Below are positions 1 through 64,000 of a stretch of DNA of 64,000 nucleotides, in pieces. The stretch comes from Microbacterium sp. LWO12-1.2. Its GTDB lineage: Bacteria > Actinomycetota > Actinomycetes > Actinomycetales > Microbacteriaceae. A model generated the notes under the pieces. The model ran no database searches. It saw nothing but the letters and a program-made list of their open reading frames with translations, and was not told the DNA's origin. Position numbers and translations under genes: made by a program. The stretch spans positions 496,001 through 560,000 of the forward strand of contig NZ_JBEGII010000001.1 of the NCBI RefSeq assembly GCF_040675875.1, read 5' to 3'. Each line of letters begins with the position of its first letter. Within the stretch, counting starts at the first letter, position 1.

Positions 1-38
1 AACAGACGGGGGTTCTTCTCTGCACCGGGAGCGCGTCC

Positions 39-1682
39 TCAGCGCGTGTAGACCTCACGGCCGGCGAACCATGTCGAGATGACCTCGGTGTGCACGATCT
101 CGTCGGCAGGACCGGCGATCGCGTCGCGTGCGAGCACCACGAAGTCCGCAGACTTGCCCACAGCCAGAGAACCGGTCTCGGCGGCGAGGCCCATGGCGGT
201 CGCCGCGTTGATCGTGAAGACCTCCAGTGCCTCCTCGGCGGTGATGGCCTGCTCGGGCCACAGCACGCCGGGCGCCCGGCCGAGCGGATCGGCCCTGGTC
301 ACCAGCCCCTGCAGACCTTCGAGGGTGTTCGGGGACTCGCTCACCGGCCAGTCCGAACCACCGGCGACGAGGGCGCCCGCGTCGATCAACGCCCGGTTCG
401 GCTGCGAGTGCTCGGCGCGTTCGCCCAGCACATCGGCCAGCGCCTGGGGGATGACTCCGGGGTACCAGATGAAGGGCGAGATGTCGGCCGAGACGTCGAG
501 TGCGTGCAGACGCGGGATGTCGGAGTCGGCGAGGAACTGTCCATGCGCGATCTGGATCGGCGTGGTGATCCCTTCAGCTCGCAGCGCCTCGGCGACATCG
601 AGCACCAGCCGAGCCGAGCCGTCTCCGGTGCAGTGCACCTTGGCGCCGAGCCCGCGGGCGGCGACCGCGCGCAGCCATCCGGCGAGCTCGTCGAAGGTCA
701 TGGTCGTCTCGCCGTGGAAGTGCGCGCCGTGCGCGGCATCCGCCGGGTACGGCTCCAGGAACGAGGCGGTCCGCGCCGGCGGCACCCCGTCGAGGAAGAT
801 CTTCACGAAGTCCGGGCGGTGGTGCGCGGTGCGGAACTCCTCGCCACGGGCGATAAGTGGCTCGCCGATCGGGTCGACGCCGAAGATCTCGTCGTTGATC
901 AGCAGCGAGGAGACGACCCACGCGTGGAGCTCGTCTGCGCGGTCCAGGTCGGCCAGTGCCTGCAGGATGTCGATCGAGACTCCGGCGTCCTGGAACGTGG
1001 TGATGCCGAACGAGTTCAGCAGCTCGACGCCACGGCGGGAGGCCGCCGCGTGCTGCGCTGGCGTGAGTCCGCCGCTGCGGTCGTAGGCCTCCTGCACCGG
1101 GATGCCGGCCGCTTCGAGCAGCACGCCGGTCGGGGTGCCGTCGTCGGGGTCGAGCATCGTCACTCCGGACGAGGGGATGCTCCCGGCGGTGATGCCCGCC
1201 AGTTCCAGCGCCCGGGTGTTCGCCCAGCGGTTGTGGCGCGAGTCCTCGACCAGCACGACGGGGCGCCCGCCTGCGGCCTCGTCCAGCCGCAGACGCGAAG
1301 ACGTGTTCGCGAGGTCGGGCAGCAGCGTGGTCGGCACGGCGCCGCCGACGATCCAGGCGTCCTCCGGAAGGGTGGTCGCCTTCTCCCGCACGCGGTCGAG
1401 GATCTCGTCGAGCGTCAGCGACGGCGGCAGCGAGAGCTCGAACAGATCGGTGCGACCGGCGAGCGCGTGGTGGTTGTGCACATCGACGAACCCGGGGTAC
1501 ACGGCGGCGTCGCCGACCTCGAGCATCCGGGTGCGCCGCCCGCGGAAACGCTCGATGTCGGCCGGAGAGCCGACCGCGAGGATTCTGCCGTCGCGCACGG
1601 CGAACGCCTCGACCACCGGATTCGTCCGATCCGCGGTGCGGATCATGGAACCGGTGACGATGAGGTCGGCGACCTCCGTCAT
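39..1682 (-). CDS. metal-dependent amidohydrolase (YtcJ-like)
   Basis: A 547-residue amidohydrolase-superfamily protein, expected to hydrolyse an amide or related C-N bond with metal bound in a TIM barrel. Visible motifs are the N-terminal metal pair in VDVHNHH, KVHCTGDGSARL and QIAHGQFL in the barrel, and the late Asp in GGSDWPVS; these fit the YtcJ branch (amidohydrolase_3). I chose the ATG at 1682 because the next gene upstream stops at 1684 and residues from MTEVADLIVTG match the family start; the frame stays open further upstream but is unconvincing there. It is the last gene of an operon with a MoaF-like protein and an APC permease, so the substrate is probably the imported compound or a derivative. 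The substrate is not evident from sequence. Confidence 0.88.
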   Translation of the reverse strand: MTEVADLIVTGSMIRTADRTNPVVEAFAVRDGRILAVGSPADIERFRGRRTRMLEVGDAAVYPGFVDVHNHHALAGRTDLFELSLPPSLTLDEILDRVREKATTLPEDAWIVGGAVPTTLLPDLANTSSRLRLDEAAGGRPVVLVEDSRHNRWANTRALELAGITAGSIPSSGVTMLDPDDGTPTGVLLEAAGIPVQEAYDRSGGLTPAQHAAASRRGVELLNSFGITTFQDAGVSIDILQALADLDRADELHAWVVSSLLINDEIFGVDPIGEPLIARGEEFRTAHHRPDFVKIFLDGVPPARTASFLEPYPADAAHGAHFHGETTMTFDELAGWLRAVAARGLGAKVHCTGDGSARLVLDVAEALRAEGITTPIQIAHGQFLADSDIPRLHALDVSADISPFIWYPGVIPQALADVLGERAEHSQPNRALIDAGALVAGGSDWPVSESPNTLEGLQGLVTRADPLGRAPGVLWPEQAITAEEALEVFTINAATAMGLAAETGSLAVGKSADFVVLARDAIAGPADEIVHTEVISTWFAGREVYTR

Positions 1683-1683
1683 C

Positions 1684-2523
1684 TCAGGCGTCTCCGAACG
1701 TGGCGGGCTCGAGCTCTGGCGTGTGCAGGGTCGTCGACAGCAGGCGTCCGTGCGCACCGAATGTGAAGTGCGTGGGCACCTCGCCGGTCTCGTCGAGCCC
1801 GAACAGCACACCGTGCGAGCGGATCGCGTTGACGTCGCGGTGGTCGGCGATCGTCACAGAGGCGCAGGGGATGACCTTCTCACGCCACGCGAAGATGTAG
1901 ATGCCGGGGCGCACCTCCCACACGCTGTTCTCATCGGTGTCGGCGAGGCCGCGCTCGGGGCCGGCCAGGCACTGCCACGAGTACCAGCGCGGAGACAGGT
2001 ACACGTGCTCGTAGGCGTGCTCGGTGCTGTACACCCACTCGACGCGTCGCCCGATGAGCGTCGTGGTGGGCGCCGCCTCGGCGCCGGACACCTCGACGCC
2101 TTCGATCACGCTGGGCGCGAAGACGTGCTGCACGCGGGTGCGGCCCTTCTCGGGCGCGGGCAGGATGATCGAGATGATCGCGAGCGCGCGGCCCTGCCGC
2201 AGATCGAGCACGAGCGAGACGGCCTCGTTCGGCAGGTAGCGGTGGTGGAACTGCACGAAGTACAGGTCGTCATCGACCTCGAAGGCCTCGTAGTCGTCCG
2301 TGTCCGCGGCGGCCGCCGTCGGGTCCTCGGTGCCGGGCTGGTACTCCCAGGCGACCGTGGTGTCGGAGAAGCGGTGCACGATCCGTGTGCCTCTGGCGTC
2401 GACGACCGCGATCTCGCGACCGCTGAGCGCTGTGCTGTGCGGCGCCTTGTTCGCGTCGAAGCCGGGGGCGAGGCCCTCGAGCGGGAGCCAGGTGGACGTG
2501 TCGGCGGGGTTCAACGTGGTCAT
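1684..2523 (-). CDS. MoaF-like protein, paralog 1
   Basis: A 279-residue protein of the MoaF family. The family is often labelled 'molybdenum cofactor biosynthesis protein F', but nothing else here concerns molybdopterin. It is closely related to the protein at 12222-13010: both share a core YEHVY(L/V)S, a few residues, Y(S/A)WQCL, then RG..D.D...VW and a G.Y.F..RE block (about residues 170-220). The family is predicted to form two lipocalin-like barrels; no catalytic residues are known to me. The ATG at 2523 is preceded by a GAGAAGGA-type ribosome binding site (minus strand). The stop lies one base before the amidohydrolase start and 38 bases separate it from the permease, so the three genes are probably one transcript. 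The context suggests a binding or enzymatic step in catabolism of an imported amine-like compound; this is inference. Confidence 0.8.
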   Translation of the reverse strand: MTTLNPADTSTWLPLEGLAPGFDANKAPHSTALSGREIAVVDARGTRIVHRFSDTTVAWEYQPGTEDPTAAAADTDDYEAFEVDDDLYFVQFHHRYLPNEAVSLVLDLRQGRALAIISIILPAPEKGRTRVQHVFAPSVIEGVEVSGAEAAPTTTLIGRRVEWVYSTEHAYEHVYLSPRWYSWQCLAGPERGLADTDENSVWEVRPGIYIFAWREKVIPCASVTIADHRDVNAIRSHGVLFGLDETGEVPTHFTFGAHGRLLSTTLHTPELEPATFGDA

Positions 2524-2561
2524 GCGTGTTCCTTCTCTCGGAGGGGCGGATGCGGGGAGCG

Positions 2562-4016
2562 TCAGCGGTTGCTGAACTGCTCCAGGTCGGAGGAGAGGCC
2601 TTCGTACACGGCGGGCTTCGCGCGCTTCAGGTAGACGCCGTAGACGATGCCGCCGATGACGGCCAGCACGAGGAGCAGGGGCATCAGCCGGATCGCGAGC
2701 TCTTCGGACCCGGCGACGATGTTGAAGTTCACGATCGCGAGCACCGAGATCGCGGCGATGCCGAGGAAGCCGATCCCGGGGGCGATGAAGGTGCTCCACC
2801 AGCGGGGGTCACGACCGCGGCGGAAGTACACCACGATCGAGATGGCGGCGAGGCCCTGCAGGATCAGCACGCTCAGGGTGCCGAAGCCGAGCATGGCGGG
2901 CACCAGGGTGACGATCGGGTCGGCCCCGGCGATCGCGAAGATGATCGCGACGATGCCGGCGAAGGACGCCTGCACGATGCCGGCGAGCTGCGGGGCGCCG
3001 TTCGCACGGGTGCGGGCGAGAGCCTGCGGCAGGATCCGCGCCCGTCCGAGCGAGTAGAGGTATCGGGTGGCGGAGTTGTGGAATGCCAGCATCGCGGCGA
3101 ACAGGCTCACCAGGAGCAGCACCATCATCACGGTCGTGAGCGGTCCGCCCAGGTACTGCTGCGAGAGCGTGAAGATCAGGTCGCCCGTGGGCAGGTGCTC
3201 GAGCGCGGTCGCCTGCGCCTGCGCCACGCCGGTCGCGCTCACCACGGCCCAGGTCGTGACACCGAGGATGATGCCGATCGCGATGATCGAGGTGTAGGTC
3301 GCCCGCGGGATCGTGCGCAGCGGCTGCTTGGCCTCTTCGCTGAACAGCGCGGTCGCCTCGAACCCCAGGAAGCCGGTCGCCGCGAGCAGCAGGCCGATGG
3401 GGAGAGAGCCGGAGAACACGGCCTCCGGGCTGAACGCGGCCAGGTCGTAGCCGGTCTGCACCAGCACCGAGACGTCGAACACGACCAGCATGAGCACCTC
3501 GAGCACCAGACACACGCCCAGCACCTTCGAGCTGAAGTCCACCCCGATGCGTGCGAGCACGAAGCACACCACGATCGACAGCAGTCCCCAGACGAGCCAG
3601 TGCACGTCGAGACCGGTGAGGTCGCGGATGATCGTCTGCATGAAGAAGCCGCTGGTGCCGATCGTGCCCACCACGAAGAAGTTGTAGCCGATCGTGGCGA
3701 TGAGCCCGGCGATCAGCCCGCCGGTGCGGCCGAGACCCTTCACGACGAAGGCGTAGAACCCTCCGGCGTTGACCAGCTGCTTCGACATCTGCGCGTAGCC
3801 GACCGCGAACAGCAGCAGGATCGCCGCGACCAGGAAGAACGACATCGGGGTGCCGCCGCCGTTGCCGAGCGCGATAGCGAGCGACGCCACGACGACGATG
3901 CCCGTCAACGGCGCGACGGCCGCCAGCACGAGGAAGACGATGCCGGCGACGCCGAGGGCGCCCGGTCGGAGGGAAGTGTGGTTCTGCGTCGTGGACGCAG
4001 ATGTCGGGTCTGCCAC
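2562..4016 (-). CDS. APC-superfamily amino acid/amine permease
   Basis: A 484-residue polytopic protein with about 12 hydrophobic segments, typical of the APC amino acid/polyamine/organocation family. The first segment region has the usual GALGVAGIVFLVLAAVAP pattern, and FEATALFSEEAK matches the family's conserved helix-6/loop region. It should import an amino acid or amine by proton symport. GTG at 4016 is preferred over the ATG at 4052 because AAAGGAG lies five bases upstream of the GTG. It is the first gene of the permease, MoaF-like and amidohydrolase operon and is divergent from two dehydrogenases. The substrate cannot be read from sequence; the nearby amine-related genes make an amine or amino-acid derivative likely. 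Confidence 0.9.
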   Translation of the reverse strand: MADPTSASTTQNHTSLRPGALGVAGIVFLVLAAVAPLTGIVVVASLAIALGNGGGTPMSFFLVAAILLLFAVGYAQMSKQLVNAGGFYAFVVKGLGRTGGLIAGLIATIGYNFFVVGTIGTSGFFMQTIIRDLTGLDVHWLVWGLLSIVVCFVLARIGVDFSSKVLGVCLVLEVLMLVVFDVSVLVQTGYDLAAFSPEAVFSGSLPIGLLLAATGFLGFEATALFSEEAKQPLRTIPRATYTSIIAIGIILGVTTWAVVSATGVAQAQATALEHLPTGDLIFTLSQQYLGGPLTTVMMVLLLVSLFAAMLAFHNSATRYLYSLGRARILPQALARTRANGAPQLAGIVQASFAGIVAIIFAIAGADPIVTLVPAMLGFGTLSVLILQGLAAISIVVYFRRGRDPRWWSTFIAPGIGFLGIAAISVLAIVNFNIVAGSEELAIRLMPLLLVLAVIGGIVYGVYLKRAKPAVYEGLSSDLEQFSNR

Positions 4017-4262
4017 GTCGGCTCCTTTGCTCGGTGACGGCCGTGCGTGCACGGCATCGACGACGAGGGGGATCGTCGATAGAGCGAGTCTGCTCGCGCG
4101 GCGGCGACCGCGCTTGACCCTGAGCGAAAGACGATGGTGTCAGCGTGCACAGCCCGCACCCACCCGTTCGCCCTGGCGAGAGCGAGGGCCAGGATGACGG
4201 AGAAGACACCGCCGTCCTCCTCACGCGCCACTCCGGCGCAGGCGCCGCGGTCGAAGGACACG

Positions 4263-5024
4263 ATGGACCTCCACCTGACCGGCACGACCGCCCTCATCAC
4301 GGGCGCCGCCAGCGGCATCGGCCGGGCGACCGCGCTCGCGCTCGCCGCAGAGGGGGTGCGCGTCGCACTGCTGGATCGTGACGCGACGGCGCTGGAGGCG
4401 ACCGCCGCAGCCGTGCGCGCCCAGTGCCGTGCTGACGCGTTGCTGTTCGTCGCCGACCTCACCGACGAGGCGCAGGTCCAGCGCGCCGTCGATGCCGCGA
4501 TCGCCGAGCTCGGGTATCTGGACGCGGTGGTGTGCTGCGCGGGGATCTCCGGACCGGTCGGTCGGGGGATCGAACAGACGTCACTCGCCGAGTGGAACGC
4601 CGTGTTCGCGGTGAACGTCACCGGGGCGTTCCTCGTGCTCCGGCAGGCGCTTCCGGCCCTGCGCGCGGCAGCTTCGGCATCCGTCGTCCTGCTCTCCAGC
4701 GACTCCGCGATCGTCGCCTCACCGGGCATGGTGCCCTACGCCGCATCGAAGGCCGCGCTGGTGCAGTTCGCCCGTGCGCTGTCCGTCGACCTCGCGGGTA
4801 CCGGCATCCGGGTGAACACGGTGGCGCCGTCGATCGTCGACACCCCGATGAGCCGTGGAGACCTGGGGGCCGCCGCGTTCGACGCTCCGGAGTTCCCCGT
4901 GCAGTCGGCGGCCGAGGTCGCCGCCCACGTGGCCTACCTGGTCTCGCCACGCAGCCGGGCGGTCTCCGGCACCACCCTCCTCAGCGACTTCGGATTCAGC
5001 GCGCGTTCCGGCTTTCCCGCCTAG
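4263..5024 (+). CDS. short-chain dehydrogenase/reductase
   Basis: A 253-residue classical SDR. The Rossmann glycine motif is TGAASGIG (about residues 12-19), followed by CAGI for NNAG and the catalytic Ser plus YAASK. It oxidises or reduces an alcohol/carbonyl with NAD(P). The ATG at 4263 is chosen because GAAGGA ends four bases upstream; the open frame further upstream lacks family similarity. It is followed 60 bases later by a second SDR on the same strand and is divergent from the permease operon, so it likely acts in the same catabolic island. An acidic residue at the end of beta-2 (LLDRD) favours NAD over NADP. Confidence 0.87.
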   Translation: MDLHLTGTTALITGAASGIGRATALALAAEGVRVALLDRDATALEATAAAVRAQCRADALLFVADLTDEAQVQRAVDAAIAELGYLDAVVCCAGISGPVGRGIEQTSLAEWNAVFAVNVTGAFLVLRQALPALRAAASASVVLLSSDSAIVASPGMVPYAASKAALVQFARALSVDLAGTGIRVNTVAPSIVDTPMSRGDLGAAAFDAPEFPVQSAAEVAAHVAYLVSPRSRAVSGTTLLSDFGFSARSGFPA

Positions 5025-5084
5025 CGCGACATCGCCCCTCGACATCCCGCGCACACGCGCCAGAACACACAACAAGGAGCAGAC

Positions 5085-5900
5085 ATGGGACTTGCGGTCG
5101 GATCGACGGTCTCCGGACGCGTCGTCGTCATCACGGGAGGCGGCACCGGCATCGGCGCCGCCATCGCGGAGCGCTACGCGGCAGAGGGCGCGCACGTCGT
5201 GGTCGTCGGTCGTCGACCGGAGCCGTTGCAGGCCGTGGAGCGTGCCGTGGGCGCGCACCCGGTCGTGGCGGATGCCGCCGACACGGCGTCAGCGAAGGCC
5301 GCAGTCGCCGACGTGCTGGCGAAGTTCGGGCGCATCGACGTGCTCGTCGCCAACGCCGGAGGGCACGGCTTCTCACCGGTCGCCGACACCGACGACGCGG
5401 GGTGGGATGCGGCGATCCGCGCCAATCTCACCACGGCCTTCGTCATGGCCAGGGAAGCGCTGCCGGCGCTGCTCGAATCCAAGGGGCAGATCGTGATCGT
5501 GTCGTCGCTCGCCGGGCTGTTCGCCGGCCCGTCGGTCGCGGGATACACGGTCGGCAAGCACGCCCTGATCGGACTCACCCGCACACTCGCACGCGACTAC
5601 GGTCGGCACGGGGTACGCGTGAACGCGGTGTGCCCCGGGTGGGTGCAGACGCCGATGGCCGACGAGGAGATGGACGAGTTCGCCTCGCACGCGGGCCTGG
5701 AGTCGCGGGAGGAGGCCTACGCCACGGTCACGGCCGACGTGCCGCTGCGGCGTCCAGCACGCCCGGCCGAGATCGCCTCGGTGGTGCGCTTCCTGGGGTC
5801 AGGGGAGTCGTCGTACATCACCGGCTCGGTCATCGTCGCGGACGGCGGATCGCACGTGGTGGACGTGCCGACCATCGCCTTCGACCACGCCGGGATGTAG
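5085..5900 (+). CDS. short-chain dehydrogenase/reductase
   Basis: A 271-residue classical SDR with TGGGTGIG near residue 18, NAGG, a Ser in VSSLAG and the catalytic YTVGK. A strong AAGGAG at 5074-5079 sits five bases before the ATG. The beta-2 region reads VVVGRRPEPL; the arginines there would fit NADP(H) binding. It is co-oriented with the SDR upstream (60-base gap) and probably co-transcribed. Together they could oxidise a hydroxyl formed after the hydrolase step of the neighbouring operon. The substrate is unknown. The 109 bases after the stop hold no gene. Confidence 0.87.
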   Translation: MGLAVGSTVSGRVVVITGGGTGIGAAIAERYAAEGAHVVVVGRRPEPLQAVERAVGAHPVVADAADTASAKAAVADVLAKFGRIDVLVANAGGHGFSPVADTDDAGWDAAIRANLTTAFVMAREALPALLESKGQIVIVSSLAGLFAGPSVAGYTVGKHALIGLTRTLARDYGRHGVRVNAVCPGWVQTPMADEEMDEFASHAGLESREEAYATVTADVPLRRPARPAEIASVVRFLGSGESSYITGSVIVADGGSHVVDVPTIAFDHAGM

Positions 5901-6009
5901 CTCGCCCCTGAGTCACCCTGACCCCGCCTGAGGTGACACCTGTGGTCGGAGACGGCGGCCGATTGCGACGTGGGGTGGAAAGTCGACGGGGGCGAGGCGC
6001 CCGGGCGGC

Positions 6010-6660
6010 TCAGCTCAGGGTCAACGCGAAGCCGTCGGACGTGGGCACCACCGCGACCTGCGTGAGGTCGTCCACACGGTAGGTCGGGTGGTGCGCACCG
6101 GCGTGCGGTCCGACCCCGAGCACGCGCATGCCCGCGGCGAGGCCGGCCTGGATGCCGGCGCCGGAGTCCTCGAACACGATGCAGTCGGCAGGGTCGACGC
6201 CGAGCAGCTGCGCGCCGAGCAGGAACCCCTCCGGGTCGGGCTTCGACGCCGACACGTTCTCGGCAGTGACGGTGATGGCGGGGACCGTGAGGCCGGCTGC
6301 CTGCATCCGTGCAGTCATCAGTGCCACGTTCGCCGAGGTGACGATCGCGTGGGGGTACGGGAGCAGCGACTCGAGCACCGCGCCGGCGCCGGGGATCGTC
6401 ACGACGCCGTCCACATCACTCGCCTCGGTGGCGAGCATGACGTCGTTCTCGTGCAGGTTGATGGCGTGATCGCGCTCAGGGAGCATGATCGCCATGCTCT
6501 GATGCCCCTGTCGTCCGTGGATCACGCTCAGCACGGTCGCCGGGTCGATCCCGTGCGGCTCCGCCCACGCCAACCAGAGCCGCTCCACGACGGCGGTCGA
6601 GTCGACGAGGGTGCCGTCCATGTCGAGCAGGACGGCGCGGGCGCTGATGGTCTGGGTCAC
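6010..6660 (-). CDS. HAD-superfamily phosphatase/phosphatase-like hydrolase
   Basis: A 216-residue HAD-IA hydrolase with all four motifs: DMDGTLVD near residue 14 (nucleophile and acid Asp), a Ser in VTSAN, Lys in SASKPDPEG and the acidic pair in VFEDSGAG. The family dephosphorylates sugar phosphates or phosphoglycolate; related proteins are YfbT and YniC. The start is GTG at 6660. There is no good ribosome binding site, but TAGCCT lies exactly six bases before the GTG on the minus strand, so the transcript is probably leaderless. It stands alone between the SDR pair and a repeat-filled gap, and no functional tie to its neighbours is obvious. Confidence 0.88.
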   Translation of the reverse strand: MTQTISARAVLLDMDGTLVDSTAVVERLWLAWAEPHGIDPATVLSVIHGRQGHQSMAIMLPERDHAINLHENDVMLATEASDVDGVVTIPGAGAVLESLLPYPHAIVTSANVALMTARMQAAGLTVPAITVTAENVSASKPDPEGFLLGAQLLGVDPADCIVFEDSGAGIQAGLAAGMRVLGVGPHAGAHHPTYRVDDLTQVAVVPTSDGFALTLS

Positions 6661-6666
6661 CCCCTC

Positions 6667-6672
6667 AGGCTA
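6667..6672 (-). promoter_or_regulatory. -10 box of leaderless HAD gene
   Basis: TAGCCT on the minus strand, followed by six bases and then the GTG start codon at 6660. This TANNNT-N6-start layout recurs at many genes in the window and predicts transcription starting at the start codon. No clear -35 box is seen. Confidence 0.5.
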
Positions 6673-6781
6673 ACCGCAGCGGATACCGTCGGCCGACGTC
6701 GCCGGCCGGCCCTGCCCCGCACCTGGCCCTGTACCCGCCCCGCCCCGCACCTGTACCCGCCCCGCACCTGGCCCCGCCCCG

Positions 6782-6880
6782 GCGCCGTCTGAAGGACCGA
6801 TCGCCGTCTGAAGGACCGATCGCCGTCTGCAGGACCGATCGCCGGGGAACGGTCCTGCAGACGGCCGTTTCTCCTGCATT
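6782..6880. repeat. palindromic intergenic element, copy A
   Basis: Two 19-base repeats of GCCGTCTGAAGGACCGATC lead into a third copy with GCAGG in place of GAAGG. That third copy forms the left arm of a perfect 16-bp inverted repeat: 6822-6837 (GCCGTCTGCAGGACCG) and 6850-6865, loop 12 nt. It is followed by TTTCTCCTGCATTC. The same arrangement recurs at 13196-13272, also followed by a tandem array. It lies in the 355-base gap 6661-7015, which contains no gene that I can support. Confidence 0.85.
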
Positions 6881-6890
6881 CCGCGCGCCC

Positions 6891-7003
6891 CTACCGACGG
6901 CGCCCCGACCGACGGCGCCCCGACCGACGGCGTTCCGACCGACGGCGCCTCGACCGGATTCGGCGCCCGGACCGGATTCGGTGCCCGGACCGGATGCGCG
7001 CCC
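6891..7003. repeat. 15/18-bp tandem array next to palindromic element A
   Basis: Four 15-bp units of consensus CGACCGACGGCGCCC (6891-6950), passing into three 17-18-bp units of consensus GGACCGGATTCGGTGCCC (6951-7003). It is directly downstream of the palindrome and ends just before the stop codon of the ABC ATPase gene. On the minus strand it reads as an APSVG-type peptide repeat, but no start signal or family supports translation. Confidence 0.85.
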
Positions 7004-7015
7004 GACCGCACGCCG

Positions 7016-7708
7016 TCAGCCGCCCAGATACGCACGGTGCAGCAGCTCAGGGTCACCCGTGAGCGCCTCCGAAGTGCCCTGGAACGATACCTGCCCGCCG
7101 GCGACCACGACGGCGTCGCGCGCGAGACCGAGCGCGAGCTGGGTGAACTGCTCGACCAGCAGCACGCCCACCCCCGACTGGGCGATCGACTGCACGATCG
7201 GCATCAGCCGCAGGAACACCACCGGAGCGAGTCCCAACGACATCTCGTCGATCAGCAGGATGCGCGGTTTCGCGGCGAATGCGCGGGCGAGCACGACCAT
7301 CTGCTGCTCGCCACCGGAGAGCAGCGCGGTGGGGGAGTCGATGCGCTTCTCCAGCTCGGGGAACTGCGCCAGCGCGGCATCCAGCTCGGCCGGTGTGCGG
7401 GCGGTCAACGAGATGTTCTCCCGCACCGTGAGGGAGGGGAAGACCGCCCGCCCCTGCTCGATGTGCACGATGCCCCGCCGCGCGCGTGCGACGCGGGACA
7501 GCTTGTCGATCGGCTCCCCGTCGAGCGTGATGGTGCCGGCGGAGTGCGGGGTCACGCCCGAGATCGATTCGATCAGGCTCGTCTTGCCGGCGCCGTTCGG
7601 GCCGACCAGTGCAAGCACCTCCCCGCCGTTCACGCGCAACGAGACGTCGGAGATCACGGGACCAGCCCCACGGCTGACCGTCACGGCGTCCAGTACGAGT
7701 TCGCTCAT
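7016..7708 (-). CDS. branched-chain-type ABC transporter ATPase (LivF-like)
   Basis: A 230-residue ABC ATPase of the LivF branch. It has Walker A GPNGAGKTS (near residue 34), Q-loop EQGRAVFPSLTVREN, signature LLSGGEQQM and Walker B ILLIDEMSLGL. It energises import through the LivH-like and LivM-like membrane proteins encoded upstream. The ATG at 7708 overlaps the stop of the preceding fused gene by four bases (ATGA), showing translational coupling. It is the last gene of the importer operon that also carries a binding protein. The ligand is not decided by sequence: this importer class carries amino acids, amides, urea or aromatic acids. Confidence 0.92.
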   Translation of the reverse strand: MSELVLDAVTVSRGAGPVISDVSLRVNGGEVLALVGPNGAGKTSLIESISGVTPHSAGTITLDGEPIDKLSRVARARRGIVHIEQGRAVFPSLTVRENISLTARTPAELDAALAQFPELEKRIDSPTALLSGGEQQMVVLARAFAAKPRILLIDEMSLGLAPVVFLRLMPIVQSIAQSGVGVLLVEQFTQLALGLARDAVVVAGGQVSFQGTSEALTGDPELLHRAYLGG

Positions 7709-9495
7709 TTCAGCAGCTCCGTCTCTCCCATGTACGCTTTGACGACCGCGGGGTTCGCGAGCACATCGGCCTGCGGTCCGCTCGCGAGCACCCGACCGAA
7801 GTCGAGCACCGTGAGTGTGGGGCACACCGAGCGCACCAGGTCGAGGTCGTGCTCGATGATGATGAGCGCGACGCCGTAGCGCGCGGGAAGTTCACGCAAC
7901 CGTGCCGCGAGGGCCAGGTGCTCCTCATGCGACAGGCCGGCGGCCGGTTCGTCGAGGATCAGCAGCCGTGGGCGGGCCACCACGTTCGCGGCCACCTCCA
8001 CCAGCCGGCGCGTGCCGACGTCGACGCTCGACAGCCGTGCGCGTGAGGGCGGGCAGCCGAAGAACGCCAGCACCTCCTCGATGTCGGCGGTCGCGAGCCG
8101 TCGCCGTGCGACGAACCGCACGTAGGCGCCGATCGTGAGGGAGGGCGGCACCCGGTCCTGCTGGAACGTGCGCCGCAGTCCGAGCCGGGCGCGCCGGGTC
8201 GGCGAGAGGCGGGCGAGGTCGCGGTCGCCGAGCAGCACGCGTCCGGTGTGCTGGGGCAGGAACCCGCTGATGGCATCCACGAAGGTCGACTTCCCGGCGC
8301 CGTTCGGGCCGATCAAGCCCATGATCGACGCCGCAGGCACCTGGAACGACACATCGTCGAGGGCCTTGAGCGCGCCGAACTGCACCGTGAGGCCGTCGAC
8401 GGTCAGCACCGGCGCCCCGTCGAGCACGGAATCGTCGACCGTCGCCGTGGTGGTCGTGGTGATGACCGCGGCATCCGGCTCGGCATCCACCGGCAGCGCG
8501 GTGAGCTGCGCCTGCGCCGCCCTCCGATCCGCACGGCGGTAGAAGAGGTTGCGGATGCCCTGGCCGAGGTTCGTGCCGCTGGTGAGCGCCTGCACGCCCA
8601 GCACGCCGAACACCACGAAGCCCCAGTCCTGCGGGATGCCCCAGCGCTTGAGCAGCTCTGGCACCAGCACCCAGAGGATGCCGCCGAAGATGGCCATGTC
8701 GATCAGATGTGCACCCGACATGACCGCCAGCACGTACAGCGCGAGCGACTGCAGTGGCGTGAAGCTCGAGGCGAAGGGGAGCTGCACCTGTCCGGCGAGC
8801 AGTCCGCCCGCGATGCCGCCGAGCGCGGCCGAGACGGCGAACGCCGTGAGCTTGGCGATCTGCACGCTCTGGCCCGCGGCCGCGGTGCCTCGTTCGGAGA
8901 ACGCGACGGCCTTCCAGCTCGAGCCCCAGCGGCTGCGTTGCAGGAAGAACACCGCGAGCGCGCACAGGGCGAGCACGACGATCGACAGGAAGAAGAACTG
9001 CCGATCGTTGGAGAACATCGCGGGGCGCTCGATCGCGGTGCCGTCGGCCGAGCCGGGGAACTGGATCTGCACGAGCGTGACATCGGCTGCGGCGGCGAAG
9101 CCGAGAGTGACCACGGCGAGGTTCACTCCGCGCAGGCGCAGAGCGGGCAGCCCGACCAGCACGCCAACGAGACCGGCAGCGATTCCGCCCAGCACCAGCC
9201 AGACGACGAAGCCGCCCGGAGCCTGCATCACGTTCAGCAGCGACACGATCCAGGCGCCGACAGCGGCGAAGGTGAGCTGGCACAGCGCGATCATCCCGGC
9301 GGATCCGGTCACGATGCCGAGGCCGAGGATCGCGATGGAGGCGATGACAGCGCTGATCGCGAGGAAGACGAAGTACCCGGGCAGCGCCGCGCTCAGGATC
9401 GCACCGACACCGATCGCGGCGAGGGCGACCGCGAACGGCCAGGAGACCCGGAACGTCCGGCTCTCGGTGAAACGGGGGCGGTCAGCGAGCGGCAT
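7705..9495 (-). CDS. fused LivM-LivG-like ABC permease/ATPase
   Basis: A 596-residue fusion. Residues about 1-330 are a LivM-type permease with roughly nine hydrophobic segments, including GLPALRLRGVNLAVVTLGFA. A 35-residue Ala/Asp/Thr-rich linker follows. Residues about 370-596 are a LivG-type ATPase with Walker A GPNGAGKST, Walker B LLILDEPAAGLS and the H-loop IIIEHD. The usual C-motif is replaced by LSSVDVGTRRLVEVA, which is weak even for LivG. These are usually separate genes; the fusion fixes one ATPase to one permease. The start overlaps the LivH-like gene by 14 bases and the end overlaps the LivF-like gene by four. Confidence 0.9.
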   Translation of the reverse strand: MPLADRPRFTESRTFRVSWPFAVALAAIGVGAILSAALPGYFVFLAISAVIASIAILGLGIVTGSAGMIALCQLTFAAVGAWIVSLLNVMQAPGGFVVWLVLGGIAAGLVGVLVGLPALRLRGVNLAVVTLGFAAAADVTLVQIQFPGSADGTAIERPAMFSNDRQFFFLSIVVLALCALAVFFLQRSRWGSSWKAVAFSERGTAAAGQSVQIAKLTAFAVSAALGGIAGGLLAGQVQLPFASSFTPLQSLALYVLAVMSGAHLIDMAIFGGILWVLVPELLKRWGIPQDWGFVVFGVLGVQALTSGTNLGQGIRNLFYRRADRRAAQAQLTALPVDAEPDAAVITTTTTATVDDSVLDGAPVLTVDGLTVQFGALKALDDVSFQVPAASIMGLIGPNGAGKSTFVDAISGFLPQHTGRVLLGDRDLARLSPTRRARLGLRRTFQQDRVPPSLTIGAYVRFVARRRLATADIEEVLAFFGCPPSRARLSSVDVGTRRLVEVAANVVARPRLLILDEPAAGLSHEEHLALAARLRELPARYGVALIIIEHDLDLVRSVCPTLTVLDFGRVLASGPQADVLANPAVVKAYMGETELLK

Positions 9496-10342
9496 CCCAC
9501 ACCTCCTTGCGTTGCGTCCACAGCAGCAGGACGACGATGAACAGGAACGGGAGGAAGTTGCGCACCAGGGCGACCTCGTCGATCTGCGCGACGAGACCGC
9601 CCAGTACGCCGAGCACGACGCCGCCGACCACGGCGAGGTCGAGACGTCGGAAGCCGCCGAGCAACGCGGCTGCTGCTGCGGGGACGATCAGCATCGCCAG
9701 GCTCGTCGCGTCGTTCGACTGCGACGGAGCGACGATCATGATCGCGATCGCACTGATGACGCCCGTGACGAACCAGACGGCGATCGAGAGCGGACGGGAG
9801 CGGATGCCGAGGAGCTCGGCGGTGGTCGGTCGCTCCGAGAGCGCCCGCAGCTGCGTGCCGACGCGGGTGCGTCGCAGCACGATCCGCACCACGATCGCGG
9901 TCACGATCGCCATCGCCACGGTCGCGACCGTCACCTGGCTGATCACGACACCGCCGAACGAGAAGGCGGGACCGGCGATGATCGGGGTGAACGGCTGCGG
10001 CTTGTTGCCGAACAGGATGAACGACATCGAGATCAGCAACAGCAGTGGCCCGACCGTCATGGCGGAGCGTGTGGTGGTCGAGGCCTCCGACAGCCAGGTC
10101 GCGGCGATGAAACCGATGGCCGCGGCCAGCAGTCCGGCGACGAGAACGCCGAGCACGGATCCGAGCCAGATCGGCAGCCTGATCTCCCGGACGAACCATA
10201 CGGCGGTGAACGCTCCGAACATGCCCGTCGCGGCCTGCGCGAAGTTGACCACCCGCACGAGCCGCGACATGAGCGTGAGGCATACGCCGAGGACGGCGTA
10301 GAGGCCGCCGGCAGCGAGACCGGCGATGGCGCCTTGCAGCAT
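9482..10342 (-). CDS. branched-chain-type ABC permease (LivH-like)
   Basis: A 286-residue integral membrane protein of the LivH family with about eight hydrophobic segments. The family signature GGLYAVLGVCLTL near the N-terminus, RVVNFAQAATGMFGA, and the cytoplasmic loop RALSERPTTAELLGI, which resembles the ATPase-docking loop, are all visible. It pairs with the LivM-like half of the fused gene that it overlaps by 14 bases. The ATG at 10342 is preceded by AGGACGCCTGATG with AGGA. A 174-base repeat-filled gap separates it from the binding-protein gene upstream, so expression may depend on read-through of the hairpins there. Confidence 0.9.
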   Translation of the reverse strand: MLQGAIAGLAAGGLYAVLGVCLTLMSRLVRVVNFAQAATGMFGAFTAVWFVREIRLPIWLGSVLGVLVAGLLAAAIGFIAATWLSEASTTTRSAMTVGPLLLLISMSFILFGNKPQPFTPIIAGPAFSFGGVVISQVTVATVAMAIVTAIVVRIVLRRTRVGTQLRALSERPTTAELLGIRSRPLSIAVWFVTGVISAIAIMIVAPSQSNDATSLAMLIVPAAAAALLGGFRRLDLAVVGGVVLGVLGGLVAQIDEVALVRNFLPFLFIVVLLLWTQRKEVWDAAR

Positions 10343-10372
10343 CAGGCGTCCTTTCTGATTGAGGGGGATGGG

Positions 10373-10501
10373 CCCTTCGACAGGCTCAGGGACCCAGCAC
10401 CCGTGGGTCGCGGGACCCCGAAGCGGGTCGGGACCCGAAGTGGGTCGCTGGACCCGAAGCGGGTCGCGGGACCCCGAAGTGGGTCGCTGAGCCTGTCGAA
10501 G
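10373..10501. repeat. inverted CTTCGACAGGCTCAG repeats enclosing a tandem array
   Basis: Two 15-base arms, CTTCGACAGGCTCAG at 10375-10389 and its exact complement at 10487-10501, flank about five units of GGACCCGAAGYGGGTCGC (10396-10486). Each unit can itself pair GGGTC with GACCC. The arm sequence recurs at 11743-11815 and 56412-56436, so this is a dispersed family. It sits between the binding protein and permease genes and could act as an attenuator or mRNA stabiliser. Confidence 0.85.
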
Positions 10502-10516
10502 CGCAGACGGAGGCGC

Positions 10517-11686
10517 CTATTCGCCGATGCGGAGCCAGTCGTCTGCGACCTTCTCCCAGGCGTTGGTGCCGGACTTCAGGATGATCGGCCATCCCGCGGT
10601 GTTCTGCGTGCCGAACGCGTAGGGCGTTCCGACCATTGGGTTCTCGATCGGCTCCATGCTCTTGAGTGCCTCCGAGACGCTCTCGCGTGTGATGTCGCCA
10701 TCGATGCCCTCGAGCACCTCGATGAAGTACTTCGCGGCGAGGTATCCGCCCTGGCTGAACGAGGTGAGCGGAATGTCGTTCGCCTCCATGAGCTCACGCC
10801 AGTCGGCATTGATCTCGTCGTCATCCGTGAAGGGGTAGAACTCGGCTGGCACGTAGATGCCGGCGCCGGCGTTGTCGATCGCATCGGCGAAGTTCTCGCT
10901 GTAGACGCTCGTCAGGTACAGCCAGGTCACGTCATCCCACCCCTGGGCGTTCGCGGCCTTGACCTGCCCGATCGCGTCGGGCTCCACCGGGTTGATCGCC
11001 AGTGCCTTGCAGCCCTGGTCCCGTGCCTTGACGATGTACGGCGTGTAGTCGGATGCGCCGTACGGCACGGTGTCATCGACGTACTTGGGCTCCTTGCCGG
11101 TGATCTCGGTCCACTTGTCGATCGCCGCCTGATAGGTGGGGCGGGTGGAGCCGGCGATCTCGAGCAGGATGCAGATGTCGTCCAGACCGAGCACCTCGGA
11201 GCCGTACTGCAACGTGAGGGTCATGTCGTTGAACGGGCCGACGTTCGCGGGCGAGATGTTGTCGCTCGCGAAGCACCCGGTGTCGACACCGATTCCGGGC
11301 ATCGACAGGATGCCCTCCTGTTCGTAGTACTTGGCGTTGATCTCGCATTCGATCAGGCTCGCGGAGCCGACCAGTGCGACGGCGCCGTCGCTGCCGACCA
11401 GCTCGCGGGCCGAGGCGGTCGCCGTGGCGGGGTCGCCCTTGTCGTCGAGCGTCTTGTAGTCGATCGTGCGTCCGTCCAGGCCGCCGGCCTCGTTGAACGC
11501 GTCGAAGACCGCCGCCGCGGCGAGCGAGGCCTCGGGGAAGGTCGCCGGTCCGCTGATCGTGTTGACGGAGCCGACCACGATGGGGGCGCCGTCGCCTCCG
11601 GATCCCGCGTCTCCGCCGGTGCAGCCGGCGAGGGTGAGGGCTGCCACGGCGATGAGTGCCGCGGTGCCGGATGCTCGTCTGTTCAT
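10517..11686 (-). CDS. ABC importer substrate-binding lipoprotein (LivK-like)
   Basis: A 389-residue type-I periplasmic-binding fold protein (Peripla_BP_6). The N-terminus MNRRASGTAALIAVAALTL is followed by a lipobox LAGC, so it is a lipid-anchored receptor for the LivHMGF-type importer downstream. The mature domain starts IVVGSVNTISGPATFPEAS, typical of amide, urea and branched-chain receptors. The ATG at 11686 has AGGAAG upstream. It follows the SnoaL-like gene by about 50 bases. Ligand specificity is not readable; the neighbours suggest the compound metabolised by the MoaF-like and amidohydrolase proteins. Confidence 0.9.
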   Translation of the reverse strand: MNRRASGTAALIAVAALTLAGCTGGDAGSGGDGAPIVVGSVNTISGPATFPEASLAAAAVFDAFNEAGGLDGRTIDYKTLDDKGDPATATASARELVGSDGAVALVGSASLIECEINAKYYEQEGILSMPGIGVDTGCFASDNISPANVGPFNDMTLTLQYGSEVLGLDDICILLEIAGSTRPTYQAAIDKWTEITGKEPKYVDDTVPYGASDYTPYIVKARDQGCKALAINPVEPDAIGQVKAANAQGWDDVTWLYLTSVYSENFADAIDNAGAGIYVPAEFYPFTDDDEINADWRELMEANDIPLTSFSQGGYLAAKYFIEVLEGIDGDITRESVSEALKSMEPIENPMVGTPYAFGTQNTAGWPIILKSGTNAWEKVADDWLRIGE

Positions 11687-11736
11687 GTGCTTCCTGCCTC
11701 TCGTGTGTGCGTGTGGTGCTGTGTGTGAGTTGCTGC

Positions 11737-12198
11737 TCATGCCTGGGTCCCTGAGCCTGTCGTCCCCTGGGTCCCTGAGCCTGTCGTCCCCTGGGTCCCT
11801 GAGCCTGTCGAAGGGCGCAGCGCGCGGTTGACCATCTCTGTGTCGGTGAACTGCTCGAACGCGACGACCCGTCCGTCGACCAGGCGCCAGACGTGCGCGA
11901 CCCTGGCCGCGAAGAAGCGGCCGGTGCGGGTGTAGGTGCCGGAGTATGTGCCGATCCCGATCACGGTGTCGCCGCCGTCCACGACCTCGTCGATCGCGAC
12001 CGTGTAGTCGTCCCACTCGTCCTGGATGCGGGCGAAGACGTTCGCCGCGACGGCATCCGGTCCGACGTAGGTGCCCGCATACGGGAAGCCGGCGGCCTCC
12101 GTCCAGCGCACGTCGGGGGCGAGCGGCGCCAGCATGCCGTCGATGTCGCCGCGGTCGCTGGCGGCGTAATGCTCGCGGATGATGTCTGCGTTGCTCAT
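11737..12198 (-). CDS. SnoaL-like protein with repeat-derived C-terminus
   Basis: A 153-residue protein. Residues 1-125 are a SnoaL-like/NTF2 fold (MSNADIIREHYAASDRGD, APDVRW, YVGPDAVAANVF, FEQFTDTEMV), a family that includes cyclases, isomerases and small-molecule binding proteins. Residues about 128-153 are not part of the fold: they are the translation of three copies of a 24-bp intergenic repeat (GSGTQGTT repeated). The ATG at 12198 has GAGGAGA eight bases upstream. It lies between a MoaF-like gene and the binding protein of the importer, suggesting a catabolic or isomerase role in the same pathway. Confidence 0.82.
   Translation of the reverse strand: MSNADIIREHYAASDRGDIDGMLAPLAPDVRWTEAAGFPYAGTYVGPDAVAANVFARIQDEWDDYTVAIDEVVDGGDTVIGIGTYSGTYTRTGRFFAARVAHVWRLVDGRVVAFEQFTDTEMVNRALRPSTGSGTQGTTGSGTQGTTGSGTQA
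11743..11815. repeat. 24-bp repeat CTGGGTCCCTGAGCCTGTCG, three copies
   Basis: Copies at 11743-11766, 11767-11790 and 11791-11810, the last ending in AAGGG as in the other members of the family at 10373-10395 and 56412-56436. It lies wholly inside the 3' end of the SnoaL-like gene and supplies its last ~25 codons. Confidence 0.9.
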
Positions 12199-12221
12199 GA
12201 GTCGTCTCCTCGATCCGCGGG

Positions 12222-13010
12222 TCAGACGGGCTGGGCGTCGGGGTAGGTCACGGAACCCAGGGGGTAGATGTGGCCGCCTCCGCGCGAGTGCTCGGCCTGG
12301 CCGTCGCCGTTCAGGCCGAGGAAGATCCCCGTGGTCATCAGCTGGTAGCCGAGGTCGTGCAGCCACACGCTCGCGACCGCGATGCGGAACTCGCGGAAGC
12401 AGAACAGGTAGAGCCCGTCGGCGAACTTCCACACGGTCGACAGGTCCATGTCGCCGTGACCCCGCTGCACGCCCTCCAGGCACTGCCAGGCGTAGCGCTG
12501 GCTCGACACGTACACGTGCTCGTACAGGTGGTGCGGGCTGTAGCGGTAGATGTTGCGCTTGCCGATCAGGTCGCGGCTCGGCCCGGGGATCTCGCCGGTC
12601 GCGGTGCCGGCGTCGGTGGTCGCGGCCCAGAAGTCCTGGCCGACCTGCGGCACGCCCTCCACCGCCTCGGCGGCGATGCGGGAGCGGATGACGGTGGCGC
12701 GATGCGTCGTGGAGGAGAACACCACCGTGAGCGCTTCACGTTCGCGGCTCTCGAGCGGGATGTTGACGAACACCACGTCGTCGCGCACCCGCACCGCGTC
12801 GTAGGGGTCGGTCCCTGATGCGTCCAGTCCGCTCCAAGTCACGGCATCCGCGTCGAAGCGGAGCGACAGGGTGGTGTCATCATCGAGCGTGAGCGTCACG
12901 GCGGTGCCGGCCAGCTGCGTGTTCGGCAGGCGGAACGTGTCGATGCCGGCGGCGAACTCGTCGTAGGTGCGCCATTCATCGAGCGCCGGGTCGGTGGAGA
13001 TGTCGGTCAT
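12222..13010 (-). CDS. MoaF-like protein, paralog 2
   Basis: A 262-residue MoaF-family protein, paralogous to the one at 1684-2523. The shared core reads LYEHVYVS, then YAWQCLEGVQRG, MDLSTVWKF and GLYLFCFRE. It lacks the acidic insert (about 15 residues) found near residue 80 of paralog 1. The ATG at 13010 gives a family-like N-terminus but has only a weak ribosome binding site; an upstream ATG at 13064 is possible. It is the first gene of the SnoaL-like and ABC importer operon. Two divergent paralogs, each beside its own transporter, suggest two related substrates or successive steps. Confidence 0.78.
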   Translation of the reverse strand: MTDISTDPALDEWRTYDEFAAGIDTFRLPNTQLAGTAVTLTLDDDTTLSLRFDADAVTWSGLDASGTDPYDAVRVRDDVVFVNIPLESREREALTVVFSSTTHRATVIRSRIAAEAVEGVPQVGQDFWAATTDAGTATGEIPGPSRDLIGKRNIYRYSPHHLYEHVYVSSQRYAWQCLEGVQRGHGDMDLSTVWKFADGLYLFCFREFRIAVASVWLHDLGYQLMTTGIFLGLNGDGQAEHSRGGGHIYPLGSVTYPDAQPV

Positions 13011-13195
13011 GGAGGTCCAGACGTCGCACGTGGCGGAGCCTCTTCGCTCCGGGCGCCGCCTCATCGCGGTGCGCTTGCCTCATGCTCGGTCCGGGCCCGT
13101 CATCCCCTCAAGGGTGCGGCTGCCATCGCGCGCCGAGAGTCAACCGGCGTGCCCTCCCGGGCAAGGATCCGGGGTCGCCGTCTCACTCCGGTGCG

Positions 13196-13272
13196 ACCTG
13201 CAGGACCGTTCGCCGTCTGCAGGATCGTCTGCCGGGCAACGGTCCTGCAGGTGGCGGTCTCTCCTGCATTCG
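13196..13272. repeat. palindromic intergenic element, copy B
   Basis: A perfect 15-bp inverted repeat, 13196-13210 (ACCTGCAGGACCGTT) with 13238-13252. Its 27-base loop holds another GCCGTCTGCAGGATCG. It is followed by TCTCTCCTGCATTCGGCGCGC, nearly as in copy A at 6870-6888. The whole 436-base gap 13011-13446 holds this element, the tandem array after it, and no gene that I can support. The promoter of the MoaF-like/ABC operon must lie near its low-coordinate end. Confidence 0.85.
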
Positions 13273-13284
13273 GCGCGCGATGCC

Positions 13285-13410
13285 GAGCGCACGTCGGACA
13301 CCGAGGGCATGTCGGATGCCGAGGGCATGTCGGATGCCGAGCGCACGTCGGATGCCGAGCGCACGTCGGACACCGAGCGCACGTCGGACACCGAGGGCAT
13401 GCCGTCGGCG
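13285..13410. repeat. 18-bp tandem array next to palindromic element B
   Basis: Six contiguous 18-bp units of consensus GAGSGCAYGTCGGAYRCC (13285-13392) and a seventh degenerate unit to 13410. Unit types alternate (GAGCGCACG or GAGGGCATG start; ACACC or ATGCC end). Like the 15/18-bp array beside copy A, it directly follows the palindrome and TCTCCTGCATTC block, but its unit sequence is unrelated. Confidence 0.88.
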
Positions 13411-13446
13411 ACGCATCCGGCCGGCAGCGTACCCGGCGCGGCGACG

Positions 13447-14403
13447 TCAGCGGGCTGCGCGGTACTCGCTGGGGGAGACCCCGAACGCCGACTTGAATGC
13501 GCGGCTGAAGTGCGCGGCGTCGACGAATCCCCAGCGCGCGGCGATCGCCGCCACCGGGCGATCGGCGAGCATCGGGTCGAGCAGATCGCGGCGGCACTGC
13601 TCCAGTCGCCGCGTGCGGATCCAGGTCGACACCGTCACACCCTGCTCCTGGAAGAGGCCGTGCAGGTGCCTGGTCGAGATGAAGTGCGCGGAGGCGATCG
13701 ACGCGGGACCGAGATCGGTCGACGCGAGGTTGCGGTCGATGTACGAGCGGATGCGCTGCACGAGAGCGCGATGCGGATCGGCCGAGACCTCGTCGAGCCC
13801 GAGCTCGCGGGTGAACACGGTCGTCACCAGGTCGAGCGCGCTGTGGGCGAGGCGGGCGCCGGTGGTGCCGGCGAGCTGGTCGAGGTTGCCCGCCAGCTGC
13901 GTCAGATACGGCACGACCATGCCGCCGAGGCCCTCGTGACCCGAGATGCGCACGGCGGTGAGTTGGCCGATCATGTCGGAGGGCAGGCTGATCAGGTGCT
14001 TCGGGAACATCACGACCATCGTGCGGAAGTCCTCGTCGAACACGAGGGAGTACGGGCGGTCGGTGTCGTACACGGCAAGGTCGCCGGCCTGCAGCACGGC
14101 TTCGCGGTCGTCCTGGATCAGCATCCCGGTGCCGGCGAGCATCAGGCTCACCTTGAAGTACGAGCGGTCACCACGGGCGATGAGCTCGGGTGTGCGCTCC
14201 ACGACGTGCGAGGTGGCGCGCACCTCGGTGACATGGACCTCGTCGACCGATGCTCCGCGGATCACTCCACGGAAGTGGTCGGGGCCGCCGCTGGAGACCT
14301 GCAGCGGCACGAAGGACTCGGAGACGGCGGCGCGGAACTCACTGATGTTGCGCGCGACAAGAGTGGACACCGATTCGGCGGGGGCAGCGGGTGCACCGTT
14401 CAT
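13447..14403 (-). CDS. AraC-family regulator (FeaR-like)
   Basis: A 318-residue regulator. Residues about 20-190 form an AraC-binding-like sensor domain of the type found in FeaR and NitR (FVPLQVSSG, SYFKVSLMLAGTGML, DRPYSLVF). The last ~100 residues are the AraC HTH pair with FISTRHLHGLFQEQGVTVS and the second helix region RWGFVDAAHFSRAFKSAFG. FeaR in E. coli activates amine oxidase (tynA) and phenylacetaldehyde dehydrogenase genes, so a regulator of this type fits the amine-like island and the copper amine oxidase at 18.6 kb. The ATG at 14403 has AGGTGA upstream. It lies upstream of, and in line with, the MoaF-like/ABC operon but is separated by repeats. Confidence 0.87.
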   Translation of the reverse strand: MNGAPAAPAESVSTLVARNISEFRAAVSESFVPLQVSSGGPDHFRGVIRGASVDEVHVTEVRATSHVVERTPELIARGDRSYFKVSLMLAGTGMLIQDDREAVLQAGDLAVYDTDRPYSLVFDEDFRTMVVMFPKHLISLPSDMIGQLTAVRISGHEGLGGMVVPYLTQLAGNLDQLAGTTGARLAHSALDLVTTVFTRELGLDEVSADPHRALVQRIRSYIDRNLASTDLGPASIASAHFISTRHLHGLFQEQGVTVSTWIRTRRLEQCRRDLLDPMLADRPVAAIAARWGFVDAAHFSRAFKSAFGVSPSEYRAAR

Positions 14404-14519
14404 GACTGATCACCTCGGGATGGTGGAACGACGACGTTGTATACGATCCGTTCCGCGATGGTATCACCGGCGACGCCCGAGCGGGGCGACTTCTAGGATG
14501 TGGATCGGAAGGGTGCGCC

Positions 14520-15635
14520 ATGAGAGCTTTCGGGGAGTGGGTCCGGCAGGTGCTGAGGCAGCTGCGCGGGCCGGAGACAGCGGATGCCGTGTTCGAGGCG
14601 ACCGCGCTGATCGTGGGCGCCGCCTTCCTGGTTCTCGGCTTCGCGATCGGATGGCCGGTGTTCTGGGGCCACGAGCTGGCGATCAGCGGCACCGGTTCCA
14701 TCGGTGCGTTCGCGGCATACGGGGGAGCGGCCACCGCCGCCATCGCGTTCGTGCTCGGACGGCTGGTCGTGCGACCGGAAGAGCGGAGTCCCGACGCCAT
14801 CCGCGACGGGTTCAGTGTGCCGGGCGACAGACTGCGCTGGTACGACCTCGCGGCGATCGCCTTCGCCCACGCCGCGATCGCGTACCTCGGATGGCTCGGC
14901 ATCGCCAAGCTCCTGGAGAGCAGCTTCACCGATGCGCCGGTGTACCCCTTTCCCGGTGCGCTGCTGGTCGGCGTGGCCTTCGCGCTCACGGCATACGTCT
15001 CGTTCCTCAGCAGCGTCGCGCTCACACCGATGGTGCTCTCGCTCGTGCTCGCGGTGTTCCTCGTGGTCGGTGCCTTCGCCAGCATGCTCGCCTCGAACGA
15101 CCCGCACTGGTGGCGCGACAACCTGTCGGCGCTCGGCATGAGCTCGAACAGTGCGTCGCTCGCCTTCAACGCCACGCTCGTCATCGCAGGCGTGATGGTG
15201 ACGACGATCGCGCGCTATGCCACGGCGGGACTTCCCGCGACAGCCCCGGACGACCGCCGAGGGCGCTTCATCGTGCGCGGCGGTCTGATCCTGATGGGCA
15301 TCTTCCTCGCCTGCGTCGGCATCTTCCCCGTGGACGAGTTCTTCCTGCTGCACAACACGGTCGCCACCGGGATGACCGTGGTGTTCGCGGTGGTCGTGAT
15401 CGGCCTGCCCTGGTTCGTGCGCACGATCCCTCGGGTCTTCGTGGCGTTCGGGTGGGCGTACGTGCTGGTCATCATCCTGCTCGCCGCCTTCTTCGCGGTC
15501 GGCTACTACAACCTCACCGCGGTGGAGCTGATCGCGGCGGTGCTGATCTTCAGCTGGATCATCGTGTTCCTGCGCACCGCGGGGTCGGTGACGGGGCAGC
15601 CGGTGGTGGAGCGCGAGGAGAAGGCGATCGCCTGA
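14520..15635 (+). CDS. DUF998-like membrane protein
   Basis: A 371-residue integral membrane protein with about ten hydrophobic segments. The segment containing SNSASLAFNATLVIAGV and the later GIFPVDEFFLLHNTVA (a conserved His in a helix after a Pro) match the DUF998 family, whose function is unknown. The ATG at 14520 follows GGAAGGG by about seven bases. It is flanked by oppositely oriented regulators (AraC at left, RpiR at right) and appears to be a single-gene unit. No link to the neighbours is visible. Confidence 0.75.
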   Translation: MRAFGEWVRQVLRQLRGPETADAVFEATALIVGAAFLVLGFAIGWPVFWGHELAISGTGSIGAFAAYGGAATAAIAFVLGRLVVRPEERSPDAIRDGFSVPGDRLRWYDLAAIAFAHAAIAYLGWLGIAKLLESSFTDAPVYPFPGALLVGVAFALTAYVSFLSSVALTPMVLSLVLAVFLVVGAFASMLASNDPHWWRDNLSALGMSSNSASLAFNATLVIAGVMVTTIARYATAGLPATAPDDRRGRFIVRGGLILMGIFLACVGIFPVDEFFLLHNTVATGMTVVFAVVVIGLPWFVRTIPRVFVAFGWAYVLVIILLAAFFAVGYYNLTAVELIAAVLIFSWIIVFLRTAGSVTGQPVVEREEKAIA

Positions 15636-15663
15636 GCGGGAGACGGCGACACCGCGCGACGAC

Positions 15664-16524
15664 TCAGTCGCGTCGGAGTGCCTGCGCGGCGTCGGCCGTG
15701 CGCTGGAGCGCGTGCACGGTGTGCGCATGACGCCGCTGCGCGACCCCGACGAAGAGGCAGTCGACGAGGGCGAGCTGTGCGATCCGGCTCACCATGGCGC
15801 CGGCACGGAAGCGCGATTCGCGCGCGTGGGTGAACAGCACATGGTCGGCGACCGCTGCGAGTGCGGAATCCGCGGCGCTCGTGACACCGATCGTGGTCGT
15901 GCCCGCCGCCCGCGCTGTCTGCAGGAACTGCAGGGTCTCGGTGGTCGTCCCCGAGTTCGAGAAGCCGATCGCCACCGTCTTCTTGGCGCCGAGCGCGGCG
16001 GCCGCACTGGCCTCGTGCGCGTCGGAGAGCACGATCGCGGTGCGTCCGATCCTGAGCAGCTTGTGACCCAGATCGTCGGCCACCAGCCGGCTCGCGCCGA
16101 CACCGAACAGCAGGATCCGGTTCGCGTGATCGATGGCCTCGACCGCGGTGGCGAGCACGCCGTAGTCGAGGTTGGCGACGGTCTCCTCGATCGCGAGCAG
16201 CTCGAGGGCCGCGACCTTGCCGACTGCTTCCCTGAGTGAGTCGCCCACCGCGATCTCTGAACCGAACCCGGACGGCGCACTGAACTGCACGGATTCGCGA
16301 CCGAGTTCGGTGGCGAGGGCCATGCGCAGCGCCGCATACCCGCGCAGGCCGATCGCGCGGCAGAAGCGCACGACCGAAGCGACCGAGGTGTCGCACCGAG
16401 CGGCCAGCTCGGAGATGGTGCTCTCGACCGCGGTCGTCGGGTTGTCACGGATCACCCGGGCGATCCGTGCGAGCGAAGGGGGGAGAGTCTCGGCTGCGTT
16501 CGCTATGGTCGTCTGAACGCTCAT
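15664..16524 (-). CDS. RpiR-family regulator (MurR-like)
   Basis: A 286-residue regulator: N-terminal HTH_6 winged helix (residues about 1-80, ISELAARCDTSVASVVRFC) and C-terminal SIS sugar-phosphate-binding domain (about 120-260, FGVGASRLVADDLGHKL). Such proteins sense phosphosugars such as MurNAc-6-phosphate or GlcNAc-6-phosphate. The ATG at 16524 has GAGGAGAGG just upstream. It is divergent from the kinase and murQ genes across 130 bases, the classic arrangement for a regulator of MurNAc recycling, so it probably controls them. Confidence 0.88.
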   Translation of the reverse strand: MSVQTTIANAAETLPPSLARIARVIRDNPTTAVESTISELAARCDTSVASVVRFCRAIGLRGYAALRMALATELGRESVQFSAPSGFGSEIAVGDSLREAVGKVAALELLAIEETVANLDYGVLATAVEAIDHANRILLFGVGASRLVADDLGHKLLRIGRTAIVLSDAHEASAAAALGAKKTVAIGFSNSGTTTETLQFLQTARAAGTTTIGVTSAADSALAAVADHVLFTHARESRFRAGAMVSRIAQLALVDCLFVGVAQRRHAHTVHALQRTADAAQALRRD

Positions 16525-16642
16525 ACCTCTCCTCGTGATCTCGTGCGGGGTGTTTTGTGTTCCGCATCTGTGCGCGCTTCCAGTGGGCGCGCGCGAGGCG
16601 CGTGCTCGATGGACAATTGTTTCATGGATGCGCGGCAATGCG

Positions 16643-16648
16643 TAGACT
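16643..16648 (+). promoter_or_regulatory. -10 box of leaderless kinase-murQ operon
   Basis: TAGACT followed by exactly six bases and the ATG at 16655; no ribosome binding site is present. A possible -35 (TTTCAT at 16620-16625, 17-base spacer) is weak. The AT-rich stretch 16614-16654 is where an RpiR-type regulator would be expected to act. Confidence 0.5.
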
Positions 16649-16654
16649 ATTTTC

Positions 16655-17545
16655 ATGAGTTCTCCGCACCGGGTCGTCGCAATCGACCTCGGCAAATCCC
16701 GCTGCCGCGTCGCCGTCGACGGTGCGCGTCACGACGGTCTCGGTGCGCCCGGCCTGGCGGCGACCGAGGGGGTCGCTGCGGCGCTCGCGGCTATCCGCCC
16801 CCTGCTCGACCGCATCGACGGTGACGTCGCACTGCTCGGTGTCGGCGCCGCCGGTGCCTGGGCGGCGCCGTCCGCGGCACAGGATCTCGCCTCGGCGCTC
16901 GCCGCGGCGACCGGTGCCCGTGTCGCCGTGGCATCCGATGTCGTGACGGCGCATGCCGGTGCGCTCGGCGGCGGCGAAGGCGTGCTGCTCATCGCCGGCA
17001 CCGGAGCAGCGGCTCTCGGCATCGACGCCGACGGCGCGCGACTGGTAGACGGCTGGGGTCCGGAGCTCGGCGACTTCGGCAGCGGGTCGTGGCTCGGGCG
17101 GGAGGCGTTGCGCGCTGTGCTGCGCCACTCCGCTGGCCTGTCTTCGGATACCGCGCTCACCGCGGCCATCGCGGACCGCATCGGCACCGCAGCCGAGGTC
17201 CCCGCCTGGCTCGCGCAGTCCGACCCCCTTCCTCGCCGTCTCGCGACCCTCGCGCCGCTGGTGCTGGATGCGGCAGCCGATGGCGACCTGGTCGCCGGTG
17301 AGATCGCGGTGGAAGCCGTGCGACTGCTCACCGCCTCCGCCGTCGCCGCGTCGTCCCGCACCCTCGACGTGACGCTGCACGGCGGACTCACCGACCACGC
17401 CTGGTTCCACTCCGCCCTCGTCGCCGCACTGCACGCGGCGGGGCGACGCAGCGTGCCCGCTGCGGGTGATGCGCTGGAGGGCGCGTCACTCCTCGCGCGC
17501 CGCACCGATCTCCCCCACGAAAGGTTCGTGCACCGTGCCGAATGA
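16655..17545 (+). CDS. BadF/BadG-type amino-sugar kinase (GlcNAc/MurNAc kinase-like)
   Basis: A 296-residue member of the BadF/BadG/BcrA/BcrD ATPase family in the ASKHA fold. Phosphate-1 motif AIDLGKSRCRV at the N-terminus, LIAGTGAAALG near residue 115 and DGWGPELGDFGSGSWLG match N-acetylglucosamine kinases and MurK. Beside murQ, it most likely phosphorylates N-acetylmuramic acid (or GlcNAc) imported without a phosphotransferase system. The start is ATG at 16655, apparently leaderless. The stop overlaps the murQ start by 11 bases. Confidence 0.82.
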   Translation: MSSPHRVVAIDLGKSRCRVAVDGARHDGLGAPGLAATEGVAAALAAIRPLLDRIDGDVALLGVGAAGAWAAPSAAQDLASALAAATGARVAVASDVVTAHAGALGGGEGVLLIAGTGAAALGIDADGARLVDGWGPELGDFGSGSWLGREALRAVLRHSAGLSSDTALTAAIADRIGTAAEVPAWLAQSDPLPRRLATLAPLVLDAAADGDLVAGEIAVEAVRLLTASAVAASSRTLDVTLHGGLTDHAWFHSALVAALHAAGRRSVPAAGDALEGASLLARRTDLPHERFVHRAE

Positions 17546-18500
17546 AGATGCGCCGAATGAGAATGCGCTGAACGAAGACACCCGACTGACCGCCCTCCTC
17601 TCGGTGCTCGAAGGCCTCGGCACGGAGGCGTCGACCACAGAGCGCGGCGACCTCGATCTGCTCGACACCGTCGAGCTGGTGCAGCGGATGAACGCCGAAG
17701 ACACGCGGGTGCCGGCGGCTGTCGCCGAGCGCACCGCCGAGATCGCGACGGCGGTCGACGGCATCACCGAGCGCTTCCGCCGGGGTGGGCGGCTGATCTA
17801 CATCGGTGCCGGTACCGCGGGGCGCGTCGGCGTGCTCGACGCGAGCGAGTGCCCTCCGACTTTCGGCACGGACCCCTCGATGGTCGTCGGACTGATCGCC
17901 GGGGGCGAGACCGCCATCCGCTCGGCCGTCGAGAACGCCGAAGACGACGCGGCGGCCGCCGAGACCTCGCTGCGCGAACTCCTGCTCTCCGAGAACGACA
18001 CGGTCGTGGGGATCTCGGCATCCGGCCGCACGCCCTACGTCATCGGTGGACTCGAGTACGCCCGCGGTGTCGGTGCCCTGACGGTCGCGATCGCCTCGAA
18101 CGCCGACTCCGCGATCGGTGCCGCGGCCGAGATCGCGATCGAGGTCGTCACCGGCCCCGAGTTCATCTCCGGGTCGACCCGCTTGAAGTCCGGCACCGCG
18201 CAGAAGCTCGTCGTCAACATGCTGACCACGCTCTCGATGATCAAGCTCGGCAAGACGTACCGCGGTGTGATGGTCGACCTGCAGGCCACGAATGAGAAAC
18301 TCCATGCCCGTTCGATCCGCACGGTCTCCCAGCTCGCTGGTGTCGGGGTCGATGAAGCCACGACCGCGCTGGCATCCGCTCAGGGGTCGGTCAAGCTCGC
18401 CGTGCTGATGCTCGCGACCGGCGCATCCGCGGACGCGTCGACATCAGCGCTCGCTGCCGCCGACGGCATCCTGCGCGACGCGATCACGGCGCTGTCCTGA
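17535..18500 (+). CDS. murQ: N-acetylmuramic acid 6-phosphate etherase
   Basis: A 321-residue MurQ. It cleaves the D-lactyl ether of MurNAc-6-phosphate to GlcNAc-6-phosphate and D-lactate. Family hallmarks are the SIS domain with YIGAGTAGRVGVLDASECPPTFG, GISASGRTPYV, TGPEFISGSTRLKSGTAQK and VDLQATNEKL. The GTG at 17535 is used since no ATG lies between it and the conserved N-terminus; it overlaps the kinase gene by 11 bases. The operon lacks a MurP-type PTS importer, so the pathway here is kinase plus etherase. Confidence 0.95.
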   Translation: MPNEDAPNENALNEDTRLTALLSVLEGLGTEASTTERGDLDLLDTVELVQRMNAEDTRVPAAVAERTAEIATAVDGITERFRRGGRLIYIGAGTAGRVGVLDASECPPTFGTDPSMVVGLIAGGETAIRSAVENAEDDAAAAETSLRELLLSENDTVVGISASGRTPYVIGGLEYARGVGALTVAIASNADSAIGAAAEIAIEVVTGPEFISGSTRLKSGTAQKLVVNMLTTLSMIKLGKTYRGVMVDLQATNEKLHARSIRTVSQLAGVGVDEATTALASAQGSVKLAVLMLATGASADASTSALAAADGILRDAITALS

Positions 18501-18521
18501 GTCGTCGGCGGATGCGATGGC

Positions 18522-18540
18522 GACACCTGTCGTCGGTGTC
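18522..18540. terminator. possible bidirectional hairpin between murQ and amine oxidase
   Basis: GACACC and GGTGTC form a six-bp stem with a seven-base loop (TGTCGTC), followed by TTGG. It lies in the 71-base gap between convergent genes, where a terminator is expected, but lacks a T-tract. Confidence 0.35.
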
Positions 18541-18571
18541 TTGGCCTGATTCCGTCGCGAGGTGTCCGGGG

Positions 18572-20557
18572 TCAGTGGGCGCAGGCGCAGGAGCTTCCTC
18601 CGCCGCAGCATTCGTCCGGGGTCGAGGCGTGCGCCTGTGACGACTCCGGCACGTCCATCGCGGGGTTCTGGTCGAGGAAGCCGTAGGGCTTGAACCAGAA
18701 GCCGGCGTAGTCGACGGGCATGATGGGCCAGTCCTCCGGCCGGGGGAAGTGCGTCAGGCCGAACGTGTGCCACAGCACGATGTCCTCACCGTCGATCGAC
18801 CGGTCGCCCGCGGTGTACTCGGGCAGGCCTGCGCCGCCCTGGTGGGCGTTGGGGTAGCGACCGGCCGGCCAGATTTGGCCCTGTTCGTGCTTCGTCGCCC
18901 AGAGGTGCTTGGTGGCGAACGCGGCGCGGGCGGCGACAGAGGAGGCGGGGTCGGCCATGAGCAGCGCGGTCGGCTCCGGCACCAGGTGATAGGCGGTCGG
19001 GCGGCCGACTCGGTTCGTGCGTGAGGCGCTCTGCACCTCCCAGACGCGGGCGACCGAGCTGTCCGCGTCGCGCTGCGCCTCCGACTCGGTCGCGAGGGTG
19101 GTCTCGGACCAGGTGAACGCGTTGCCGAAGGGGTTGTCCGGCCCCATCGGCACCCGCTGGGCGTCGACCTCGACCAGGCGGTTGTCCTCGCCGTCGATCG
19201 CCACGTCGAGACGCGCGCAGAAGAGGTGCTGGTGCACGGGGGCGAAGACGCCGGGGGCGAGTTCGGTCGCGTGCTTCTGGCGCACGCCGGGCTCTCCTGC
19301 GGCGGCGAACACGATTCCGGTCGCCTTCGCGACCACCTCGATCGATCCGTCCAGGTAGAAGTGCCAGTAGAAGCCGTAGTCGTAGTTGCCGATCGTGGAG
19401 AAGTACGACACCACGAAGCGGCGCGAGCGGCGCACGTCGGCGCGTCCGGCCAGATCGGTGTGCTTCCAGAGGATGCCGTAGTCCTCCTCGTGCATGCAGA
19501 TCACGTTCGGAATGCGCACCGGGTGGCCGTGGTCGTCGGCGACGTAGCCGTCGAGGTAGCGGATGACGCCCAGGCAGTCGCAGCCGAGTTCCAGGTGGTT
19601 GGCGTTCTTGCCCAGCAGGTACTCGCCGGCGTCGAAGTAGCTGATCCAGAAGCGGCCGGGGGCGGTGTCGCCGTAGGGCACCACCATCTCGGGCACGCTC
19701 GCACGGCTCAGCACCGAGCGTCCGCCGAACGAGACGTCGTGCAGCACCAGGCCCTCGCGGGCGTTGAAGTCGACGCGCATCGACCAGCCCTCCCACTCCA
19801 CGAGCGAACCGGTGACGGCGAAGCTCGGGCCTTCGGGCTGGGTGATCTCGATGGGCTTGAGAGTGGTGCGTGCCGCGCCCTGGGTCTCGGGGTAGTAGTT
19901 GCCGTGGCCCGCGGGAACCGGCACGTCGCCGTGGTCCTCGACGCGGATCACAGCGTTCGCGGTGAGGTCGATGTGCACGATCAGACCCTCGACCGGGTGC
20001 GCCCACGGGGAGTCGGCTTCGTCGTACTTCAGGAACGTGAGCGAGCGGATGACACGCCGCCCCACCTCATCGGCGCGACCCGTGTAGCCGGGGGCGAGGG
20101 GGCCGCAGAACGCGAGCGCCATGTGCTCTTCGAGTCCGCGCCGCCGCATCGCGGCCTGCCATTCGGGCGAGGCCTTCGCGATGATCTCGGCGCGCTCGTA
20201 CTCCTCGAACAGGTACTGCGGCTGTCCGTACGGAGGGGCATCGTTGGGCACGCGCTCGGTGCGGACGACCTCACCGCGCGTGATCGAGACGATGACCTCG
20301 GTCGCGACGCCCGTCGCCGTGTCGAGCAGGGTCGCGTCGATGCGGCGGTCGATCGGGGAGCCCGGCTGCCATGCGGCGAGCTCGTCTTTCGTGGGCTCGT
20401 CGGGGAGCAGCATCGGCACGCGCACGGTCTCGGTGAGCAGGCCGGCGGCATCCAGCACGGCACGGGCGGCGGCGATCTCGGCGCCGGTGAGTGGGTCGAG
20501 CGGGTGCGGGACCGCGATCTTCTCGATCGAGACCGGCTGCGGGGAGTGGTGGGACAT
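18572..20557 (-). CDS. copper-containing (TPQ) primary amine oxidase
   Basis: A 661-residue copper amine oxidase, oxidising primary amines to aldehydes with release of ammonia and hydrogen peroxide. TIGNYDYG carries the cofactor precursor Tyr392; the likely base is Asp309 in YFDAGEY; the copper ligands are His442 and His444 (VHQHLF) and His603 (LTHFPRPED). Their spacing (159 residues between the first and third His) is as in Arthrobacter phenylethylamine oxidase. There is no signal peptide, so it is cytoplasmic. The last residues form a Cys-rich tail, CCGGGSSCACAH. The ATG at 20557 has GAGGT upstream, and an operator shared with the TetR gene lies at 20575-20590. The substrate (tyramine, phenylethylamine or histamine) is undetermined. 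Confidence 0.95.
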   Translation of the reverse strand: MSHHSPQPVSIEKIAVPHPLDPLTGAEIAAARAVLDAAGLLTETVRVPMLLPDEPTKDELAAWQPGSPIDRRIDATLLDTATGVATEVIVSITRGEVVRTERVPNDAPPYGQPQYLFEEYERAEIIAKASPEWQAAMRRRGLEEHMALAFCGPLAPGYTGRADEVGRRVIRSLTFLKYDEADSPWAHPVEGLIVHIDLTANAVIRVEDHGDVPVPAGHGNYYPETQGAARTTLKPIEITQPEGPSFAVTGSLVEWEGWSMRVDFNAREGLVLHDVSFGGRSVLSRASVPEMVVPYGDTAPGRFWISYFDAGEYLLGKNANHLELGCDCLGVIRYLDGYVADDHGHPVRIPNVICMHEEDYGILWKHTDLAGRADVRRSRRFVVSYFSTIGNYDYGFYWHFYLDGSIEVVAKATGIVFAAAGEPGVRQKHATELAPGVFAPVHQHLFCARLDVAIDGEDNRLVEVDAQRVPMGPDNPFGNAFTWSETTLATESEAQRDADSSVARVWEVQSASRTNRVGRPTAYHLVPEPTALLMADPASSVAARAAFATKHLWATKHEQGQIWPAGRYPNAHQGGAGLPEYTAGDRSIDGEDIVLWHTFGLTHFPRPEDWPIMPVDYAGFWFKPYGFLDQNPAMDVPESSQAHASTPDECCGGGSSCACAH

Positions 20558-20574
20558 CGTCGACCTCACTATTT

Positions 20575-20590
20575 TCGAGCGACTGCTCAA
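20575..20590. promoter_or_regulatory. TetR operator, amine oxidase side
   Basis: TCGAGCGACTGCTCAA, an almost perfect dyad (one mismatch) 18 bases before the amine oxidase start. It matches the 21305-21320 site at 13 of 16 positions (consensus TYGAGCGAYTGMTCAA) and lies between the tetR stop and the oxidase start, suggesting that the adjacent TetR represses the oxidase. Confidence 0.7.
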
Positions 20591-20659
20591 TAAACTTGGT
20601 TGGCACGATGGTACGACGGAACGAGCGGCGTCACAAGAGCCGGATCGGACGCGGGGGAG

Positions 20660-21244
20660 TCAGGCGCGCCAGGGAGCGAGGATGCTGTCGAGCACGGCGA
20701 GATGCGCGGCCTCGGACTGCGGCTCGGTGACCTCGACCACCTGCTGGCCGTAGGTGATCGAACGCAGCAGCGCCATCACGGCGTCCTGCGGAGTGTCGGA
20801 GCGGAGCTCGCCGTCGGCGACGGCCTCCTCGAGGGCGTCGCGGATGCTGTCCTGCCAGGTGGCGAGGGTCGGAGCGCCGGCGTCCGGCGTGGAGGCGAGG
20901 GTGGCGACGCGGCCCCAGAATCCGACCACGACGCGGGCTTCGGAGCGGGTGCGCTCATCGACGGGCAGGACTTCGCGCATGAGCGCGTGCAGGCGGGGGA
21001 GCCCACGCAGGCCGTCGGTGGCGTCGGCGATGCGGGCGTCCGTGCGGCGGGTGACCTCGGCGGCGGCGGCGCGCACCACGTCGTCGAACCCGTCGAAGTA
21101 GTGCCACAGCGAGCCGGTCGCCACGCCGAGTTCCTTGGCGACCGCACGCGACGACACGCTCTCGTGCCCGTCGCGGGCGGCGACGGTCAGCAGCGCCTCG
21201 GCGATCTGCCGGCGCCGCTCATCATGGTCGACGATGCGGGGCAT
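20660..21244 (-). CDS. TetR-family repressor
   Basis: A 194-residue TetR protein: N-terminal HTH (residues about 8-55, SSRAVAKELGVATGSLWHYFDG) and a helical ligand domain. The ATG at 21244 gives MPRIVDHDERRRQI, the normal family start; an upstream ATG at 21262 is less likely. It sits 102 bases upstream of the amine oxidase, same strand. Matching dyads lie before the oxidase (20575-20590) and in the divergent gap upstream of this gene (21305-21320), so autoregulation plus control of the oxidase and the small membrane protein is likely. The inducer may be an amine or aldehyde. Confidence 0.9.
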   Translation of the reverse strand: MPRIVDHDERRRQIAEALLTVAARDGHESVSSRAVAKELGVATGSLWHYFDGFDDVVRAAAAEVTRRTDARIADATDGLRGLPRLHALMREVLPVDERTRSEARVVVGFWGRVATLASTPDAGAPTLATWQDSIRDALEEAVADGELRSDTPQDAVMALLRSITYGQQVVEVTEPQSEAAHLAVLDSILAPWRA

Positions 21245-21304
21245 CTGCCCATCTTGTCGCATCCGTTCGCTGCAGTCGGTGCTTTCGATCGATGTCTGGC
21301 TATT

Positions 21305-21320
21305 TTGAGCGATTGATCAA
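21305..21320. promoter_or_regulatory. TetR operator, divergent gap
   Basis: TTGAGCGATTGATCAA, an imperfect dyad directly abutting the TATAAT at 21321-21326 that precedes the membrane-protein gene. A repressor bound here would block that promoter and probably the tetR promoter. It is the partner of the 20575-20590 site. Confidence 0.7.
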
Positions 21321-21326
21321 TATAAT
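21321..21326 (+). promoter_or_regulatory. -10 box (TATAAT) of the membrane-protein gene
   Basis: A perfect TATAAT seven bases before the ATG at 21334, immediately after the TetR dyad. No ribosome binding site fits between, so the message is probably leaderless. The -35 region is poor. Confidence 0.6.
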
Positions 21327-21333
21327 CCGAGCC

Positions 21334-21858
21334 ATGGGTGAACCCGCAGCGATGGTGCTGATGGTCGTGAGCGCGATCATCACGGTCGTGTGCTGCCTCG
21401 CGGCCGGCCGTTCGGTGCCGTGGCAGGGGCGCCAAGCGGTGCTCGTCATGGCGCTCGCGATGATCGGCATGGTCGTTGCGGCCGGTGATCCGCGCGTCTC
21501 ACTGCTGGCGGGCGTCGCCCTCCTGGCCTCTGCCATGCTCGGTACGGCCGGGCTGCGCGGTGCGACCGCTGTGCGGGCGTGCTGCCACCGCGCGCTGGGG
21601 TCGCTCGTGATGGCGGTGTGCGCGTTCGCGGGGGTGGCGCACGGGGCGGTCCCTGGCGCGGATGTGATGGCCGGACACGGCGCGCATCTCGGGGTCGACG
21701 CCGTGGCCGTGGCGGCGACTGCCGGGGTGGTGCTGCTACTGGCCTGGACCGTGGCCGACCGGTTCCGCCCGCACCCGACCGGCACCGCGTCACGCCTGCT
21801 CGCCGTCGAGTCATGGGCGATGACGGCGGGTGTGGTGGTGATGTGGGCGGCGCACTGA
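21334..21858 (+). CDS. small integral membrane protein of unknown function
   Basis: A 174-residue protein with about five hydrophobic segments, rich in Ala, Val and Met; it holds a His- and Met-containing stretch (AHGAVPGADVMAGHGAHLG) in a loop. I do not recognise a characterised family; it resembles actinobacterial DUF5134-type proteins in composition only. The ATG at 21334 is set by the TATAAT seven bases upstream. It is divergent from tetR, and its promoter abuts the shared operator, so it is probably co-regulated with the amine oxidase. A metal- or amine-handling role is conceivable but unsupported. Confidence 0.7.
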   Translation: MGEPAAMVLMVVSAIITVVCCLAAGRSVPWQGRQAVLVMALAMIGMVVAAGDPRVSLLAGVALLASAMLGTAGLRGATAVRACCHRALGSLVMAVCAFAGVAHGAVPGADVMAGHGAHLGVDAVAVAATAGVVLLLAWTVADRFRPHPTGTASRLLAVESWAMTAGVVVMWAAH

Positions 21859-21889
21859 CCCGGATCCGGATCCTGATTCCCGTCTCCGG

Positions 21890-21895
21890 TACCGT
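21890..21895 (+). promoter_or_regulatory. -10 box of leaderless SDR gene
   Basis: TACCGT, six bases before the ATG at 21902, with no ribosome binding site in between. Confidence 0.45.
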
Positions 21896-21901
21896 GGCCG
21901 G

Positions 21902-22567
21902 ATGCCCCTCGCTCTGATCACCGGCGCCGCGCGCGCCGACAGCATCGCCGCCGGCATCGTCCCCCGCCTGCGGGCGGCCGGCTGGACCGTCGTCACCAGT
22001 GACCTGCGCGACGCCGACCACCCGGCCGACCTCTCGACCCCAGACGGCCCGGAGGAGCTGATCGCCGCGGTGAACCGGGAGCACGGCACGATCTCCGCGC
22101 TCATCCTGAGTCACGCGCACGATGTGGAGTCCGGCATCCTCGACACCACGGCCGAGAGCTTCGACCTGCACGTCGCGGTGAATGCCCGCGCGAGCCTGCT
22201 GCTGATCGCGGCCTTCGCGCGTCAGGCAGGAGACGACGGCGGCGCGATCCTGGCGCTCACCAGCGACCATGTCACGGGCAACCTCCCGTACGGCGCCTCC
22301 AAGGGGGCGCTCGACCGGCTCGTGATCTCGGCGGCGCGCGAGCTCGGCCCTCGGGGCATCTCGGCGAACGTGCTCAACCCCGGTCCGATCGACACCGGCT
22401 GGATGGACGACGAGACGCGCACCAGCCTCGGCGACATGACCCCGCTCGGCCGACTCGGCCGCCCCGCCGACGTGGCCGCGGTGGTGGAGTTCCTGGTGTC
22501 CGACGAGGGCCGATGGATCTCGGGTCAGCTGCGCAAGAGCGACGGCGCGTTCTCGGCGCAGTTCTGA
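21902..22567 (+). CDS. SDR oxidoreductase with FabI-like nucleotide motif
   Basis: A 221-residue SDR. Instead of TGxxxGxG, the cofactor loop reads ITGAARADSIAAGIV, close to the GxxxxxSIAxGI loop of enoyl-ACP reductases, while the active site is a standard Ser (LTSDHVTGN) plus YGASK. The C-terminus (RLGRPADVAAVVEFLVSDEGRWISGQ) is typical of SDRs. Short for the family (usual ~250), it may lack part of the substrate lid. The ATG at 21902 follows a leaderless-type -10. The substrate is unknown, and no operon partner is evident. Confidence 0.8.
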   Translation: MPLALITGAARADSIAAGIVPRLRAAGWTVVTSDLRDADHPADLSTPDGPEELIAAVNREHGTISALILSHAHDVESGILDTTAESFDLHVAVNARASLLLIAAFARQAGDDGGAILALTSDHVTGNLPYGASKGALDRLVISAARELGPRGISANVLNPGPIDTGWMDDETRTSLGDMTPLGRLGRPADVAAVVEFLVSDEGRWISGQLRKSDGAFSAQF

Positions 22568-22580
22568 GGGTCGAGGGGCG

Positions 22581-22904
22581 TCAGTGCATGCCGCCGAACT
22601 CGATCATTGCGACACCGACTGCGATGAGGGCGACGCCGACGGCCATCATCGCCGAGAAGTGGTCCTTGAAGATCACGCGTCCCAGCACGGCGGTGACCGC
22701 GACGCCGGCGGCGGCCCAGATGCCGTAGGCGACGCCCACAGGCATCCCCATCGCCAGGATCGTGCCGAGCAGGGTGAATGCGGCGAGGTAGCCGACGACG
22801 ATCACCGGGATCCAGCGCTTGCGTCGGAATCCCTTCGACGCGCGCAGGCTCAGTGTCGCGGTGACCTCGCTCGCGATCGCGAGGGCGAGCAGCAGCCAGG
22901 TCAT
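22581..22904 (-). CDS. SMR-family transporter subunit
   Basis: A 107-residue, four-segment small multidrug resistance protein (MTWLLLALAIASEVTATLSL, with the membrane Glu at residue 13, then GMPVGVAYGIWAAAG). It overlaps the SMR gene upstream by ATGA, so the pair is translated together and likely forms a heterodimer exporting a cation or guanidinium-like compound by proton exchange. Which subclass (EmrE-like drug or Gdx-like guanidinium exporter) is not clear. Confidence 0.9.
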   Translation of the reverse strand: MTWLLLALAIASEVTATLSLRASKGFRRKRWIPVIVVGYLAAFTLLGTILAMGMPVGVAYGIWAAAGVAVTAVLGRVIFKDHFSAMMAVGVALIAVGVAMIEFGGMH

Positions 22905-23284
22905 GAGGCGACCTCCGGGCTTCCGGGCTGAGCGGTCTCGCGCGTGTGCGAACCGAGCTCGACCAGCAGTACGCCCACCACGATCACGGCGACACCGATG
23001 ATCTGCACGGGTCCCAGCAACTCGCCGAAGAGCACGGTGCCCAGCACTGCTGTCAGCACGACGCCGATCGCCGACCAGATGCCGTAAGCGACGCCGACCG
23101 GCATGCCCCTGTCGAGCACGATCGAGAGCAACCAGAGCGAACCGCTGTAACCGATCGCCACGAGGATCAGCCACAGGGGATGCGTGAATCCCTCGGCGGC
23201 GCGCAGCGAGAGGGTCGCCATGACCTCCAGGCCGATGGCGATCAGGAGTGGCGGCCACGCCGAGCGTCGGGGGTGGTCTGTCAT
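22901..23284 (-). CDS. SMR-family transporter subunit
   Basis: A 127-residue SMR protein with four hydrophobic segments, the catalytic Glu in IAIGLEVMATLSLRAAEGF, and RGMPVGVAYGIWSAIG. It has an N-terminal hydrophilic leader (MTDHPRRSAW) and a longer C-tail than its partner, consistent with a paired, non-identical subunit. The start is ATG at 23284. The 180 bases upstream contain no recognised riboswitch; two copies of AACGCGTC are visible there. Confidence 0.88.
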   Translation of the reverse strand: MTDHPRRSAWPPLLIAIGLEVMATLSLRAAEGFTHPLWLILVAIGYSGSLWLLSIVLDRGMPVGVAYGIWSAIGVVLTAVLGTVLFGELLGPVQIIGVAVIVVGVLLVELGSHTRETAQPGSPEVAS

Positions 23285-23463
23285 CGAGTGGCCCTTCAGA
23301 ACGCGTCCGTGGAGAGAACGCGTCGGATGCTCGCAGGATTCCCTGTCCGGCGAGTGAACACGGGACGGTGGTACGCGCGGAATCGCGCCTGTTCTAGCCG
23401 GCATGCCGGCATTTGTTCGAGTTTATGTTCGATACTCGGGAGTGGCTCGAAGTAAAATCATGT

Positions 23464-24035
23464 ATGTCGAAACTGGTCGGGTTGCACGAGGCGCGGGGGC
23501 GTCTTGAGGCGGCCTGGGCGGGGAAGGGCGATGCGCAGGATCTCTCGCGGGAGCAGTTGGTCGCCGTCAATGACGCGATCGGGGTGTTGGAGCGGTGCCG
23601 CGTCGCGGCGGGTGCGGTCAGGGTCGCCGACGCGGAGCGGCCAGACGGATGGCTGCCGGTGGTGGCGTGATCCCTTGGGTGATGGGCTCAGACAGCGAGA
23701 TCCTCGACGGGGGCAGAGAGAAACGCCTCTTCACCCGGGCGCAACGGTTGGCATTAGTGGAACGTGATGGTGGGTGTGCGATGTGCGGGCTGCCGCCGGA
23801 GATGACGAGAGCGCACCACATCCGGTGGTGGCAGCGGGATGCAGGGCCGACGGACCTGTCGAACGGGGTGCTGTTGTGTGAGACGTGTCACCACCGCATC
23901 CATGACAACGACTGGGAGATCCGCATCGACGGCACCGGTCTCACCGCCCGGGTCTGGTTCACCCCACCCCGCTACGTCGACCCCGCCCGCACACCACGCC
24001 TCGGCGGCAGAACCCGCTTCGACATCGCCGCCTGA
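23464..24035 (+). pseudogene. decayed DUF222/13E12-type HNH protein
   Basis: Two pieces of one family in different frames. Frame 1 (23464-23670) encodes about 68 residues resembling the N-terminus of DUF222 proteins (REQLVAVNDAIGVLERCR). Frame 2 (about 23685-24035) encodes the C-terminal HNH domain: LFTRAQRLALVERDGG, CAMCG, AHHIRWW, LSNGVLLC, CHHRIHDNDW, ending RLGGRTRFDIAA. The intact family is about 400-500 residues; here the central ~250-300 residues are gone and the halves are out of frame. A short HNH-only product could still be made. TAAAAT lies five bases before the ATG at 23464, so the original promoter survives. Confidence 0.85.
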
Positions 24036-24221
24036 GCACCCGCCCTCATGCACGTGTGGCGCGAACTCCGCGCATGTCTGGCGATGGATCACAGGCGATG
24101 CATGACAGCCGATTCGGGGCACTCGCCCCCGGCCGCGTACGCTGGGAGGCATCCCCCGAAGCTCACCCGGCAACTTGCGCGCCGGCGATCTCGGTGCGCG
24201 CTCACACATGCAAGGACGCAG

Positions 24222-25670
<1,449 letters not shown>

Positions 25671-25802
25671 CGCGTCGGCTGTGCGCTGGAAAACGCAGAG
25701 CGGATGTCGTCGGCACGGCGTGCCGCGCTGCGCCGCGCCGGTGTTGGGCTGATCGGTCTCTGTTTTCGACCTCAAGAGGGATGCTCCGTGCATGATGGGG
25801 GC

Positions 25803-26849
25803 ATGAAGAGCGCGACACTGCTGTCCGAGCGGCTCCGGTCGCACCGCCTCACGGCGCCGGCGCGCACCGTGACCGATGCGGCAGGGCACATGCTCGCCGT
25901 GCAGAGCCAGGACTTCACCGCCGGCCGGTGGGCCCTGGCCGTGCGCACGCGCGGGGAGCCGGGGCTGCGTGCGGTCGACCGCGCCTTCGACCGCGGCGAC
26001 CTGGTGCGGGGCTGGACCATGCGCGGCACGTTGCACACGGTCGCGGCCCGTGACCTGGGGTGGATCCTGGAGGTCACGGCGGGCAGGCAGCGCCAGCAGG
26101 CGGCGTCGCGACACCGCGACCTCGGGATCGACGACGAGATGGTCGCGGCGACCGTGCGCGTGCTGACGCCAGCGCTCCGCGGCGGGGGTCTGACCCGATC
26201 AGAGGTGTTCACGCTGCTGGAGGGCATCGGCATCGATCCCACCGGGCAGCGGGGCATCCATCTGCTGTTCACGCTCACGATCGACGGGCTCATCTGCCAG
26301 GGGCCGGTCGTGTCACGCGATGGCGTGGCCAGGGGGCAGCGCTTCGTGCTGGTCGACGAGCACATCCGCGAGCACGCGCACCCCGACGACCCGCTCGCCG
26401 AACTCTTCGTGCGCTACGTCGCCGGCCACGGCCCCGCCGGCGTCGTGGACTTCGCCTGGTGGTCGGGGCTCACGCTCGGTGTCTCGCGTGAGGCGGCCGC
26501 GCGGGCAGCGCATCGCGTGGTCGAGATCGAGACCGGACTGTTCGTGGCCGAGACGCGCCCACGCCGAGCTGCGGACGCCCCGACGGTGCACGCCCTCGGC
26601 GCCTTCGACGAGTACTACATCTCCTATGCCGATCGCACGGCGGTATCCGCGCCGGAGCATCTGGCGACCATCGGCCCCGGCAAGAACGGCATGGTGCGTC
26701 CGATCCTCGTGGCACAGGGCCGGGTGATCGGATGCTGGACCCATGCGAGCGCATCGCTCGGTGCTCCGCCGGAGTTGTTCGATGGCGGGGTCGATGCGGA
26801 GGCCGTCTCCGTTGCGCTGGAGCGTTTCAGGAGTTTTCTCGAGACCTGA
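25803..26849 (+). CDS. HTH_42 winged-helix protein (AlkX/AlkZ-like)
   Basis: A 348-residue protein of the HTH_42 family, three tandem winged helices. Members include DNA glycosylases of the AlkZ/YcaQ and AlkX type, which unhook crosslinks or act on bulky alkyl lesions. The catalytic-type motif AVQSQDFTAGRWAL is present (QSQ triad near residue 33), with RGTLHTVAARDL and ALGAFDEYYISYADR downstream. The ATG at 25803 begins the family N-terminus (LLSERLRSHRL). Single gene; its 3' end lies nine bases from the convergent ramB stop. Glycosylase activity is inferred from the motif alone. Confidence 0.8.
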   Translation: MKSATLLSERLRSHRLTAPARTVTDAAGHMLAVQSQDFTAGRWALAVRTRGEPGLRAVDRAFDRGDLVRGWTMRGTLHTVAARDLGWILEVTAGRQRQQAASRHRDLGIDDEMVAATVRVLTPALRGGGLTRSEVFTLLEGIGIDPTGQRGIHLLFTLTIDGLICQGPVVSRDGVARGQRFVLVDEHIREHAHPDDPLAELFVRYVAGHGPAGVVDFAWWSGLTLGVSREAAARAAHRVVEIETGLFVAETRPRRAADAPTVHALGAFDEYYISYADRTAVSAPEHLATIGPGKNGMVRPILVAQGRVIGCWTHASASLGAPPELFDGGVDAEAVSVALERFRSFLET

Positions 26850-26858
26850 ACCTCCCGG

Positions 26859-28301
26859 TCACTCGCTGGCATGCCGTCCGAGGAAGTTGTAGACCTCGTT
26901 GTCGTCGACCCCGGGGAACGCGCCGCGGGGGAGCGGCGAGAACATGTGCGTGTGCACGCGGGCGCTCGGCCACGCCTTGCCGCTCCAGCGGTCCGCGAGT
27001 TCTGTCGAAGGGCGTCGGCAGCACGATTCGTCGGGGCAGGTCGACACGGCGCGGTCGGCGGTCTCGCGGCCGCGCCACCAGCGGGCGTCGTCGAAGGGGA
27101 CGCCGACCGTGACCGAGAACTCGCCGTCGCTGGAGGAGCCGGTCTGTGTCGAGCACCAGAACGTGCCGGAAGGGGTGTCGGTGTACTGGTGATGCTCGGT
27201 CGTGCGGTTCTGCTGAGTGAAGGCGCCGCGCGCCTGGAACTTGCGGCAGACGCGCTGGCCCTCCACGGCGCCGGTGACGTCCATCGGCAGCGGCAGGTCG
27301 TCGTTCTCGTAGACCCGGGTGATCGCGCCGGTGGCATCCACGCGCAGGAAGTGGAGCGACATGCCCAGGTGCTCGGTGAGCAGGTTGGTCATACGCATGC
27401 CCGCTGCCTCGTGCGTCACGCCGAACGCGTCGCGGAAGTCCTCGACCGCGAGGTTGCGATCCTTCTTGGCCTGCTGCAGGAACGCGACCGATGCCGCCTC
27501 CGGCATCAGGCACGAGGCGGCGAAGTAGTTGATCTCCAGGCGCTGCTGCAGGAAATCCGCGTAGTCCGTCGGGGGCGTGTGTCCGAGCAGGCGGTGCGCC
27601 ATCGCCTGCAGCGCCATCGAGCGCAGGCCGTGGCCACCGGGGATCGAGGCCGGCGGCAGGTAGATGCGCCCGTTCTCCAGGTCGGTGACCGAGCGCGTCG
27701 AGTGCGGGAGATCGTTGACGTAGATGAGCTCGAAGCCGATCTTCTCGGCCATGATGCTGACGGTGCGGTGGGTGAGTGCCCCCTGCACGTGTCCGGCGGC
27801 GCGCAGATGCTTCTCGGCGAGCTTCTCGATATCGCCGAGGTAGTTGTGCTGTGCGCGCATGCGCAGCCGCAGCTCGGTGTTGGCGCGGCGCGCTTCCTCC
27901 GGTGTGGCGATCGCCTCGCGCTCGCGCCGCTGCAGCTCATGGTGCAAGCCGAGCAGCGACTCGATGGTCTCGTCGCTCATGCCCTTCGTGACGCGCACGG
28001 GGGCGACGCCGAGCTGACGGAACACCGGACTCTCCTGTGCGCGTTCCAGCTCGATCTCGAGAGCGGCGCGGCGGTTCGGCGGTTCGCCCGAGATCAGATC
28101 GGTGACCTCGGTGCTCGTCGCCTGGGCGATCGCCTGCAGCAGGGACAGCTTCGGCTCGCGCTTGCCGTTCTCGATCAGGCTCAGTTGCGAGCCGGCGACC
28201 CCCACGAGTGCGCCGAGCTCATCGAGCGTGTAGCCATTCGCGAGCCGGTGGTGCCGGATGCGGTGGCCGAGGGTCGTGAGGTGGATGCCGGAGGTCGCCA
28301 T
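26859..28301 (-). CDS. ramB: RamB-family regulator of acetate metabolism
   Basis: A 480-residue protein: XRE helix-turn-helix at residues about 9-65 (YTLDELGALVGVAGSQLSLIENGKRE), an ImmA/IrrE-like domain at about 150-330 with a degenerate zinc motif (AMAHRLLGH), and the DUF2083 Cys-bearing C-domain (WCSTQT, CPDESCCRRP). This matches RamB of Corynebacterium and mycobacteria, which controls acetate, glyoxylate-cycle and gluconeogenic genes. It is divergent from pckG, a plausible target. TATGAT sits six bases before the ATG on the minus strand; transcription is probably leaderless. Confidence 0.9.
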   Translation of the reverse strand: MATSGIHLTTLGHRIRHHRLANGYTLDELGALVGVAGSQLSLIENGKREPKLSLLQAIAQATSTEVTDLISGEPPNRRAALEIELERAQESPVFRQLGVAPVRVTKGMSDETIESLLGLHHELQRREREAIATPEEARRANTELRLRMRAQHNYLGDIEKLAEKHLRAAGHVQGALTHRTVSIMAEKIGFELIYVNDLPHSTRSVTDLENGRIYLPPASIPGGHGLRSMALQAMAHRLLGHTPPTDYADFLQQRLEINYFAASCLMPEAASVAFLQQAKKDRNLAVEDFRDAFGVTHEAAGMRMTNLLTEHLGMSLHFLRVDATGAITRVYENDDLPLPMDVTGAVEGQRVCRKFQARGAFTQQNRTTEHHQYTDTPSGTFWCSTQTGSSSDGEFSVTVGVPFDDARWWRGRETADRAVSTCPDESCCRRPSTELADRWSGKAWPSARVHTHMFSPLPRGAFPGVDDNEVYNFLGRHASE

Positions 28302-28307
28302 TCCTTG

Positions 28308-28313
28308 ATCATA
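28308..28313 (-). promoter_or_regulatory. -10 box of leaderless ramB
   Basis: TATGAT on the minus strand, then six bases (CAAGGA) and the ATG at 28301. The AAGGA directly touches the ATG and is too close to be a ribosome binding site. The surrounding AT-rich 109-base gap also carries the pckG promoter. Confidence 0.55.
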
Positions 28314-28410
28314 TCGAAAGAATCATGTTTCTTATCGTCCAATTTGGCCGAAAGAGTGCCGTAAGCCGGAAGAAGATGGATGCAACGCCCCACTCATCAA
28401 AGGAGCTGTC

Positions 28411-30273
28411 ATGGCCATCGCTGAAGTCTTCGCCCCTCGCACATCCCCCGTCGCCGCTGCGCGTACGTTCGGTGCTGCGCCGAGCTACGACACCCCCGCG
28501 ATGGCTGAGCTGGCCGCCTGGGTCGAGGAGATCCGTGCGCTCACCCAGCCGGACTCCGTGCACTGGGTCGACGGTTCGCGTGCCGAGAACGACTGGCTGC
28601 TGCGCGGCCTGGTCGACGAGGGCAAGCTCATCAAGCTCAACCCGGAATGGCGCCCCGGCTCCTACCTCGCCCGTTCGCATCCCAGCGATGTCGCTCGCAC
28701 CGAGGGCCGTACCTACATCTCCTCCGAGCGCGAAGAGGACGCCGGCCCCACGAACAACTGGGCGGCCCCGGCAGAGATGCGCGCCAAGATGACCGAGATC
28801 TTCGAAGGCTCGATGCGCGGTCGCACGATGTACGTCGTGCCGTTCTCGATGGGTCCGGTCGGCGGACCCCTCTCGCACATCGGCGTCCAGGTCACCGACA
28901 GCGCCTACGCGGTCGCCTCCATCGGCATCATGACCCGCGTCGGCGATGCCGTCACGCGCCGCATCGCGGAGGGCGCTCCGTGGGTCAAGACGGTCCACAG
29001 CGTCGGCGCTCCGCTCGCGGAGGGCGAGCAGGACGTCGAATGGCCCTGCAACGACGAGAAGTACATCGTGCACTTCCCCGAGACTCTCGAGGTCTACTCC
29101 TTCGGTTCCGGATACGGCGGCAACGCGATCCTCGCCAAGAAGTGCTTCGCGCTGCGCATCGCCTCGGTGATCGCCCGCGATGAGGGATGGCTCGCCGAGC
29201 ACATGCTCCTCATCCGCGTGATCGACCCGCAGGGCAAGGCGTACCACGTGGCCGCCGCGTTCCCGTCTGCGTGCGGCAAGACGAACCTCGCGATGCTCCG
29301 CCCGACGATCCCCGGGTGGAAGGTCGAGACGCTCGGCGACGACATCGCCTGGATCCGTCCGGGCGAGGACGGCCGCATGTGGGCGATCAACCCCGAGGCC
29401 GGTTTCTTCGGTGTCGCCCCCGGCACCGGTGAGTCCACCAACGTCACCGCGGTCGAGACTCTGTGGGGCAACACGATCTTCACGAACGTCGCGCTCCGCC
29501 CCGACGGCGATGTGTGGTGGGAAGGCCTGACCGACGAGGCGCCCGCGCACCTGATCGACTGGGAGGGCAACGACTGGACGCCCGACTCCGGGCGTCCGGC
29601 CGCGCACCCGAACTCGCGCTTCACGGTGGCGGCGGCACAGTGCCCGCAGATCTCCGAGGACTGGGAGCAGGCGGTTCCGCTCGACGTCATCCTCTTCGGG
29701 GGGCGTCGAGCCAGCAACGTGCCGCTCGTGGTCGAAGCGACCGACTGGACCCACGGGGTCTTCCTGGGCTCGAACATCTCGTCCGAGCGCACGGCGGCCG
29801 CTGAGGGCACGCTCGGCGAGCTGCGTCGCGATCCCTTCGCCATGCTTCCGTTCTGCGGCTACAACATGGCGGACTACTTCGGGCACTGGCTCAAGGTCGG
29901 TCGGGGACTGCGCTTCGATCGTGCCCCCCGTATCTTCCAGGTGAACTGGTTCCGCCGCGGTGCCGACGGCCGGTTCCTGTGGCCCGGCTTCGGCGACAAC
30001 TCGCGCGTCGTCGACTGGGTCATCCGCCGCATTGCGGGCGACGTGTCCGCGGTCGACAGCCCGATCGGCCGCCTGCCGCGTCCGGAGGACCTCAACCTCG
30101 ACGGACTCGACATCCCCGCCGCCGACCTCGAGGAGCTCTTCTCCGTCGATGCGGAGGCGTGGAAGACCGAGGCCGATCTGACCGAGGAGTTCTACGACAC
30201 CTTCGGCGACAAGGTCCCGGCCGCTCTGCGCGCCGAGCTCGCGTCGCTGCGCTACCGCCTCGAGAAGGCGTAG
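28411..30273 (+). CDS. pckG: GTP-dependent phosphoenolpyruvate carboxykinase
   Basis: A 620-residue GTP-type PEPCK, converting oxaloacetate and GTP to phosphoenolpyruvate, GDP and CO2. The P-loop/active-site Cys motif [12 protein letters not shown] (about residues 284-295), the metal-binding [13 protein letters not shown] block, [10 protein letters not shown] and [10 protein letters not shown] are canonical. The ATG at 28411 has AAAGGAG upstream. It is divergent from ramB and close to gapB, completing a gluconeogenic set. A strong hairpin follows the stop. Confidence 0.97.
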
Positions 30274-30282
30274 CCCCAGACT

Positions 30283-30308
30283 GGCACCGGCTCGGGGGAG
30301 CCGGTGCC
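30283..30308 (+). terminator. hairpin terminator after pckG
   Basis: GGCACCGGCTC and its perfect complement form an 11-bp stem with a GGGG loop, starting ten bases after the pckG stop codon. TCATA follows instead of a T-run. It is strong enough to end transcription or protect the 3' end. Confidence 0.75.
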
Positions 30309-30315
30309 TCATACC

Positions 30316-30378
30316 CGCGAAGGCGGGATGTCAGAGACGAACCCATGGCTGAGTGGTCTCCGGCATCCCGCCTTCGCG
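30316..30378. repeat. 15-bp inverted repeat with 33-base centre
   Basis: CGCGAAGGCGGGATG (30316-30330) and its exact complement (30364-30378). The centre contains a second, shorter pair GAGAC/GTCTC. It lies between the pckG terminator and the next gene; it may be a second terminator or a mobile palindromic element. Confidence 0.75.
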
Positions 30379-30461
30379 TTGCCTCGATCCGCAGACCGCG
30401 GTGCTCGCCCCGATAGGGTCGGATGATCCGCGCGTCCGCGGTGCTGTCCGGGGAGAACGTG

Positions 30462-31607
30462 ATGCGTCGCGGTGCGTTGAAGTCAGGTCTGATCGGCGGA
30501 GCGGTGCTCGCCCTGCTCTGGTTCCTCTGCGGCTGGGTGCCGTATCTCCTGTCCCAGGCAGGCGGGAGTCTGGCGACGCTGGCGCGGCTCGTGCCCTCGC
30601 CCCTGACCCGTGGCGTCTTCGGAACCGCGGTGCTGTGGGCGGTCCTCGTGCAATTGCTGATGGCGGTCGTGCTCGTGGCCGGGTTCGCTGCGCTCGCCGC
30701 TCGATTCTCTCCGAGGAGAGCCGGGTTCCCTGCCGGCTGGCTGGCCTCGATTCTGGTCGCCTTCGCGATCGGCGCCGCACTGGATCTCGGGAACTTCGTC
30801 ACCGGGATCGGCGACTTCGGTATCGGCGGCGCCGTTGGCACCATGGGGGCCGCATCCCAGACGACCTGGTGGGCCGTGGTGGTGGGGTGGATCCCGGCAC
30901 TCGTGAGCGCCCGCTCAGGGCGAACGCGTGACGAGGGCACGACACCAGCGCGACAGCCCGGTGCGACGGCGTCGGGTCGCGTCGTGGCGCTGATCGCGGC
31001 GGTCGCGCTGATACTCATCCCGGTCGCGGCGCAGGCCGGTGACGATGCGATGCAGGACCAGCTGCGCGAGGAGCAGGCGACGACAGAGGGGGAAGCTGAT
31101 CCGAGCGGAGCAGCGGCTCCCGATCCCTCCGCCGAGGGGGAGCCGGTGCCGACGGCAGGGCCCTCCGACGAAGCGACGGCCGACGGCGCGTGCACCGCGG
31201 AGAACACGACGATCATGACGCCGCCGCCGGATGGCGCGACCGGACATCGAGGTCAACTGCTGCAGCTCGTGAACGTGGCGGAGGAGCCGTGCATCCTGCG
31301 TGGATATCCGGACGTGGCGTACGGCGACCAGAACGGGCATCTGCTCGACGTGAGCGTCGAGCATGGCCGCTCCTTCATGGCGGAGGACCCGGGTCCTTCG
31401 TCGATCACGCTCCAGCCGGGGGATTCGGCCACGGCCGTGGTCGGCTGGGATGCGAACTCGGTGCAGGGACAGCTCGCTGCGCGCAGCATCTGGGTCGCTG
31501 TGGCGCCGGGGGAGGAACGGCTCTCCTGGGAGATGCCGCTGGACCTGATCCCCGGCGCGACCGTGCACGTGACGGCATGGCAGCCCGCGGTGCCGCCCGC
31601 CGCGTGA
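30462..31607 (+). CDS. membrane protein with extracellular DUF4232 domain
   Basis: A 381-residue protein. About four hydrophobic segments occupy residues 1-150, a further one lies around 175-195 (VALIAAVALILIPVAAQAG), then an acidic Pro/Glu/Ala-rich linker and a C-terminal DUF4232 domain of unknown function. Two Cys (GACTAEN and EPCILRG) may form a disulfide outside the cell. ATG at 30462 is preferred over ATG at 30423 because GGGGAG sits seven bases upstream and a TAGGGT box lies at about 30414, which would put the transcription start near 30423. Cell-envelope role; nothing more specific is visible. Confidence 0.78.
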   Translation: MRRGALKSGLIGGAVLALLWFLCGWVPYLLSQAGGSLATLARLVPSPLTRGVFGTAVLWAVLVQLLMAVVLVAGFAALAARFSPRRAGFPAGWLASILVAFAIGAALDLGNFVTGIGDFGIGGAVGTMGAASQTTWWAVVVGWIPALVSARSGRTRDEGTTPARQPGATASGRVVALIAAVALILIPVAAQAGDDAMQDQLREEQATTEGEADPSGAAAPDPSAEGEPVPTAGPSDEATADGACTAENTTIMTPPPDGATGHRGQLLQLVNVAEEPCILRGYPDVAYGDQNGHLLDVSVEHGRSFMAEDPGPSSITLQPGDSATAVVGWDANSVQGQLAARSIWVAVAPGEERLSWEMPLDLIPGATVHVTAWQPAVPPAA

Positions 31608-31624
31608 CGGCTCAGGCTGACGGC

Positions 31625-33514
31625 TCAGGCCAGGAGCTGATGGCGGGCGAGGTCCCGGTACAGCGGCGTCGACTCCACGAGCTCCGCGTGGGTTCCCTGC
31701 CCGACCACCGCGCCGTCCTGCAGCACGACGATCAGGTCGCTGTCGACGACGGTCGACAGTCGGTGCGCGATCACCACGAGCGTGCGGTCGGTGGAGACCG
31801 CATCGATCGCCTCGCGCATGCGCTGCTCGTTCACGCCGTCGAGCGAGGAGGTCGACTCGTCCAGCAGCAGGATCGGTGCGTCAGTGAGCAGTGCGCGGGC
31901 GATCGCGAGGCGCTGGCGCTCGCCGCCTGAGAGCATCACGCCGTCCTCCCCGACCGGAGCCTCGAGTCCGAGCGGGCTGCGCTCGAGCACGTCACCCAGG
32001 TTCACGGCGCGCAGCACCTGCTCGCACTCGGCGTCAGAGGCGTCGGGAGCGGCGAGGCGCAGGTTGTCGGCGAGGGTACCGGCGAGAGTGGGAGCATCCT
32101 GCTCCACATAGCCGAACTGGGCCCGCAGTTCTTCACGCGTGTAGGTGCGGGAGTCATGGCCGTACAGGCGGATCGAGCCGCCGGTGGGGTCGTAGAAGCG
32201 CTCCACGAGCGAGAGGATCGTGCTCTTGCCGGCCCCGCTCGGACCGACCAGGGCGACGCGGGCACCGCGCGGCACCGCGAACGACACTCCGCGCAGCACT
32301 TCGCGCGAGGTGACGGGCGCGGTGACATCGGTCTCTGCACGTTCCAGGTGCGCGTCGGCGAGGACCTCCTGAGCCTCCTTCGCCGCCGCGCGTCGAGCGA
32401 CCACGACGTTCTCCGGGTAGCGGAAGTGCACGTCGCGGAACTCGAGCGCGGGGGACTGCGGGTCCGGCTCGTCGCGGGTCACCGCGGCGGCGATCTTCTC
32501 GTCGTCCTGCGTCTCGGTGGGCAGGTCCAGGACTTCCTGGATGCGACCCAGGGCACCGAGCGCCTGGTTCACCGACGTGATGGCTCCGAACGTGGAGGCC
32601 AGCGGCATCACGAGCAGGAACAGGAACATGATGAACGCGATCAGCGAGGCGATCGTGATCGTGCCTGCCGCGACGCGGAAGCCGCCGACGCCCAGCACGA
32701 CGAGCAGCGAGAGCTGCAGCGCGATGCCGGCGATCGGCACGACGAGCGAGGAGATCTTCGCGATGCGCACACCGATGCCGTAGGCGTCGGACGCGAGCTG
32801 GGAGACCGCGACGGTCTCGCGTTCGGTCGCACCGGATGCACGGATCGTGCGGATCGAGCCCACGGCACGCTCGACGCCGGAGGCGAGTTCGCCGACCTTC
32901 TCCTGCTGCTCCGTCGATGCGGTGCGGATGCGCCCGCTCAACGCCACGACCACCACGACCGAGACGCCGATCACGACGACGATCAGCAGCAGCAGAATCG
33001 GGTCGATCACCAGCATGGCGATGAGCGCGCCGAGGAACAGCACGACGTTGCCCACGGCATCCGCGAGACCCTGCGTGAGCACGGCGTAGAGGAGCGTGGT
33101 GTCGGTGCCGACGCGCGAGACCAGGTCGCCGGTGCGACGGGCATCGAACTCCGAGGTGGGCAGGTGCAGGATGCGGGCGATGAGCTTGCGGCGGCTGGAG
33201 TACACGACGGCCGTGCCGGTGCGCTGTAGCAGGTAGTGCTGGAAGCCGGAGATGATCGACGACGCGATCACGAAGCCCACGAGGAGCCAGACCAGGATCC
33301 CGATGGTCTTCTCCGATTGCACGGCCTCGATGACCTGCCCCACCAACAGCGGTTGCACGAGGGAGGTCCCCGCTCCCACGATGCTGAGCACGGCCACCAC
33401 GACCAGCGTGCGCTTGTGCTCGAAGAGGAACGGGAGGAGCTGGCGGAACGTGGCGCGCGGACCTTCGTGCTGCGCGCCGCGTCCGCGTCGGCGGGGAGTC
33501 GCCGTGCGGGACAT
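31625..33514 (-). CDS. ABC exporter half-transporter (multidrug/lipid type)
   Basis: A 629-residue fused membrane domain and ATPase. Six hydrophobic segments span residues about 40-330; the ATPase at 375-629 has Walker A GPSGAGKST, Q-loop VEQDAPTLAGTLADNL, signature MLSGGERQRLAIA, Walker B ILLLDESTSSLD and H-loop IAHRLST. A 45-residue insertion (VVVARRAAAKEAQEVLADAH...) lies between the start of the ATPase and Walker A, longer than usual. It probably homodimerises to export a hydrophobic compound. The ATG at 33514 has GAGGT upstream. Single-gene unit; the substrate is unknown. Confidence 0.92.
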   Translation of the reverse strand: MSRTATPRRRGRGAQHEGPRATFRQLLPFLFEHKRTLVVVAVLSIVGAGTSLVQPLLVGQVIEAVQSEKTIGILVWLLVGFVIASSIISGFQHYLLQRTGTAVVYSSRRKLIARILHLPTSEFDARRTGDLVSRVGTDTTLLYAVLTQGLADAVGNVVLFLGALIAMLVIDPILLLLIVVVIGVSVVVVVALSGRIRTASTEQQEKVGELASGVERAVGSIRTIRASGATERETVAVSQLASDAYGIGVRIAKISSLVVPIAGIALQLSLLVVLGVGGFRVAAGTITIASLIAFIMFLFLLVMPLASTFGAITSVNQALGALGRIQEVLDLPTETQDDEKIAAAVTRDEPDPQSPALEFRDVHFRYPENVVVARRAAAKEAQEVLADAHLERAETDVTAPVTSREVLRGVSFAVPRGARVALVGPSGAGKSTILSLVERFYDPTGGSIRLYGHDSRTYTREELRAQFGYVEQDAPTLAGTLADNLRLAAPDASDAECEQVLRAVNLGDVLERSPLGLEAPVGEDGVMLSGGERQRLAIARALLTDAPILLLDESTSSLDGVNEQRMREAIDAVSTDRTLVVIAHRLSTVVDSDLIVVLQDGAVVGQGTHAELVESTPLYRDLARHQLLA

Positions 33515-33643
33515 GGGAGACCTCGATCTGGAGAAGGGCGTACTACGACCGTACTTCCTGCGGCGGTGCCGGATGCCCATCCGCCAGACTGCTCACTCGC
33601 GAGATGGCGTGCAGTGACGGGCTCCCCTCGGCCGGACGAGCCC

Positions 33644-33850
33644 TCAGTGGCGGCCGAATCTGCGGTGCGCAGCCTGCTTCGACACGCCGAGAGCGCTGGC
33701 GATCGCCTGCCACGAGTACCCGGCGTTGCGGGCGCGTCTGACCTGCACCTCTTCGGCGCGGGCGATGTCGACCCGGACTCCGGCGAGCCGGCTCAGCTCG
33801 GCGATCGGCTCGCCCTCCGGATCGACGGCTGATGCGGTGCGCATGTTCAT
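33644..33850 (-). CDS. small HTH protein
   Basis: A 68-residue protein with a C-terminal helix-turn-helix (ARNAGYSWQAIASALGVSKQAAHRRFGRH), like a lone sigma-70 region 4- or Fis-type HTH seen in many actinobacterial small proteins. The ATG at 33850 is preceded by GGAGG with five bases spacing. Two 18-bp palindromes CGTCAA-N6-TTGACG lie just upstream, so it may bind its own control region. The ABC exporter gene follows downstream on the same strand (129-base gap); co-regulation is possible. Confidence 0.75.
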   Translation of the reverse strand: MNMRTASAVDPEGEPIAELSRLAGVRVDIARAEEVQVRRARNAGYSWQAIASALGVSKQAAHRRFGRH

Positions 33851-33863
33851 GATGACCTCCGTA

Positions 33864-33908
33864 CGTCAACATACATTGACGCGCGCTCGGCGTCAACTGA
33901 TGTTGACG
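33864..33908. promoter_or_regulatory. two palindromic operators upstream of the small HTH gene
   Basis: CGTCAACATACATTGACG at 33864-33881 and CGTCAACTGATGTTGACG at 33891-33908: identical six-base arms, six-base spacers, 27 bases apart centre to centre. The upstream site's minus-strand TTGACG could serve as a -35 box. The arrangement suggests cooperative binding by the adjacent small HTH protein. Confidence 0.7.
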
Positions 33909-33958
33909 ACGAGTGGCGGCGACCGGAACCAGGCGGGCGGCTTCAGGGTTCGGTGCCG

Positions 33959-34651
33959 CTATTCCTCGCCGGGAAGTGTGTTGCCGAGTGCCTCACCGCC
34001 GGGCATCGCCGCGGCGAGCTCGTCATCTCTGGCCACGTCTGTCAGCGGCCAGTACAACGACCCGTCAGACAGCTCGACGGCGAACCCCTGAACCGCCGGT
34101 ACATACAGGGCAGCGCCCTTCGGGCGACCCTTCGTTGAATCGATCGTGTCGAGCCCGTTGCTGCCGCGAGGCGCTGCAGTGGACTCGGTTGCATAGACGA
34201 TGACGTTGGTGCCGCTGGGCAGTGCTGCGCTCCAGCGCGCAGCGTTCACGTCGACCGGCGCGTAGAGCACGACGTACGCACTTTCACCGACCTTCAGGCT
34301 TCCTTTGACGACCTCGGACGTGCGGACTTCGACGACGACGCTACGTATCTCCGTCAGGCCGTCACCGGCCTTGCCGAACTGCGGCCCGTCAGCGACTCCG
34401 AGGACGCTTCCTGCGAAGACGGCATCCGAAAGATCGGCGAGTTCGTCGTTCGACTGGACATCGTTGTAGTCGAAGGAGATATCGCGGACGAGGGCGCGGA
34501 GCTCGTCCGCCGAGGCGCTTGCGGCTGTCGCTGGGGTCGGCGCCGCCTTGTCGGCGGGGTCCGTTGCGGTGCACCCGGAGAGGCCGATCGAGCCTACGAG
34601 GAACAGGGCGGCGAGGCTCGCTCCCGTCCATGTCTTGCTGCGTGCGTGCAT
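33959..34651 (-). CDS. secreted lipoprotein of unknown function
   Basis: A 230-residue lipoprotein: signal MHARSKTWTGASLAALFLVG with lipobox LSGC (Cys27), an Ala/Thr/Pro-rich tether, then a mostly beta domain of no family I recognise (FAGSVLGVADGPQF, VVVEVRTSEVVKGSLKVGE, YVVLYAPVD). The pattern 'VFAGSVL...V.EVVKGSLKVG' resembles secreted proteins that carry a small SH3/OB-like barrel. The ATG at 34651 has GGGAGAG upstream. It follows the metzincin-like gene by 23 bases, same strand, so the two are probably co-expressed. This segment is visibly more AT-rich than its surroundings. Confidence 0.75.
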   Translation of the reverse strand: MHARSKTWTGASLAALFLVGSIGLSGCTATDPADKAAPTPATAASASADELRALVRDISFDYNDVQSNDELADLSDAVFAGSVLGVADGPQFGKAGDGLTEIRSVVVEVRTSEVVKGSLKVGESAYVVLYAPVDVNAARWSAALPSGTNVIVYATESTAAPRGSNGLDTIDSTKGRPKGAALYVPAVQGFAVELSDGSLYWPLTDVARDDELAAAMPGGEALGNTLPGEE

Positions 34652-34674
34652 TTTCACTCTCCCGAGACGAGTCG

Positions 34675-35283
34675 TCAGTATGCGGCGTTGATATGGGCGA
34701 CGTGATGCGACGAATAGGTGATGTTGGTCGAGGATCCGCTCACCATGCAGCCGCCATAAGTCGACGTGTGCGTGAGTCCTGCGGCGTGTCCGATCTCGTG
34801 ACACATGGTTTTCCGTCGCTGGGCGTAGTTCGGCAACAACGACGTATTGATGACCATCGATCCCTGATCACAGGTCGTCGGTTTCCCCGCGACTTTCTTC
34901 GTGCATATCCAGACCCCGCGCGTCGTCGAACCGAGACCGTCCGGACGCTCCGGAGAGGTGTTCAAGTACCCGCCGATGTCCGTCTGGGGTCCACACGGAT
35001 TCGCATAGGTGCGATACATATCTGTCTGTGCATCGAGATTGGCCATCGCATCACCGAACGGGGTTCCCCAGTCTGCGACCGGCCATGGATACGGGGTGCA
35101 GTAGTCCATGTTGGCATCGTCGGCACGACACCCGGTGGTTGAGCTGCACGTGCCGAAATCGTCGGCTTTTGCATCTGGCACTGATACGAGAGTGAATCCT
35201 GCTGCGATGGCCGCGATAAGGATTATTTGGGAGAACCTCACCAAGGAGTTCTTCGATGCCGCGGCAGATCTCGGAATAGTCAT
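34675..35283 (-). CDS. secreted metzincin-like zinc protease
   Basis: A 202-residue secreted protein. A signal peptide ends about residue 39 (VSVPDAKA|DDFG). The zinc motif HEIGHAAGLTH (HExxHxxGxxH, residues 162-172) and a Met-turn CMVSG (Met180) define a metzincin. The mature chain has eight cysteines, so up to four disulfides. It is very small for a metzincin (about 163 mature residues), with no propeptide evident. The start is ATG at 35283; only a weak ribosome binding site precedes it. It is followed by a lipoprotein gene; the pair may be a protease and its anchor, substrate or inhibitor. Target unknown. Confidence 0.8.
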   Translation of the reverse strand: MTIPRSAAASKNSLVRFSQIILIAAIAAGFTLVSVPDAKADDFGTCSSTTGCRADDANMDYCTPYPWPVADWGTPFGDAMANLDAQTDMYRTYANPCGPQTDIGGYLNTSPERPDGLGSTTRGVWICTKKVAGKPTTCDQGSMVINTSLLPNYAQRRKTMCHEIGHAAGLTHTSTYGGCMVSGSSTNITYSSHHVAHINAAY

Positions 35284-35475
35284 TGTTCGCCTATCGAGTA
35301 TGCACCCCGGGCGGGGTCGCTTGCGGTCCATCATGCCCGACGGTGTCAATTGTCGATGTAGGCCTTTCGGGGGACAGAAGACCGTGGAGGTCACGTATAT
35401 CGGGGATGGAATCGTGGCCCTTATCGATGGAGAGAGGTCCAGCGGTGACCTGTCGATCCGCATCGACCACTGCGG

Positions 35476-35481
35476 CAGACT
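35476..35481 (+). promoter_or_regulatory. possible -10 box of leaderless LD-carboxypeptidase gene
   Basis: CAGACT six bases before the ATG at 35488; differs from TANNNT only at the first base. No ribosome binding site precedes the ATG. Confidence 0.35.
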
Positions 35482-35487
35482 GGATGG

Positions 35488-36519
35488 ATGCTGTCCGCAC
35501 CCAAACTCCGTGCCGGCGACCGCGTCGCCGTGCTGTCACCCGCGTTCGCCGCGCCCGCCGTCGCGCCCGAGATCCACGCGCAGGCGCTGCGGAGGCTCAC
35601 CGAGCTCACCGGACTCGTGCCGGTGGAGTACCCGACCACTCGTCTGCTCGATGCGAGCCCCGAGGCGCGGGCGGCCGATGTCAACGCGGCATTCGCGGAT
35701 CCGAGCATCCGCGCGATCCTCGCCACGATCGGGGGCGACGATCAGATCCTCGTGGTGCCGCATCTCGATCCGGCGCTCGCGCTCGCCGACCCGAAGCCCT
35801 TCCTCGGGTACAGCGACAACACGCACATGCTCAACTGGCTCTGGAGCCTCGGGATCACCGGCTTCTACGGCGGCTCGACCGCGGTGCATCTCGGCCCTGG
35901 ACCCGGCGTCGACGACATCCATCTGCGCTCCCTGCGGGCTGCGCTGCTCGACGGCGGCGCGCTCGAGATCACCGAGCCAGGGGAGTCGGAGGACATCGGG
36001 CGGCGGTGGACCGACCCGCGGGCTCTGACCGAGAACGGTGACCGCACGCCCACGGAGCCCTGGACCTGGGCGGGTCCGGCGCGACGGGTCGCCGGGCGTA
36101 CCTGGGGCGGCTGCCTGGAGGTGGTCGACAGCCTCGCGCTGGCCGACCTTCTGCCCACGGTGGCAGAGCTCGAAGGCGCCATCCTGCTGCTGGAGACCAG
36201 CGAGGAGCGCCCGTCGGCGAGTTGGGTGCGGCGCTGGCTGCGAGGTCTGGGGGAGCGCGGCATGCTCGGAGCGGTTGCCGGAGTGGTGATGGCGCGCCCG
36301 CCGGTCAGCGACTTCGAGTTCCTGCCGTCCGACGACGAGGCGACGGCTCTGCGTGCCGCCCAGCGGGATGCGGTGGTCGAGGTCGTCGCCCACTACAACC
36401 CGGATGCGGTGGTCTGCGTAGGCGTGCCGTTCGGGCACACGCGCCCGCAGTGGATCCTGCCCTACGGCGGCGACATGGTGCTCGACGGCGCGACGAGCAC
36501 CATCACGGCGGACTACTGA
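35488..36519 (+). CDS. S66 LD-carboxypeptidase (MccF-like)
   Basis: A 343-residue S66-family serine peptidase. The nucleophile motif is GYSDNTHML (Ser near residue 113); the Glu of LLLETSEERPS and His of VPFGHTRPQ complete the triad. Family members trim L-Ala-D-Glu-DAP peptides of murein or inactivate microcin C-like peptide-nucleotides; the MccF branch has this length and sequence around IGGDDQ. The start is ATG at 35488, apparently leaderless. Convergent with the GH35 gene, 21 bases apart. It might serve cell-wall recycling, as do the murQ genes at 17 kb. Confidence 0.88.
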   Translation: MLSAPKLRAGDRVAVLSPAFAAPAVAPEIHAQALRRLTELTGLVPVEYPTTRLLDASPEARAADVNAAFADPSIRAILATIGGDDQILVVPHLDPALALADPKPFLGYSDNTHMLNWLWSLGITGFYGGSTAVHLGPGPGVDDIHLRSLRAALLDGGALEITEPGESEDIGRRWTDPRALTENGDRTPTEPWTWAGPARRVAGRTWGGCLEVVDSLALADLLPTVAELEGAILLLETSEERPSASWVRRWLRGLGERGMLGAVAGVVMARPPVSDFEFLPSDDEATALRAAQRDAVVEVVAHYNPDAVVCVGVPFGHTRPQWILPYGGDMVLDGATSTITADY

Positions 36520-36540
36520 TTCGAACAGTCGAGGTTCGGT

Positions 36541-38280
36541 CTACTCCTCGGTGTCGCCGAGCAGCAGACCGGCCACGAGTTCCGCGTGCGGGGCGAGCAG
36601 GTTCTCGAGCTCGAGAACCACGAGGCGGTTGTCCCCGGCGCGCGTTGCGGGAGCCGGCACGAACAGCGTGCGCTGCGGTCCGTTGCGCCAGTAGCGCCCC
36701 AGGAAGAAGCCGTTCACGAACGCATAGCCCTTGCTCCACGCGGCGGTGTCGAGGAGCAGGTCGGTCGGTGCGTCGAGCGGGATCTCGGCGACCCAGGCGC
36801 CGGGGCGGGTACCGGCATCCGCGGCGACCGTGCGCGCGGCGACCGAGCGGGCGATCTCCGCGACGTCGAGCGGGGTCGAGCGCCAACCCGTGAGCGGGAC
36901 GCCGTCCAGCGTGGGGGTGCCGAGCAGACCCTTCTCCTCGCCGAGTCGGTGGTCGTAGTTCACGCGGCCCTGATCTTCGACCAGGATGCTGAGGGTGCGA
37001 CCGGCGGGGATGCGCAGCGTGCGGTCGTGGCGCGTGCGCGAGAGCGTGCCGATCGGCTGCCCGTCGACGCGCACCCAGGCGAGATCGCGCACCTCCTCCA
37101 GCGACAGCAGTCCGGGGCCGTCAGCTGGCGGCAGCTCGACGTCGTAGCGCACGAGCGCGCTGAGGTGGCCGAGTGCGTCGAAGGTCGCAGGGGCCTCGGT
37201 CACAGCATCCGCGGCGGGGGCATCCGTCCATGCACCCACCGGGGTCAGCGGCACGGTCATGGTCGGCGACGGGGGCGCCACTGCCGGGAGCTCCTCGGGG
37301 ACCGGGGCGTACTTCGCGATCACGTCGCGGAAGGCGAAGAACTTCTCCGTGGGGTTGCCCGCCTCGTCCAGCGGGGCGTCGTAGTCGTAGGAGGTGACGA
37401 TCGGGAGGTAGCGACCCTTGTGATTGGCGCCGTTCGTGAGCCCGAAGTTCGTGCCGCCGTGGAACATGTAGATGTTCACCGAGGCGCCCGCCGACAGCAG
37501 CGCGTCGAGGTCGGCAGCCGCGGCATCCACCTCGGTGGTGTGGTGCACACCGCCCCACCAGTCGAACCAGCCGTCCCAGAACTCCGAGCACATGAGCGGA
37601 CCGGTGGGCTGGTGAGCGCGCAGGGTCGCCAGCCGTTCCGCGGTGCGGGAGCCGAAGGATCCGGTCTTGTGCAGTTCAGGCAGACTGCCGTCGGCGAGCA
37701 TCCGGTCGACGGGCTGGTCCACCGTGGTCAGCGGAACCGTGATCCCGGCATCCTTCGTCAGCGCCACCAGCGCTTCGAGGTAGGCCTTGTCGGAGCCGTA
37801 GGCTCCGTACTCGTTCTCGATCTGTACGAGCACGACGGGTCCGCCGCGATCGACCTGCCGCGGCGCCACGATCTCGTACACGCGGCGCAGGTAGGCGCTG
37901 ATGTCGACCAGGAACTCCGGGTCGGAGGAGCGCAGCGAGCGCTCACCCGCCGTGAGCCAGTTCGGCAGCCCGCCGTTGTGCCACTCGGCGCAGATGTAGG
38001 GGCCGGGGCGCACGATCGCGTCCAGCCCTTCGGCGTGCACCAGATCGAGGAAGCGGCCGAGGTCGTTCCATCCGGTCGCGTCCCATTCGCCGCGGCGCGG
38101 CTCGTGCGCGTTCCAGGCGACGTAGGTCTCGATCGTGTTCAGCCCCATCAGGCGCGCCTTGCGGATGCGGTCCTGCCACTGGTCCGGGTGCACACGGAAG
38201 TAGTGAAGGGCGCCGGAGATCACCTGGTGCGGCTGTCCGTCGCGGAGGAAGTCGGTGTCGCCGATGGAGAACGAGGTCAC
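36541..38280 (-). CDS. GH35 beta-galactosidase
   Basis: A 579-residue glycoside hydrolase family 35 enzyme cleaving terminal beta-galactosides. The acid/base is Glu157 in QIENEYGAYG; the nucleophile is Glu233 in CSEFWDGWF; RPGPYICAEWHNGGLP and MFHGGTNFG are canonical. No signal peptide, so it acts on imported oligosaccharides. GTG at 38280 is preferred: similarity begins at TSFSIGDTDFLRDGQPHQVISG. It is the last gene of the LacI-controlled operon, after a binding protein and two permeases. Confidence 0.93.
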   Translation of the reverse strand: MTSFSIGDTDFLRDGQPHQVISGALHYFRVHPDQWQDRIRKARLMGLNTIETYVAWNAHEPRRGEWDATGWNDLGRFLDLVHAEGLDAIVRPGPYICAEWHNGGLPNWLTAGERSLRSSDPEFLVDISAYLRRVYEIVAPRQVDRGGPVVLVQIENEYGAYGSDKAYLEALVALTKDAGITVPLTTVDQPVDRMLADGSLPELHKTGSFGSRTAERLATLRAHQPTGPLMCSEFWDGWFDWWGGVHHTTEVDAAAADLDALLSAGASVNIYMFHGGTNFGLTNGANHKGRYLPIVTSYDYDAPLDEAGNPTEKFFAFRDVIAKYAPVPEELPAVAPPSPTMTVPLTPVGAWTDAPAADAVTEAPATFDALGHLSALVRYDVELPPADGPGLLSLEEVRDLAWVRVDGQPIGTLSRTRHDRTLRIPAGRTLSILVEDQGRVNYDHRLGEEKGLLGTPTLDGVPLTGWRSTPLDVAEIARSVAARTVAADAGTRPGAWVAEIPLDAPTDLLLDTAAWSKGYAFVNGFFLGRYWRNGPQRTLFVPAPATRAGDNRLVVLELENLLAPHAELVAGLLLGDTEE

Positions 38281-38363
38281 AGTCGAAGTGCTTTCCGTGA
38301 AGAGAGTTGTCGTGCCGGACGTGCAGGGCCGGACGGGATCGCACCCGCCCGGCCCTGACGTGA

Positions 38364-39725
38364 TTACTTGTTGACGGCGAAGCCCTGGGCGTTGCCGTAC
38401 TCGACCAGCGCGTCCTGCCAGGCCGTGAGGCCCTCGTTCAGGTCGGTGCCGTTCTGGTACGACTGGCCCACGGTGTCGCCGAAGATGCTGTTGCCGTAGA
38501 CCTGGTAGGGCAGGTAGCTCCAGCCTTCGACGACGTCGCCGGCTGCCGCCGCGAGGACCTCGTTGATCTTCTGGCCACCGAAGTACTCGGGGGCGTCGGC
38601 GAGGAACTCGTCGCTCGCGAGCTCGGCGGTGGTCGACGGGAATCCGCCGCTCTCCAGGAACAGCGAGATGCTGTCCTCGGAGTTGTTCAGCCACCACAGG
38701 AATCCGGCCGAGAGCTCCGGGTTCTTGCTCTGCGTGGTCACGGCCTGGCCGCCGCCGCCGTTCTCGGCGCTCGCGGGGGAGCCGTCGTAGGTCGGCATCG
38801 GCGCGACGCGCCAGTCACCGGCGCCGTCGGGCGCGCCGGAGATCAGGTTGCCGGGCATCCAGGCGCCGATCACGAGGGTCGCGATGCTGCCGTCGCCGAG
38901 GGCGCGGAACCACTCGTCGCTCCAGCTGCTGACCGGTGCGACCAGGTCCTCCTCGACGAGGCGGTTCCAGTTCTCGGTCCACTTCTTCGAGCCCTCGTCC
39001 TGCAGGTCGATCGTGACATCGGTGCCCGAGGTGCTGAACGGCTTGCCGCCGGCCTGCCAGATCATCGACGTCGCGAATCCGGCGTCACCGGTGTCGTTGG
39101 TGATGTAGGCGGAGGGGTTCGCAGCGTGGATGGCCTTGGCGGCCTCGTAGTACTCGTCCCACGTGGTCGGCACGTCGAGGCCCGCGGCGTCGAAGACGGC
39201 CTTGTTGTAGAACAGCGCCATGGGGCCCGAGTCCTGGGGGAGGCCGTAGATCGCGTCGCCGTCGGTGACGGAGTTCCACGTCGATGCCGTGTAGTCGTCT
39301 TCGAAGTCCGAGAAGCCGTACTGGGAGAGGTCGACGAATGCGTCGGTGAGCGCGAACTGCGGGAAGGCGTAGTACTCGATCTGCACGACGTCGGGGGCAC
39401 CGGAGCCGGCCTTGATCGCGTTCTGCAGCTTGGTGTACTCGTCGTTGTTGGTACCGGCGTTGACGACGTTGACCTTGACGTTCGGGTATTCCTTCATGAA
39501 CGCCTCGGCCTGTGCCTCGGCGGAGGGGGTCCACGACCAGTACGTGATCTCGCCGCCCTTCTCGAGCGCGGCCTCGACCGAGTCGAACGACCCGTTGCCG
39601 GCACCGGCGCTGCCACCGTCATCGGTGGTTCCGGTGCTGCAGCCGGCCAGCGCGAGCGCGGCGACGGTTCCGGCTGCGAGCACCGTGAGGGTGCGGCGCG
39701 CAGCGGGGTGAGGAAGGTGCTTCAT
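38364..39725 (-). CDS. sugar ABC importer substrate-binding lipoprotein
   Basis: A 453-residue family-1 extracellular solute-binding protein. The N-terminus MKHLPHPAARRTLTVLAAG leads to lipobox ALAGC; the mature domain has the CUT1 features ITYWSWTPSAEAQAEAFMKEYPNV and DVVQIEYYAFPQF. It should bind a beta-galactoside or galacto-oligosaccharide, judging by the GH35 gene 83 bases downstream. It follows the second permease gene by 60 bases. As usual for CUT1 importers, the operon has no ATPase, and a shared MsiK-type ATPase elsewhere is expected. Confidence 0.93.
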   Translation of the reverse strand: MKHLPHPAARRTLTVLAAGTVAALALAGCSTGTTDDGGSAGAGNGSFDSVEAALEKGGEITYWSWTPSAEAQAEAFMKEYPNVKVNVVNAGTNNDEYTKLQNAIKAGSGAPDVVQIEYYAFPQFALTDAFVDLSQYGFSDFEDDYTASTWNSVTDGDAIYGLPQDSGPMALFYNKAVFDAAGLDVPTTWDEYYEAAKAIHAANPSAYITNDTGDAGFATSMIWQAGGKPFSTSGTDVTIDLQDEGSKKWTENWNRLVEEDLVAPVSSWSDEWFRALGDGSIATLVIGAWMPGNLISGAPDGAGDWRVAPMPTYDGSPASAENGGGGQAVTTQSKNPELSAGFLWWLNNSEDSISLFLESGGFPSTTAELASDEFLADAPEYFGGQKINEVLAAAAGDVVEGWSYLPYQVYGNSIFGDTVGQSYQNGTDLNEGLTAWQDALVEYGNAQGFAVNK

Positions 39726-39785
39726 TGCTGTGTCCTTTCGGGGGTGCGGTCCAGCATCGGACCGACGGGGGTGGAACGGGGGCGA

Positions 39786-40676
39786 CTACTGCTTGACGCT
39801 TCCCGCGGTGAGACCTGACTGCCAGAACCGCTGGAGCAGCAGGAAGGCGATGACGATCGGGATGATCGTGAGCAGCGAGCCCATGATCACGAGGTTGTAG
39901 ATCGGCTGCGAACCCGCGCCGATGGCCTGGGAACTCCACTGGTTCAGGCCGACGGTCAGCGGGTACCACGCCGGGTCGGAGAGCATGATCAGCGGAAGGA
40001 AGTAGTTGTTCCAGGTGGCGACCACCGTGAACAGCGCGACCGTCACGATGCCCGGCGCGAGCAGGCGCATCGAGATGGTGAAGAACGTGCGGAACTCTCC
40101 GGCACCGTCGATGCGCGCGGCCTCCAGCAGCTCGGTGGGCACCGATTCGGTGGCGAACACCCAGATCAGGTACAGACCGAACGGGCTGATCAGCGACGGG
40201 ATGATCACCGCCCACGGAGTGTTCGTGAGCCCGAGTTCGCTGAACAGCAGGAACGTGGGGACCGCGAGGGCTGTTCCTGGCACGGCGACCGCGCCGAGCA
40301 CGATCGCGAACACCGCGGGACGACCGGGGAAGCGGTACTTCGCCAGGCCGTAGCCGGCCATGGTCGCCAGCAGCGTCGCGCCTCCGGCACCGACCACCAC
40401 GTACAGCAGCGTGTTGCCCAGCCAGCGCAGGAAGATGCCGTCCCGGTAGGCGAAGGTCGCGGCGAGGTTGTCGAAGAACGCGAAGTCGTCGGCGAACCAC
40501 AGGCCGAAAGAGCTGAAGAGCCCTGACTGCGTCTTGGTCGAGCTGAACAGCAGCCAGACGAGCGGCACCAGCGTGTACAGCGCATAGACGACCATGACGA
40601 TCAGCAGCGTCTTGGACGACCGTGGGTTCATCGGGTCGTTGCGGCGGCGTGAGGGGCGGGCAAGGGGGAGTGCCAT
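39786..40676 (-). CDS. sugar ABC importer permease (MalG-like)
   Basis: A 296-residue CUT1 permease with six hydrophobic segments and the EAA loop ELLEAARIDGAGEFRTFFTI (about residues 190-210), which contacts the ATPase. The ATG at 40676 lies one base past the stop of the MalF-like gene, with GGAGGTG upstream. It forms the membrane channel with that partner for the galactoside receptor downstream. Confidence 0.94.
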   Translation of the reverse strand: MALPLARPSRRRNDPMNPRSSKTLLIVMVVYALYTLVPLVWLLFSSTKTQSGLFSSFGLWFADDFAFFDNLAATFAYRDGIFLRWLGNTLLYVVVGAGGATLLATMAGYGLAKYRFPGRPAVFAIVLGAVAVPGTALAVPTFLLFSELGLTNTPWAVIIPSLISPFGLYLIWVFATESVPTELLEAARIDGAGEFRTFFTISMRLLAPGIVTVALFTVVATWNNYFLPLIMLSDPAWYPLTVGLNQWSSQAIGAGSQPIYNLVIMGSLLTIIPIVIAFLLLQRFWQSGLTAGSVKQ

Positions 40677-40677
40677 C

Positions 40678-41595
40678 TCAGCGCACCTCCGACTTCGAGC
40701 CGCGCAGTTGCACGACGTAGGCGATCACGGCCGTGATGACGCCCATGATGATGGCGATCGTCGCGGCGTAGTTGAACTGTTGTCCCGCGAACGAGAGGTT
40801 GTAGGCGTACATGTTGGGGGTGAAGTACGTCGTGATCACGTTGGGGGCGAGCGGACGCAGGATGTTGGGCTCGTTGAAGAGCTGGAAGCTGCCGATGATC
40901 GAGAAGATCGTCGCGATCACGAGGGCACCGCGCACCGACGGGATCTTGATCGAGAAGATCGTGCGCCACGCGCCAGCGCCGTCGAGCGAAGCGGCCTCAT
41001 ACATGTCGGTGGGGATCGTCTTGAGCGAGGAGTAGAAGATCAGCATGTTGTAGCCGACGAACTGCCAGGTCACGATGTTTCCGATCGACACCAGGATCCA
41101 CTCCCTGGCGAACGGCGTGATGAGGTCGCTGCCGAGGAAGTCGTTGATGTTCGAGGTCAACCCGAACTGGTCGCCGTAGATGTATCCCCACATCAGCACG
41201 GCCACGACGGCGGGCACGGCGTAAGGCAGGAAGATCAGGATGCGGAAGAACGAGGCTCCGCGCAGGCGAGCGCTGTCGAGGGCGAGTGCAGCGCCGAGCG
41301 CGAGGGCGAGCATGATCGGGACCTGCACGACCAAGAACAGGATCACGCGGCCGAACGCCTCCCAGAACTGCGGGTCGCCGAGCGCGCGGACGTAGTTGTC
41401 GAAGCCGACGAACGAGGTGCCGCCGATGAGCTTCTCCTGGAAGAAGCTCAGATACAGCGCGTAGGCGAGCGGTGTCAGGAACACCAAGGCGAACACGATC
41501 ATGAACGGACCGACGAAGGCCCATCCTCTCCAGTCGCGCTTCTCGCGGCGGCGGATGCCGGCAGCGCCGGGGGCCGCAATGATTTCAGTCGTCAT
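40678..41595 (-). CDS. sugar ABC importer permease (MalF-like)
   Basis: A 305-residue CUT1 permease with six hydrophobic segments (WAFVGPFMIVFALVFLTPLA first) and the EAA loop MYEAASLDGAGAWRTIFSI. The ATG at 41595 is chosen because GGAGAAGG lies five bases upstream; a TTG at 41613 is less likely. It is the first gene of the galactoside operon, about 45 bases after the predicted transcription start at the LacI-regulated promoter. Confidence 0.94.
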   Translation of the reverse strand: MTTEIIAAPGAAGIRRREKRDWRGWAFVGPFMIVFALVFLTPLAYALYLSFFQEKLIGGTSFVGFDNYVRALGDPQFWEAFGRVILFLVVQVPIMLALALGAALALDSARLRGASFFRILIFLPYAVPAVVAVLMWGYIYGDQFGLTSNINDFLGSDLITPFAREWILVSIGNIVTWQFVGYNMLIFYSSLKTIPTDMYEAASLDGAGAWRTIFSIKIPSVRGALVIATIFSIIGSFQLFNEPNILRPLAPNVITTYFTPNMYAYNLSFAGQQFNYAATIAIIMGVITAVIAYVVQLRGSKSEVR

Positions 41596-41634
41596 CGACG
41601 AGACCTTCTCCAAGTTCAGGCGCTCACTGCGCCG

Positions 41635-41686
41635 TGTGTCTACGTCAACATATTCGATGCACTGCTAGTGTGTCAACGTCAACACA
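41635..41686 (-). promoter_or_regulatory. galactoside operon promoter with two LacI operators
   Basis: Operator A TGTGTCTACGTCAACATA (41635-41652) and operator B TGTGTCAACGTCAACACA (41669-41686) are identical at 16 of 18 positions, 34 bases apart. On the minus strand, TTGACA (41671-41676, in B) and TATGTT (41647-41652, in A) form a -35/-10 pair with an 18-base spacer. A repressor would thus cover both boxes. A TAGTGT at 41666-41671 could be the -10 of the divergent lacI-type gene. Confidence 0.82.
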
Positions 41687-41703
41687 TGAATGGATGATGA
41701 CCC

Positions 41704-42741
41704 GTGACCTTGGAACCTTCGACAGAGCAGTCGCAGCGCCGCAGAGAGCCCTCGATGGAGGATGTCGCCCGCGAGGCCGGGGTGTCCGGCCAGACCGTGT
41801 CGCGCGTCGTGAACGCCCGCGGCTACGTCGGCGCCGCCACCAGGGAGCGGGTCGAAGAGGCCATGCACCGCCTCGGCTACCGCCCCAACAGTGCGGCCAG
41901 GGCGCTGCGATCGGGCCGATTCCGCACCTTCGGTGTCGTGATGTTCTCGTTCAGCTCCTACGGCAACCAGCGCACGCTCGACGCGATCGCCGTGCGGGCG
42001 GCGCAACTCGGATACGCCCTCACCCTCATCCCGGTGGAATCCAGCGCGAAGGACACCGTGGTGGGCGCGTTCCGCAGACTCGAAGAGCATGCGGTCGACG
42101 GCATCATCATCGTGATCGAGGCGCATCAGCTAGACGAGGCCGACATCGAGATCCCCAGCGGCCTCCCGGTCGTGTTCGTCGACTCGAACCGGACGGCCGA
42201 GCATCCCTTCGTCGACACCGACCAGGCGCAGGGTGCACGTCTGGCGACCGAGCACCTGCTCGACCTCGGACACGAGACCGTGTGGCATGTGACGGGCCCC
42301 GCGCAGTCGTACTCGGCCGAGCGTCGACGAGAGGCCTGGCAGTCGACGCTGGAGGCTGCGGGACGCCGAGTGCCGGAACCTCTGCCGGGCGACTGGAGCG
42401 CCGCTTCCGGATATCAGGCCGGCGTGACGCTCCGCGAGATCGACGGGGTGACCGCCGTCTTCGTCGCGAACGACCAGATGGCGATCGGCGTGCTGCGCGC
42501 ATTCCGCGAGGCCGGTATCGCCGTGCCGGATGATGTCAGCATCGTCGGCTTCGACGGCCTGCCCGATGCGGCGCAGCTCTGGCCGCCCCTGACCACAGTG
42601 CAGCAGCACCCGGAGCGTGTGGGTGCCTTCGCCGTGGACGCGCTCGTCGCCGAGCTCGACGAGGGGGAGCGGCTGCAGACCCCGCTCGTCGGTACCGAGC
42701 TCATCGTGCGCGCGAGCACCGCACCGCCGCGGCAGCGCTGA
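41704..42741 (+). CDS. LacI-family repressor of the galactoside operon
   Basis: A 345-residue LacI/GalR regulator: HTH and hinge at residues about 16-70 (MEDVAREAGVSGQTVSRVVNARGYV, SAARALRSGR), then a sugar-binding core with GIIIVIEAH, FVDSNRTA and DVSIVGFDGLPDA. The start is GTG at 41704; ATG at 41755 (MEDVAREAG) is possible but would leave no N-arm. It is divergent from the importer and GH35 operon, and the intergenic region carries two matching 18-bp operators on the operon promoter. Probable inducer is a galactoside. Confidence 0.9.
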   Translation: MTLEPSTEQSQRRREPSMEDVAREAGVSGQTVSRVVNARGYVGAATRERVEEAMHRLGYRPNSAARALRSGRFRTFGVVMFSFSSYGNQRTLDAIAVRAAQLGYALTLIPVESSAKDTVVGAFRRLEEHAVDGIIIVIEAHQLDEADIEIPSGLPVVFVDSNRTAEHPFVDTDQAQGARLATEHLLDLGHETVWHVTGPAQSYSAERRREAWQSTLEAAGRRVPEPLPGDWSAASGYQAGVTLREIDGVTAVFVANDQMAIGVLRAFREAGIAVPDDVSIVGFDGLPDAAQLWPPLTTVQQHPERVGAFAVDALVAELDEGERLQTPLVGTELIVRASTAPPRQR

Positions 42742-42775
42742 GCCGGCGCGCTCGGCCCTCGGCTGCGGAGGAGAA

Positions 42776-42789
42776 CTCCCCGAGGGGAG
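42776..42789. terminator. possible terminator between lacI-type and iclR-type genes
   Basis: CTCCC-CGAG-GGGAG hairpin nested inside a looser GGAGGAG/CTCCTCC pair. It lies in the 96-base gap between convergent genes; there is no T-run. Confidence 0.3.
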
Positions 42790-42837
42790 GGGAATCAGGC
42801 GCGAATGCTCCTCCCGAGACGCGGAACTCCTCGCGAG

Positions 42838-43698
42838 CTAGACGCCGGTGGCGCCGAGCCGTGACGAGAGCTCGCGCGCGGCGCGCGACACGAACACGCC
42901 GAGGGCGTCGAGGCGGTGTCCGATGCGCGCCTTGGGGGCGCTGACGTTCACCGCCGCGACGATGCGCCCCGTGAAGTCCGTGATCGGCGCAGACGCGGCG
43001 ACGACGCCGAACTCGAGCTCCTCGTCGGAGAGCGCGTAGCCCTGTTCGCGGATGCGGGAGAGCTCGGTGAGGAGACTGTCGAGGTCGGTGACAGGGGCGT
43101 TGCCTGGGGGTGGAGCATCGAGGACGGGGAACACTGAGGGATCCGCCTGGTCGAATCGGCCGACCAGTGGCTGGTCCTGTCCGTGATCCTCGTACCACCG
43201 GGCGAGAGACTCCTCGTCCCAGTCGCTCAGCAACGCTCGTCCCGAGGGGGTGCGCCACGCGGCGGTGGTGGTTCCGGCCCAGCCCGTCGTCCGCACATCG
43301 TGGGGGCTGAGCTCGCTCAACAGGGTGAGCACGTTGCCGCCGCGCAGCACGCACAGATGGCTGGTCTCCCTCGTCGACTGCACCAGTCGGCGCAGGATGC
43401 TGCGCGATGCATGTACCAGGGTGGTGCTGGCGGTGTGGGCGGCGAGTGCGTACAGCCGCGGGCCCAGCAGATAGCGCAGCGTGTCGTCGTCACGTTCGAC
43501 CAGGCCGCTCTCGGCGAGCGTCGCCAGGGTGCGTGACACCACCGCCTTGTCGCGCCCGGTGGATTGTGCGACCTGAGAGACGCCGAGACCTCCGGATCTC
43601 AGCGCCTCGTCGGTGCCGAGCAGTTCGAGGATCTCGATGTCGCGCCCCAGGCCGGAGGAGTTCCGGCGGGGAGCGGAGGGTGTCGTGGTCGTGTTCAC
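42838..43698 (-). CDS. IclR-family regulator
   Basis: A 286-residue IclR regulator: winged helix at about residues 15-85 (LGVSQVAQSTGRDKAVVSRTLATL) and a GAF-like effector domain (TSHLCVLRGGNVLTLLSEL, WRTPSGRALLSDW, GYALSDEELEFGVVAASAPI). It is divergent from the ten-gene transporter/dehydrogenase operon, whose promoter lies 44-71 bases away, so it is the probable regulator. The start is GTG at 43698 with TAGACT six bases upstream, so leaderless. Confidence 0.9.
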   Translation of the reverse strand: MNTTTTPSAPRRNSSGLGRDIEILELLGTDEALRSGGLGVSQVAQSTGRDKAVVSRTLATLAESGLVERDDDTLRYLLGPRLYALAAHTASTTLVHASRSILRRLVQSTRETSHLCVLRGGNVLTLLSELSPHDVRTTGWAGTTTAAWRTPSGRALLSDWDEESLARWYEDHGQDQPLVGRFDQADPSVFPVLDAPPPGNAPVTDLDSLLTELSRIREQGYALSDEELEFGVVAASAPITDFTGRIVAAVNVSAPKARIGHRLDALGVFVSRAARELSSRLGATGV

Positions 43699-43704
43699 GG
43701 GGTG

Positions 43705-43710
43705 AGTCTA
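43705..43710 (-). promoter_or_regulatory. -10 box of leaderless iclR-type gene
   Basis: TAGACT on the minus strand, six bases before the GTG at 43698. A TTGTGA further upstream is a weak -35 (19-base spacer). Confidence 0.5.
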
Positions 43711-43741
43711 ACCCGGTTCGTTGCCATAGTCACAACAGCCT

Positions 43742-43769
43742 TTGACGAAATGGTTACACCGGCTACGGT
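43742..43769 (+). promoter_or_regulatory. sigma-70 promoter of the OpuC/Fae operon
   Basis: TTGACG (43742-43747), 16-base spacer and TACGGT (43764-43769), about 45 bases before the first gene. This is one of the few classical -35/-10 pairs in the window; TTCGT and ACGAA flank the region (43717 and 43745) and may be part of an IclR site. Confidence 0.6.
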
Positions 43770-43813
43770 GATGACATCCCGGTACCGGCCTCAACGACGA
43801 GACAGGAGCCCTC

Positions 43814-44479
43814 TTGACCGGATTCAACTGGGAAGACCTCATGGTCTTCCTCACACGTCGCGCAGACGACATCCTCGAGCTGACCCGCGATCACCTCGTC
43901 GTCGTGCTCATCTCCGTCGCGCTGGCCGCGGCCATCGGGATCGGGCTGGGCATCCTCGTCCGCAACCGGCGCATCGCCCGGACGACGGTGCTGACCGCCG
44001 CCGCCGTCGCGATCACCATCCCGTCGCTCGCGCTCCTCGCCCTGCTCAGCCCGGTCCTCGGCCTCGGCTGGCTGCCGACCGTGGTCGCGCTCGTCTTCTA
44101 CTCGCTGCTCCCTGTCGTGCGCAACACGGTCGTCGGGCTCCGCGAGGTACCGGTCTCGGTGCTGGAATCCGCACGGGGAATGGGGCTCAGCCCGGCGCGG
44201 GTGCTGTTCACCGTGCAGCTGCCGATCGCCTGGCCGGTGATCATGACCGGCATCCGCGTGGCCGCGCAGCTCACGGTCGGCATCGCGGCCATCGCGGCCT
44301 ACGTCGCAGGCCCCGGTCTCGGCGAGTACATCTTCAAAGGCCTCTCCTCCCTGGGCTCCAAGAACGCCCTCAACTACGCGCTCACCGGCACCGTCGCCGT
44401 GATCATCCTCGCGCTCGTCCTCGACGGCATCCTCGTGCTCATCGCCCGCCTCACCACCTCAAGGGGTCTCCGTGCCTGA
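43814..44479 (+). CDS. osmolyte-type ABC permease (OpuCB/ProW-like)
   Basis: A 221-residue permease with five or six hydrophobic segments and the family's LLPVVRNTVVGLREVPVSVL and ESARGMGLSPARVLFTVQLP EAA-like loop. It belongs to the glycine betaine/choline/carnitine importer class. The start is TTG at 43814, set by AGGAG at 43804-43808; no ATG fits. It overlaps the ATPase gene by eight bases. First gene of the operon running to 53950. Confidence 0.92.
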   Translation: MTGFNWEDLMVFLTRRADDILELTRDHLVVVLISVALAAAIGIGLGILVRNRRIARTTVLTAAAVAITIPSLALLALLSPVLGLGWLPTVVALVFYSLLPVVRNTVVGLREVPVSVLESARGMGLSPARVLFTVQLPIAWPVIMTGIRVAAQLTVGIAAIAAYVAGPGLGEYIFKGLSSLGSKNALNYALTGTVAVIILALVLDGILVLIARLTTSRGLRA

Positions 44480-45503
44480 CATCACCACGAACACCGGCGT
44501 TCTCACCTCCCTCGCTTCGCAGCAGGGCGGCGTCGACATCGTCCTCGATCACATCACCAAGCAGTACCCGGGGCAGTCGACTCCTGCCGTCGAGGACTTC
44601 TCGATGCGCATCGAGCCCGGCGAGCTGGTCATGTTCGTCGGTCCCAGCGGCTGCGGCAAGACCACCACGATGAAGATGATCAACCGCATCATCGAGCCGT
44701 CGTCCGGATCCATCCGCATCAACGGCGACGACGTCCTGTCGCTCGACGGCAATGAGCTGCGCCGCCACATCGGCTACGTGATCCAGCAGATCGGCCTGTT
44801 CCCGCACTTCACGATCGCCGAGAACATCGCCGTGGTCCCCAAACTGCTGGGCTGGTCGAAGGCGCGCACCGCGGCACGTGTCGATGAACTGCTGAACACG
44901 GTGCAGCTCGACCCCGGCATCTTCGCCGACCGCTACCCCCGGCAGCTCTCCGGCGGCCAGCAGCAGCGGGTCGGCGTCGCCAGAGCTCTCGCCGCCGACC
45001 CGCCGGTGATGCTCATGGACGAGCCGTTCGGAGCGACCGACCCGATCACGCGCGAGAAGCTGCAGGCGGAGTTCCTTCGGCTGCAGGCCGACATCGGCAA
45101 GACGATCATCTTCGTCACGCACGACTTCGAAGAGGCGATCCGGATGGGCGATCGGATCGCGGTGCTGAGCGAGCGCAGCCGGATCGAGCAGTTCGACACC
45201 CCGGCACGCATCCTCGCGAACCCCGCCAACGAGTATGTGCGATCGTTCATCGGCGAGGGAGCGGCGCTGAAGCGGCTCGCCCTCATCCCCGTCAGCGGCG
45301 CGACCGTCGGCTCACCCGACTCCGACGCGCCCGAGGCCACGATCGGCGAGGAGACCTCACTGCGCGAAGCGCTCGACCTTCTGATCCTCACCGGCGCGCC
45401 GCGCATCAACGTCACGCGCGGAGGAGTCGTCGTCGGATCGATCGATCAGGCGGCGATCTCCGCAGCACTCGGAGCACCCGCGCGTCGCACGGAGGGCGAG
45501 TGA
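44472..45503 (+). CDS. osmolyte-type ABC ATPase (OpuCA/ProV-like)
   Basis: A 343-residue ATPase. Walker A GPSGCGKTTT (about residue 56), Q-loop VIQQIGLFPHFTIAENI, signature QLSGGQQQRVGVARAL, Walker B VMLMDEPFGATDP. C-terminal ~70 residues resemble a single CBS-like regulatory region (SLREALDLLILTGAPRINVTRGG), shorter than the two CBS repeats of OpuCA. GTG start at 44472. It couples with two permeases and a lipoprotein receptor. Likely ligand: a quaternary ammonium or similar small zwitterion; unproven. Confidence 0.92.
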   Translation: MPDITTNTGVLTSLASQQGGVDIVLDHITKQYPGQSTPAVEDFSMRIEPGELVMFVGPSGCGKTTTMKMINRIIEPSSGSIRINGDDVLSLDGNELRRHIGYVIQQIGLFPHFTIAENIAVVPKLLGWSKARTAARVDELLNTVQLDPGIFADRYPRQLSGGQQQRVGVARALAADPPVMLMDEPFGATDPITREKLQAEFLRLQADIGKTIIFVTHDFEEAIRMGDRIAVLSERSRIEQFDTPARILANPANEYVRSFIGEGAALKRLALIPVSGATVGSPDSDAPEATIGEETSLREALDLLILTGAPRINVTRGGVVVGSIDQAAISAALGAPARRTEGE

Positions 45504-46297
45504 CCATGCAGGCGCCCGATCTCGTGCCCTCTGCGACGACGGTCCTGCAGACGCAGCCGGCGGAGCGACGCGGCATGCCCGTGCTGCTGCGGCGCATGAT
45601 GCCGCTGATCGTCGTGGCGTCGGTACTGCTGATCACCTTCCTCTGGATCTCGACACTCGAGCTCGACTCGATCGAGCAGCGCACGCTCAACGTCGACTAC
45701 ATCACGGCACGTATCGGCGAGCATCTGATCCTGTCGATCACGGCATCGATCCTGGTGGCGGTGCTGGCCATCCCGGCCGGCATCGCGGTCAGCCGCTCCT
45801 CGTCACGTGTGTTCCGCGGAATCGTGATCGGCATCGCGAACATCGGGCAGGCGACACCGGCCATCGGCGTCGTGATCCTGCTCGCGATCGTCTGGCAGAC
45901 CGGCTTCACGACAGCTCTCGTCGCGCTCGTCATCTACTCCTTCCTCCCGGTGCTCCAGAACACGATCGCGGGTCTCGCCCAGGTCGACCCGAACATCCGG
46001 GAATCGGCGCGGGGCATGGGGATGACGTCCGGCCAGGTGCTGCGCCGGGTCGAGCTGCCGCTCGCCTCGCCCGTGATCCTCGCCGGACTCCGCACCGCAC
46101 TCGTCTTCGCCGTGGGCGTGGCGACCGTGGCGACCTTCATCAACGCCGGCGGCCTCGGCGACATGATCATCAACGGTCTGAAGCTGCAGCGCTATCCGGT
46201 TCTCATCGTCGGTGCGGTCCTCGTCGCCGCGATCGCGGTGCTCATCGACTGGGCGGCCAGCGTCGTGGAAGACATCGTCCGCCCCAAAGGCCTCTGA
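45500..46297 (+). CDS. osmolyte-type ABC permease, second (OpuCD-like)
   Basis: A 265-residue permease with a longer N-terminus than the first one and six hydrophobic segments; PNIRESARGMGMTSGQVLRRVELPLA is the loop facing the ATPase. GTG at 45500 overlaps the ATPase stop (GTGA); ATG at 45506 is an alternative with GGAGGG nine bases upstream. It pairs with the 43814 permease. Confidence 0.91.
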   Translation: MTMQAPDLVPSATTVLQTQPAERRGMPVLLRRMMPLIVVASVLLITFLWISTLELDSIEQRTLNVDYITARIGEHLILSITASILVAVLAIPAGIAVSRSSSRVFRGIVIGIANIGQATPAIGVVILLAIVWQTGFTTALVALVIYSFLPVLQNTIAGLAQVDPNIRESARGMGMTSGQVLRRVELPLASPVILAGLRTALVFAVGVATVATFINAGGLGDMIINGLKLQRYPVLIVGAVLVAAIAVLIDWAASVVEDIVRPKGL

Positions 46298-46336
46298 ATC
46301 ATCGACCCTCGCATTCCCTCCCGAAAGGAACCTGCA

Positions 46337-47278
46337 ATGACATCGCGCACCATCGCAACAGCAACACTCGCGGCACTCGCCGCCGGAGCACTCCTCCTCA
46401 CCGGCTGCACCTCCGGCGGTGCCGGCGGCTCCGGGGCGAAGGGCGACGAGCTCGAAGGCCTCACCGGCGAGATCGGTTCGAAGGACTTCTCCGAGCAGTA
46501 CATCCTCGCCTACATGACCGCCGAGCTGCTGAACGCCCATGGCGCCGACGTCGAGGCGAACACCAAGCTCGTCGGTTCAGCGAACGTGCGGCAGGCGCTG
46601 GAGAACGACCAGTTCCTGGGCTATTGGGAGTACACCGGCACGTCCTGGATCACGTACAACGGCAACACCACCCCGGTGCAGGGGGCCGAGGCGCAGTTCG
46701 AGGCGGTGAAGGAGGCCGACGCCGAGAACGGCATCGCGTGGCTCGACCCGGCGCCGTTCAACAACACCTACGCGTTCGCCATCCGTCAGAGCGAAGCCGA
46801 TGAGCTCGGAGTGAAGACGCTCAGCGACGTCGCGAAGCTCCCCAGCGCCGACCAGACGTTCTGCATCGAGAGCGAGTTCTCGACACGCGACGACGGATGG
46901 CCGGGACTGTCCGCGGCATACGGGTTCGACGCCCCCGCGGCCAACGTGACCATGCTCGACACGGGGGTGATCTACACTGCGACCCAGAAGGGCGACGACT
47001 GCAACTTCGGCGAGGTGTTCCAGACCGACGGCCGCATCCCTGCGCTCGATCTGGTCGTGATGGAGGACGACAAGGAGTTCTTCCCGAGCTATCAGGGCGG
47101 ATTCACGCTCAAGCAGAGCACGCTCGACGAGAACCCCGCGATCGCCGACGTGCTGGCCGAGCTCAGCCCGCTGCTCACGACCGAGGTCATGCAGACCCTC
47201 AACGCGAAGGTCGACGTCGACGGTGAAGACCCCGAAGACGTCGCGATCGAGTGGCTCGAGGACCAGGGGCTCATCTGA
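46337..47278 (+). CDS. osmolyte-type substrate-binding lipoprotein (OpuCC/ProX-like)
   Basis: A 313-residue OpuAC-fold lipoprotein: signal MTSRTIATATLAALAAGALL, lipobox LTGC, mature domain GEIGSKDFSEQYILAYM and LGYWEYTGTSW, as in choline and betaine receptors. GGFTLKQSTLDENPAIADVL is the C-terminal hinge region. The ATG at 46337 follows GAAAGGA. Its stop overlaps the Fae gene start (TGATG), so uptake and the next enzyme are tightly coupled. Confidence 0.92.
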   Translation: MTSRTIATATLAALAAGALLLTGCTSGGAGGSGAKGDELEGLTGEIGSKDFSEQYILAYMTAELLNAHGADVEANTKLVGSANVRQALENDQFLGYWEYTGTSWITYNGNTTPVQGAEAQFEAVKEADAENGIAWLDPAPFNNTYAFAIRQSEADELGVKTLSDVAKLPSADQTFCIESEFSTRDDGWPGLSAAYGFDAPAANVTMLDTGVIYTATQKGDDCNFGEVFQTDGRIPALDLVVMEDDKEFFPSYQGGFTLKQSTLDENPAIADVLAELSPLLTTEVMQTLNAKVDVDGEDPEDVAIEWLEDQGLI

Positions 47279-47802
47279 TGACCGCCGCTGTGCAACTCGG
47301 CGAGAGCTTCGTCGGCGACGGTGTCAACGCCGCGCACATCAACACCGTGCTCGGCCACCGCGACGGGCCGGCGGGGACGGCGTGGGCCACCGCCCTCGCG
47401 ACCCCCAGCCAGGGTCATGTGCCGTTCGTCGCGGTGCTGCGCCCATCGCTGCCGGTCAAGCCGATGACGCTGTTCGTCACCAAGGCCGCGCCCGCCGGTG
47501 ACGAACACGGACTCCTCATCTGGGGGCCCGCGCAGGCCGGGGTCGCCGCCGGCGTCGCGGATGCCGTCGCCGACGGGGTCATCCCGCGCGAAGCCGCCGA
47601 CACGCACGCGGTGATCGCCGCGGTGTGGGTCAATCCGGCCGCTGATGATGCCGAGACGGTCTACCGCAACAACCGTGAGGCGACGCGTACGGCGCTCGCA
47701 AACGGCGCGGCTTCGCTACCCGCTCTGGACGAGGTGCTCGCCGCGCGCGATCGCCCCACCAATCCCTTCTTCACCCCCCTCTCCACCACGAAGGACACGT
47801 AA
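47278..47802 (+). CDS. formaldehyde-activating enzyme (Fae) homolog
   Basis: A 174-residue protein of the Fae family, which condenses formaldehyde with tetrahydromethanopterin. The N-terminus QLGESFVGDGVNAAHINTVL contains the conserved catalytic His (His20); HVPFVAVLRPSLPVKPMTLF, WGPAQAGVAAGVADAVADGV and WVNPAADDAETVYRNNREAT are family blocks. Actinobacteria of this type are not expected to make methanopterin, so the partner or substrate must differ, or the protein is a carbonyl-binding relative. It sits between the binding protein (overlap of one base) and a hydroxyacid dehydrogenase (five-base gap), part of the catabolic operon. Confidence 0.88.
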   Translation: MTAAVQLGESFVGDGVNAAHINTVLGHRDGPAGTAWATALATPSQGHVPFVAVLRPSLPVKPMTLFVTKAAPAGDEHGLLIWGPAQAGVAAGVADAVADGVIPREAADTHAVIAAVWVNPAADDAETVYRNNREATRTALANGAASLPALDEVLAARDRPTNPFFTPLSTTKDT

Positions 47803-47807
47803 GACCC

Positions 47808-48749
47808 ATGAGTTCCCCCACGCCTCCGCTCGCCGAGGCCCTCCCCACCGTCGGGTTCATCGGACTCGGCAACATGGGATCCGGCATGACGAGGAACCTG
47901 CAGGCCGCAGGCTTCCCCCTCGTCGTCACGGATCTCCGCCGCGAGTCGGCAGAAGAGCTCATCGCCGGCGGTGCCAGGTGGGGGGAGACGCCACGGGAGG
48001 TCGCTGCCATGAGCGACCTCGTCATCACCATGCTGCCGACGCCGAAGCACGTGGCCGCGGTTGCGGCCGGCGCGGAGGGACTCATCGCGGGGCTGCCGGA
48101 CGGCGGCACCTGGGTCGACATGTCGACGTCGGTTCCTGATGTGCTCGAGGCCGTGCGCATCGAGCAGGCGGGTCGTGGACTGCACCTGCTCGATGCTCCC
48201 GTCAGCGGGATGTCGGTCGGGGCAGCCGCCGGCATGCTGCAGATCTTCATCGGGGGAGACGCCACCGATGTGGCCCGTCTGCGCCCGGTGTTCGAGGCGA
48301 TGGGCGACCCGGAGCGCATCCTCCACGTCGGGGGGCACGGCGCAGGATACGCCGTGAAGCTCATGATCAATCAGCTGTGGTTCTCGCACCTCGTGGCCAC
48401 CGCGGAGGTGCTCTCGGTCGGGGTCGCCGCAGGGGTGGACCTGGGGGTGCTGCGCGACGCGCTCATCGCCAGTCCGGCGAACAGCACATTCGTCTCCCGC
48501 GACGTGCTCTCGATCCTCGACAACGGTGACTACGACGAGGGATTCGCGATCGCGCTGGCGTGCAAGGACCTGGGTCTCTCCGTCGACCTGGCCCGCTCGG
48601 TCGGGATGCCGGTCGAGCTCTCCTCGCTCGTCGAGCAGATCTTCCGCCGGGCACGGGCGCAGTACGGCGATCATGCGGGCGAGATGACTCCCGTGCGCCT
48701 GTACGAAGAGCTCCTCGGGCGCGACCTTCGTCGGGAGGTGGCCGCATGA
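47808..48749 (+). CDS. beta-hydroxyacid dehydrogenase (3-hydroxyisobutyrate dehydrogenase-like)
   Basis: A 313-residue HIBADH-family enzyme. Rossmann motif FIGLGNMGSGMTRNL, VSTSVP-type DMSTSVPD, substrate loop DAPVSGMSVGAAAGML, and catalytic Lys in GYAVKLMINQL. It oxidises a 3-hydroxy acid or reduces a semialdehyde with NAD(P). The ATG at 47808 is five bases after the Fae stop; the stop overlaps the next start (ATGA). Substrate is probably a small hydroxyacid or semialdehyde in the same pathway. Confidence 0.9.
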   Translation: MSSPTPPLAEALPTVGFIGLGNMGSGMTRNLQAAGFPLVVTDLRRESAEELIAGGARWGETPREVAAMSDLVITMLPTPKHVAAVAAGAEGLIAGLPDGGTWVDMSTSVPDVLEAVRIEQAGRGLHLLDAPVSGMSVGAAAGMLQIFIGGDATDVARLRPVFEAMGDPERILHVGGHGAGYAVKLMINQLWFSHLVATAEVLSVGVAAGVDLGVLRDALIASPANSTFVSRDVLSILDNGDYDEGFAIALACKDLGLSVDLARSVGMPVELSSLVEQIFRRARAQYGDHAGEMTPVRLYEELLGRDLRREVAA

Positions 48750-50218
48750 CCGCCGCCCGTGAGGCCGAACTGCTCGCCTCCCTCCCGACCGGCCTCTTCA
48801 TCGCCGGGCAGTGGCGCGACGCGCATCCCGGGGCCACATTCCCGGTGCTCGACCCCGCCACCGGAGAGGTACTGGCGCACGTCGCAGACGCGTCGCCGGA
48901 AGACGGCGCCGCCGCCCTCGACGCGGCCGCGGCCGCGCAATCCGCGTGGGCGGCCACCGCTCCGCGTGAGCGCGGCGAGATCCTGCGCTGCGCCTTCGAA
49001 CTGGTCACCGCGCGGGCAGAGGACTTCGCGCTCGTCATGACGCTGGAGATGGGCAAGCCGCTGGCCGAGTCGCGTGCGGAGGTGGCCTACGGCGCCGAGT
49101 TCCTCCGCTGGTTCTCCGAGGAAGCGCCGCGCATCTCGGGGCGCTATGCCACCGCCCCTGACGGCCGCAACCGCCTACTCGTCGCCAAGCGACCGGTCGG
49201 TCCGAGCCTGCTCATCACGCCGTGGAACTTCCCGCTGGCGATGGCGACGCGCAAGATCGCGCCGGCGCTCGCCGCGGGCTGCACCTCGGTGCTGAAGCCC
49301 GCAGCCCTCACCCCGCTCACCGCGCTCCTGTTCGCGGAGGTGCTGCGTGAGGCCGGGGTTCCGGACGGCGTCGTCAACGTCATCCCCACCACCCGCGCCG
49401 GAGCGGTGACGGGTCCTCTCATCACCGACCCCCGGCTGCGCAAGCTGTCCTTCACCGGCTCCACCGAGGTCGGCCGTCGACTCATCGCCGATGCCGCGCA
49501 TCAGGTGCTCCGCGTATCTATGGAGCTCGGCGGAAATGCGCCGTTCCTGGTCTTCGAAGACGCCGATCTCGATGCGGCCGTGGAAGGTGCCCTGCTCGCC
49601 AAGCTCCGCAACGGCGGGGAGGCCTGTGTCGCGGCGAACCGCTTCCACGTGCACGAGAGCGTCGCCGAGGAGTTCACCGCGCGTCTGATCGAGCGCATGG
49701 CGGGCTACGTCACCGACCGGGGAACCGAGACCGCCTCCACGCTCGGCCCGCTCGTCGACGAGTCCACGCGCGAGAAGGTCGCCGAGCTCGTCGCCGGCGC
49801 CGTCGAAGACGGAGCGCGTGTCGCCCTCGGAGGCGTCGTGCCGTCCGGCCGTGGCTACTTCTATCCGGCCACGGTGCTGGTGGACGTGCCGCAGGACGCG
49901 CGCATCCTCCGCGAGGAGATCTTCGGGCCGGTCGCCCCCATCACGACGTTCCGCGATGAGGATGAGGCGGTACGGCTGGCGAACGCCAGCGAGTACGGAC
50001 TCGTCTGCTTCGCCTACACCCGTGATCTCAACCGCGCGCTGCGTCTCGCGGAACGACTGGAGACGGGGATGCTCGGCCTGAACACCGGACTCGTCTCCAA
50101 CCCGGCCGCGCCGTTCGGTGGCGTGAAGCAGTCCGGGATCGGTCGGGAGGGCGGATTCGAGGGGATCGACGAATACCTCGAGACGACCTACATCGGCATC
50201 TCCGATCCTTTCGCCTGA
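48746..50218 (+). CDS. NAD(P)-dependent aldehyde dehydrogenase (GabD-like)
   Basis: A 490-residue ALDH resembling succinate-semialdehyde dehydrogenases. Catalytic Glu in SMELGGNAPFLVF, Cys in NGGEACVAANRFHVHE, and NFPLAMATRKIAPALAAG for nucleotide binding. The ATG at 48746 overlaps the previous stop (ATGA). It should oxidise an aldehyde or semialdehyde produced in the operon. The C-terminal EGIDEYLETTYIGI is typical for GabD. Confidence 0.93.
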   Translation: MTAAREAELLASLPTGLFIAGQWRDAHPGATFPVLDPATGEVLAHVADASPEDGAAALDAAAAAQSAWAATAPRERGEILRCAFELVTARAEDFALVMTLEMGKPLAESRAEVAYGAEFLRWFSEEAPRISGRYATAPDGRNRLLVAKRPVGPSLLITPWNFPLAMATRKIAPALAAGCTSVLKPAALTPLTALLFAEVLREAGVPDGVVNVIPTTRAGAVTGPLITDPRLRKLSFTGSTEVGRRLIADAAHQVLRVSMELGGNAPFLVFEDADLDAAVEGALLAKLRNGGEACVAANRFHVHESVAEEFTARLIERMAGYVTDRGTETASTLGPLVDESTREKVAELVAGAVEDGARVALGGVVPSGRGYFYPATVLVDVPQDARILREEIFGPVAPITTFRDEDEAVRLANASEYGLVCFAYTRDLNRALRLAERLETGMLGLNTGLVSNPAAPFGGVKQSGIGREGGFEGIDEYLETTYIGISDPFA

Positions 50219-50245
50219 ACCCCGCACGTTCTGAAGGAGCCTGCA

Positions 50246-51022
50246 TTGCACATCACTGATTTCTCCCTCGACCTCTTCTCCCTGCGCGGGAGAAGAGCGA
50301 TCGTCACGGGTGGGAACACCGGACTGGGGCAGGCGTTCACGCTCGCCCTCGCCAAGGCGGGAGCGGACGTCTTCGTGCCGACGCTCTTCGACGACGCCGG
50401 CGAGACCGCCGAACTCGTGCGAGCGGAAGGTGGCCGCTACGAGGAGCAGATGATCGACATCACTGCATCCGGAGCGCCCGCCCTGGCGGTCGACGCGTGC
50501 GTGGCGGCCCTGGGCGGAGTGGACATCCTCGTCAACTCCGCGGGCATCAGCCGCATCGCCGGAGTCACGGAGTTCGGCCGAGCGGAGTGGGACCCGATGG
50601 TCGCGGTCAACCTCACCGCGGCGTTCGACATGGCACACGAGGTGGCGAAGCGGATGATCCCGCAGGGCACGGGCAAGATCATCAACATCGCCTCGCTGTT
50701 CTCCTTCCTCGGCGGCCTCGGGTCACCTGCCTACGCCGCGACCAAGCACGGCATCGTCGGACTGACGCGTGCCTACGCGGATGAGCTGGGGGGGACCGGC
50801 ATCCAGGTCAATGCGATCGCGCCGGGCTACTTCAAGACCCGCATCACCGAGGAATCCCGCTCCGACCCGGCGGTCAACGGCCGCATCATCGCGCACACCC
50901 CCGCTGGGCGGTGGGGCGACGTCGCCGACCTCATGGGCGCCACCGTGTTCCTCGCCAGCCCCGCATCCGACTTCGTCAACGGTCACGTGCTGACCGTCGA
51001 CGGCGGCTATCTCGTGCGCTGA
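50246..51022 (+). CDS. KduD-like short-chain dehydrogenase
   Basis: A 258-residue SDR close to 2-deoxy-D-gluconate 3-dehydrogenase (KduD): FSLRGRRAIVTGGNTGLGQA, NSAGISR, IASLFSFLGG and YAATK. The start is TTG at 50246, because AAGGAG (50233-50238) precedes it at seven bases and no ATG fits the family N-terminus. It follows the ALDH by 27 bases. It would oxidise a sugar-acid or polyol hydroxyl. Confidence 0.9.
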   Translation: MHITDFSLDLFSLRGRRAIVTGGNTGLGQAFTLALAKAGADVFVPTLFDDAGETAELVRAEGGRYEEQMIDITASGAPALAVDACVAALGGVDILVNSAGISRIAGVTEFGRAEWDPMVAVNLTAAFDMAHEVAKRMIPQGTGKIINIASLFSFLGGLGSPAYAATKHGIVGLTRAYADELGGTGIQVNAIAPGYFKTRITEESRSDPAVNGRIIAHTPAGRWGDVADLMGATVFLASPASDFVNGHVLTVDGGYLVR

Positions 51023-51065
51023 CCCGCAGCGCTTCCCATCCACGAACGAACAGGACATCTCTCCC

Positions 51066-52550
51066 ATGGTTGCTTCACGATCCGCCCTCACCCGCGCGGA
51101 GATCGTCGACCGACTCCGCGATCTGATCGGCGACGATCAGGTCGAGACCGACGCTCGCGAACTGCGCGAGGCGAGCGTCGACCGCTTCAAGAAGTACACG
51201 TCGGTGCACGGGATCTTCGACGGACCGATCCCTGCGGCGATCGCCTACGCCCGCTCCACGGACGATGTCTCCGCGATCCTCGCCTTCGCCGAGGAGAACC
51301 TGATCAACGTCGTGCCCCGCACGGGCAGGACCGCGACCGAGGGAGGTCTGGAGACCATCGTCGACGACACCATCGTGCTCGATGGCTCGCGCATGGACGC
51401 GATCCTCGAGATCGACCCGATCGACATGATGGTCACCGCACAGTGCGGGGTCCCTCTTCAGGTGCTTGAAGATACCCTGCGTGCGCAGGGTCTGACGACA
51501 GGCCATTCCCCGCAGTCCAAGCCGCTCGCACAGATGGGCGGGCTGGTCGCGACGCGGTCCATCGGCCAGTTCTCCACGCTCTACGGCGGCATCGAGGACA
51601 TGGTCGTCGGCCTCGAGGCGGTGCTCCCCGGCGGACGCGTCACCCGGATCAAGAATGTCCCCCGTCGTGCCGCAGGTCCCGACATCCGGCACATCGTGAT
51701 CGGCAACGAGGGTGCCCTCTGCGTGATCACCGAGGTGACGGTCAAGGTGTTCCGGTACCAGCCGGAGAACAACCGCTTCCTCGGATACCTCGTCGAATCG
51801 CTGCCCGCGGGCGTCGCTGGACTGCGGGAGATCATCGTCGCGGGGTATCACCCGTCGGTCGCCAGGGCGTACTCCGAAGAGGATGCCGCGCAGCACTTCT
51901 CGCACTTCGCAGATGGCAAGGCCGTCGTCGTGGTCGTGGCGGAGGGGCCTCAGGGGATCGCCGACGCGACAGCCGACGGTGTGGAGGCGATCTTCGCCGG
52001 GATCCCGCATGAGAAGGTCGACCCTGCGCTGATCGAGCACTGGTTCGACAACCTCAACTGGGGTCAGGAGAAGATCGACGCCGAGAAGCGGGAGATGCGG
52101 GAGAAATCGCATCTGGGGTACACCACCGAGGTCTCGATCGACTGGTCCGGTGTCGCCGAGCTCTTCGAATCCGTGATGCGCCGGGCGCGGAACGAGTTCC
52201 CGCACGCGGCCGATCTCACGATGCTCGGCGCGCACTCGTCGCACAGCTATCAGACGGGGACCAACCTGTACTTCGTGTACGACTACGACATCTCGTGCGA
52301 GCCGCGCGAAGAGATCACCGAGTACCACGAGCCGCTCAACGCGATCGTGGTCGAGGAGGCGCTGCGGCTCGGCGGGTCGATGGTCCACCACCACGGCATC
52401 GGGAAGTACCGCACGCCCTGGACCCTCGAGGAGCACGGCAGCGCCTTCGAGCTGCTACGGGTGCTGAAGGACGGCATCGACCCCCACGGCATCATGAACC
52501 GCGGCACGATCTACCCGCTGGACATAGCGGAGACGGCGTCACCGGCGTGA
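51066..52550 (+). CDS. FAD-linked oxidase (AGPS/glycolate oxidase family)
   Basis: A 494-residue FAD_binding_4 plus FAD-oxidase_C enzyme. The FAD loop VVPRTGRTATEGG, NIQPLQVLE-like QCGVPLQVLED, GHSPQSKPLAQMGGLVATRSIGQ, and the C-terminal MVHHHGIGKYRTPW match the alkyl-dihydroxyacetonephosphate synthase/D-lactate dehydrogenase group. AGPS enzymes use flavin for a non-redox ether bond exchange; other members oxidise 2-hydroxyacids. The HHHGIGKYR motif is the AGPS active-site tyrosine/His block. Strong spacing to neighbours; GTGA overlap with the kinase downstream. Confidence 0.88.
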   Translation: MVASRSALTRAEIVDRLRDLIGDDQVETDARELREASVDRFKKYTSVHGIFDGPIPAAIAYARSTDDVSAILAFAEENLINVVPRTGRTATEGGLETIVDDTIVLDGSRMDAILEIDPIDMMVTAQCGVPLQVLEDTLRAQGLTTGHSPQSKPLAQMGGLVATRSIGQFSTLYGGIEDMVVGLEAVLPGGRVTRIKNVPRRAAGPDIRHIVIGNEGALCVITEVTVKVFRYQPENNRFLGYLVESLPAGVAGLREIIVAGYHPSVARAYSEEDAAQHFSHFADGKAVVVVVAEGPQGIADATADGVEAIFAGIPHEKVDPALIEHWFDNLNWGQEKIDAEKREMREKSHLGYTTEVSIDWSGVAELFESVMRRARNEFPHAADLTMLGAHSSHSYQTGTNLYFVYDYDISCEPREEITEYHEPLNAIVVEEALRLGGSMVHHHGIGKYRTPWTLEEHGSAFELLRVLKDGIDPHGIMNRGTIYPLDIAETASPA

Positions 52551-53950
52551 CAGCGACGGCGGGCGGCTACGTCGTCGCCATCGACAACGGATCTCAGAGC
52601 ACGAAGGTGCTGATCGTAGACGGTGACGGGGTCGTGCACGCCGATGCGCGGGTCCCGCTCCGTCCGTATGCGTCTCCTTCGCCCGGCCGCTGGGAGCACC
52701 CGGAAGACGATCTTTGGGACTCTGTGGTCGACGCGGTCCGTGAGGCCCTCGGCCGCTTCGAGGGAGATCTGTCGGAGATCCGCGGGGTCGGTCTGTGCAC
52801 GATCCGCTTCTGCCGCGCGGTGCTGCGTCGGGATGGGTCTCTTGCGCAACCGGTGATGAGCTGGATGGACGAGCGGCTCCCGCGCGCGTACGAGCGAGAA
52901 GTCGACGACGCGGCGTACGTCACGACGTCCTCCGGATACATCGGACATCGGCTCACCGGAGAACGTCGTGACGCGGCCGGGAACTACCAGGGCATGTGGC
53001 CGATCGACACCCAACGGTGGGCGTGGAGCGAGGATGCCACGGAGTATGCCCGCACCGGCATGGATCCGGGGATGCTGTTCGAGCTCGTCGCACCGGGGCA
53101 GCCACTGGGCCGGGTGACCGCGGCGGCCGCGGAGGTGACCGGGCTGCCCGCGGGCATCCCAGTGATCGCCACCTCGAACGACAAGGCCGTGGAGGCGCTC
53201 GGGGCAGGGCTCCGGGATCAGGGTGACGTGCTGCTGTCCTTGGGCACCTACGTGGCCACCATGACCCCGGGCGCCGGACCGTTCGCGCCCCACTCCGATG
53301 TGTGGACGAATTTCGCCGCCGAACCGGGTTCCTATCTGTACGAGAGTGCGGGCGTCAGACGGGGGATGTGGACGGTGAGCTGGTTCCGTGATCTCCTCTC
53401 CGCCTCAGGTCCGGTGTCGGAGGAGCAGTTGAATCTCGGCGCCGAAGGGGTCCCGCCCGGTGCGGGGGGACTGATCGTCGCCCTCGACTGGCTCGCTCCG
53501 GCAGACGAACCTTGGCGTCGCGGTGCGATCATCGGCTTCGACGGCACTCAGGGACGCTTCCACATCTACCGGGCGATCCTCGAAGCTCTCGCGATCGAGA
53601 CCGAAGCCGCGGATTCACGTGCGCGCCGCGCACTCGGGGTGGAACGCGAGGCGTTGATCGTCACCGGAGGCGGAAGTGCTTCGGGGCCGATGCTCGAGAT
53701 CCTCGCCGCGGTGTACGGTGTGCCCGTGCGCACCCCCCTGGTGCGAGACGCGGCGGGCATGGGAGCCGCGATCTGTGCCGCAGTCGGCATCGGAATGCAC
53801 GCGGGGTTCGACGAGGCCGTGACCGCCATGGTCGGCGTCGGCGCGCGTGTGGACGTGCCGAATGACCTCCAGGCGGCGTACCGGGATGTTGTCACGACGT
53901 ACGCGGGCGTCGTTCCCGGCATCCGTGCACTGTTCGCTCCTCCCGGCTGA
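52547..53950 (+). CDS. FGGY-family carbohydrate kinase
   Basis: A 467-residue ASKHA-fold kinase: YVVAIDNGSQSTKVLIVDGD (phosphate-1), ATSNDKAVEALGAGLRDQGD, LLSLGTYVATMT and GGGSASGPMLEILAAVYG. FGGY enzymes phosphorylate polyols or ketoses such as glycerol, xylulose or erythritol. GTG at 52547 overlaps the preceding stop (GTGA); it is the last gene of the operon, followed by an inverted repeat. Its pairing with an AGPS-like oxidase points to a phosphorylated polyol or ether-linked glycerol-like intermediate. Confidence 0.88.
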   Translation: MTATAGGYVVAIDNGSQSTKVLIVDGDGVVHADARVPLRPYASPSPGRWEHPEDDLWDSVVDAVREALGRFEGDLSEIRGVGLCTIRFCRAVLRRDGSLAQPVMSWMDERLPRAYEREVDDAAYVTTSSGYIGHRLTGERRDAAGNYQGMWPIDTQRWAWSEDATEYARTGMDPGMLFELVAPGQPLGRVTAAAAEVTGLPAGIPVIATSNDKAVEALGAGLRDQGDVLLSLGTYVATMTPGAGPFAPHSDVWTNFAAEPGSYLYESAGVRRGMWTVSWFRDLLSASGPVSEEQLNLGAEGVPPGAGGLIVALDWLAPADEPWRRGAIIGFDGTQGRFHIYRAILEALAIETEAADSRARRALGVEREALIVTGGGSASGPMLEILAAVYGVPVRTPLVRDAAGMGAAICAAVGIGMHAGFDEAVTAMVGVGARVDVPNDLQAAYRDVVTTYAGVVPGIRALFAPPG

Positions 53951-53973
53951 GGGGCCGTCGCCGTCCCCTCGCA

Positions 53974-54035
53974 CACACTTGCACGACGGAGTCACGTCTG
54001 CACGGAGCATCCGCCCATTCCGTCGTGCAGGTGTG
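53974..54035. terminator. inverted repeat/terminator after the FGGY kinase
   Basis: CACACTTGCACGACGGA (53974-53990) pairs with 54019-54035 at 16 of 17 positions, loop 28 bases. It separates the convergent operon end and the next minus-strand gene. There is no T-run, and repeated TGCACGAC-like motifs continue to 54050. Confidence 0.6.
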
Positions 54036-54071
54036 CGGGTGTCGTGCAACTGTGGCCCGAGGGCAGCGCGC

Positions 54072-54425
54072 TCAGCGCCAGATGGCGGCGATCGCGGCGT
54101 TGGCCGCGGTCAGGATGCCGACGAGCCAGAACATGACGGGCGGGATGGCGGCTCCGCGCTTCTGCCGCGCGGTGCCGATGCCGAGCAGCGCCCCGATGAT
54201 CAGCAGCAGCACGAGCTTCACGCCGATCTTCACGTAGTTCAGTTCGTAGGACATGCCCCACGGAGCGGCAAGGGCCAGCCCGGCGACAGCAGCGATGGCC
54301 ATGCCGACGCTCATCAGACGGGTGAACTCCCGCTTGCCGCCGAAGGCCTGCACCGCCCAGGCCCCGAAGAGCACGGCGAAGCCGATCAGGTGGGCGAACA
54401 GCACGATGTGGCGCAGGGTCTCCAT
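54072..54425 (-). CDS. small membrane protein
   Basis: A 117-residue protein with four hydrophobic segments (IVLFAHLIGFAVLFGAWAVQAFGG first; VLLLIIGALLGIGTARQKRG third) and a conserved-looking His in the first segment. I do not recognise a characterised family. The start is ATG at 54425; TAGCGT on the minus strand lies six bases upstream, so it is likely leaderless. Stands alone between the FGGY kinase and ribH. Confidence 0.75.
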   Translation of the reverse strand: METLRHIVLFAHLIGFAVLFGAWAVQAFGGKREFTRLMSVGMAIAAVAGLALAAPWGMSYELNYVKIGVKLVLLLIIGALLGIGTARQKRGAAIPPVMFWLVGILTAANAAIAAIWR

Positions 54426-54431
54426 GCCCTC

Positions 54432-54437
54432 ACGCTA
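54432..54437 (-). promoter_or_regulatory. -10 box of leaderless membrane-protein gene
   Basis: TAGCGT on the minus strand, six bases (GAGGGC) before the ATG at 54425. Confidence 0.45.
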
Positions 54438-54496
54438 CGATTCCTGCCGATATTCCGCCAGCAAGGACAGGCTGACCTCAGCCCACGCAGCTGACC

Positions 54497-54970
54497 TCAG
54501 CCGCGCAGCTCCCGCACGAGCAGTGCGGTGCGGAGGGCCGCGTCGGCAGCCTCTGCGCCCTTGTCCTCCTTGGACCCCTCGAGTCCGGCGCGGTCGAGTC
54601 CCTGCTTCTCATCGTCGAGGGTGAGTACGCCGAACCCGACGGGCTTGCCGGCGTCCAGGGCGACACGGGTGAGGCCGTCGGTGGTGGCGGCCGACACGTA
54701 CTCGAAGTGCGGAGTCCCTCCGCGGATGATCACGCCCAGCGCGACGACCGCGTCGGCTCCGCCGGCGAAGGCCGCCTGCGCGGCGAGAGCGAGCTCGAAC
54801 GACCCGGGCACCCTCACCAGCCGGTGCGTGGCCTGCGCCTCGGTCAGCACGCGCTCCGCGCCCGCGATGAGACCGTCGGTGATGACGTCGTGCCAGGTGC
54901 CGGCGACGATGACGACATGCAGTCCCCGCCCGTCGATGTTGCCGGTTGCGGGTGCTCCTGCGCCGCTCAT
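54497..54970 (-). CDS. ribH: 6,7-dimethyl-8-ribityllumazine synthase
   Basis: A 157-residue lumazine synthase, the penultimate step of riboflavin synthesis. VVIVAGTWHDVITDGLIAGA, VRVPGSFELALAAQ, ALGVIIRGGTPHFEYVS and FGVLTLDDEKQGLDRAG are canonical; it assembles as a pentamer or capsid. The ATG at 54970 overlaps the ribBA stop (ATGA). Last gene of ribD-ribE-ribBA-ribH. Confidence 0.97.
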   Translation of the reverse strand: MSGAGAPATGNIDGRGLHVVIVAGTWHDVITDGLIAGAERVLTEAQATHRLVRVPGSFELALAAQAAFAGGADAVVALGVIIRGGTPHFEYVSAATTDGLTRVALDAGKPVGFGVLTLDDEKQGLDRAGLEGSKEDKGAEAADAALRTALLVRELRG

Positions 54971-56232
54971 GCGTGGTCCTTTCCTTCTGCGAGAGCCTCT
55001 GCGAGCTCGTCCGCACCGATGATGTGACCCATGCGGTCACGCTTGGTCTCGAGGTACTGATGATTGTTGGGTCCGACGCCGACGATCAGCGGGACCTGCT
55101 CGACGACGTCCAGACCGAGTTCGCGCAGCTGCTTCACCTTGTCGGTGTTGTTCGTGAGCAGACGCACCTTCGATACGCCGAGGTCGGTGAGGATCCCTGC
55201 CGCTGCCGCATACTCCCGCGCGTCTGCCGGGAGTCCGAGTGCGAGGTTCGCGTCGACCGTGTCGAGACCCTCCTCCTGCAGGCTGTACGCGCGCAGCTTG
55301 TTGATCAGACCGATGCCGCGCCCCTCGTGGCCGCGCATGTAGATGACGATCCCGCCGTCCTTCTCGATCGCGTCCAGTGCGGCGTCGAGCTGAGGCCCGC
55401 ACTCGCACTTGAGCGAACCGAAGGCCTCTCCGGTGAGGCACTCTGAGTGCACGCGCACGAGTGCCGTCTCGCCGAGCTCGCCGGAGACGACCGCGATGTG
55501 GTCGGTGCCGGTCACCCGGTCCTTGTATGCCAGGAAGCGGAAGGTCCCGTGCGTCGTCGGCACCGTCGCGTCGGCGTGCAGGCTGACCCGTCGGTGCACC
55601 CGCGGTCCGGACTCGTCCTGGGGATCGATCTCGTTGAGGTGCGCGATGAGCTGCTCGATCGTGATGACCGGCACCCCGTCGCGCGCGCCGAGCTCGATCA
55701 GCCCAGGCAGGCGCATCATGCTGCCGTCCTCTGCGACGACCTCGGCGATCGCGCCGACCGGCTGCAGCCCGGCGAGACGCATCAGGTCGACGGCGGCCTC
55801 GGTGTGACCGCTGCGCTCGCGCACGCCGCCGTCGACGGCGCGGAGCGGCAGCACATGGCCGGGGCGGATGATGCTGAGCGCCGTGGACTGCGGGTTCGCC
55901 AGCACGTTGAGCGTGTGGGCGCGGTCGTGGGCGCTGATGCCGGTCGTGACGCCTTCCGCGGCGTCGACGCTCACGGTGTACGCGGTGGAGCGGGCATCCT
56001 CGCTGGCGGCGACCATGGGCGGAAGGTTCAGGTTGTCGGCGAGGTCGGTCGGCATCGGTGCGCAGATGAATCCGGACGACCAGCGCACGGTCCAGGCGAC
56101 CCACTCCGGCGTCGCGAGCTCGGCCGACAGGATGACGTCGCCCTCGTTCTCCCGGTTCTCGTCGTCGGCGACCAGCACGGGGCGGCCGGCGCGCAGCGCT
56201 TCCAGCGCCTCGGGGATCGTGGAAAGGCTCAT
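54967..56232 (-). CDS. ribBA: bifunctional DHBP synthase / GTP cyclohydrolase II
   Basis: A 421-residue fusion. The N-half (1-200) is 3,4-dihydroxy-2-butanone-4-phosphate synthase (DDENRENEGD, RPGHVLPLRA, SGHTEAAVDLMRLAG); the C-half (210-421) is GTP cyclohydrolase II (HSECLTGEAFGSLKCECG zinc site, MRGHEGRGIGL, NTDKVKQL). It makes both precursors of riboflavin. The ATG at 56232 overlaps the ribE stop by four bases. Confidence 0.97.
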   Translation of the reverse strand: MSLSTIPEALEALRAGRPVLVADDENRENEGDVILSAELATPEWVAWTVRWSSGFICAPMPTDLADNLNLPPMVAASEDARSTAYTVSVDAAEGVTTGISAHDRAHTLNVLANPQSTALSIIRPGHVLPLRAVDGGVRERSGHTEAAVDLMRLAGLQPVGAIAEVVAEDGSMMRLPGLIELGARDGVPVITIEQLIAHLNEIDPQDESGPRVHRRVSLHADATVPTTHGTFRFLAYKDRVTGTDHIAVVSGELGETALVRVHSECLTGEAFGSLKCECGPQLDAALDAIEKDGGIVIYMRGHEGRGIGLINKLRAYSLQEEGLDTVDANLALGLPADAREYAAAAGILTDLGVSKVRLLTNNTDKVKQLRELGLDVVEQVPLIVGVGPNNHQYLETKRDRMGHIIGADELAEALAEGKDHA

Positions 56233-56897
56233 CGCGAGCCTCCTTCCGGTGCGGCGCGGAACGCGAGCAGGCGCTCGACGTGCCGGGCGAGGATGTCTGT
56301 CTCGAGGTTGACGCGGTCGCCGACAGCGCGCGAGCCGAGCGTGGTGGCGGCGAGTGTCTCCGGGATCAGCGACACTTCGAACCAGTGCGCGAGGGACCCC
56401 GCACCTTCGTTCTGGGTCCCTGAGCTTGTCGAAGGGCTCACGGCGCTCACGGCGCTCACGGTGAGCGAGGTGCCGTCGACGGAGATCGAGCCCTTGTCGA
56501 CCACGAGTGGCGCGAGGTCTGCGGGGAGGCTGATCCGCAGCACACTCCACTGCGCGCCGGGGCGCACCTCGAGCACGTCGCCGGTGCCGTCGACGTGACC
56601 CTGCACGATGTGTCCGCCCAGGCGGGCGCCGACCGGCATGGCCTTCTCGATGTTCACGCGCGTTCCGACGGTGGCGCTGCCGAGCGCCGCCACGTCGAGC
56701 GTCTGCTTCATCACGTCGGCGTCGAAGGTGTCCGGCGTGGAGCCGACCACAGTCAGACACACGCCCGAGACCGCGATGGACTCGCCGTGAACCGCATCCG
56801 CGGCCGCACGGGGTGCACGCACGGTGAGTCGCCACCCGTCACCGGCGGATGCGATGGCGGTGATCTCGCCGATCTCCTCGATGATTCCCGTGAACAT
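56229..56897 (-). CDS. ribE: riboflavin synthase alpha chain, with repeat-derived insertion
   Basis: A 222-residue riboflavin synthase (MFTGIIEEIGEI; lumazine-binding repeats, GHIVQGHVDGTG; second domain IPETLAATTLGSRAVGDRVNLE). At residues about 154-162 the sequence PSTSSGTQN comes from a copy of the CTGGGTCCCTGAGCCTGTCGAAG repeat family inserted in frame in the linker or loop of domain 2 (after VSAVSAV). The protein is therefore slightly longer than usual (200-215). The ATG at 56897 overlaps the ribD stop by one base (TGATG). Confidence 0.95.
   Translation of the reverse strand: MFTGIIEEIGEITAIASAGDGWRLTVRAPRAAADAVHGESIAVSGVCLTVVGSTPDTFDADVMKQTLDVAALGSATVGTRVNIEKAMPVGARLGGHIVQGHVDGTGDVLEVRPGAQWSVLRISLPADLAPLVVDKGSISVDGTSLTVSAVSAVSPSTSSGTQNEGAGSLAHWFEVSLIPETLAATTLGSRAVGDRVNLETDILARHVERLLAFRAAPEGGSR
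56412..56436. repeat. dispersed CTGGGTCCCTGAGCTTGTCGAAGGG repeat inside ribE
   Basis: One copy, 24 of 25 positions as in the last unit at 11791-11815. It lies in frame inside ribE and encodes a Ser/Thr/Gly-rich loop. Confidence 0.85.
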
Positions 56898-57928
56898 CAG
56901 ACGGCTCCTTCGTTCTCGACCGCCGGATGGGCGATCGCCAGCAGATCGGCGCCCAGAGGCACCCATTCGTCGACCGTGAGGCGGTGCGCCTCTCCGATCG
57001 TCGAGACCCCGACATCGGTCAGCGCGACGCGGCGTCCGCCCAGCAGCACGGGCGCGACATAGGTCAGCACGCGGTCGAACAGCCCTGCCGCGATGAAGGC
57101 GCTGGCCAGCGTCGGCCCGCCCTCGATGAAGACGCGCTGCATGCCTCGGCTGTGCAGATCGGCCAGCACCGTGCGCAGGTCGGCGGTCTCGTAGAAGAGG
57201 GGCTCGTGAGGGTGGCGCCGTAGCGCCGCATCCTCGGGCGTCCGGCGCGTGCCGATCACGACGGGCACGGGCTGGTGCGGCAGCAGCGTGTCACCGTCGC
57301 GTGCGGTCAACGCGGGGTCGTCGGCGAGCACGGTGCCCGTGCCGACCACGATGGCATCGGAGGCGGCGCGGCGGCGATGCACATCCGCCCTCGCCTCGGG
57401 GCCGGTGATCCACTGGCTCGTCCCGTCGTCGGCCGCGGCGCGACCGTCGAGGCTCTGCGCCCATTTCACGGTCACGTGCGGTCGTCCCAGACGCTGCGCG
57501 GTCAGCCAGCCTTCGATCAGAAGATGCGCGGCATCGGCCTGCTCACCGGCCTCCACGTCGACCCCTGCGTTGCGCAGCCGGTCAGCTCCGCCGCCGGAAG
57601 CCGCCCCGGGGTCGTCGAGTGCGTAGACCACCCGGGCGATGCCGGCTTCCTGCAGCGCGACAGCGCAGGGGCCGGTGCGGCCGGTGTGGTTGCACGGCTC
57701 CAACGTCACGACGGCGGTCGCACCGCGCGCTGCGCCCGGGGCGAGCTTCGAGAGCGCGTCGACCTCGGCGTGCGGAGTACCGGCACCGTGGTGCCAGCCT
57801 TCGGCGAGCACCTCACCGGTGGGGGAGAGGATGACGGCTCCGACCTGCGGGTTCACGCCGCGGGGCCCGAGCGCAGCGAGCTGCAGGGCACGAGTCATGG
57901 CCCGGCGCTCGGTCTCGTTCACTGCCAT
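56897..57928 (-). CDS. ribD: bifunctional riboflavin deaminase/reductase
   Basis: A 343-residue RibD. The N-terminal deaminase has TPHAEVDAL and TLEPCNHTGRTGPC (zinc site); the C-terminal reductase has VTVKWAQSLDGR, SDAIVVGTGTVLADDPALT and VFIEGGPTLASAF. It performs the second and third steps of riboflavin synthesis. The ATG at 57928 follows the FMN riboswitch; an upstream ATG at 57973 lies close to the riboswitch hairpins and is unlikely. Confidence 0.96.
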   Translation of the reverse strand: MAVNETERRAMTRALQLAALGPRGVNPQVGAVILSPTGEVLAEGWHHGAGTPHAEVDALSKLAPGAARGATAVVTLEPCNHTGRTGPCAVALQEAGIARVVYALDDPGAASGGGADRLRNAGVDVEAGEQADAAHLLIEGWLTAQRLGRPHVTVKWAQSLDGRAAADDGTSQWITGPEARADVHRRRAASDAIVVGTGTVLADDPALTARDGDTLLPHQPVPVVIGTRRTPEDAALRRHPHEPLFYETADLRTVLADLHSRGMQRVFIEGGPTLASAFIAAGLFDRVLTYVAPVLLGGRRVALTDVGVSTIGEAHRLTVDEWVPLGADLLAIAHPAVENEGAV

Positions 57929-57984
57929 CCGTCGTCCTCCTGTGAGGCTCCGGGGGATGCAGAACGCGCGCACGGCGGCGCCTC

Positions 57985-58125
57985 GTGCTGCCTCCCTTCC
58001 GGACTAGCGAGGTTTCCCTCGCATCACCGTCGGTCCCGGATTTCCACCGGATCGGCACCGAGGTCTCCCTCAGCGCTCGCGGACTGTCACCGCCGGTTCG
58101 GATTCACACCGACCCCGGAGCACGT
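57985..58125 (-). promoter_or_regulatory. FMN riboswitch (RFN element)
   Basis: On the minus strand the RFN landmarks appear in order: GGGGTCGGTGTGAATCCGAA, CCGGCGGTGACAGTCCGCGA, GGTGGAAATCCGGGACCGACGG, and AGTCCGGAAGGGAGGCAGC; the final hairpin is about 57 bases before the ribD ATG. Binding of FMN would shut down the rib operon. Confidence 0.93.
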
Positions 58126-58216
58126 TGATGCTCTGAGTGTACTCAACACATCCGTGGGGGATTCATTCCGCGTCATATACCCGTCACTTCAGCGAGCGAG
58201 CGGTCCGGCAACGCGC

Positions 58217-59080
58217 TCACTTCAACAGACGGGAGAGCCGACGGTCTGCGAGAGGCTTGCCGCCGGTCTGGCAGGTGGGGCAGTACTCGAGCGAACGGTC
58301 GGCGAAGAACACGCTGCGCACCGTATCGCCGCAGACCGGACAGGTCTCGCCACGCCGTGCGTGCACCTGCATGCCGCGGCGCTTGGCATCCTTCAGGTCG
58401 GCAGGGGGCTTGCCTGATGCTTCGGTGACAGCTTCCGTCAGCGTCTGCTGCATCGCCGCGAACAGGCGATCGATGTCGTCGGGGGTGAGCGTCGCGGCGA
58501 TCGCATACGGGGACATGCGCGCGGCATGCAGGATCTCGTCGGAGTATGCGTTGCCGATGCCGGCGATGACGGACTGGTCGCGCAGCAGCCCCTTGATCTG
58601 CGTTCGCCGCCCTTCGAGCAGCGCGGCGAAGGCATCGCGGCTGAACTCGTCAGCGAGAGGATCCGGCCCGAGACGGGCGATCCCAGGCACCTCCTGCGGG
58701 TCGCGCACGACGTACACCGCGAGCGACTTCTTGGTGCCGGCCTCGGTCAGATCGAATCCGCTGCCGTCGTCGAGCGCCACACGCAGCGCGATCGGCGTCT
58801 TGCCCTGCTTGATGAGCGTGGCAGGCAGCGCCTCGTACCAGCGCAGCCAGCCCGCCTTCGCGAGATGGAACACGAGGTGCAGTTCCTCTCCGCACGAGAG
58901 CACGACGAACTTGCCGAGCCTGGCCGCCGCCGTGATCTCGGCGCCGTGCAGCGCGGTGATCGGCGGGTCGTACGTCTTCAGCGCGGCGATCGCAGCGACA
59001 CTCGTGCGGGTGATCGTGCGGCCGACGGCGCGCTCGCCGAGGAACACTGCGAGTCCATGTACCTCTGGCATCTCCGGCAT
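58217..59080 (-). CDS. Fpg/Nei-family DNA glycosylase
   Basis: A 287-residue base-excision glycosylase/AP lyase. MPEMPEVHG carries Pro2/Glu3 of the catalytic end; the H2TH region IKGLLRDQSVIAGIGNAYSDEIL is present; the zinc finger reads CPVCGDTVRSVFFADRSLEYCPTC. The finger has a Ser-Leu-Glu rather than the lesion-flipping GR pattern of Fpg, closer to the actinobacterial Nei2/MutM2 group. The ATG at 59080 has CAGGAT six bases upstream, possibly leaderless. Confidence 0.9.
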   Translation of the reverse strand: MPEMPEVHGLAVFLGERAVGRTITRTSVAAIAALKTYDPPITALHGAEITAAARLGKFVVLSCGEELHLVFHLAKAGWLRWYEALPATLIKQGKTPIALRVALDDGSGFDLTEAGTKKSLAVYVVRDPQEVPGIARLGPDPLADEFSRDAFAALLEGRRTQIKGLLRDQSVIAGIGNAYSDEILHAARMSPYAIAATLTPDDIDRLFAAMQQTLTEAVTEASGKPPADLKDAKRRGMQVHARRGETCPVCGDTVRSVFFADRSLEYCPTCQTGGKPLADRRLSRLLK

Positions 59081-59137
59081 GAGGTCATCCTGCCACCGGC
59101 ATCCGACATCGTCACCCCTCCATCCGGGGGAGGACGC

Positions 59138-59701
59138 TCAGAGCACCGGCCACTCCACAGGCGTGCGGTCGTCGTCGCGCAGCAGCCCGCCGAACCACCC
59201 GTCATCGCGACCGCGCGGGCTCGTCAGCGCCTGACGCTGCACCCCCTCGTATCGGAAGCCGAGTGCTCGCGCCGTGCGGGCTGAGGGTACGTTGCCGGCG
59301 ACGGCCCGCCAGCTGATGCGGACGAGGCCGAGCTCGCGGAAGCCCCAGTCGATCACGGCACGCGCAGCTTCGACGACGTAACCGTGACCTCGCCCCTCCG
59401 CGGTCACCCAGAACCCGATCTCCGCCTGGTCGCCGGTGTGGTGGGTCGTGATGTCGTGCAGCCCGATCATCCCGACCAGGTCGTCACCGACTCGTATCGC
59501 CCAGACGGCCTCGGCTCGATCGGCCCACCACTCGTCGACGCGACGCACGAAGTCCTCCCCGTCCGCCCGGCTGTACGGGCTCGGCACCGTCGTCCATCGG
59601 GTGATCTCGGGGTCCTGGCATGCCGCGGTGATCGCGTCGACATCGTCGTCCGTCGGTGCGGACAGCACGAGTCGCGCGGTCTCGAGTGTCACTTTCTCCA
59701 T
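59138..59701 (-). CDS. GNAT acetyltransferase (RimJ/RimL-like)
   Basis: A 187-residue GNAT protein: EKVTLETARLVLSAPTDDDVD, then IGFWVTAEGRGHGYVVEAARAV with the acetyl-CoA loop (GRGHGYV), and the C-terminal RTARALGFRYEGVQR. The RimJ/RimL group acetylates protein N-termini or small amines. ATG at 59701 is chosen over a GTG at 59707 because TACCGT lies exactly six bases before it. Divergent from mfd. Confidence 0.87.
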   Translation of the reverse strand: MEKVTLETARLVLSAPTDDDVDAITAACQDPEITRWTTVPSPYSRADGEDFVRRVDEWWADRAEAVWAIRVGDDLVGMIGLHDITTHHTGDQAEIGFWVTAEGRGHGYVVEAARAVIDWGFRELGLVRISWRAVAGNVPSARTARALGFRYEGVQRQALTSPRGRDDGWFGGLLRDDDRTPVEWPVL

Positions 59702-59707
59702 CCGCAC

Positions 59708-59713
59708 ACGGTA
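59708..59713 (-). promoter_or_regulatory. -10 box of leaderless GNAT gene
   Basis: TACCGT on the minus strand, six bases (GTGCGG) before the ATG at 59701. Confidence 0.45.
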
Positions 59714-59763
59714 CCGGCGCGATGGGAGGGATGCGGCAGCGCCTCGATGTCGGATGCCGCGAC

Positions 59764-59769
59764 TAGGCT
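59764..59769 (+). promoter_or_regulatory. -10 box of leaderless mfd
   Basis: TAGGCT, six bases (TGTCCG) before the GTG start at 59776; no ribosome binding site is present. Confidence 0.5.
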
Positions 59770-59775
59770 TGTCCG

Positions 59776-62700
59776 GTGACTGTTCCGGGGATTCTGCGCG
59801 CCTTGGACGAGGCGACTCTGTACCGCGATGCCCTCAGCTGGGCGCAGACCGATGCGGATCTCGGCCTCGTCGACGGCCTCGACGCGCCCGTGCTCGCGGG
59901 CCTGCTCGAGAAGCGCGCGACATCGGGGCATCCGGCGTCGCTGCTCATCGTCGTGCCCACAGGGCGCAGGGCCGAGAGCGTCGCCCAGGCGATCGGCTCG
60001 TACCTGCCGAGCGCCGACGTGCACACGTTCCCCGCGTGGGAGACGCTTCCGCACGAGCGGCTCAGCCCGAGCCCTGACACGGTGGGTCAGCGCCTCCAGA
60101 CGCTGCGACGCATCGCGGACTGGTCGGGCGACCACCCGCTGGTCGTCGTCGCCTCGGTGCGTGCGGCACTGCAGCCGATCGCCGGCAATCTCGGCGAGAT
60201 CGCGCCGCTGGAGCTGGCGATCGGAAGTCGGGGCAACGATCTCGACGAGGTCGTCGAACAGCTCGTCGAGCGTGCGTACTCCCGTGTCGACATGGTGTCC
60301 CGCCGCGGTGAGTTCGCGGTGCGCGGCGGCATCCTCGACGTGTTCCCTCCCACCTCCGAGCACCCGTACCGCGTGGAGTTCTTCGGCGACGAGATCGATC
60401 AGATCCGCGCCTTCTCGGTCGCCGATCAGCGCTCGCTCCCCGGCGATGTTCCCGGTGTCGATCTGCCCCCGAGCCGCGAGCTCCTGCTCACCGCAGACGT
60501 CCGCGATCGCGCCCGCGCATTGATCAGCGGCTTCCCGGCGATCTCGGGCATGCTCGAGAAGATGGCCGAGGGCATCCCGGTCGAGGGCATGGAGTCGCTC
60601 CTGCCTGCGGTGTCCGGACCCCTCAAGTCGCTCGCTGACTACATGCCGGCCGGCAGCGCCACCGCGGTCGTCGACCCCGAGCGGTCCACGGCCCGCGCCA
60701 TCACGCTCGGCGAGACGAACCGCGAGTTCCTCGACGCCGCCTGGAGCGCGGCCACCTCCGGCGCCTCGGCCCCGATCGATCTCGGTGCCGGAGACTTCCT
60801 CACGATCGGGCAGCTGCGCGAAGCCGTGCGCGACCGCGGCGGCGTGTGGTGGCGGCTGAGCCCGTTCGGTGCGGGTCTGGGCGAGGGCGACGTCGAGGCC
60901 ACGAACCTCGATGCTGCCGTGATCCCCTCGTTCCATGGCAACGTCGACGGCGCGATCTCCTTCGTCGAGGCCAAGGTCGCAGACGGCTGGCGGGTCGTCG
61001 TGATCGCCACCGGCAACGGCCTCGTCGACCGTGCGCGCGATGTGCTCGCCGACCGCGGCATCGCCGCACGGATCGTCGAGTCGCTGCTCGAGGCGCCGGA
61101 AGGCGGCGTCGCGACGCTGATCGCCGGTGGAGTCGAGGCGGGTTTCCAGCTCGCCGAGGCCAAGCTCGCGGTCCTCACCGACAACGAGTTCTACGGCCGC
61201 ACGATCGGCGGTGACCAGCGCGTCGTCAAGAAGCTGGCGTCGCGGCGCAAGAACGTCGTCGACCCGCTGCAGCTCAAGAACGGCGACTTCGTGGTGCACT
61301 CGACCCACGGCATCGGGCGCTTCGTCGAGATGACGCAGCGCGAGGTGTCGACGGGAGGCCGCAACGCCACCAAGTCCGTGCGCGACTACCTGGTGCTGGA
61401 GTACGCGCCCTCCAAGCGCGGCTACCCCGGCGACAAGCTCTACGTGCCGACGGATCAGCTCGACCTGCTCTCGAAGTACGTCGGCGGCGAGGCCCCGACC
61501 CTGTCGAAGATGGGCGGGAGCGACTGGTCGCAGGCGAAGGGCAAGGCGCGCAGGGCCGTTCGCGACATCGCGGTCGAGCTGGTGAAGCTGTACTCCGCGC
61601 GGATGAGCGCGAAGGGTCATGCGTTCGGTCCTGACACACCGTGGCAGCGTGAGCTGGAGGAGGCGTTCCCGTTCGCCGAGACCCCCGATCAGCTGCAGAC
61701 GATCGACGAGATCAAGGCCGACATGGAGCGGCCGATCCCGATGGACCGACTGTTGAGCGGCGACGTGGGCTTCGGCAAGACCGAGGTCGCGGTGCGTGCG
61801 GCCTTCAAGGCGATCCAGGACGGCAAGCAGGTCGCCATGCTGGTGCCGACGACCCTGCTGGTCAAGCAGCACCTCGAGACCTTCACGGAGCGCTTCGCCG
61901 GATTCCCGGTCAAGGTGCGTCCGCTGTCGCGGTTCCAGACCGACAAGGAGGCCAGACTCACTCTGCAGGGTCTGCTCGAGGGGTCGGTCGACATGGTGAT
62001 CGGCACCCACCGCATCCTCACCGATCAGGTGATGTTCAAGGACCTCGGTCTCATGATCATCGACGAGGAGCAGCGGTTCGGCGTCGAGCACAAGGACGCG
62101 CTGAAGAAGATGAAGACGAACGTCGACATCCTCGCCATGAGCGCGACCCCGATCCCGCGCACGCTGGAGATGGCGGTCACCGGCATCCGCGAGATGTCGA
62201 CGCTCGCCACCCCGCCGGAGGACCGGCATCCGATCCTGTCGTTCGTCGGGCCCCGCAGCGACAAGCAGATGGGTGCGGCGATCCGTCGCGAGATCCTCCG
62301 CGAGGGGCAGATCTTCTTCGTGCACAACCGTGTGTCGTCGATCCAGCGCGTCGCGAGCGAGCTCGCCGAGCTCGTCCCGGAGGCGCGGATCGCCGTGGCG
62401 CACGGGCAGATGGGCGAGCATCAGCTCGAACAGGTGGTCGACGACTTCTGGGAGCGCAAGTTCGATGTGCTGGTGTCGACCACGATCATCGAGACCGGCC
62501 TGGACATCTCGAACGCCAACACGATCATCATCGACCGCGCTGATCGCTACGGTCTGTCGCAGCTGCACCAGCTGCGAGGACGAGTGGGCCGAGGGCGCGA
62601 ACGGGCATACGCCTACTTCCTCTACGACGAGATGAAGCCCCTGAGCGAGACCGCCGCCGACCGCCTGCAGACCATCGCGGTCAACAACGAGCTCGGCTCC

Positions 62701-63351
62701 GGCATGCAGGTCGCCCTGAAGGACCTCGAGCTGCGCGGCGCGGGCAACCTGCTCGGCGCCGAGCAGGCGGGCCACATCGCGGGTGTCGGTTTCGACCTGT
62801 ACCTGCGCATGATCGGCGAGGCCGTCGCCACGTTCCGGGGTGAGGAGGTCGAGACCGGGCAGGAGCTGCGGCTCGAACTGCCGCTCGACGCGCGCATCCC
62901 CGAGGATTACATCGACAGTGAGCGCCTGCGTCTCGAGGCGTACCAGAAGCTGTCGGCGGCATCGGCCGCGACCGCGAAGGACGACGCGATCGACCTCGTG
63001 ATCGAGGAGCTCACCGACCGCTACGGCACCCCGCCACCCGAGGTCGAGGGGCTCCTCGCGATCGCACGGCTGCGTCGTCGTGCCGCGCGCATCGGGCTCA
63101 CGGATGTCGTCGTGATGGGGTCGAACCTGCGCATCGCGCCCGCCCACCTGGAGGACTCGATCAAGGTGCGCCTCCAACGCCTGTATCCGAAGGCCAAGCT
63201 CGTGGCCGGTGGCGATGCGCTGGTCGTGCCGATGCCGACGGTGCCGGCCGCCGTGGGCGTGGGGCTCGATCCGCTTCCGGATGCAGAGCTGCTGCAGTGG
63301 GTCGGCCAGCTCTTCACCGCGATCTTCCCGGAGCCCGCCAAGCCCGAGTAG
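59776..63351 (+). CDS. mfd: transcription-repair coupling factor
   Basis: A 1191-residue Mfd. It displaces stalled RNA polymerase at lesions and recruits UvrA. Order: UvrB-homology module at about 35-350, the RNA-polymerase interaction domain (FVVHSTHGIGRFVEM around 510), helicase motifs (Walker A SGDVGFGKTEVAVRA near 660; DEEQRFG near 765; TTIIETGLDISNANT; GRVGRGRERAYAYF) and the C-terminal TRCF domain. The GTG start at 59776 follows a leaderless-type -10. Length is normal. Confidence 0.96.
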   Translation: MTVPGILRALDEATLYRDALSWAQTDADLGLVDGLDAPVLAGLLEKRATSGHPASLLIVVPTGRRAESVAQAIGSYLPSADVHTFPAWETLPHERLSPSPDTVGQRLQTLRRIADWSGDHPLVVVASVRAALQPIAGNLGEIAPLELAIGSRGNDLDEVVEQLVERAYSRVDMVSRRGEFAVRGGILDVFPPTSEHPYRVEFFGDEIDQIRAFSVADQRSLPGDVPGVDLPPSRELLLTADVRDRARALISGFPAISGMLEKMAEGIPVEGMESLLPAVSGPLKSLADYMPAGSATAVVDPERSTARAITLGETNREFLDAAWSAATSGASAPIDLGAGDFLTIGQLREAVRDRGGVWWRLSPFGAGLGEGDVEATNLDAAVIPSFHGNVDGAISFVEAKVADGWRVVVIATGNGLVDRARDVLADRGIAARIVESLLEAPEGGVATLIAGGVEAGFQLAEAKLAVLTDNEFYGRTIGGDQRVVKKLASRRKNVVDPLQLKNGDFVVHSTHGIGRFVEMTQREVSTGGRNATKSVRDYLVLEYAPSKRGYPGDKLYVPTDQLDLLSKYVGGEAPTLSKMGGSDWSQAKGKARRAVRDIAVELVKLYSARMSAKGHAFGPDTPWQRELEEAFPFAETPDQLQTIDEIKADMERPIPMDRLLSGDVGFGKTEVAVRAAFKAIQDGKQVAMLVPTTLLVKQHLETFTERFAGFPVKVRPLSRFQTDKEARLTLQGLLEGSVDMVIGTHRILTDQVMFKDLGLMIIDEEQRFGVEHKDALKKMKTNVDILAMSATPIPRTLEMAVTGIREMSTLATPPEDRHPILSFVGPRSDKQMGAAIRREILREGQIFFVHNRVSSIQRVASELAELVPEARIAVAHGQMGEHQLEQVVDDFWERKFDVLVSTTIIETGLDISNANTIIIDRADRYGLSQLHQLRGRVGRGRERAYAYFLYDEMKPLSETAADRLQTIAVNNELGSGMQVALKDLELRGAGNLLGAEQAGHIAGVGFDLYLRMIGEAVATFRGEEVETGQELRLELPLDARIPEDYIDSERLRLEAYQKLSAASAATAKDDAIDLVIEELTDRYGTPPPEVEGLLAIARLRRRAARIGLTDVVVMGSNLRIAPAHLEDSIKVRLQRLYPKAKLVAGGDALVVPMPTVPAAVGVGLDPLPDAELLQWVGQLFTAIFPEPAKPE

Positions 63352-63407
63352 TGGGGGTTTCGGTGTCGGCCGTGCGACGACACGATGCTGAGACCGGACG
63401 ACACCAC

Positions 63408-63413
63408 TATCCT
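63408..63413 (+). promoter_or_regulatory. -10 box of leaderless hexapeptide-protein gene
   Basis: TATCCT, six bases (GGCGTC) before the ATG at 63420. Confidence 0.5.
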
Positions 63414-63419
63414 GGCGTC

Positions 63420-64000
63420 ATGTTGTACGAGCACCTCGGGGCTCGGCCCCGGATCCATGACACCGCCGTCGTCGCTCCCACCGCCGTGATCTCCGGCGAC
63501 GTCGAGATCGGCGCGGGCTGCCAGATCCTGCACGGCGCCGTGATCACCGCAGAGGGCGGGCCGATCACGCTCGGCGAGCACGTGATCGTGATGGAGAACG
63601 CCCTGATCCGCGCGACCGCCGCGAACGCGGTGCACATCGGGGCACACACCCTGATCGGGACTCTCACGAGCATCGCGGGGGCGACCGTCGGGGAAGAGGT
63701 CTTCTTCGCCTCGGGTGCCCGCATCTTCAACGGCGCTCTGGTGGGGGCGCGGTGCGAGGTGCGTGTGAACGCCATCGTCCATCGTCGCGCGGTGCTGCCG
63801 GAGGGCACGGTCGTGCCGATCGGCTGGGTCGCGGTCGGTGATCCTGTGCAGCTGCTGTCGCCGGATCGCGAGGCCGAGATCGCCGCCGCACAGCCAGATC
63901 TCGACTTCCCCGGCCACGTGTTCGGCGTCGATCGCGACACCCCTGATCTGATGGTGCAGCTCACGGAGCGCTACGGCAGCTCGCTCGCGCGTCACGCCGG
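63420..64000 (+). CDS. gamma-carbonic-anhydrase-like hexapeptide protein (truncated by window end)
   Basis: At least 193 residues, still open at the window edge. MLYEHLGARPRIHDTAVVAP starts a left-handed beta-helix with hexapeptide repeats (VISGDVEIGAGCQI, VHIGAHTLIGTLTSI, ATVGEEVFFASGARI) and VPIGWVAVGDPVQLLSPDR, as in gamma carbonic anhydrase/PaaY/YrdA proteins. The zinc-ligand histidines of Cam are not all apparent (VHIGAH, VHRR are candidates), so it may be an acyltransferase-like relative. Leaderless start. Confidence 0.82.
   Translation, partial: MLYEHLGARPRIHDTAVVAPTAVISGDVEIGAGCQILHGAVITAEGGPITLGEHVIVMENALIRATAANAVHIGAHTLIGTLTSIAGATVGEEVFFASGARIFNGALVGARCEVRVNAIVHRRAVLPEGTVVPIGWVAVGDPVQLLSPDREAEIAAAQPDLDFPGHVFGVDRDTPDLMVQLTERYGSSLARHA

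Follow-up and report, generated by a model that had tools for sequence, protein, structure and literature searches.

Results

Organization of the operon

At the locus, which lies in a window of 64,000 nucleotides of Microbacterium sp. LWO12-1.2 DNA, ten co-directional genes form one operon opposite a divergent IclR-family regulator gene (Table 1). The genes are as tightly packed as originally predicted, with successive gaps of −8, −4, +39, −1, +5, −4, +27, +43, and −13 bases (range −13 to +43), and the ATG of the gene for a homolog of formaldehyde-activating enzyme (Fae) indeed has one base in common with the TGA stop codon (47276–47278) of the preceding binding-protein gene. Promoters are presumed to lie in the intergenic region.

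Table 1. Features of the locus, in window coordinates.
Feature	Position	Strand	Evidence
IclR-family regulator, divergent	42838..43698	-	PF01614 3.2e-25, PF09339
Divergent intergenic region, 115 bases, presumed promoters	43699..43813	.	sequence and ORF coordinates
OpuC/ProW-type ABC permease 1	43814..44479	+	PF00528 2.9e-22
ProV-type ABC ATPase	44472..45503	+	TIGR01186 3.9e-93, 312 bits vs cut-off 326.6
OpuC/ProW-type ABC permease 2	45500..46297	+	PF00528 1.8e-25
OpuAC-type substrate-binding lipoprotein	46337..47278	+	PF04069 9.3e-58
Fae-like protein, non-canonical clade, 174 aa from ATG 47278	47278..47802	+	PF08714 3.8e-53; TIGR03126 above cut-off; clade tree, residue tables
3-hydroxyisobutyrate-dehydrogenase-like (HIBADH-like) beta-hydroxyacid dehydrogenase	47808..48749	+	PF03446 9e-44, PF14833; PDB 3obb 1.2e-42
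SSADH-type aldehyde dehydrogenase (ALDH)	48746..50218	+	TIGR01780 2.4e-162, 541 bits vs cut-off 646
KduD-like SDR, YgcW-type	50246..51022	+	PRK06935 7.4e-91, below cut-off
AGPS-like FAD oxidoreductase, YgcU-type	51066..52550	+	AGPS 4bby 1.7e-45
FGGY kinase, YgcE-type	52538..53950	+	PF00370, PF02782

The importer and its predicted ligand

Two permeases, a ProV-like ATPase and an OpuAC binding protein give the operon the make-up of an OpuC-type betaine ABC importer, although the ATPase and permeases score under the NCBIfam cut-offs. The system resembles the OpuC/ProU betaine importers (ProX, OpuCC, OsmF, EgtUC) in these components and in the conserved aromatic residues and Arg of the binder; it differs in being embedded among catabolic enzymes in one operon, and its ligand is only predicted. 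Solved relatives of the binding protein include binders of choline, betaine, carnitine, and ergothioneine. A quaternary ammonium compound is the candidate ligand. Residues K49, Y99, R184, and Y213 are present in 62/62 distinct homologous stretches and Y145 in 59/62; in the Enterococcus binding protein, K49 and Y145 are absent, while Y99, R184, and Y213 are conserved.

A separate clade of Fae-like proteins

The Fae-like protein, the sole Fae found in the genome, matches PF08714 at 180 bits (cut-off 27) and TIGR03126 at 160 bits (cut-off 118). With canonical Fae (PDB 1y5y/1y60, M. extorquens) it shares the full-length family match, a similar length and an invariant His, which we take to be the catalytic residue of the active site. 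This His (position 21, in a numbering that starts at codon 47275 rather than at the ATG) is found in 80/80 distinct clade sequences, setting aside one divergent Caballeronia homolog that is gapped there. Yet its gene neighborhood differs, and the tree and residue tables place the protein in a separate clade. Some ten positions that show no variation within the canonical set carry other residues in this clade: Asp23Asn, Asn44Pro, Phe48His, Gln78His, Phe83Trp, His88Ala, Phe118Trp, His120Asn, Trp121Pro, and His163Asn. The replacement residue occurs in 80/80 distinct sequences at Asp23, Asn44, Gln78, Phe83, Phe118, and His163, in 79/80 at His120 and Trp121, and in 77/80 at Phe48; in the Fae of S. 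clavuligerus, two of the diagnostic positions look canonical (Phe48, Trp121). The canonical reference set is small (six sequences: four Fae encoded beside mch and two from a Methylocystis plasmid), and an earlier residue comparison used five of these together with the solved 1y5y. The two Phe-to-Trp exchanges would be compatible with an aromatic cage formed by Trp83 and Trp118.

The SDR, flavoprotein, and kinase

A single cluster also holds an SDR, an AGPS-like FAD protein and an FGGY kinase of the YgcW, YgcU, and YgcE subfamilies. The SDR is 64% identical to an Ilyobacter SDR that is itself 76% identical to E. coli YgcW, and the kinase is 40–56% identical to the kinases of six SDR–FAD–kinase clusters. 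Neither xylulokinase (141 vs 380 bits) nor glycerol kinase (77 vs 590 bits) is an acceptable assignment for the kinase, both being far under cut-off, with xylulokinase scoring better.

As the original prediction had it, the flavoprotein is AGPS-like: alkyl-dihydroxyacetonephosphate synthase (4bby, 2uuu) is its best solved relative, and it keeps the Tyr, Arg, and triple-His positions, which are presumably the catalytic ones of AGPS. Tyr and triple His were compared directly with 4bby, and Arg was read from the alignment to AGPS. R267, Y402, and H441–443 are invariant in 47/47 homologous sequences (40 distinct), including E. coli YgcU. Unlike AGPS, the protein is bacterial, has 494 aa, and is encoded in a presumed catabolic operon, and ether-bond exchange is only putative. 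Glycolate oxidase GlcD was rejected: the curated score is 134.7 bits against a cut-off of 567.9, and the GlcD-like 3pm9 has residues H,A,E,H where this protein has Y,H,H,H. Enterococcus and Ilyobacter encode electron-transfer flavoproteins next to their YgcU-type proteins, and in E. coli the two flavoprotein genes ygcQ and ygcR lie at this place; this neighborhood suggests a redox reaction rather than the redox-neutral chemistry of AGPS.

The E. coli ygcW–ygcU–ygcE/ygcS genes encode an SDR, FAD protein (62% identity), and FGGY kinase of the same types, and E. coli YgcS is 55% identical to an MFS carrier adjoining fae–AKR–ALDH in Caballeronia. In contrast to the operon described here, the E. 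coli K-12 stretch has flavoprotein genes and an antiterminator, and no fae, hibadh, aldh, or lyase gene. In S. clavuligerus and Enterococcus, too, the trio has a GlpP-type antiterminator nearby, and E. coli ygcP is 47% identical to the Enterococcus one.

Two modules within the operon

The operon consists of one module with the OpuC importer, the KduD-like SDR, the AGPS-like flavoprotein and the FGGY kinase, and a second with Fae, the HIBADH-like enzyme and the SSADH-type ALDH, whose closeness to the SSADH model, yet under its cut-off, adds to what had been predicted. Among 198 sampled genomes of the genus, 18 carry Fae and 20 the flavoprotein (E ≤ 1e-100), including all 18 Fae genomes (Fisher p = 1.2e-23, with related genomes as non-independent draws); the presence of Fae with the operon is not chance. 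The original prediction had named a conserved context without Fae as a case against itself, and this case exists: in 2 of the 20 flavoprotein-positive genomes, the fetched 19.9 kb holds the IclR, importer, SDR, FAD, and kinase genes without fae, hibadh, and aldh. Since the HIBADH-like and ALDH genes are gone together with fae, the role of Fae is tied to the second module. The gene set persists through rearrangements of gene order in the genus and across families of Actinobacteria; S. clavuligerus carries the two modules at separate places, and importer and SDR–FAD–kinase genes occur together in Enterococcus too.

Across 69 Fae loci, HIBADH and/or ALDH relatives at ≥ 40% identity are found in 60 and an IclR relative at this level in 51, with AKR, Zn-ADH, or Fe-ADH as further partners. 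An enolase-superfamily gene set without the FAD gene, encoding a sugar-acid-dehydratase-like protein, is present at 22/69 loci; one locus has both enolase and FAD genes, and 16 of the 23 enolase loci have Fe-ADH. At the same identity level, loci L094–L097 hold fae and hibadh only, and L090, L093, L100, and L101 have no listed partner.

An aspartase-superfamily lyase in place of Fae

Fae and the SSADH-type ALDH are replaced by an aspartase-superfamily lyase and a betaine-aldehyde-type ALDH in clusters of Ensifer, Vibrio, and Priestia that have an importer or alcohol-oxidizing enzyme in common with Fae clusters. A four-gene importer is common to two Ensifer adhaerens plasmids (73–76% identity); one of them (L020) has AKR–Fae–SSADH-type ALDH genes with it and the other (L122) lyase–ALDH–AKR genes, the two AKRs being only 46% identical. 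Among 12 plasmid records with a Vibrio-type AKR (E ≤ 1e-100), a clade Fae adjoins in 8 and a lyase lies within 3 kb in 4, three of which are closely related Ensifer plasmids. The lyase belongs to the aspartate ammonia-lyase/fumarase superfamily, a protein family other than that of Fae, and no lyase match over 200 aa was found in the flanks of any fetched Fae locus. For the two lyases scanned, the top-scoring model is aspartate ammonia-lyase, and for the ALDHs that go with them it is betaine-aldehyde dehydrogenase; the two scanned Fae-linked ALDHs score highest as SSADH-type.

Discussion

What does the operon degrade? We propose, with a probability of roughly 0.4, that it imports and degrades a betaine linked to a glycerol-type moiety, the best candidate being glyceryl-N,N,N-trimethylhomoserine, or else homoserine betaine itself. 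The zwitterion would enter through the OpuC-type importer, after which the YgcW–YgcU–YgcE-type trio would open the glycerol ether: the kinase might phosphorylate the glycerol part, the SDR oxidize its middle hydroxyl, and the flavoprotein free the alcohol, either through AGPS-like covalent catalysis in reverse or by oxidizing the ether carbon. The HIBADH-like enzyme could then convert HO-CH2-CH2-CH(N+Me3)-COO- to the semialdehyde, from which the Fae-like protein would eliminate trimethylamine to give 4-oxo-2-butenoate, and the SSADH-type ALDH would yield fumarate. In the sister clusters the betaine-aldehyde-type ALDH may act first, the lyase then producing fumarate and amine. Substrate, step order, and every chemical reaction are inferred. 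To our knowledge, an amine lyase of the Fae fold has no precedent, and the full form of the proposal, in which the Fae-fold clade is a betaine-semialdehyde amine lyase and a non-orthologous replacement of aspartase-type lyases, and the YgcWUE-type trio, also in E. coli, is the machinery so far missing for cleaving the glycerol ether in betaine-lipid headgroups, is tentative and rather doubtful.

The GlpP-type antiterminators near the trio and the AGPS-type residues in 47/47 sequences count for a glycerol link, whereas the KduD-like SDR and the xylulokinase-leaning kinase scores count against it. Betaine-type transport recurs in related clusters (OpuC here and in Enterococcus, BCCT in Vibrio). 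However, importers at some Fae loci are not betaine-specific, which also weighs against a betaine conjugate: an ABC system whose binding protein is of the family-5 type occurs in Ensifer and near one Acidimicrobiia locus, and one Burkholderia locus has a GntP permease nearby. Further points against the proposal are the absence of K49 and Y145 from the Enterococcus binding protein, the 46% identity of the two Ensifer AKRs, the separate modules and the canonical-like Fae residues of S. clavuligerus, the flavoprotein neighborhood of YgcU-type proteins, and the Fae loci with hibadh alone or with no listed partner. The substrate might instead be some other zwitterion linked to glycerol or a sugar, such as the headgroup of another betaine lipid, an N-glycosyl amino acid, or a sugar-amine osmolyte, with different chemistry after import, as the SDR, the kinase, and the sugar-acid-dehydratase-like enolase protein would also fit sugar-type substrates. 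We consider this unlikely. Aspartase-superfamily lyases need a substituted succinate, which points to a 4-hydroxy-2-amino-butanoate skeleton, and the GlpP-type regulators point to glycerol phosphate. Alternatively, the target of the second module might be another aldehyde, with the Fae-like protein as an aldehyde hydratase, isomerase, sensor, or scavenger shielding the cell from the semialdehyde and the amine leaving later or elsewhere. This agrees with the alcohol- or aldehyde-oxidizing enzymes that accompany Fae at most loci; it is nonetheless improbable, because it leaves unexplained why a lyase is present where Fae is missing and why the ALDH type switches with it. The operon could also simply combine osmolyte import with a polyol pathway that has nothing to do with it, the two sharing no substrate, as the split arrangement in S. 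clavuligerus might suggest, but the survival of the set through rearrangements and across families, together with the Enterococcus pairing, makes this most improbable.

The original prediction placed Fae in the pathway of an imported compound, saw no methanopterin pathway at the locus and, as a possible reading, had Fae trap formaldehyde. Pathway membership is supported and the substrate is probably zwitterionic; likewise, two methanopterin markers, MCH and beta-RFAP synthase, are each found in 0/18 Fae-bearing genomes of the genus, while archaeal positive controls matched. Formaldehyde trapping, by contrast, does not hold up well. An N- or O-methylated substrate might release formaldehyde to be captured by Fae with folate or another carrier: the protein passes the curated threshold for the formaldehyde-activating family and retains the invariant His, and demethylation of a trimethylated betaine could give formaldehyde. 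Family-model scans, however, recognized no demethylase or other formaldehyde-releasing enzyme among the operon genes, and the canonical residues are replaced. The missing markers, and the exchange of Fae for an aspartase-type lyase and not for another C1 enzyme, leave this explanation unsupported, and we regard it as decidedly unlikely.

These comparisons hint at an unrecognized job for the Fae protein family. Public records name proteins of this clade formaldehyde-activating enzyme; if they act on betaines, such annotations mislead, and 18/18 tested host genomes are without the two methanopterin markers. Deacylation of betaine lipids (DGTS) leaves glyceryl-N,N,N-trimethylhomoserine as their headgroup. 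Homoserine betaine was first characterized in Trichodesmium, according to a passage of a 2026 study that detected it at reef and seagrass sites and that, by its own statement, did not directly test microbial uptake (PMC13403184). The E. coli genes ygcS, ygcU, ygcW, and ygcE are annotated only as putative proteins. Our comparison links them to the same kind of substrate, so that their function can be tested in a standard laboratory strain.

Operon structure and conservation

The Fae homolog of the window belongs to a distinct Fae subfamily, which probably has a novel function within a catabolic operon of betaine type. The operon itself is organised as the original prediction described it, in direction, gaps, order and the divergent IclR gene: a permease, an ATPase, a second permease, a binding protein, Fae, a HIBADH-like protein, an SSADH-type ALDH, a KduD-like SDR, an AGPS-like FAD protein and an FGGY kinase follow each other in that order. 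The host genome is 4.1 Mb in size, and Microbacterium species are among the nearest named relatives of its Fae. The LacI-family gene upstream of the window's operon also adjoins the operon in five fetched loci (L023, L024, L030, L035 and L038).

Coordinates of the operon, its flanks and features of fetched loci
Feature	Location	Content
IclR gene	window 42838-43698	divergent from operon
Operon	window 43814-53950	co-directional genes; gaps -13 to +43 bases
Upstream of IclR gene	window 40678-42741	ABC permease (-) and LacI-family regulator (+); probably a separate system
Downstream	window 54497-56835	minus strand; putative riboflavin synthesis genes (ribH-like, ribBA-like) by their translations
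Microbacterium genome	L086:4215-5321	both routes: SDR-FAD-kinase trio, and enolase-superfamily gene adjoining importer genes
Methylocystis plasmid	L109:2977-4757	two tandem Fae genes, then a hypothetical gene as long as the second Fae
Caballeronia plasmid	L114:69-602	an additional Fae homolog, divergent and long-branched, adjoining toxic-anion-resistance-type genes
Priestia plasmid	L118:582-4701	lyase and betaine-aldehyde-type ALDH pair near YgcWUE-type genes
Vibrio plasmid	L119:15258-18148	lyase and betaine-aldehyde-type ALDH pair near YgcWUE-type genes
E. coli K-12	L121 (2884000-2910000)	ygcS, ygcU, ygcW, ygcE: relatives of carrier, FAD protein, SDR, kinase; annotated putative
Peribacillus plasmid	L123:11998-14556	single open frame in which an aspartase-type lyase and a BCCT carrier, both shortened, are fused

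Within the genus, Fae occurs in 18 of the 198 genomes sampled and the FAD protein in 20, including all 18 Fae-positive ones (p = 1.2e-23); one in-frame stop was flagged in 4 of the 20 flavoprotein matches (genomes G078, G123, G141 and G026). The gene set survives rearrangement within the genus: in six loci (L028, L029, L031-L033, L037) the blocks of importer and enzyme genes have changed place or direction, with the components that fit the fetched stretch still there. A scan with one genome per species yielded 69 Fae loci, several ending at contig ends and some belonging to the same Fae-positive genomes of the genus sample. With identity thresholds of ≥40% in general and ≥38% for the binding protein and the permeases, and coverage not limited, IclR, ATPase, second permease and binding protein are each present in 51 of the 69, the first permease in 50, HIBADH in 54, ALDH in 53, SDR in 27, FAD in 26 and kinase in 25. 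An enolase-superfamily gene is found in at least 23 loci, one of which (L086) has FAD too, and an iron alcohol dehydrogenase in at least 18, 16 of them with the enolase gene; both are lower bounds from a simple gene caller, with one example of each confirmed by family models. Neither FAD nor enolase is present in 21 of the 69 loci, some of these truncated by contig ends, and in four loci (L090, L093, L100, L101) every listed partner is missing at the 40% threshold.

A Fae subfamily distinct from canonical Fae

Plasmid Fae genes of Azoarcus, Paraburkholderia, Azospirillum and Phyllobacterium adjoin mch and other methanopterin genes, whereas the Fae of the window groups in a separate clade with Burkholderia, Caballeronia and Ensifer proteins at 47-52% identity. 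We compared 80 distinct clade sequences, with the divergent second Caballeronia homolog set aside, with a canonical set of the four mch-adjacent plasmid proteins and two from Methylocystis plasmid genes (without mch in the fetched stretch); one comparison also took in the solved M. extorquens Fae. Numbering residues from codon 47275, His21 is kept in 80/80 clade sequences and in the canonical set. In contrast, Asn23, Pro44, His78, Trp83, Ala88, Trp118 and Asn163 (80/80), Asn120 and Pro121 (79/80 each) and His48 (77/80) of the clade correspond to Asp23, Asn44, Gln78, Phe83, His88 (one Arg), Phe118, His163, His120, Trp121 and Phe48 in the canonical set, and the Fae of S. clavuligerus is intermediate at positions 48, 120 and 121. 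These changed residues, together with finding MCH in 0/18 and beta-RFAP synthase in 0/18 Fae-positive genus genomes, make it unlikely that this Fae traps formaldehyde, as originally proposed. Above the curated cut-off, the window's genome holds no mycothiol-dependent formaldehyde dehydrogenase (best 285 versus 513 bits). EfgA was considered as a Fae relative and dropped, being described in PMC8153426 as a DUF336 protein.

The SDR-FAD-kinase module occurs without Fae

The original prediction had named beforehand, as the case that would speak against it, a conserved context with the rest functional but Fae missing, and loci without Fae exist in genomes G026 and G141. Both hold IclR, importer, SDR, FAD and kinase, with fae, hibadh and aldh absent from the 19.9 kb fetched around these loci, and neither is among the Fae-positive genus genomes. 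The operon thus has two modules, one of importer, SDR, FAD protein and kinase, the other of Fae, HIBADH-like protein and ALDH; in S. clavuligerus, they lie at two sites on one plasmid. Outside Actinobacteria, the trio resembles E. coli ygcW, ygcU and ygcE (FAD proteins 62% identical); in Enterococcus it adjoins an ABC importer for osmoprotectants, with an antiterminator responsive to glycerol-3-phosphate nearby, and it stands beside MFS carriers in Ilyobacter and Priestia and beside a BCCT carrier in Vibrio. The Enterococcus antiterminator, of the GlpP type, shares 47% identity with E. coli ygcP. A betaine-type operon is thereby linked to E. coli genes that records call merely putative, and no title among the literature matches listed assigns the ygc genes a pathway. 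Two papers report that ygcS overexpression gives higher NMN output (PMC8601175) and that ygcU deletion does not relieve D-serine repression (PMC13012123).

AGPS is the best solved relative of the FAD protein; five AGPS-type residues are invariant in 47/47 homologous sequences (40 distinct), whereas the GlcD-like 3pm9 differs from the FAD protein at 3 of 4 comparable positions. Two points weigh against the reading given below: the ETF-type flavoproteins next door suggest that the FAD protein carries out a redox step, and the kinase and SDR look sugar-like.

Replacement of Fae by an aspartase-type lyase

In Caballeronia, fae lies with AKR, SSADH and MFS genes and a divergent IclR gene. In the Vibrio cluster, an AKR with 73% identity to the Caballeronia one occurs with an aspartase-superfamily lyase and a different ALDH, and Fae is absent from the fetched 21 kb. 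A lyase is also present in Priestia, where the carrier is 60% identical to the Caballeronia carrier and the Zn-ADH 46% identical to the one adjoining Leucobacter Fae. A four-gene importer is common to two Ensifer adhaerens plasmids, its genes being 73-76% identical between them: L020 carries AKR-Fae-SSADH-type ALDH (ALDH 60% to Caballeronia SSADH), L122 carries lyase-ALDH-AKR (ALDH 69% to Vibrio ALDH), and their AKRs are only 46% identical. Among 12 plasmid records with a Vibrio-type AKR at E ≤ 1e-100, 8 (6 Caballeronia, 2 Burkholderia) have a Fae match next to the AKR, and the other 4 (three closely related Ensifer plasmids and one of Vibrio) have a lyase at most 3 kb away. In the fetched flanks of the Fae loci, the lyase is absent. 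Aspartate ammonia-lyase is the best-scoring model for the lyases of Priestia and Vibrio, and betaine-aldehyde dehydrogenase for the ALDHs beside them, all below cut-off. Two ALDHs linked to Fae were scanned: for that of the window SSADH gives the best score, below cut-off, and that of Burkholderia is above the SSADH cut-off. The fused Peribacillus frame is probably a deletion between neighbours, and therefore the lyase and BCCT genes were likely adjacent before.

Proposed substrate and mechanism

What might such a pathway degrade? Both the betaine-type importers and the ALDH of BADH type suggest a quaternary ammonium compound. In the binding protein, Lys49, Tyr99, Arg184 and Tyr213 are found in 62/62 distinct homologous stretches and Tyr145 in 59/62, and the Enterococcus protein keeps 3 of these 5; the arginine presumably binds a carboxylate, as in ProX. 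A lyase of the aspartase superfamily that acts after alcohol and aldehyde dehydrogenases would imply X-CH(COO-)-CH2-COO- formed from X-CH(COO-)-CH2-CH2OH, and with trimethylammonium as X the substrate would be homoserine betaine. A glycerol ether of this compound, the DGTS headgroup, is in turn suggested by the GlpP-type regulators together with the AGPS-like residues. In Fae clusters the amine would leave ahead of the ALDH step, as the switch in ALDH type suggests, and Trp83 and Trp118 of the Fae-like protein could hold the ammonium group. In the enolase-type variant, the glycerol end would be oxidised to a carboxylate and the alkoxy group then beta-eliminated to give pyruvate, which would fit the DGTS-headgroup idea. 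Some importers of Fae loci are general, which weakens this reading, as do the loci with few or none of the listed partners (L094-L097 and L090, L093, L100, L101). Bacterial DGTS-headgroup catabolism is absent from the literature titles listed, and PMC10132767 and PMC8879981 served as background only.

Sulfoquinovose/DHPS, D-apiose, pantoate and carnitine schemes were weighed and dropped because each leaves the glycerol-type trio, the aspartase-type lyase or both unexplained; for sulfoquinovose/DHPS, in addition, the sulfolactaldehyde reductase model gave 161 bits versus a cut-off of 348. Homarine catabolism was also considered, with nothing useful among the literature matches listed.

Finally, four Actinobacteria MAG loci (L094-L097; Nanopelagicales, Micrococcales and unclassified) have Fae, a HIBADH-like gene at 43-45% identity and an IclR-like gene at 31-34%, and no listed partner beyond these three; their hosts perhaps use free homoserine betaine.
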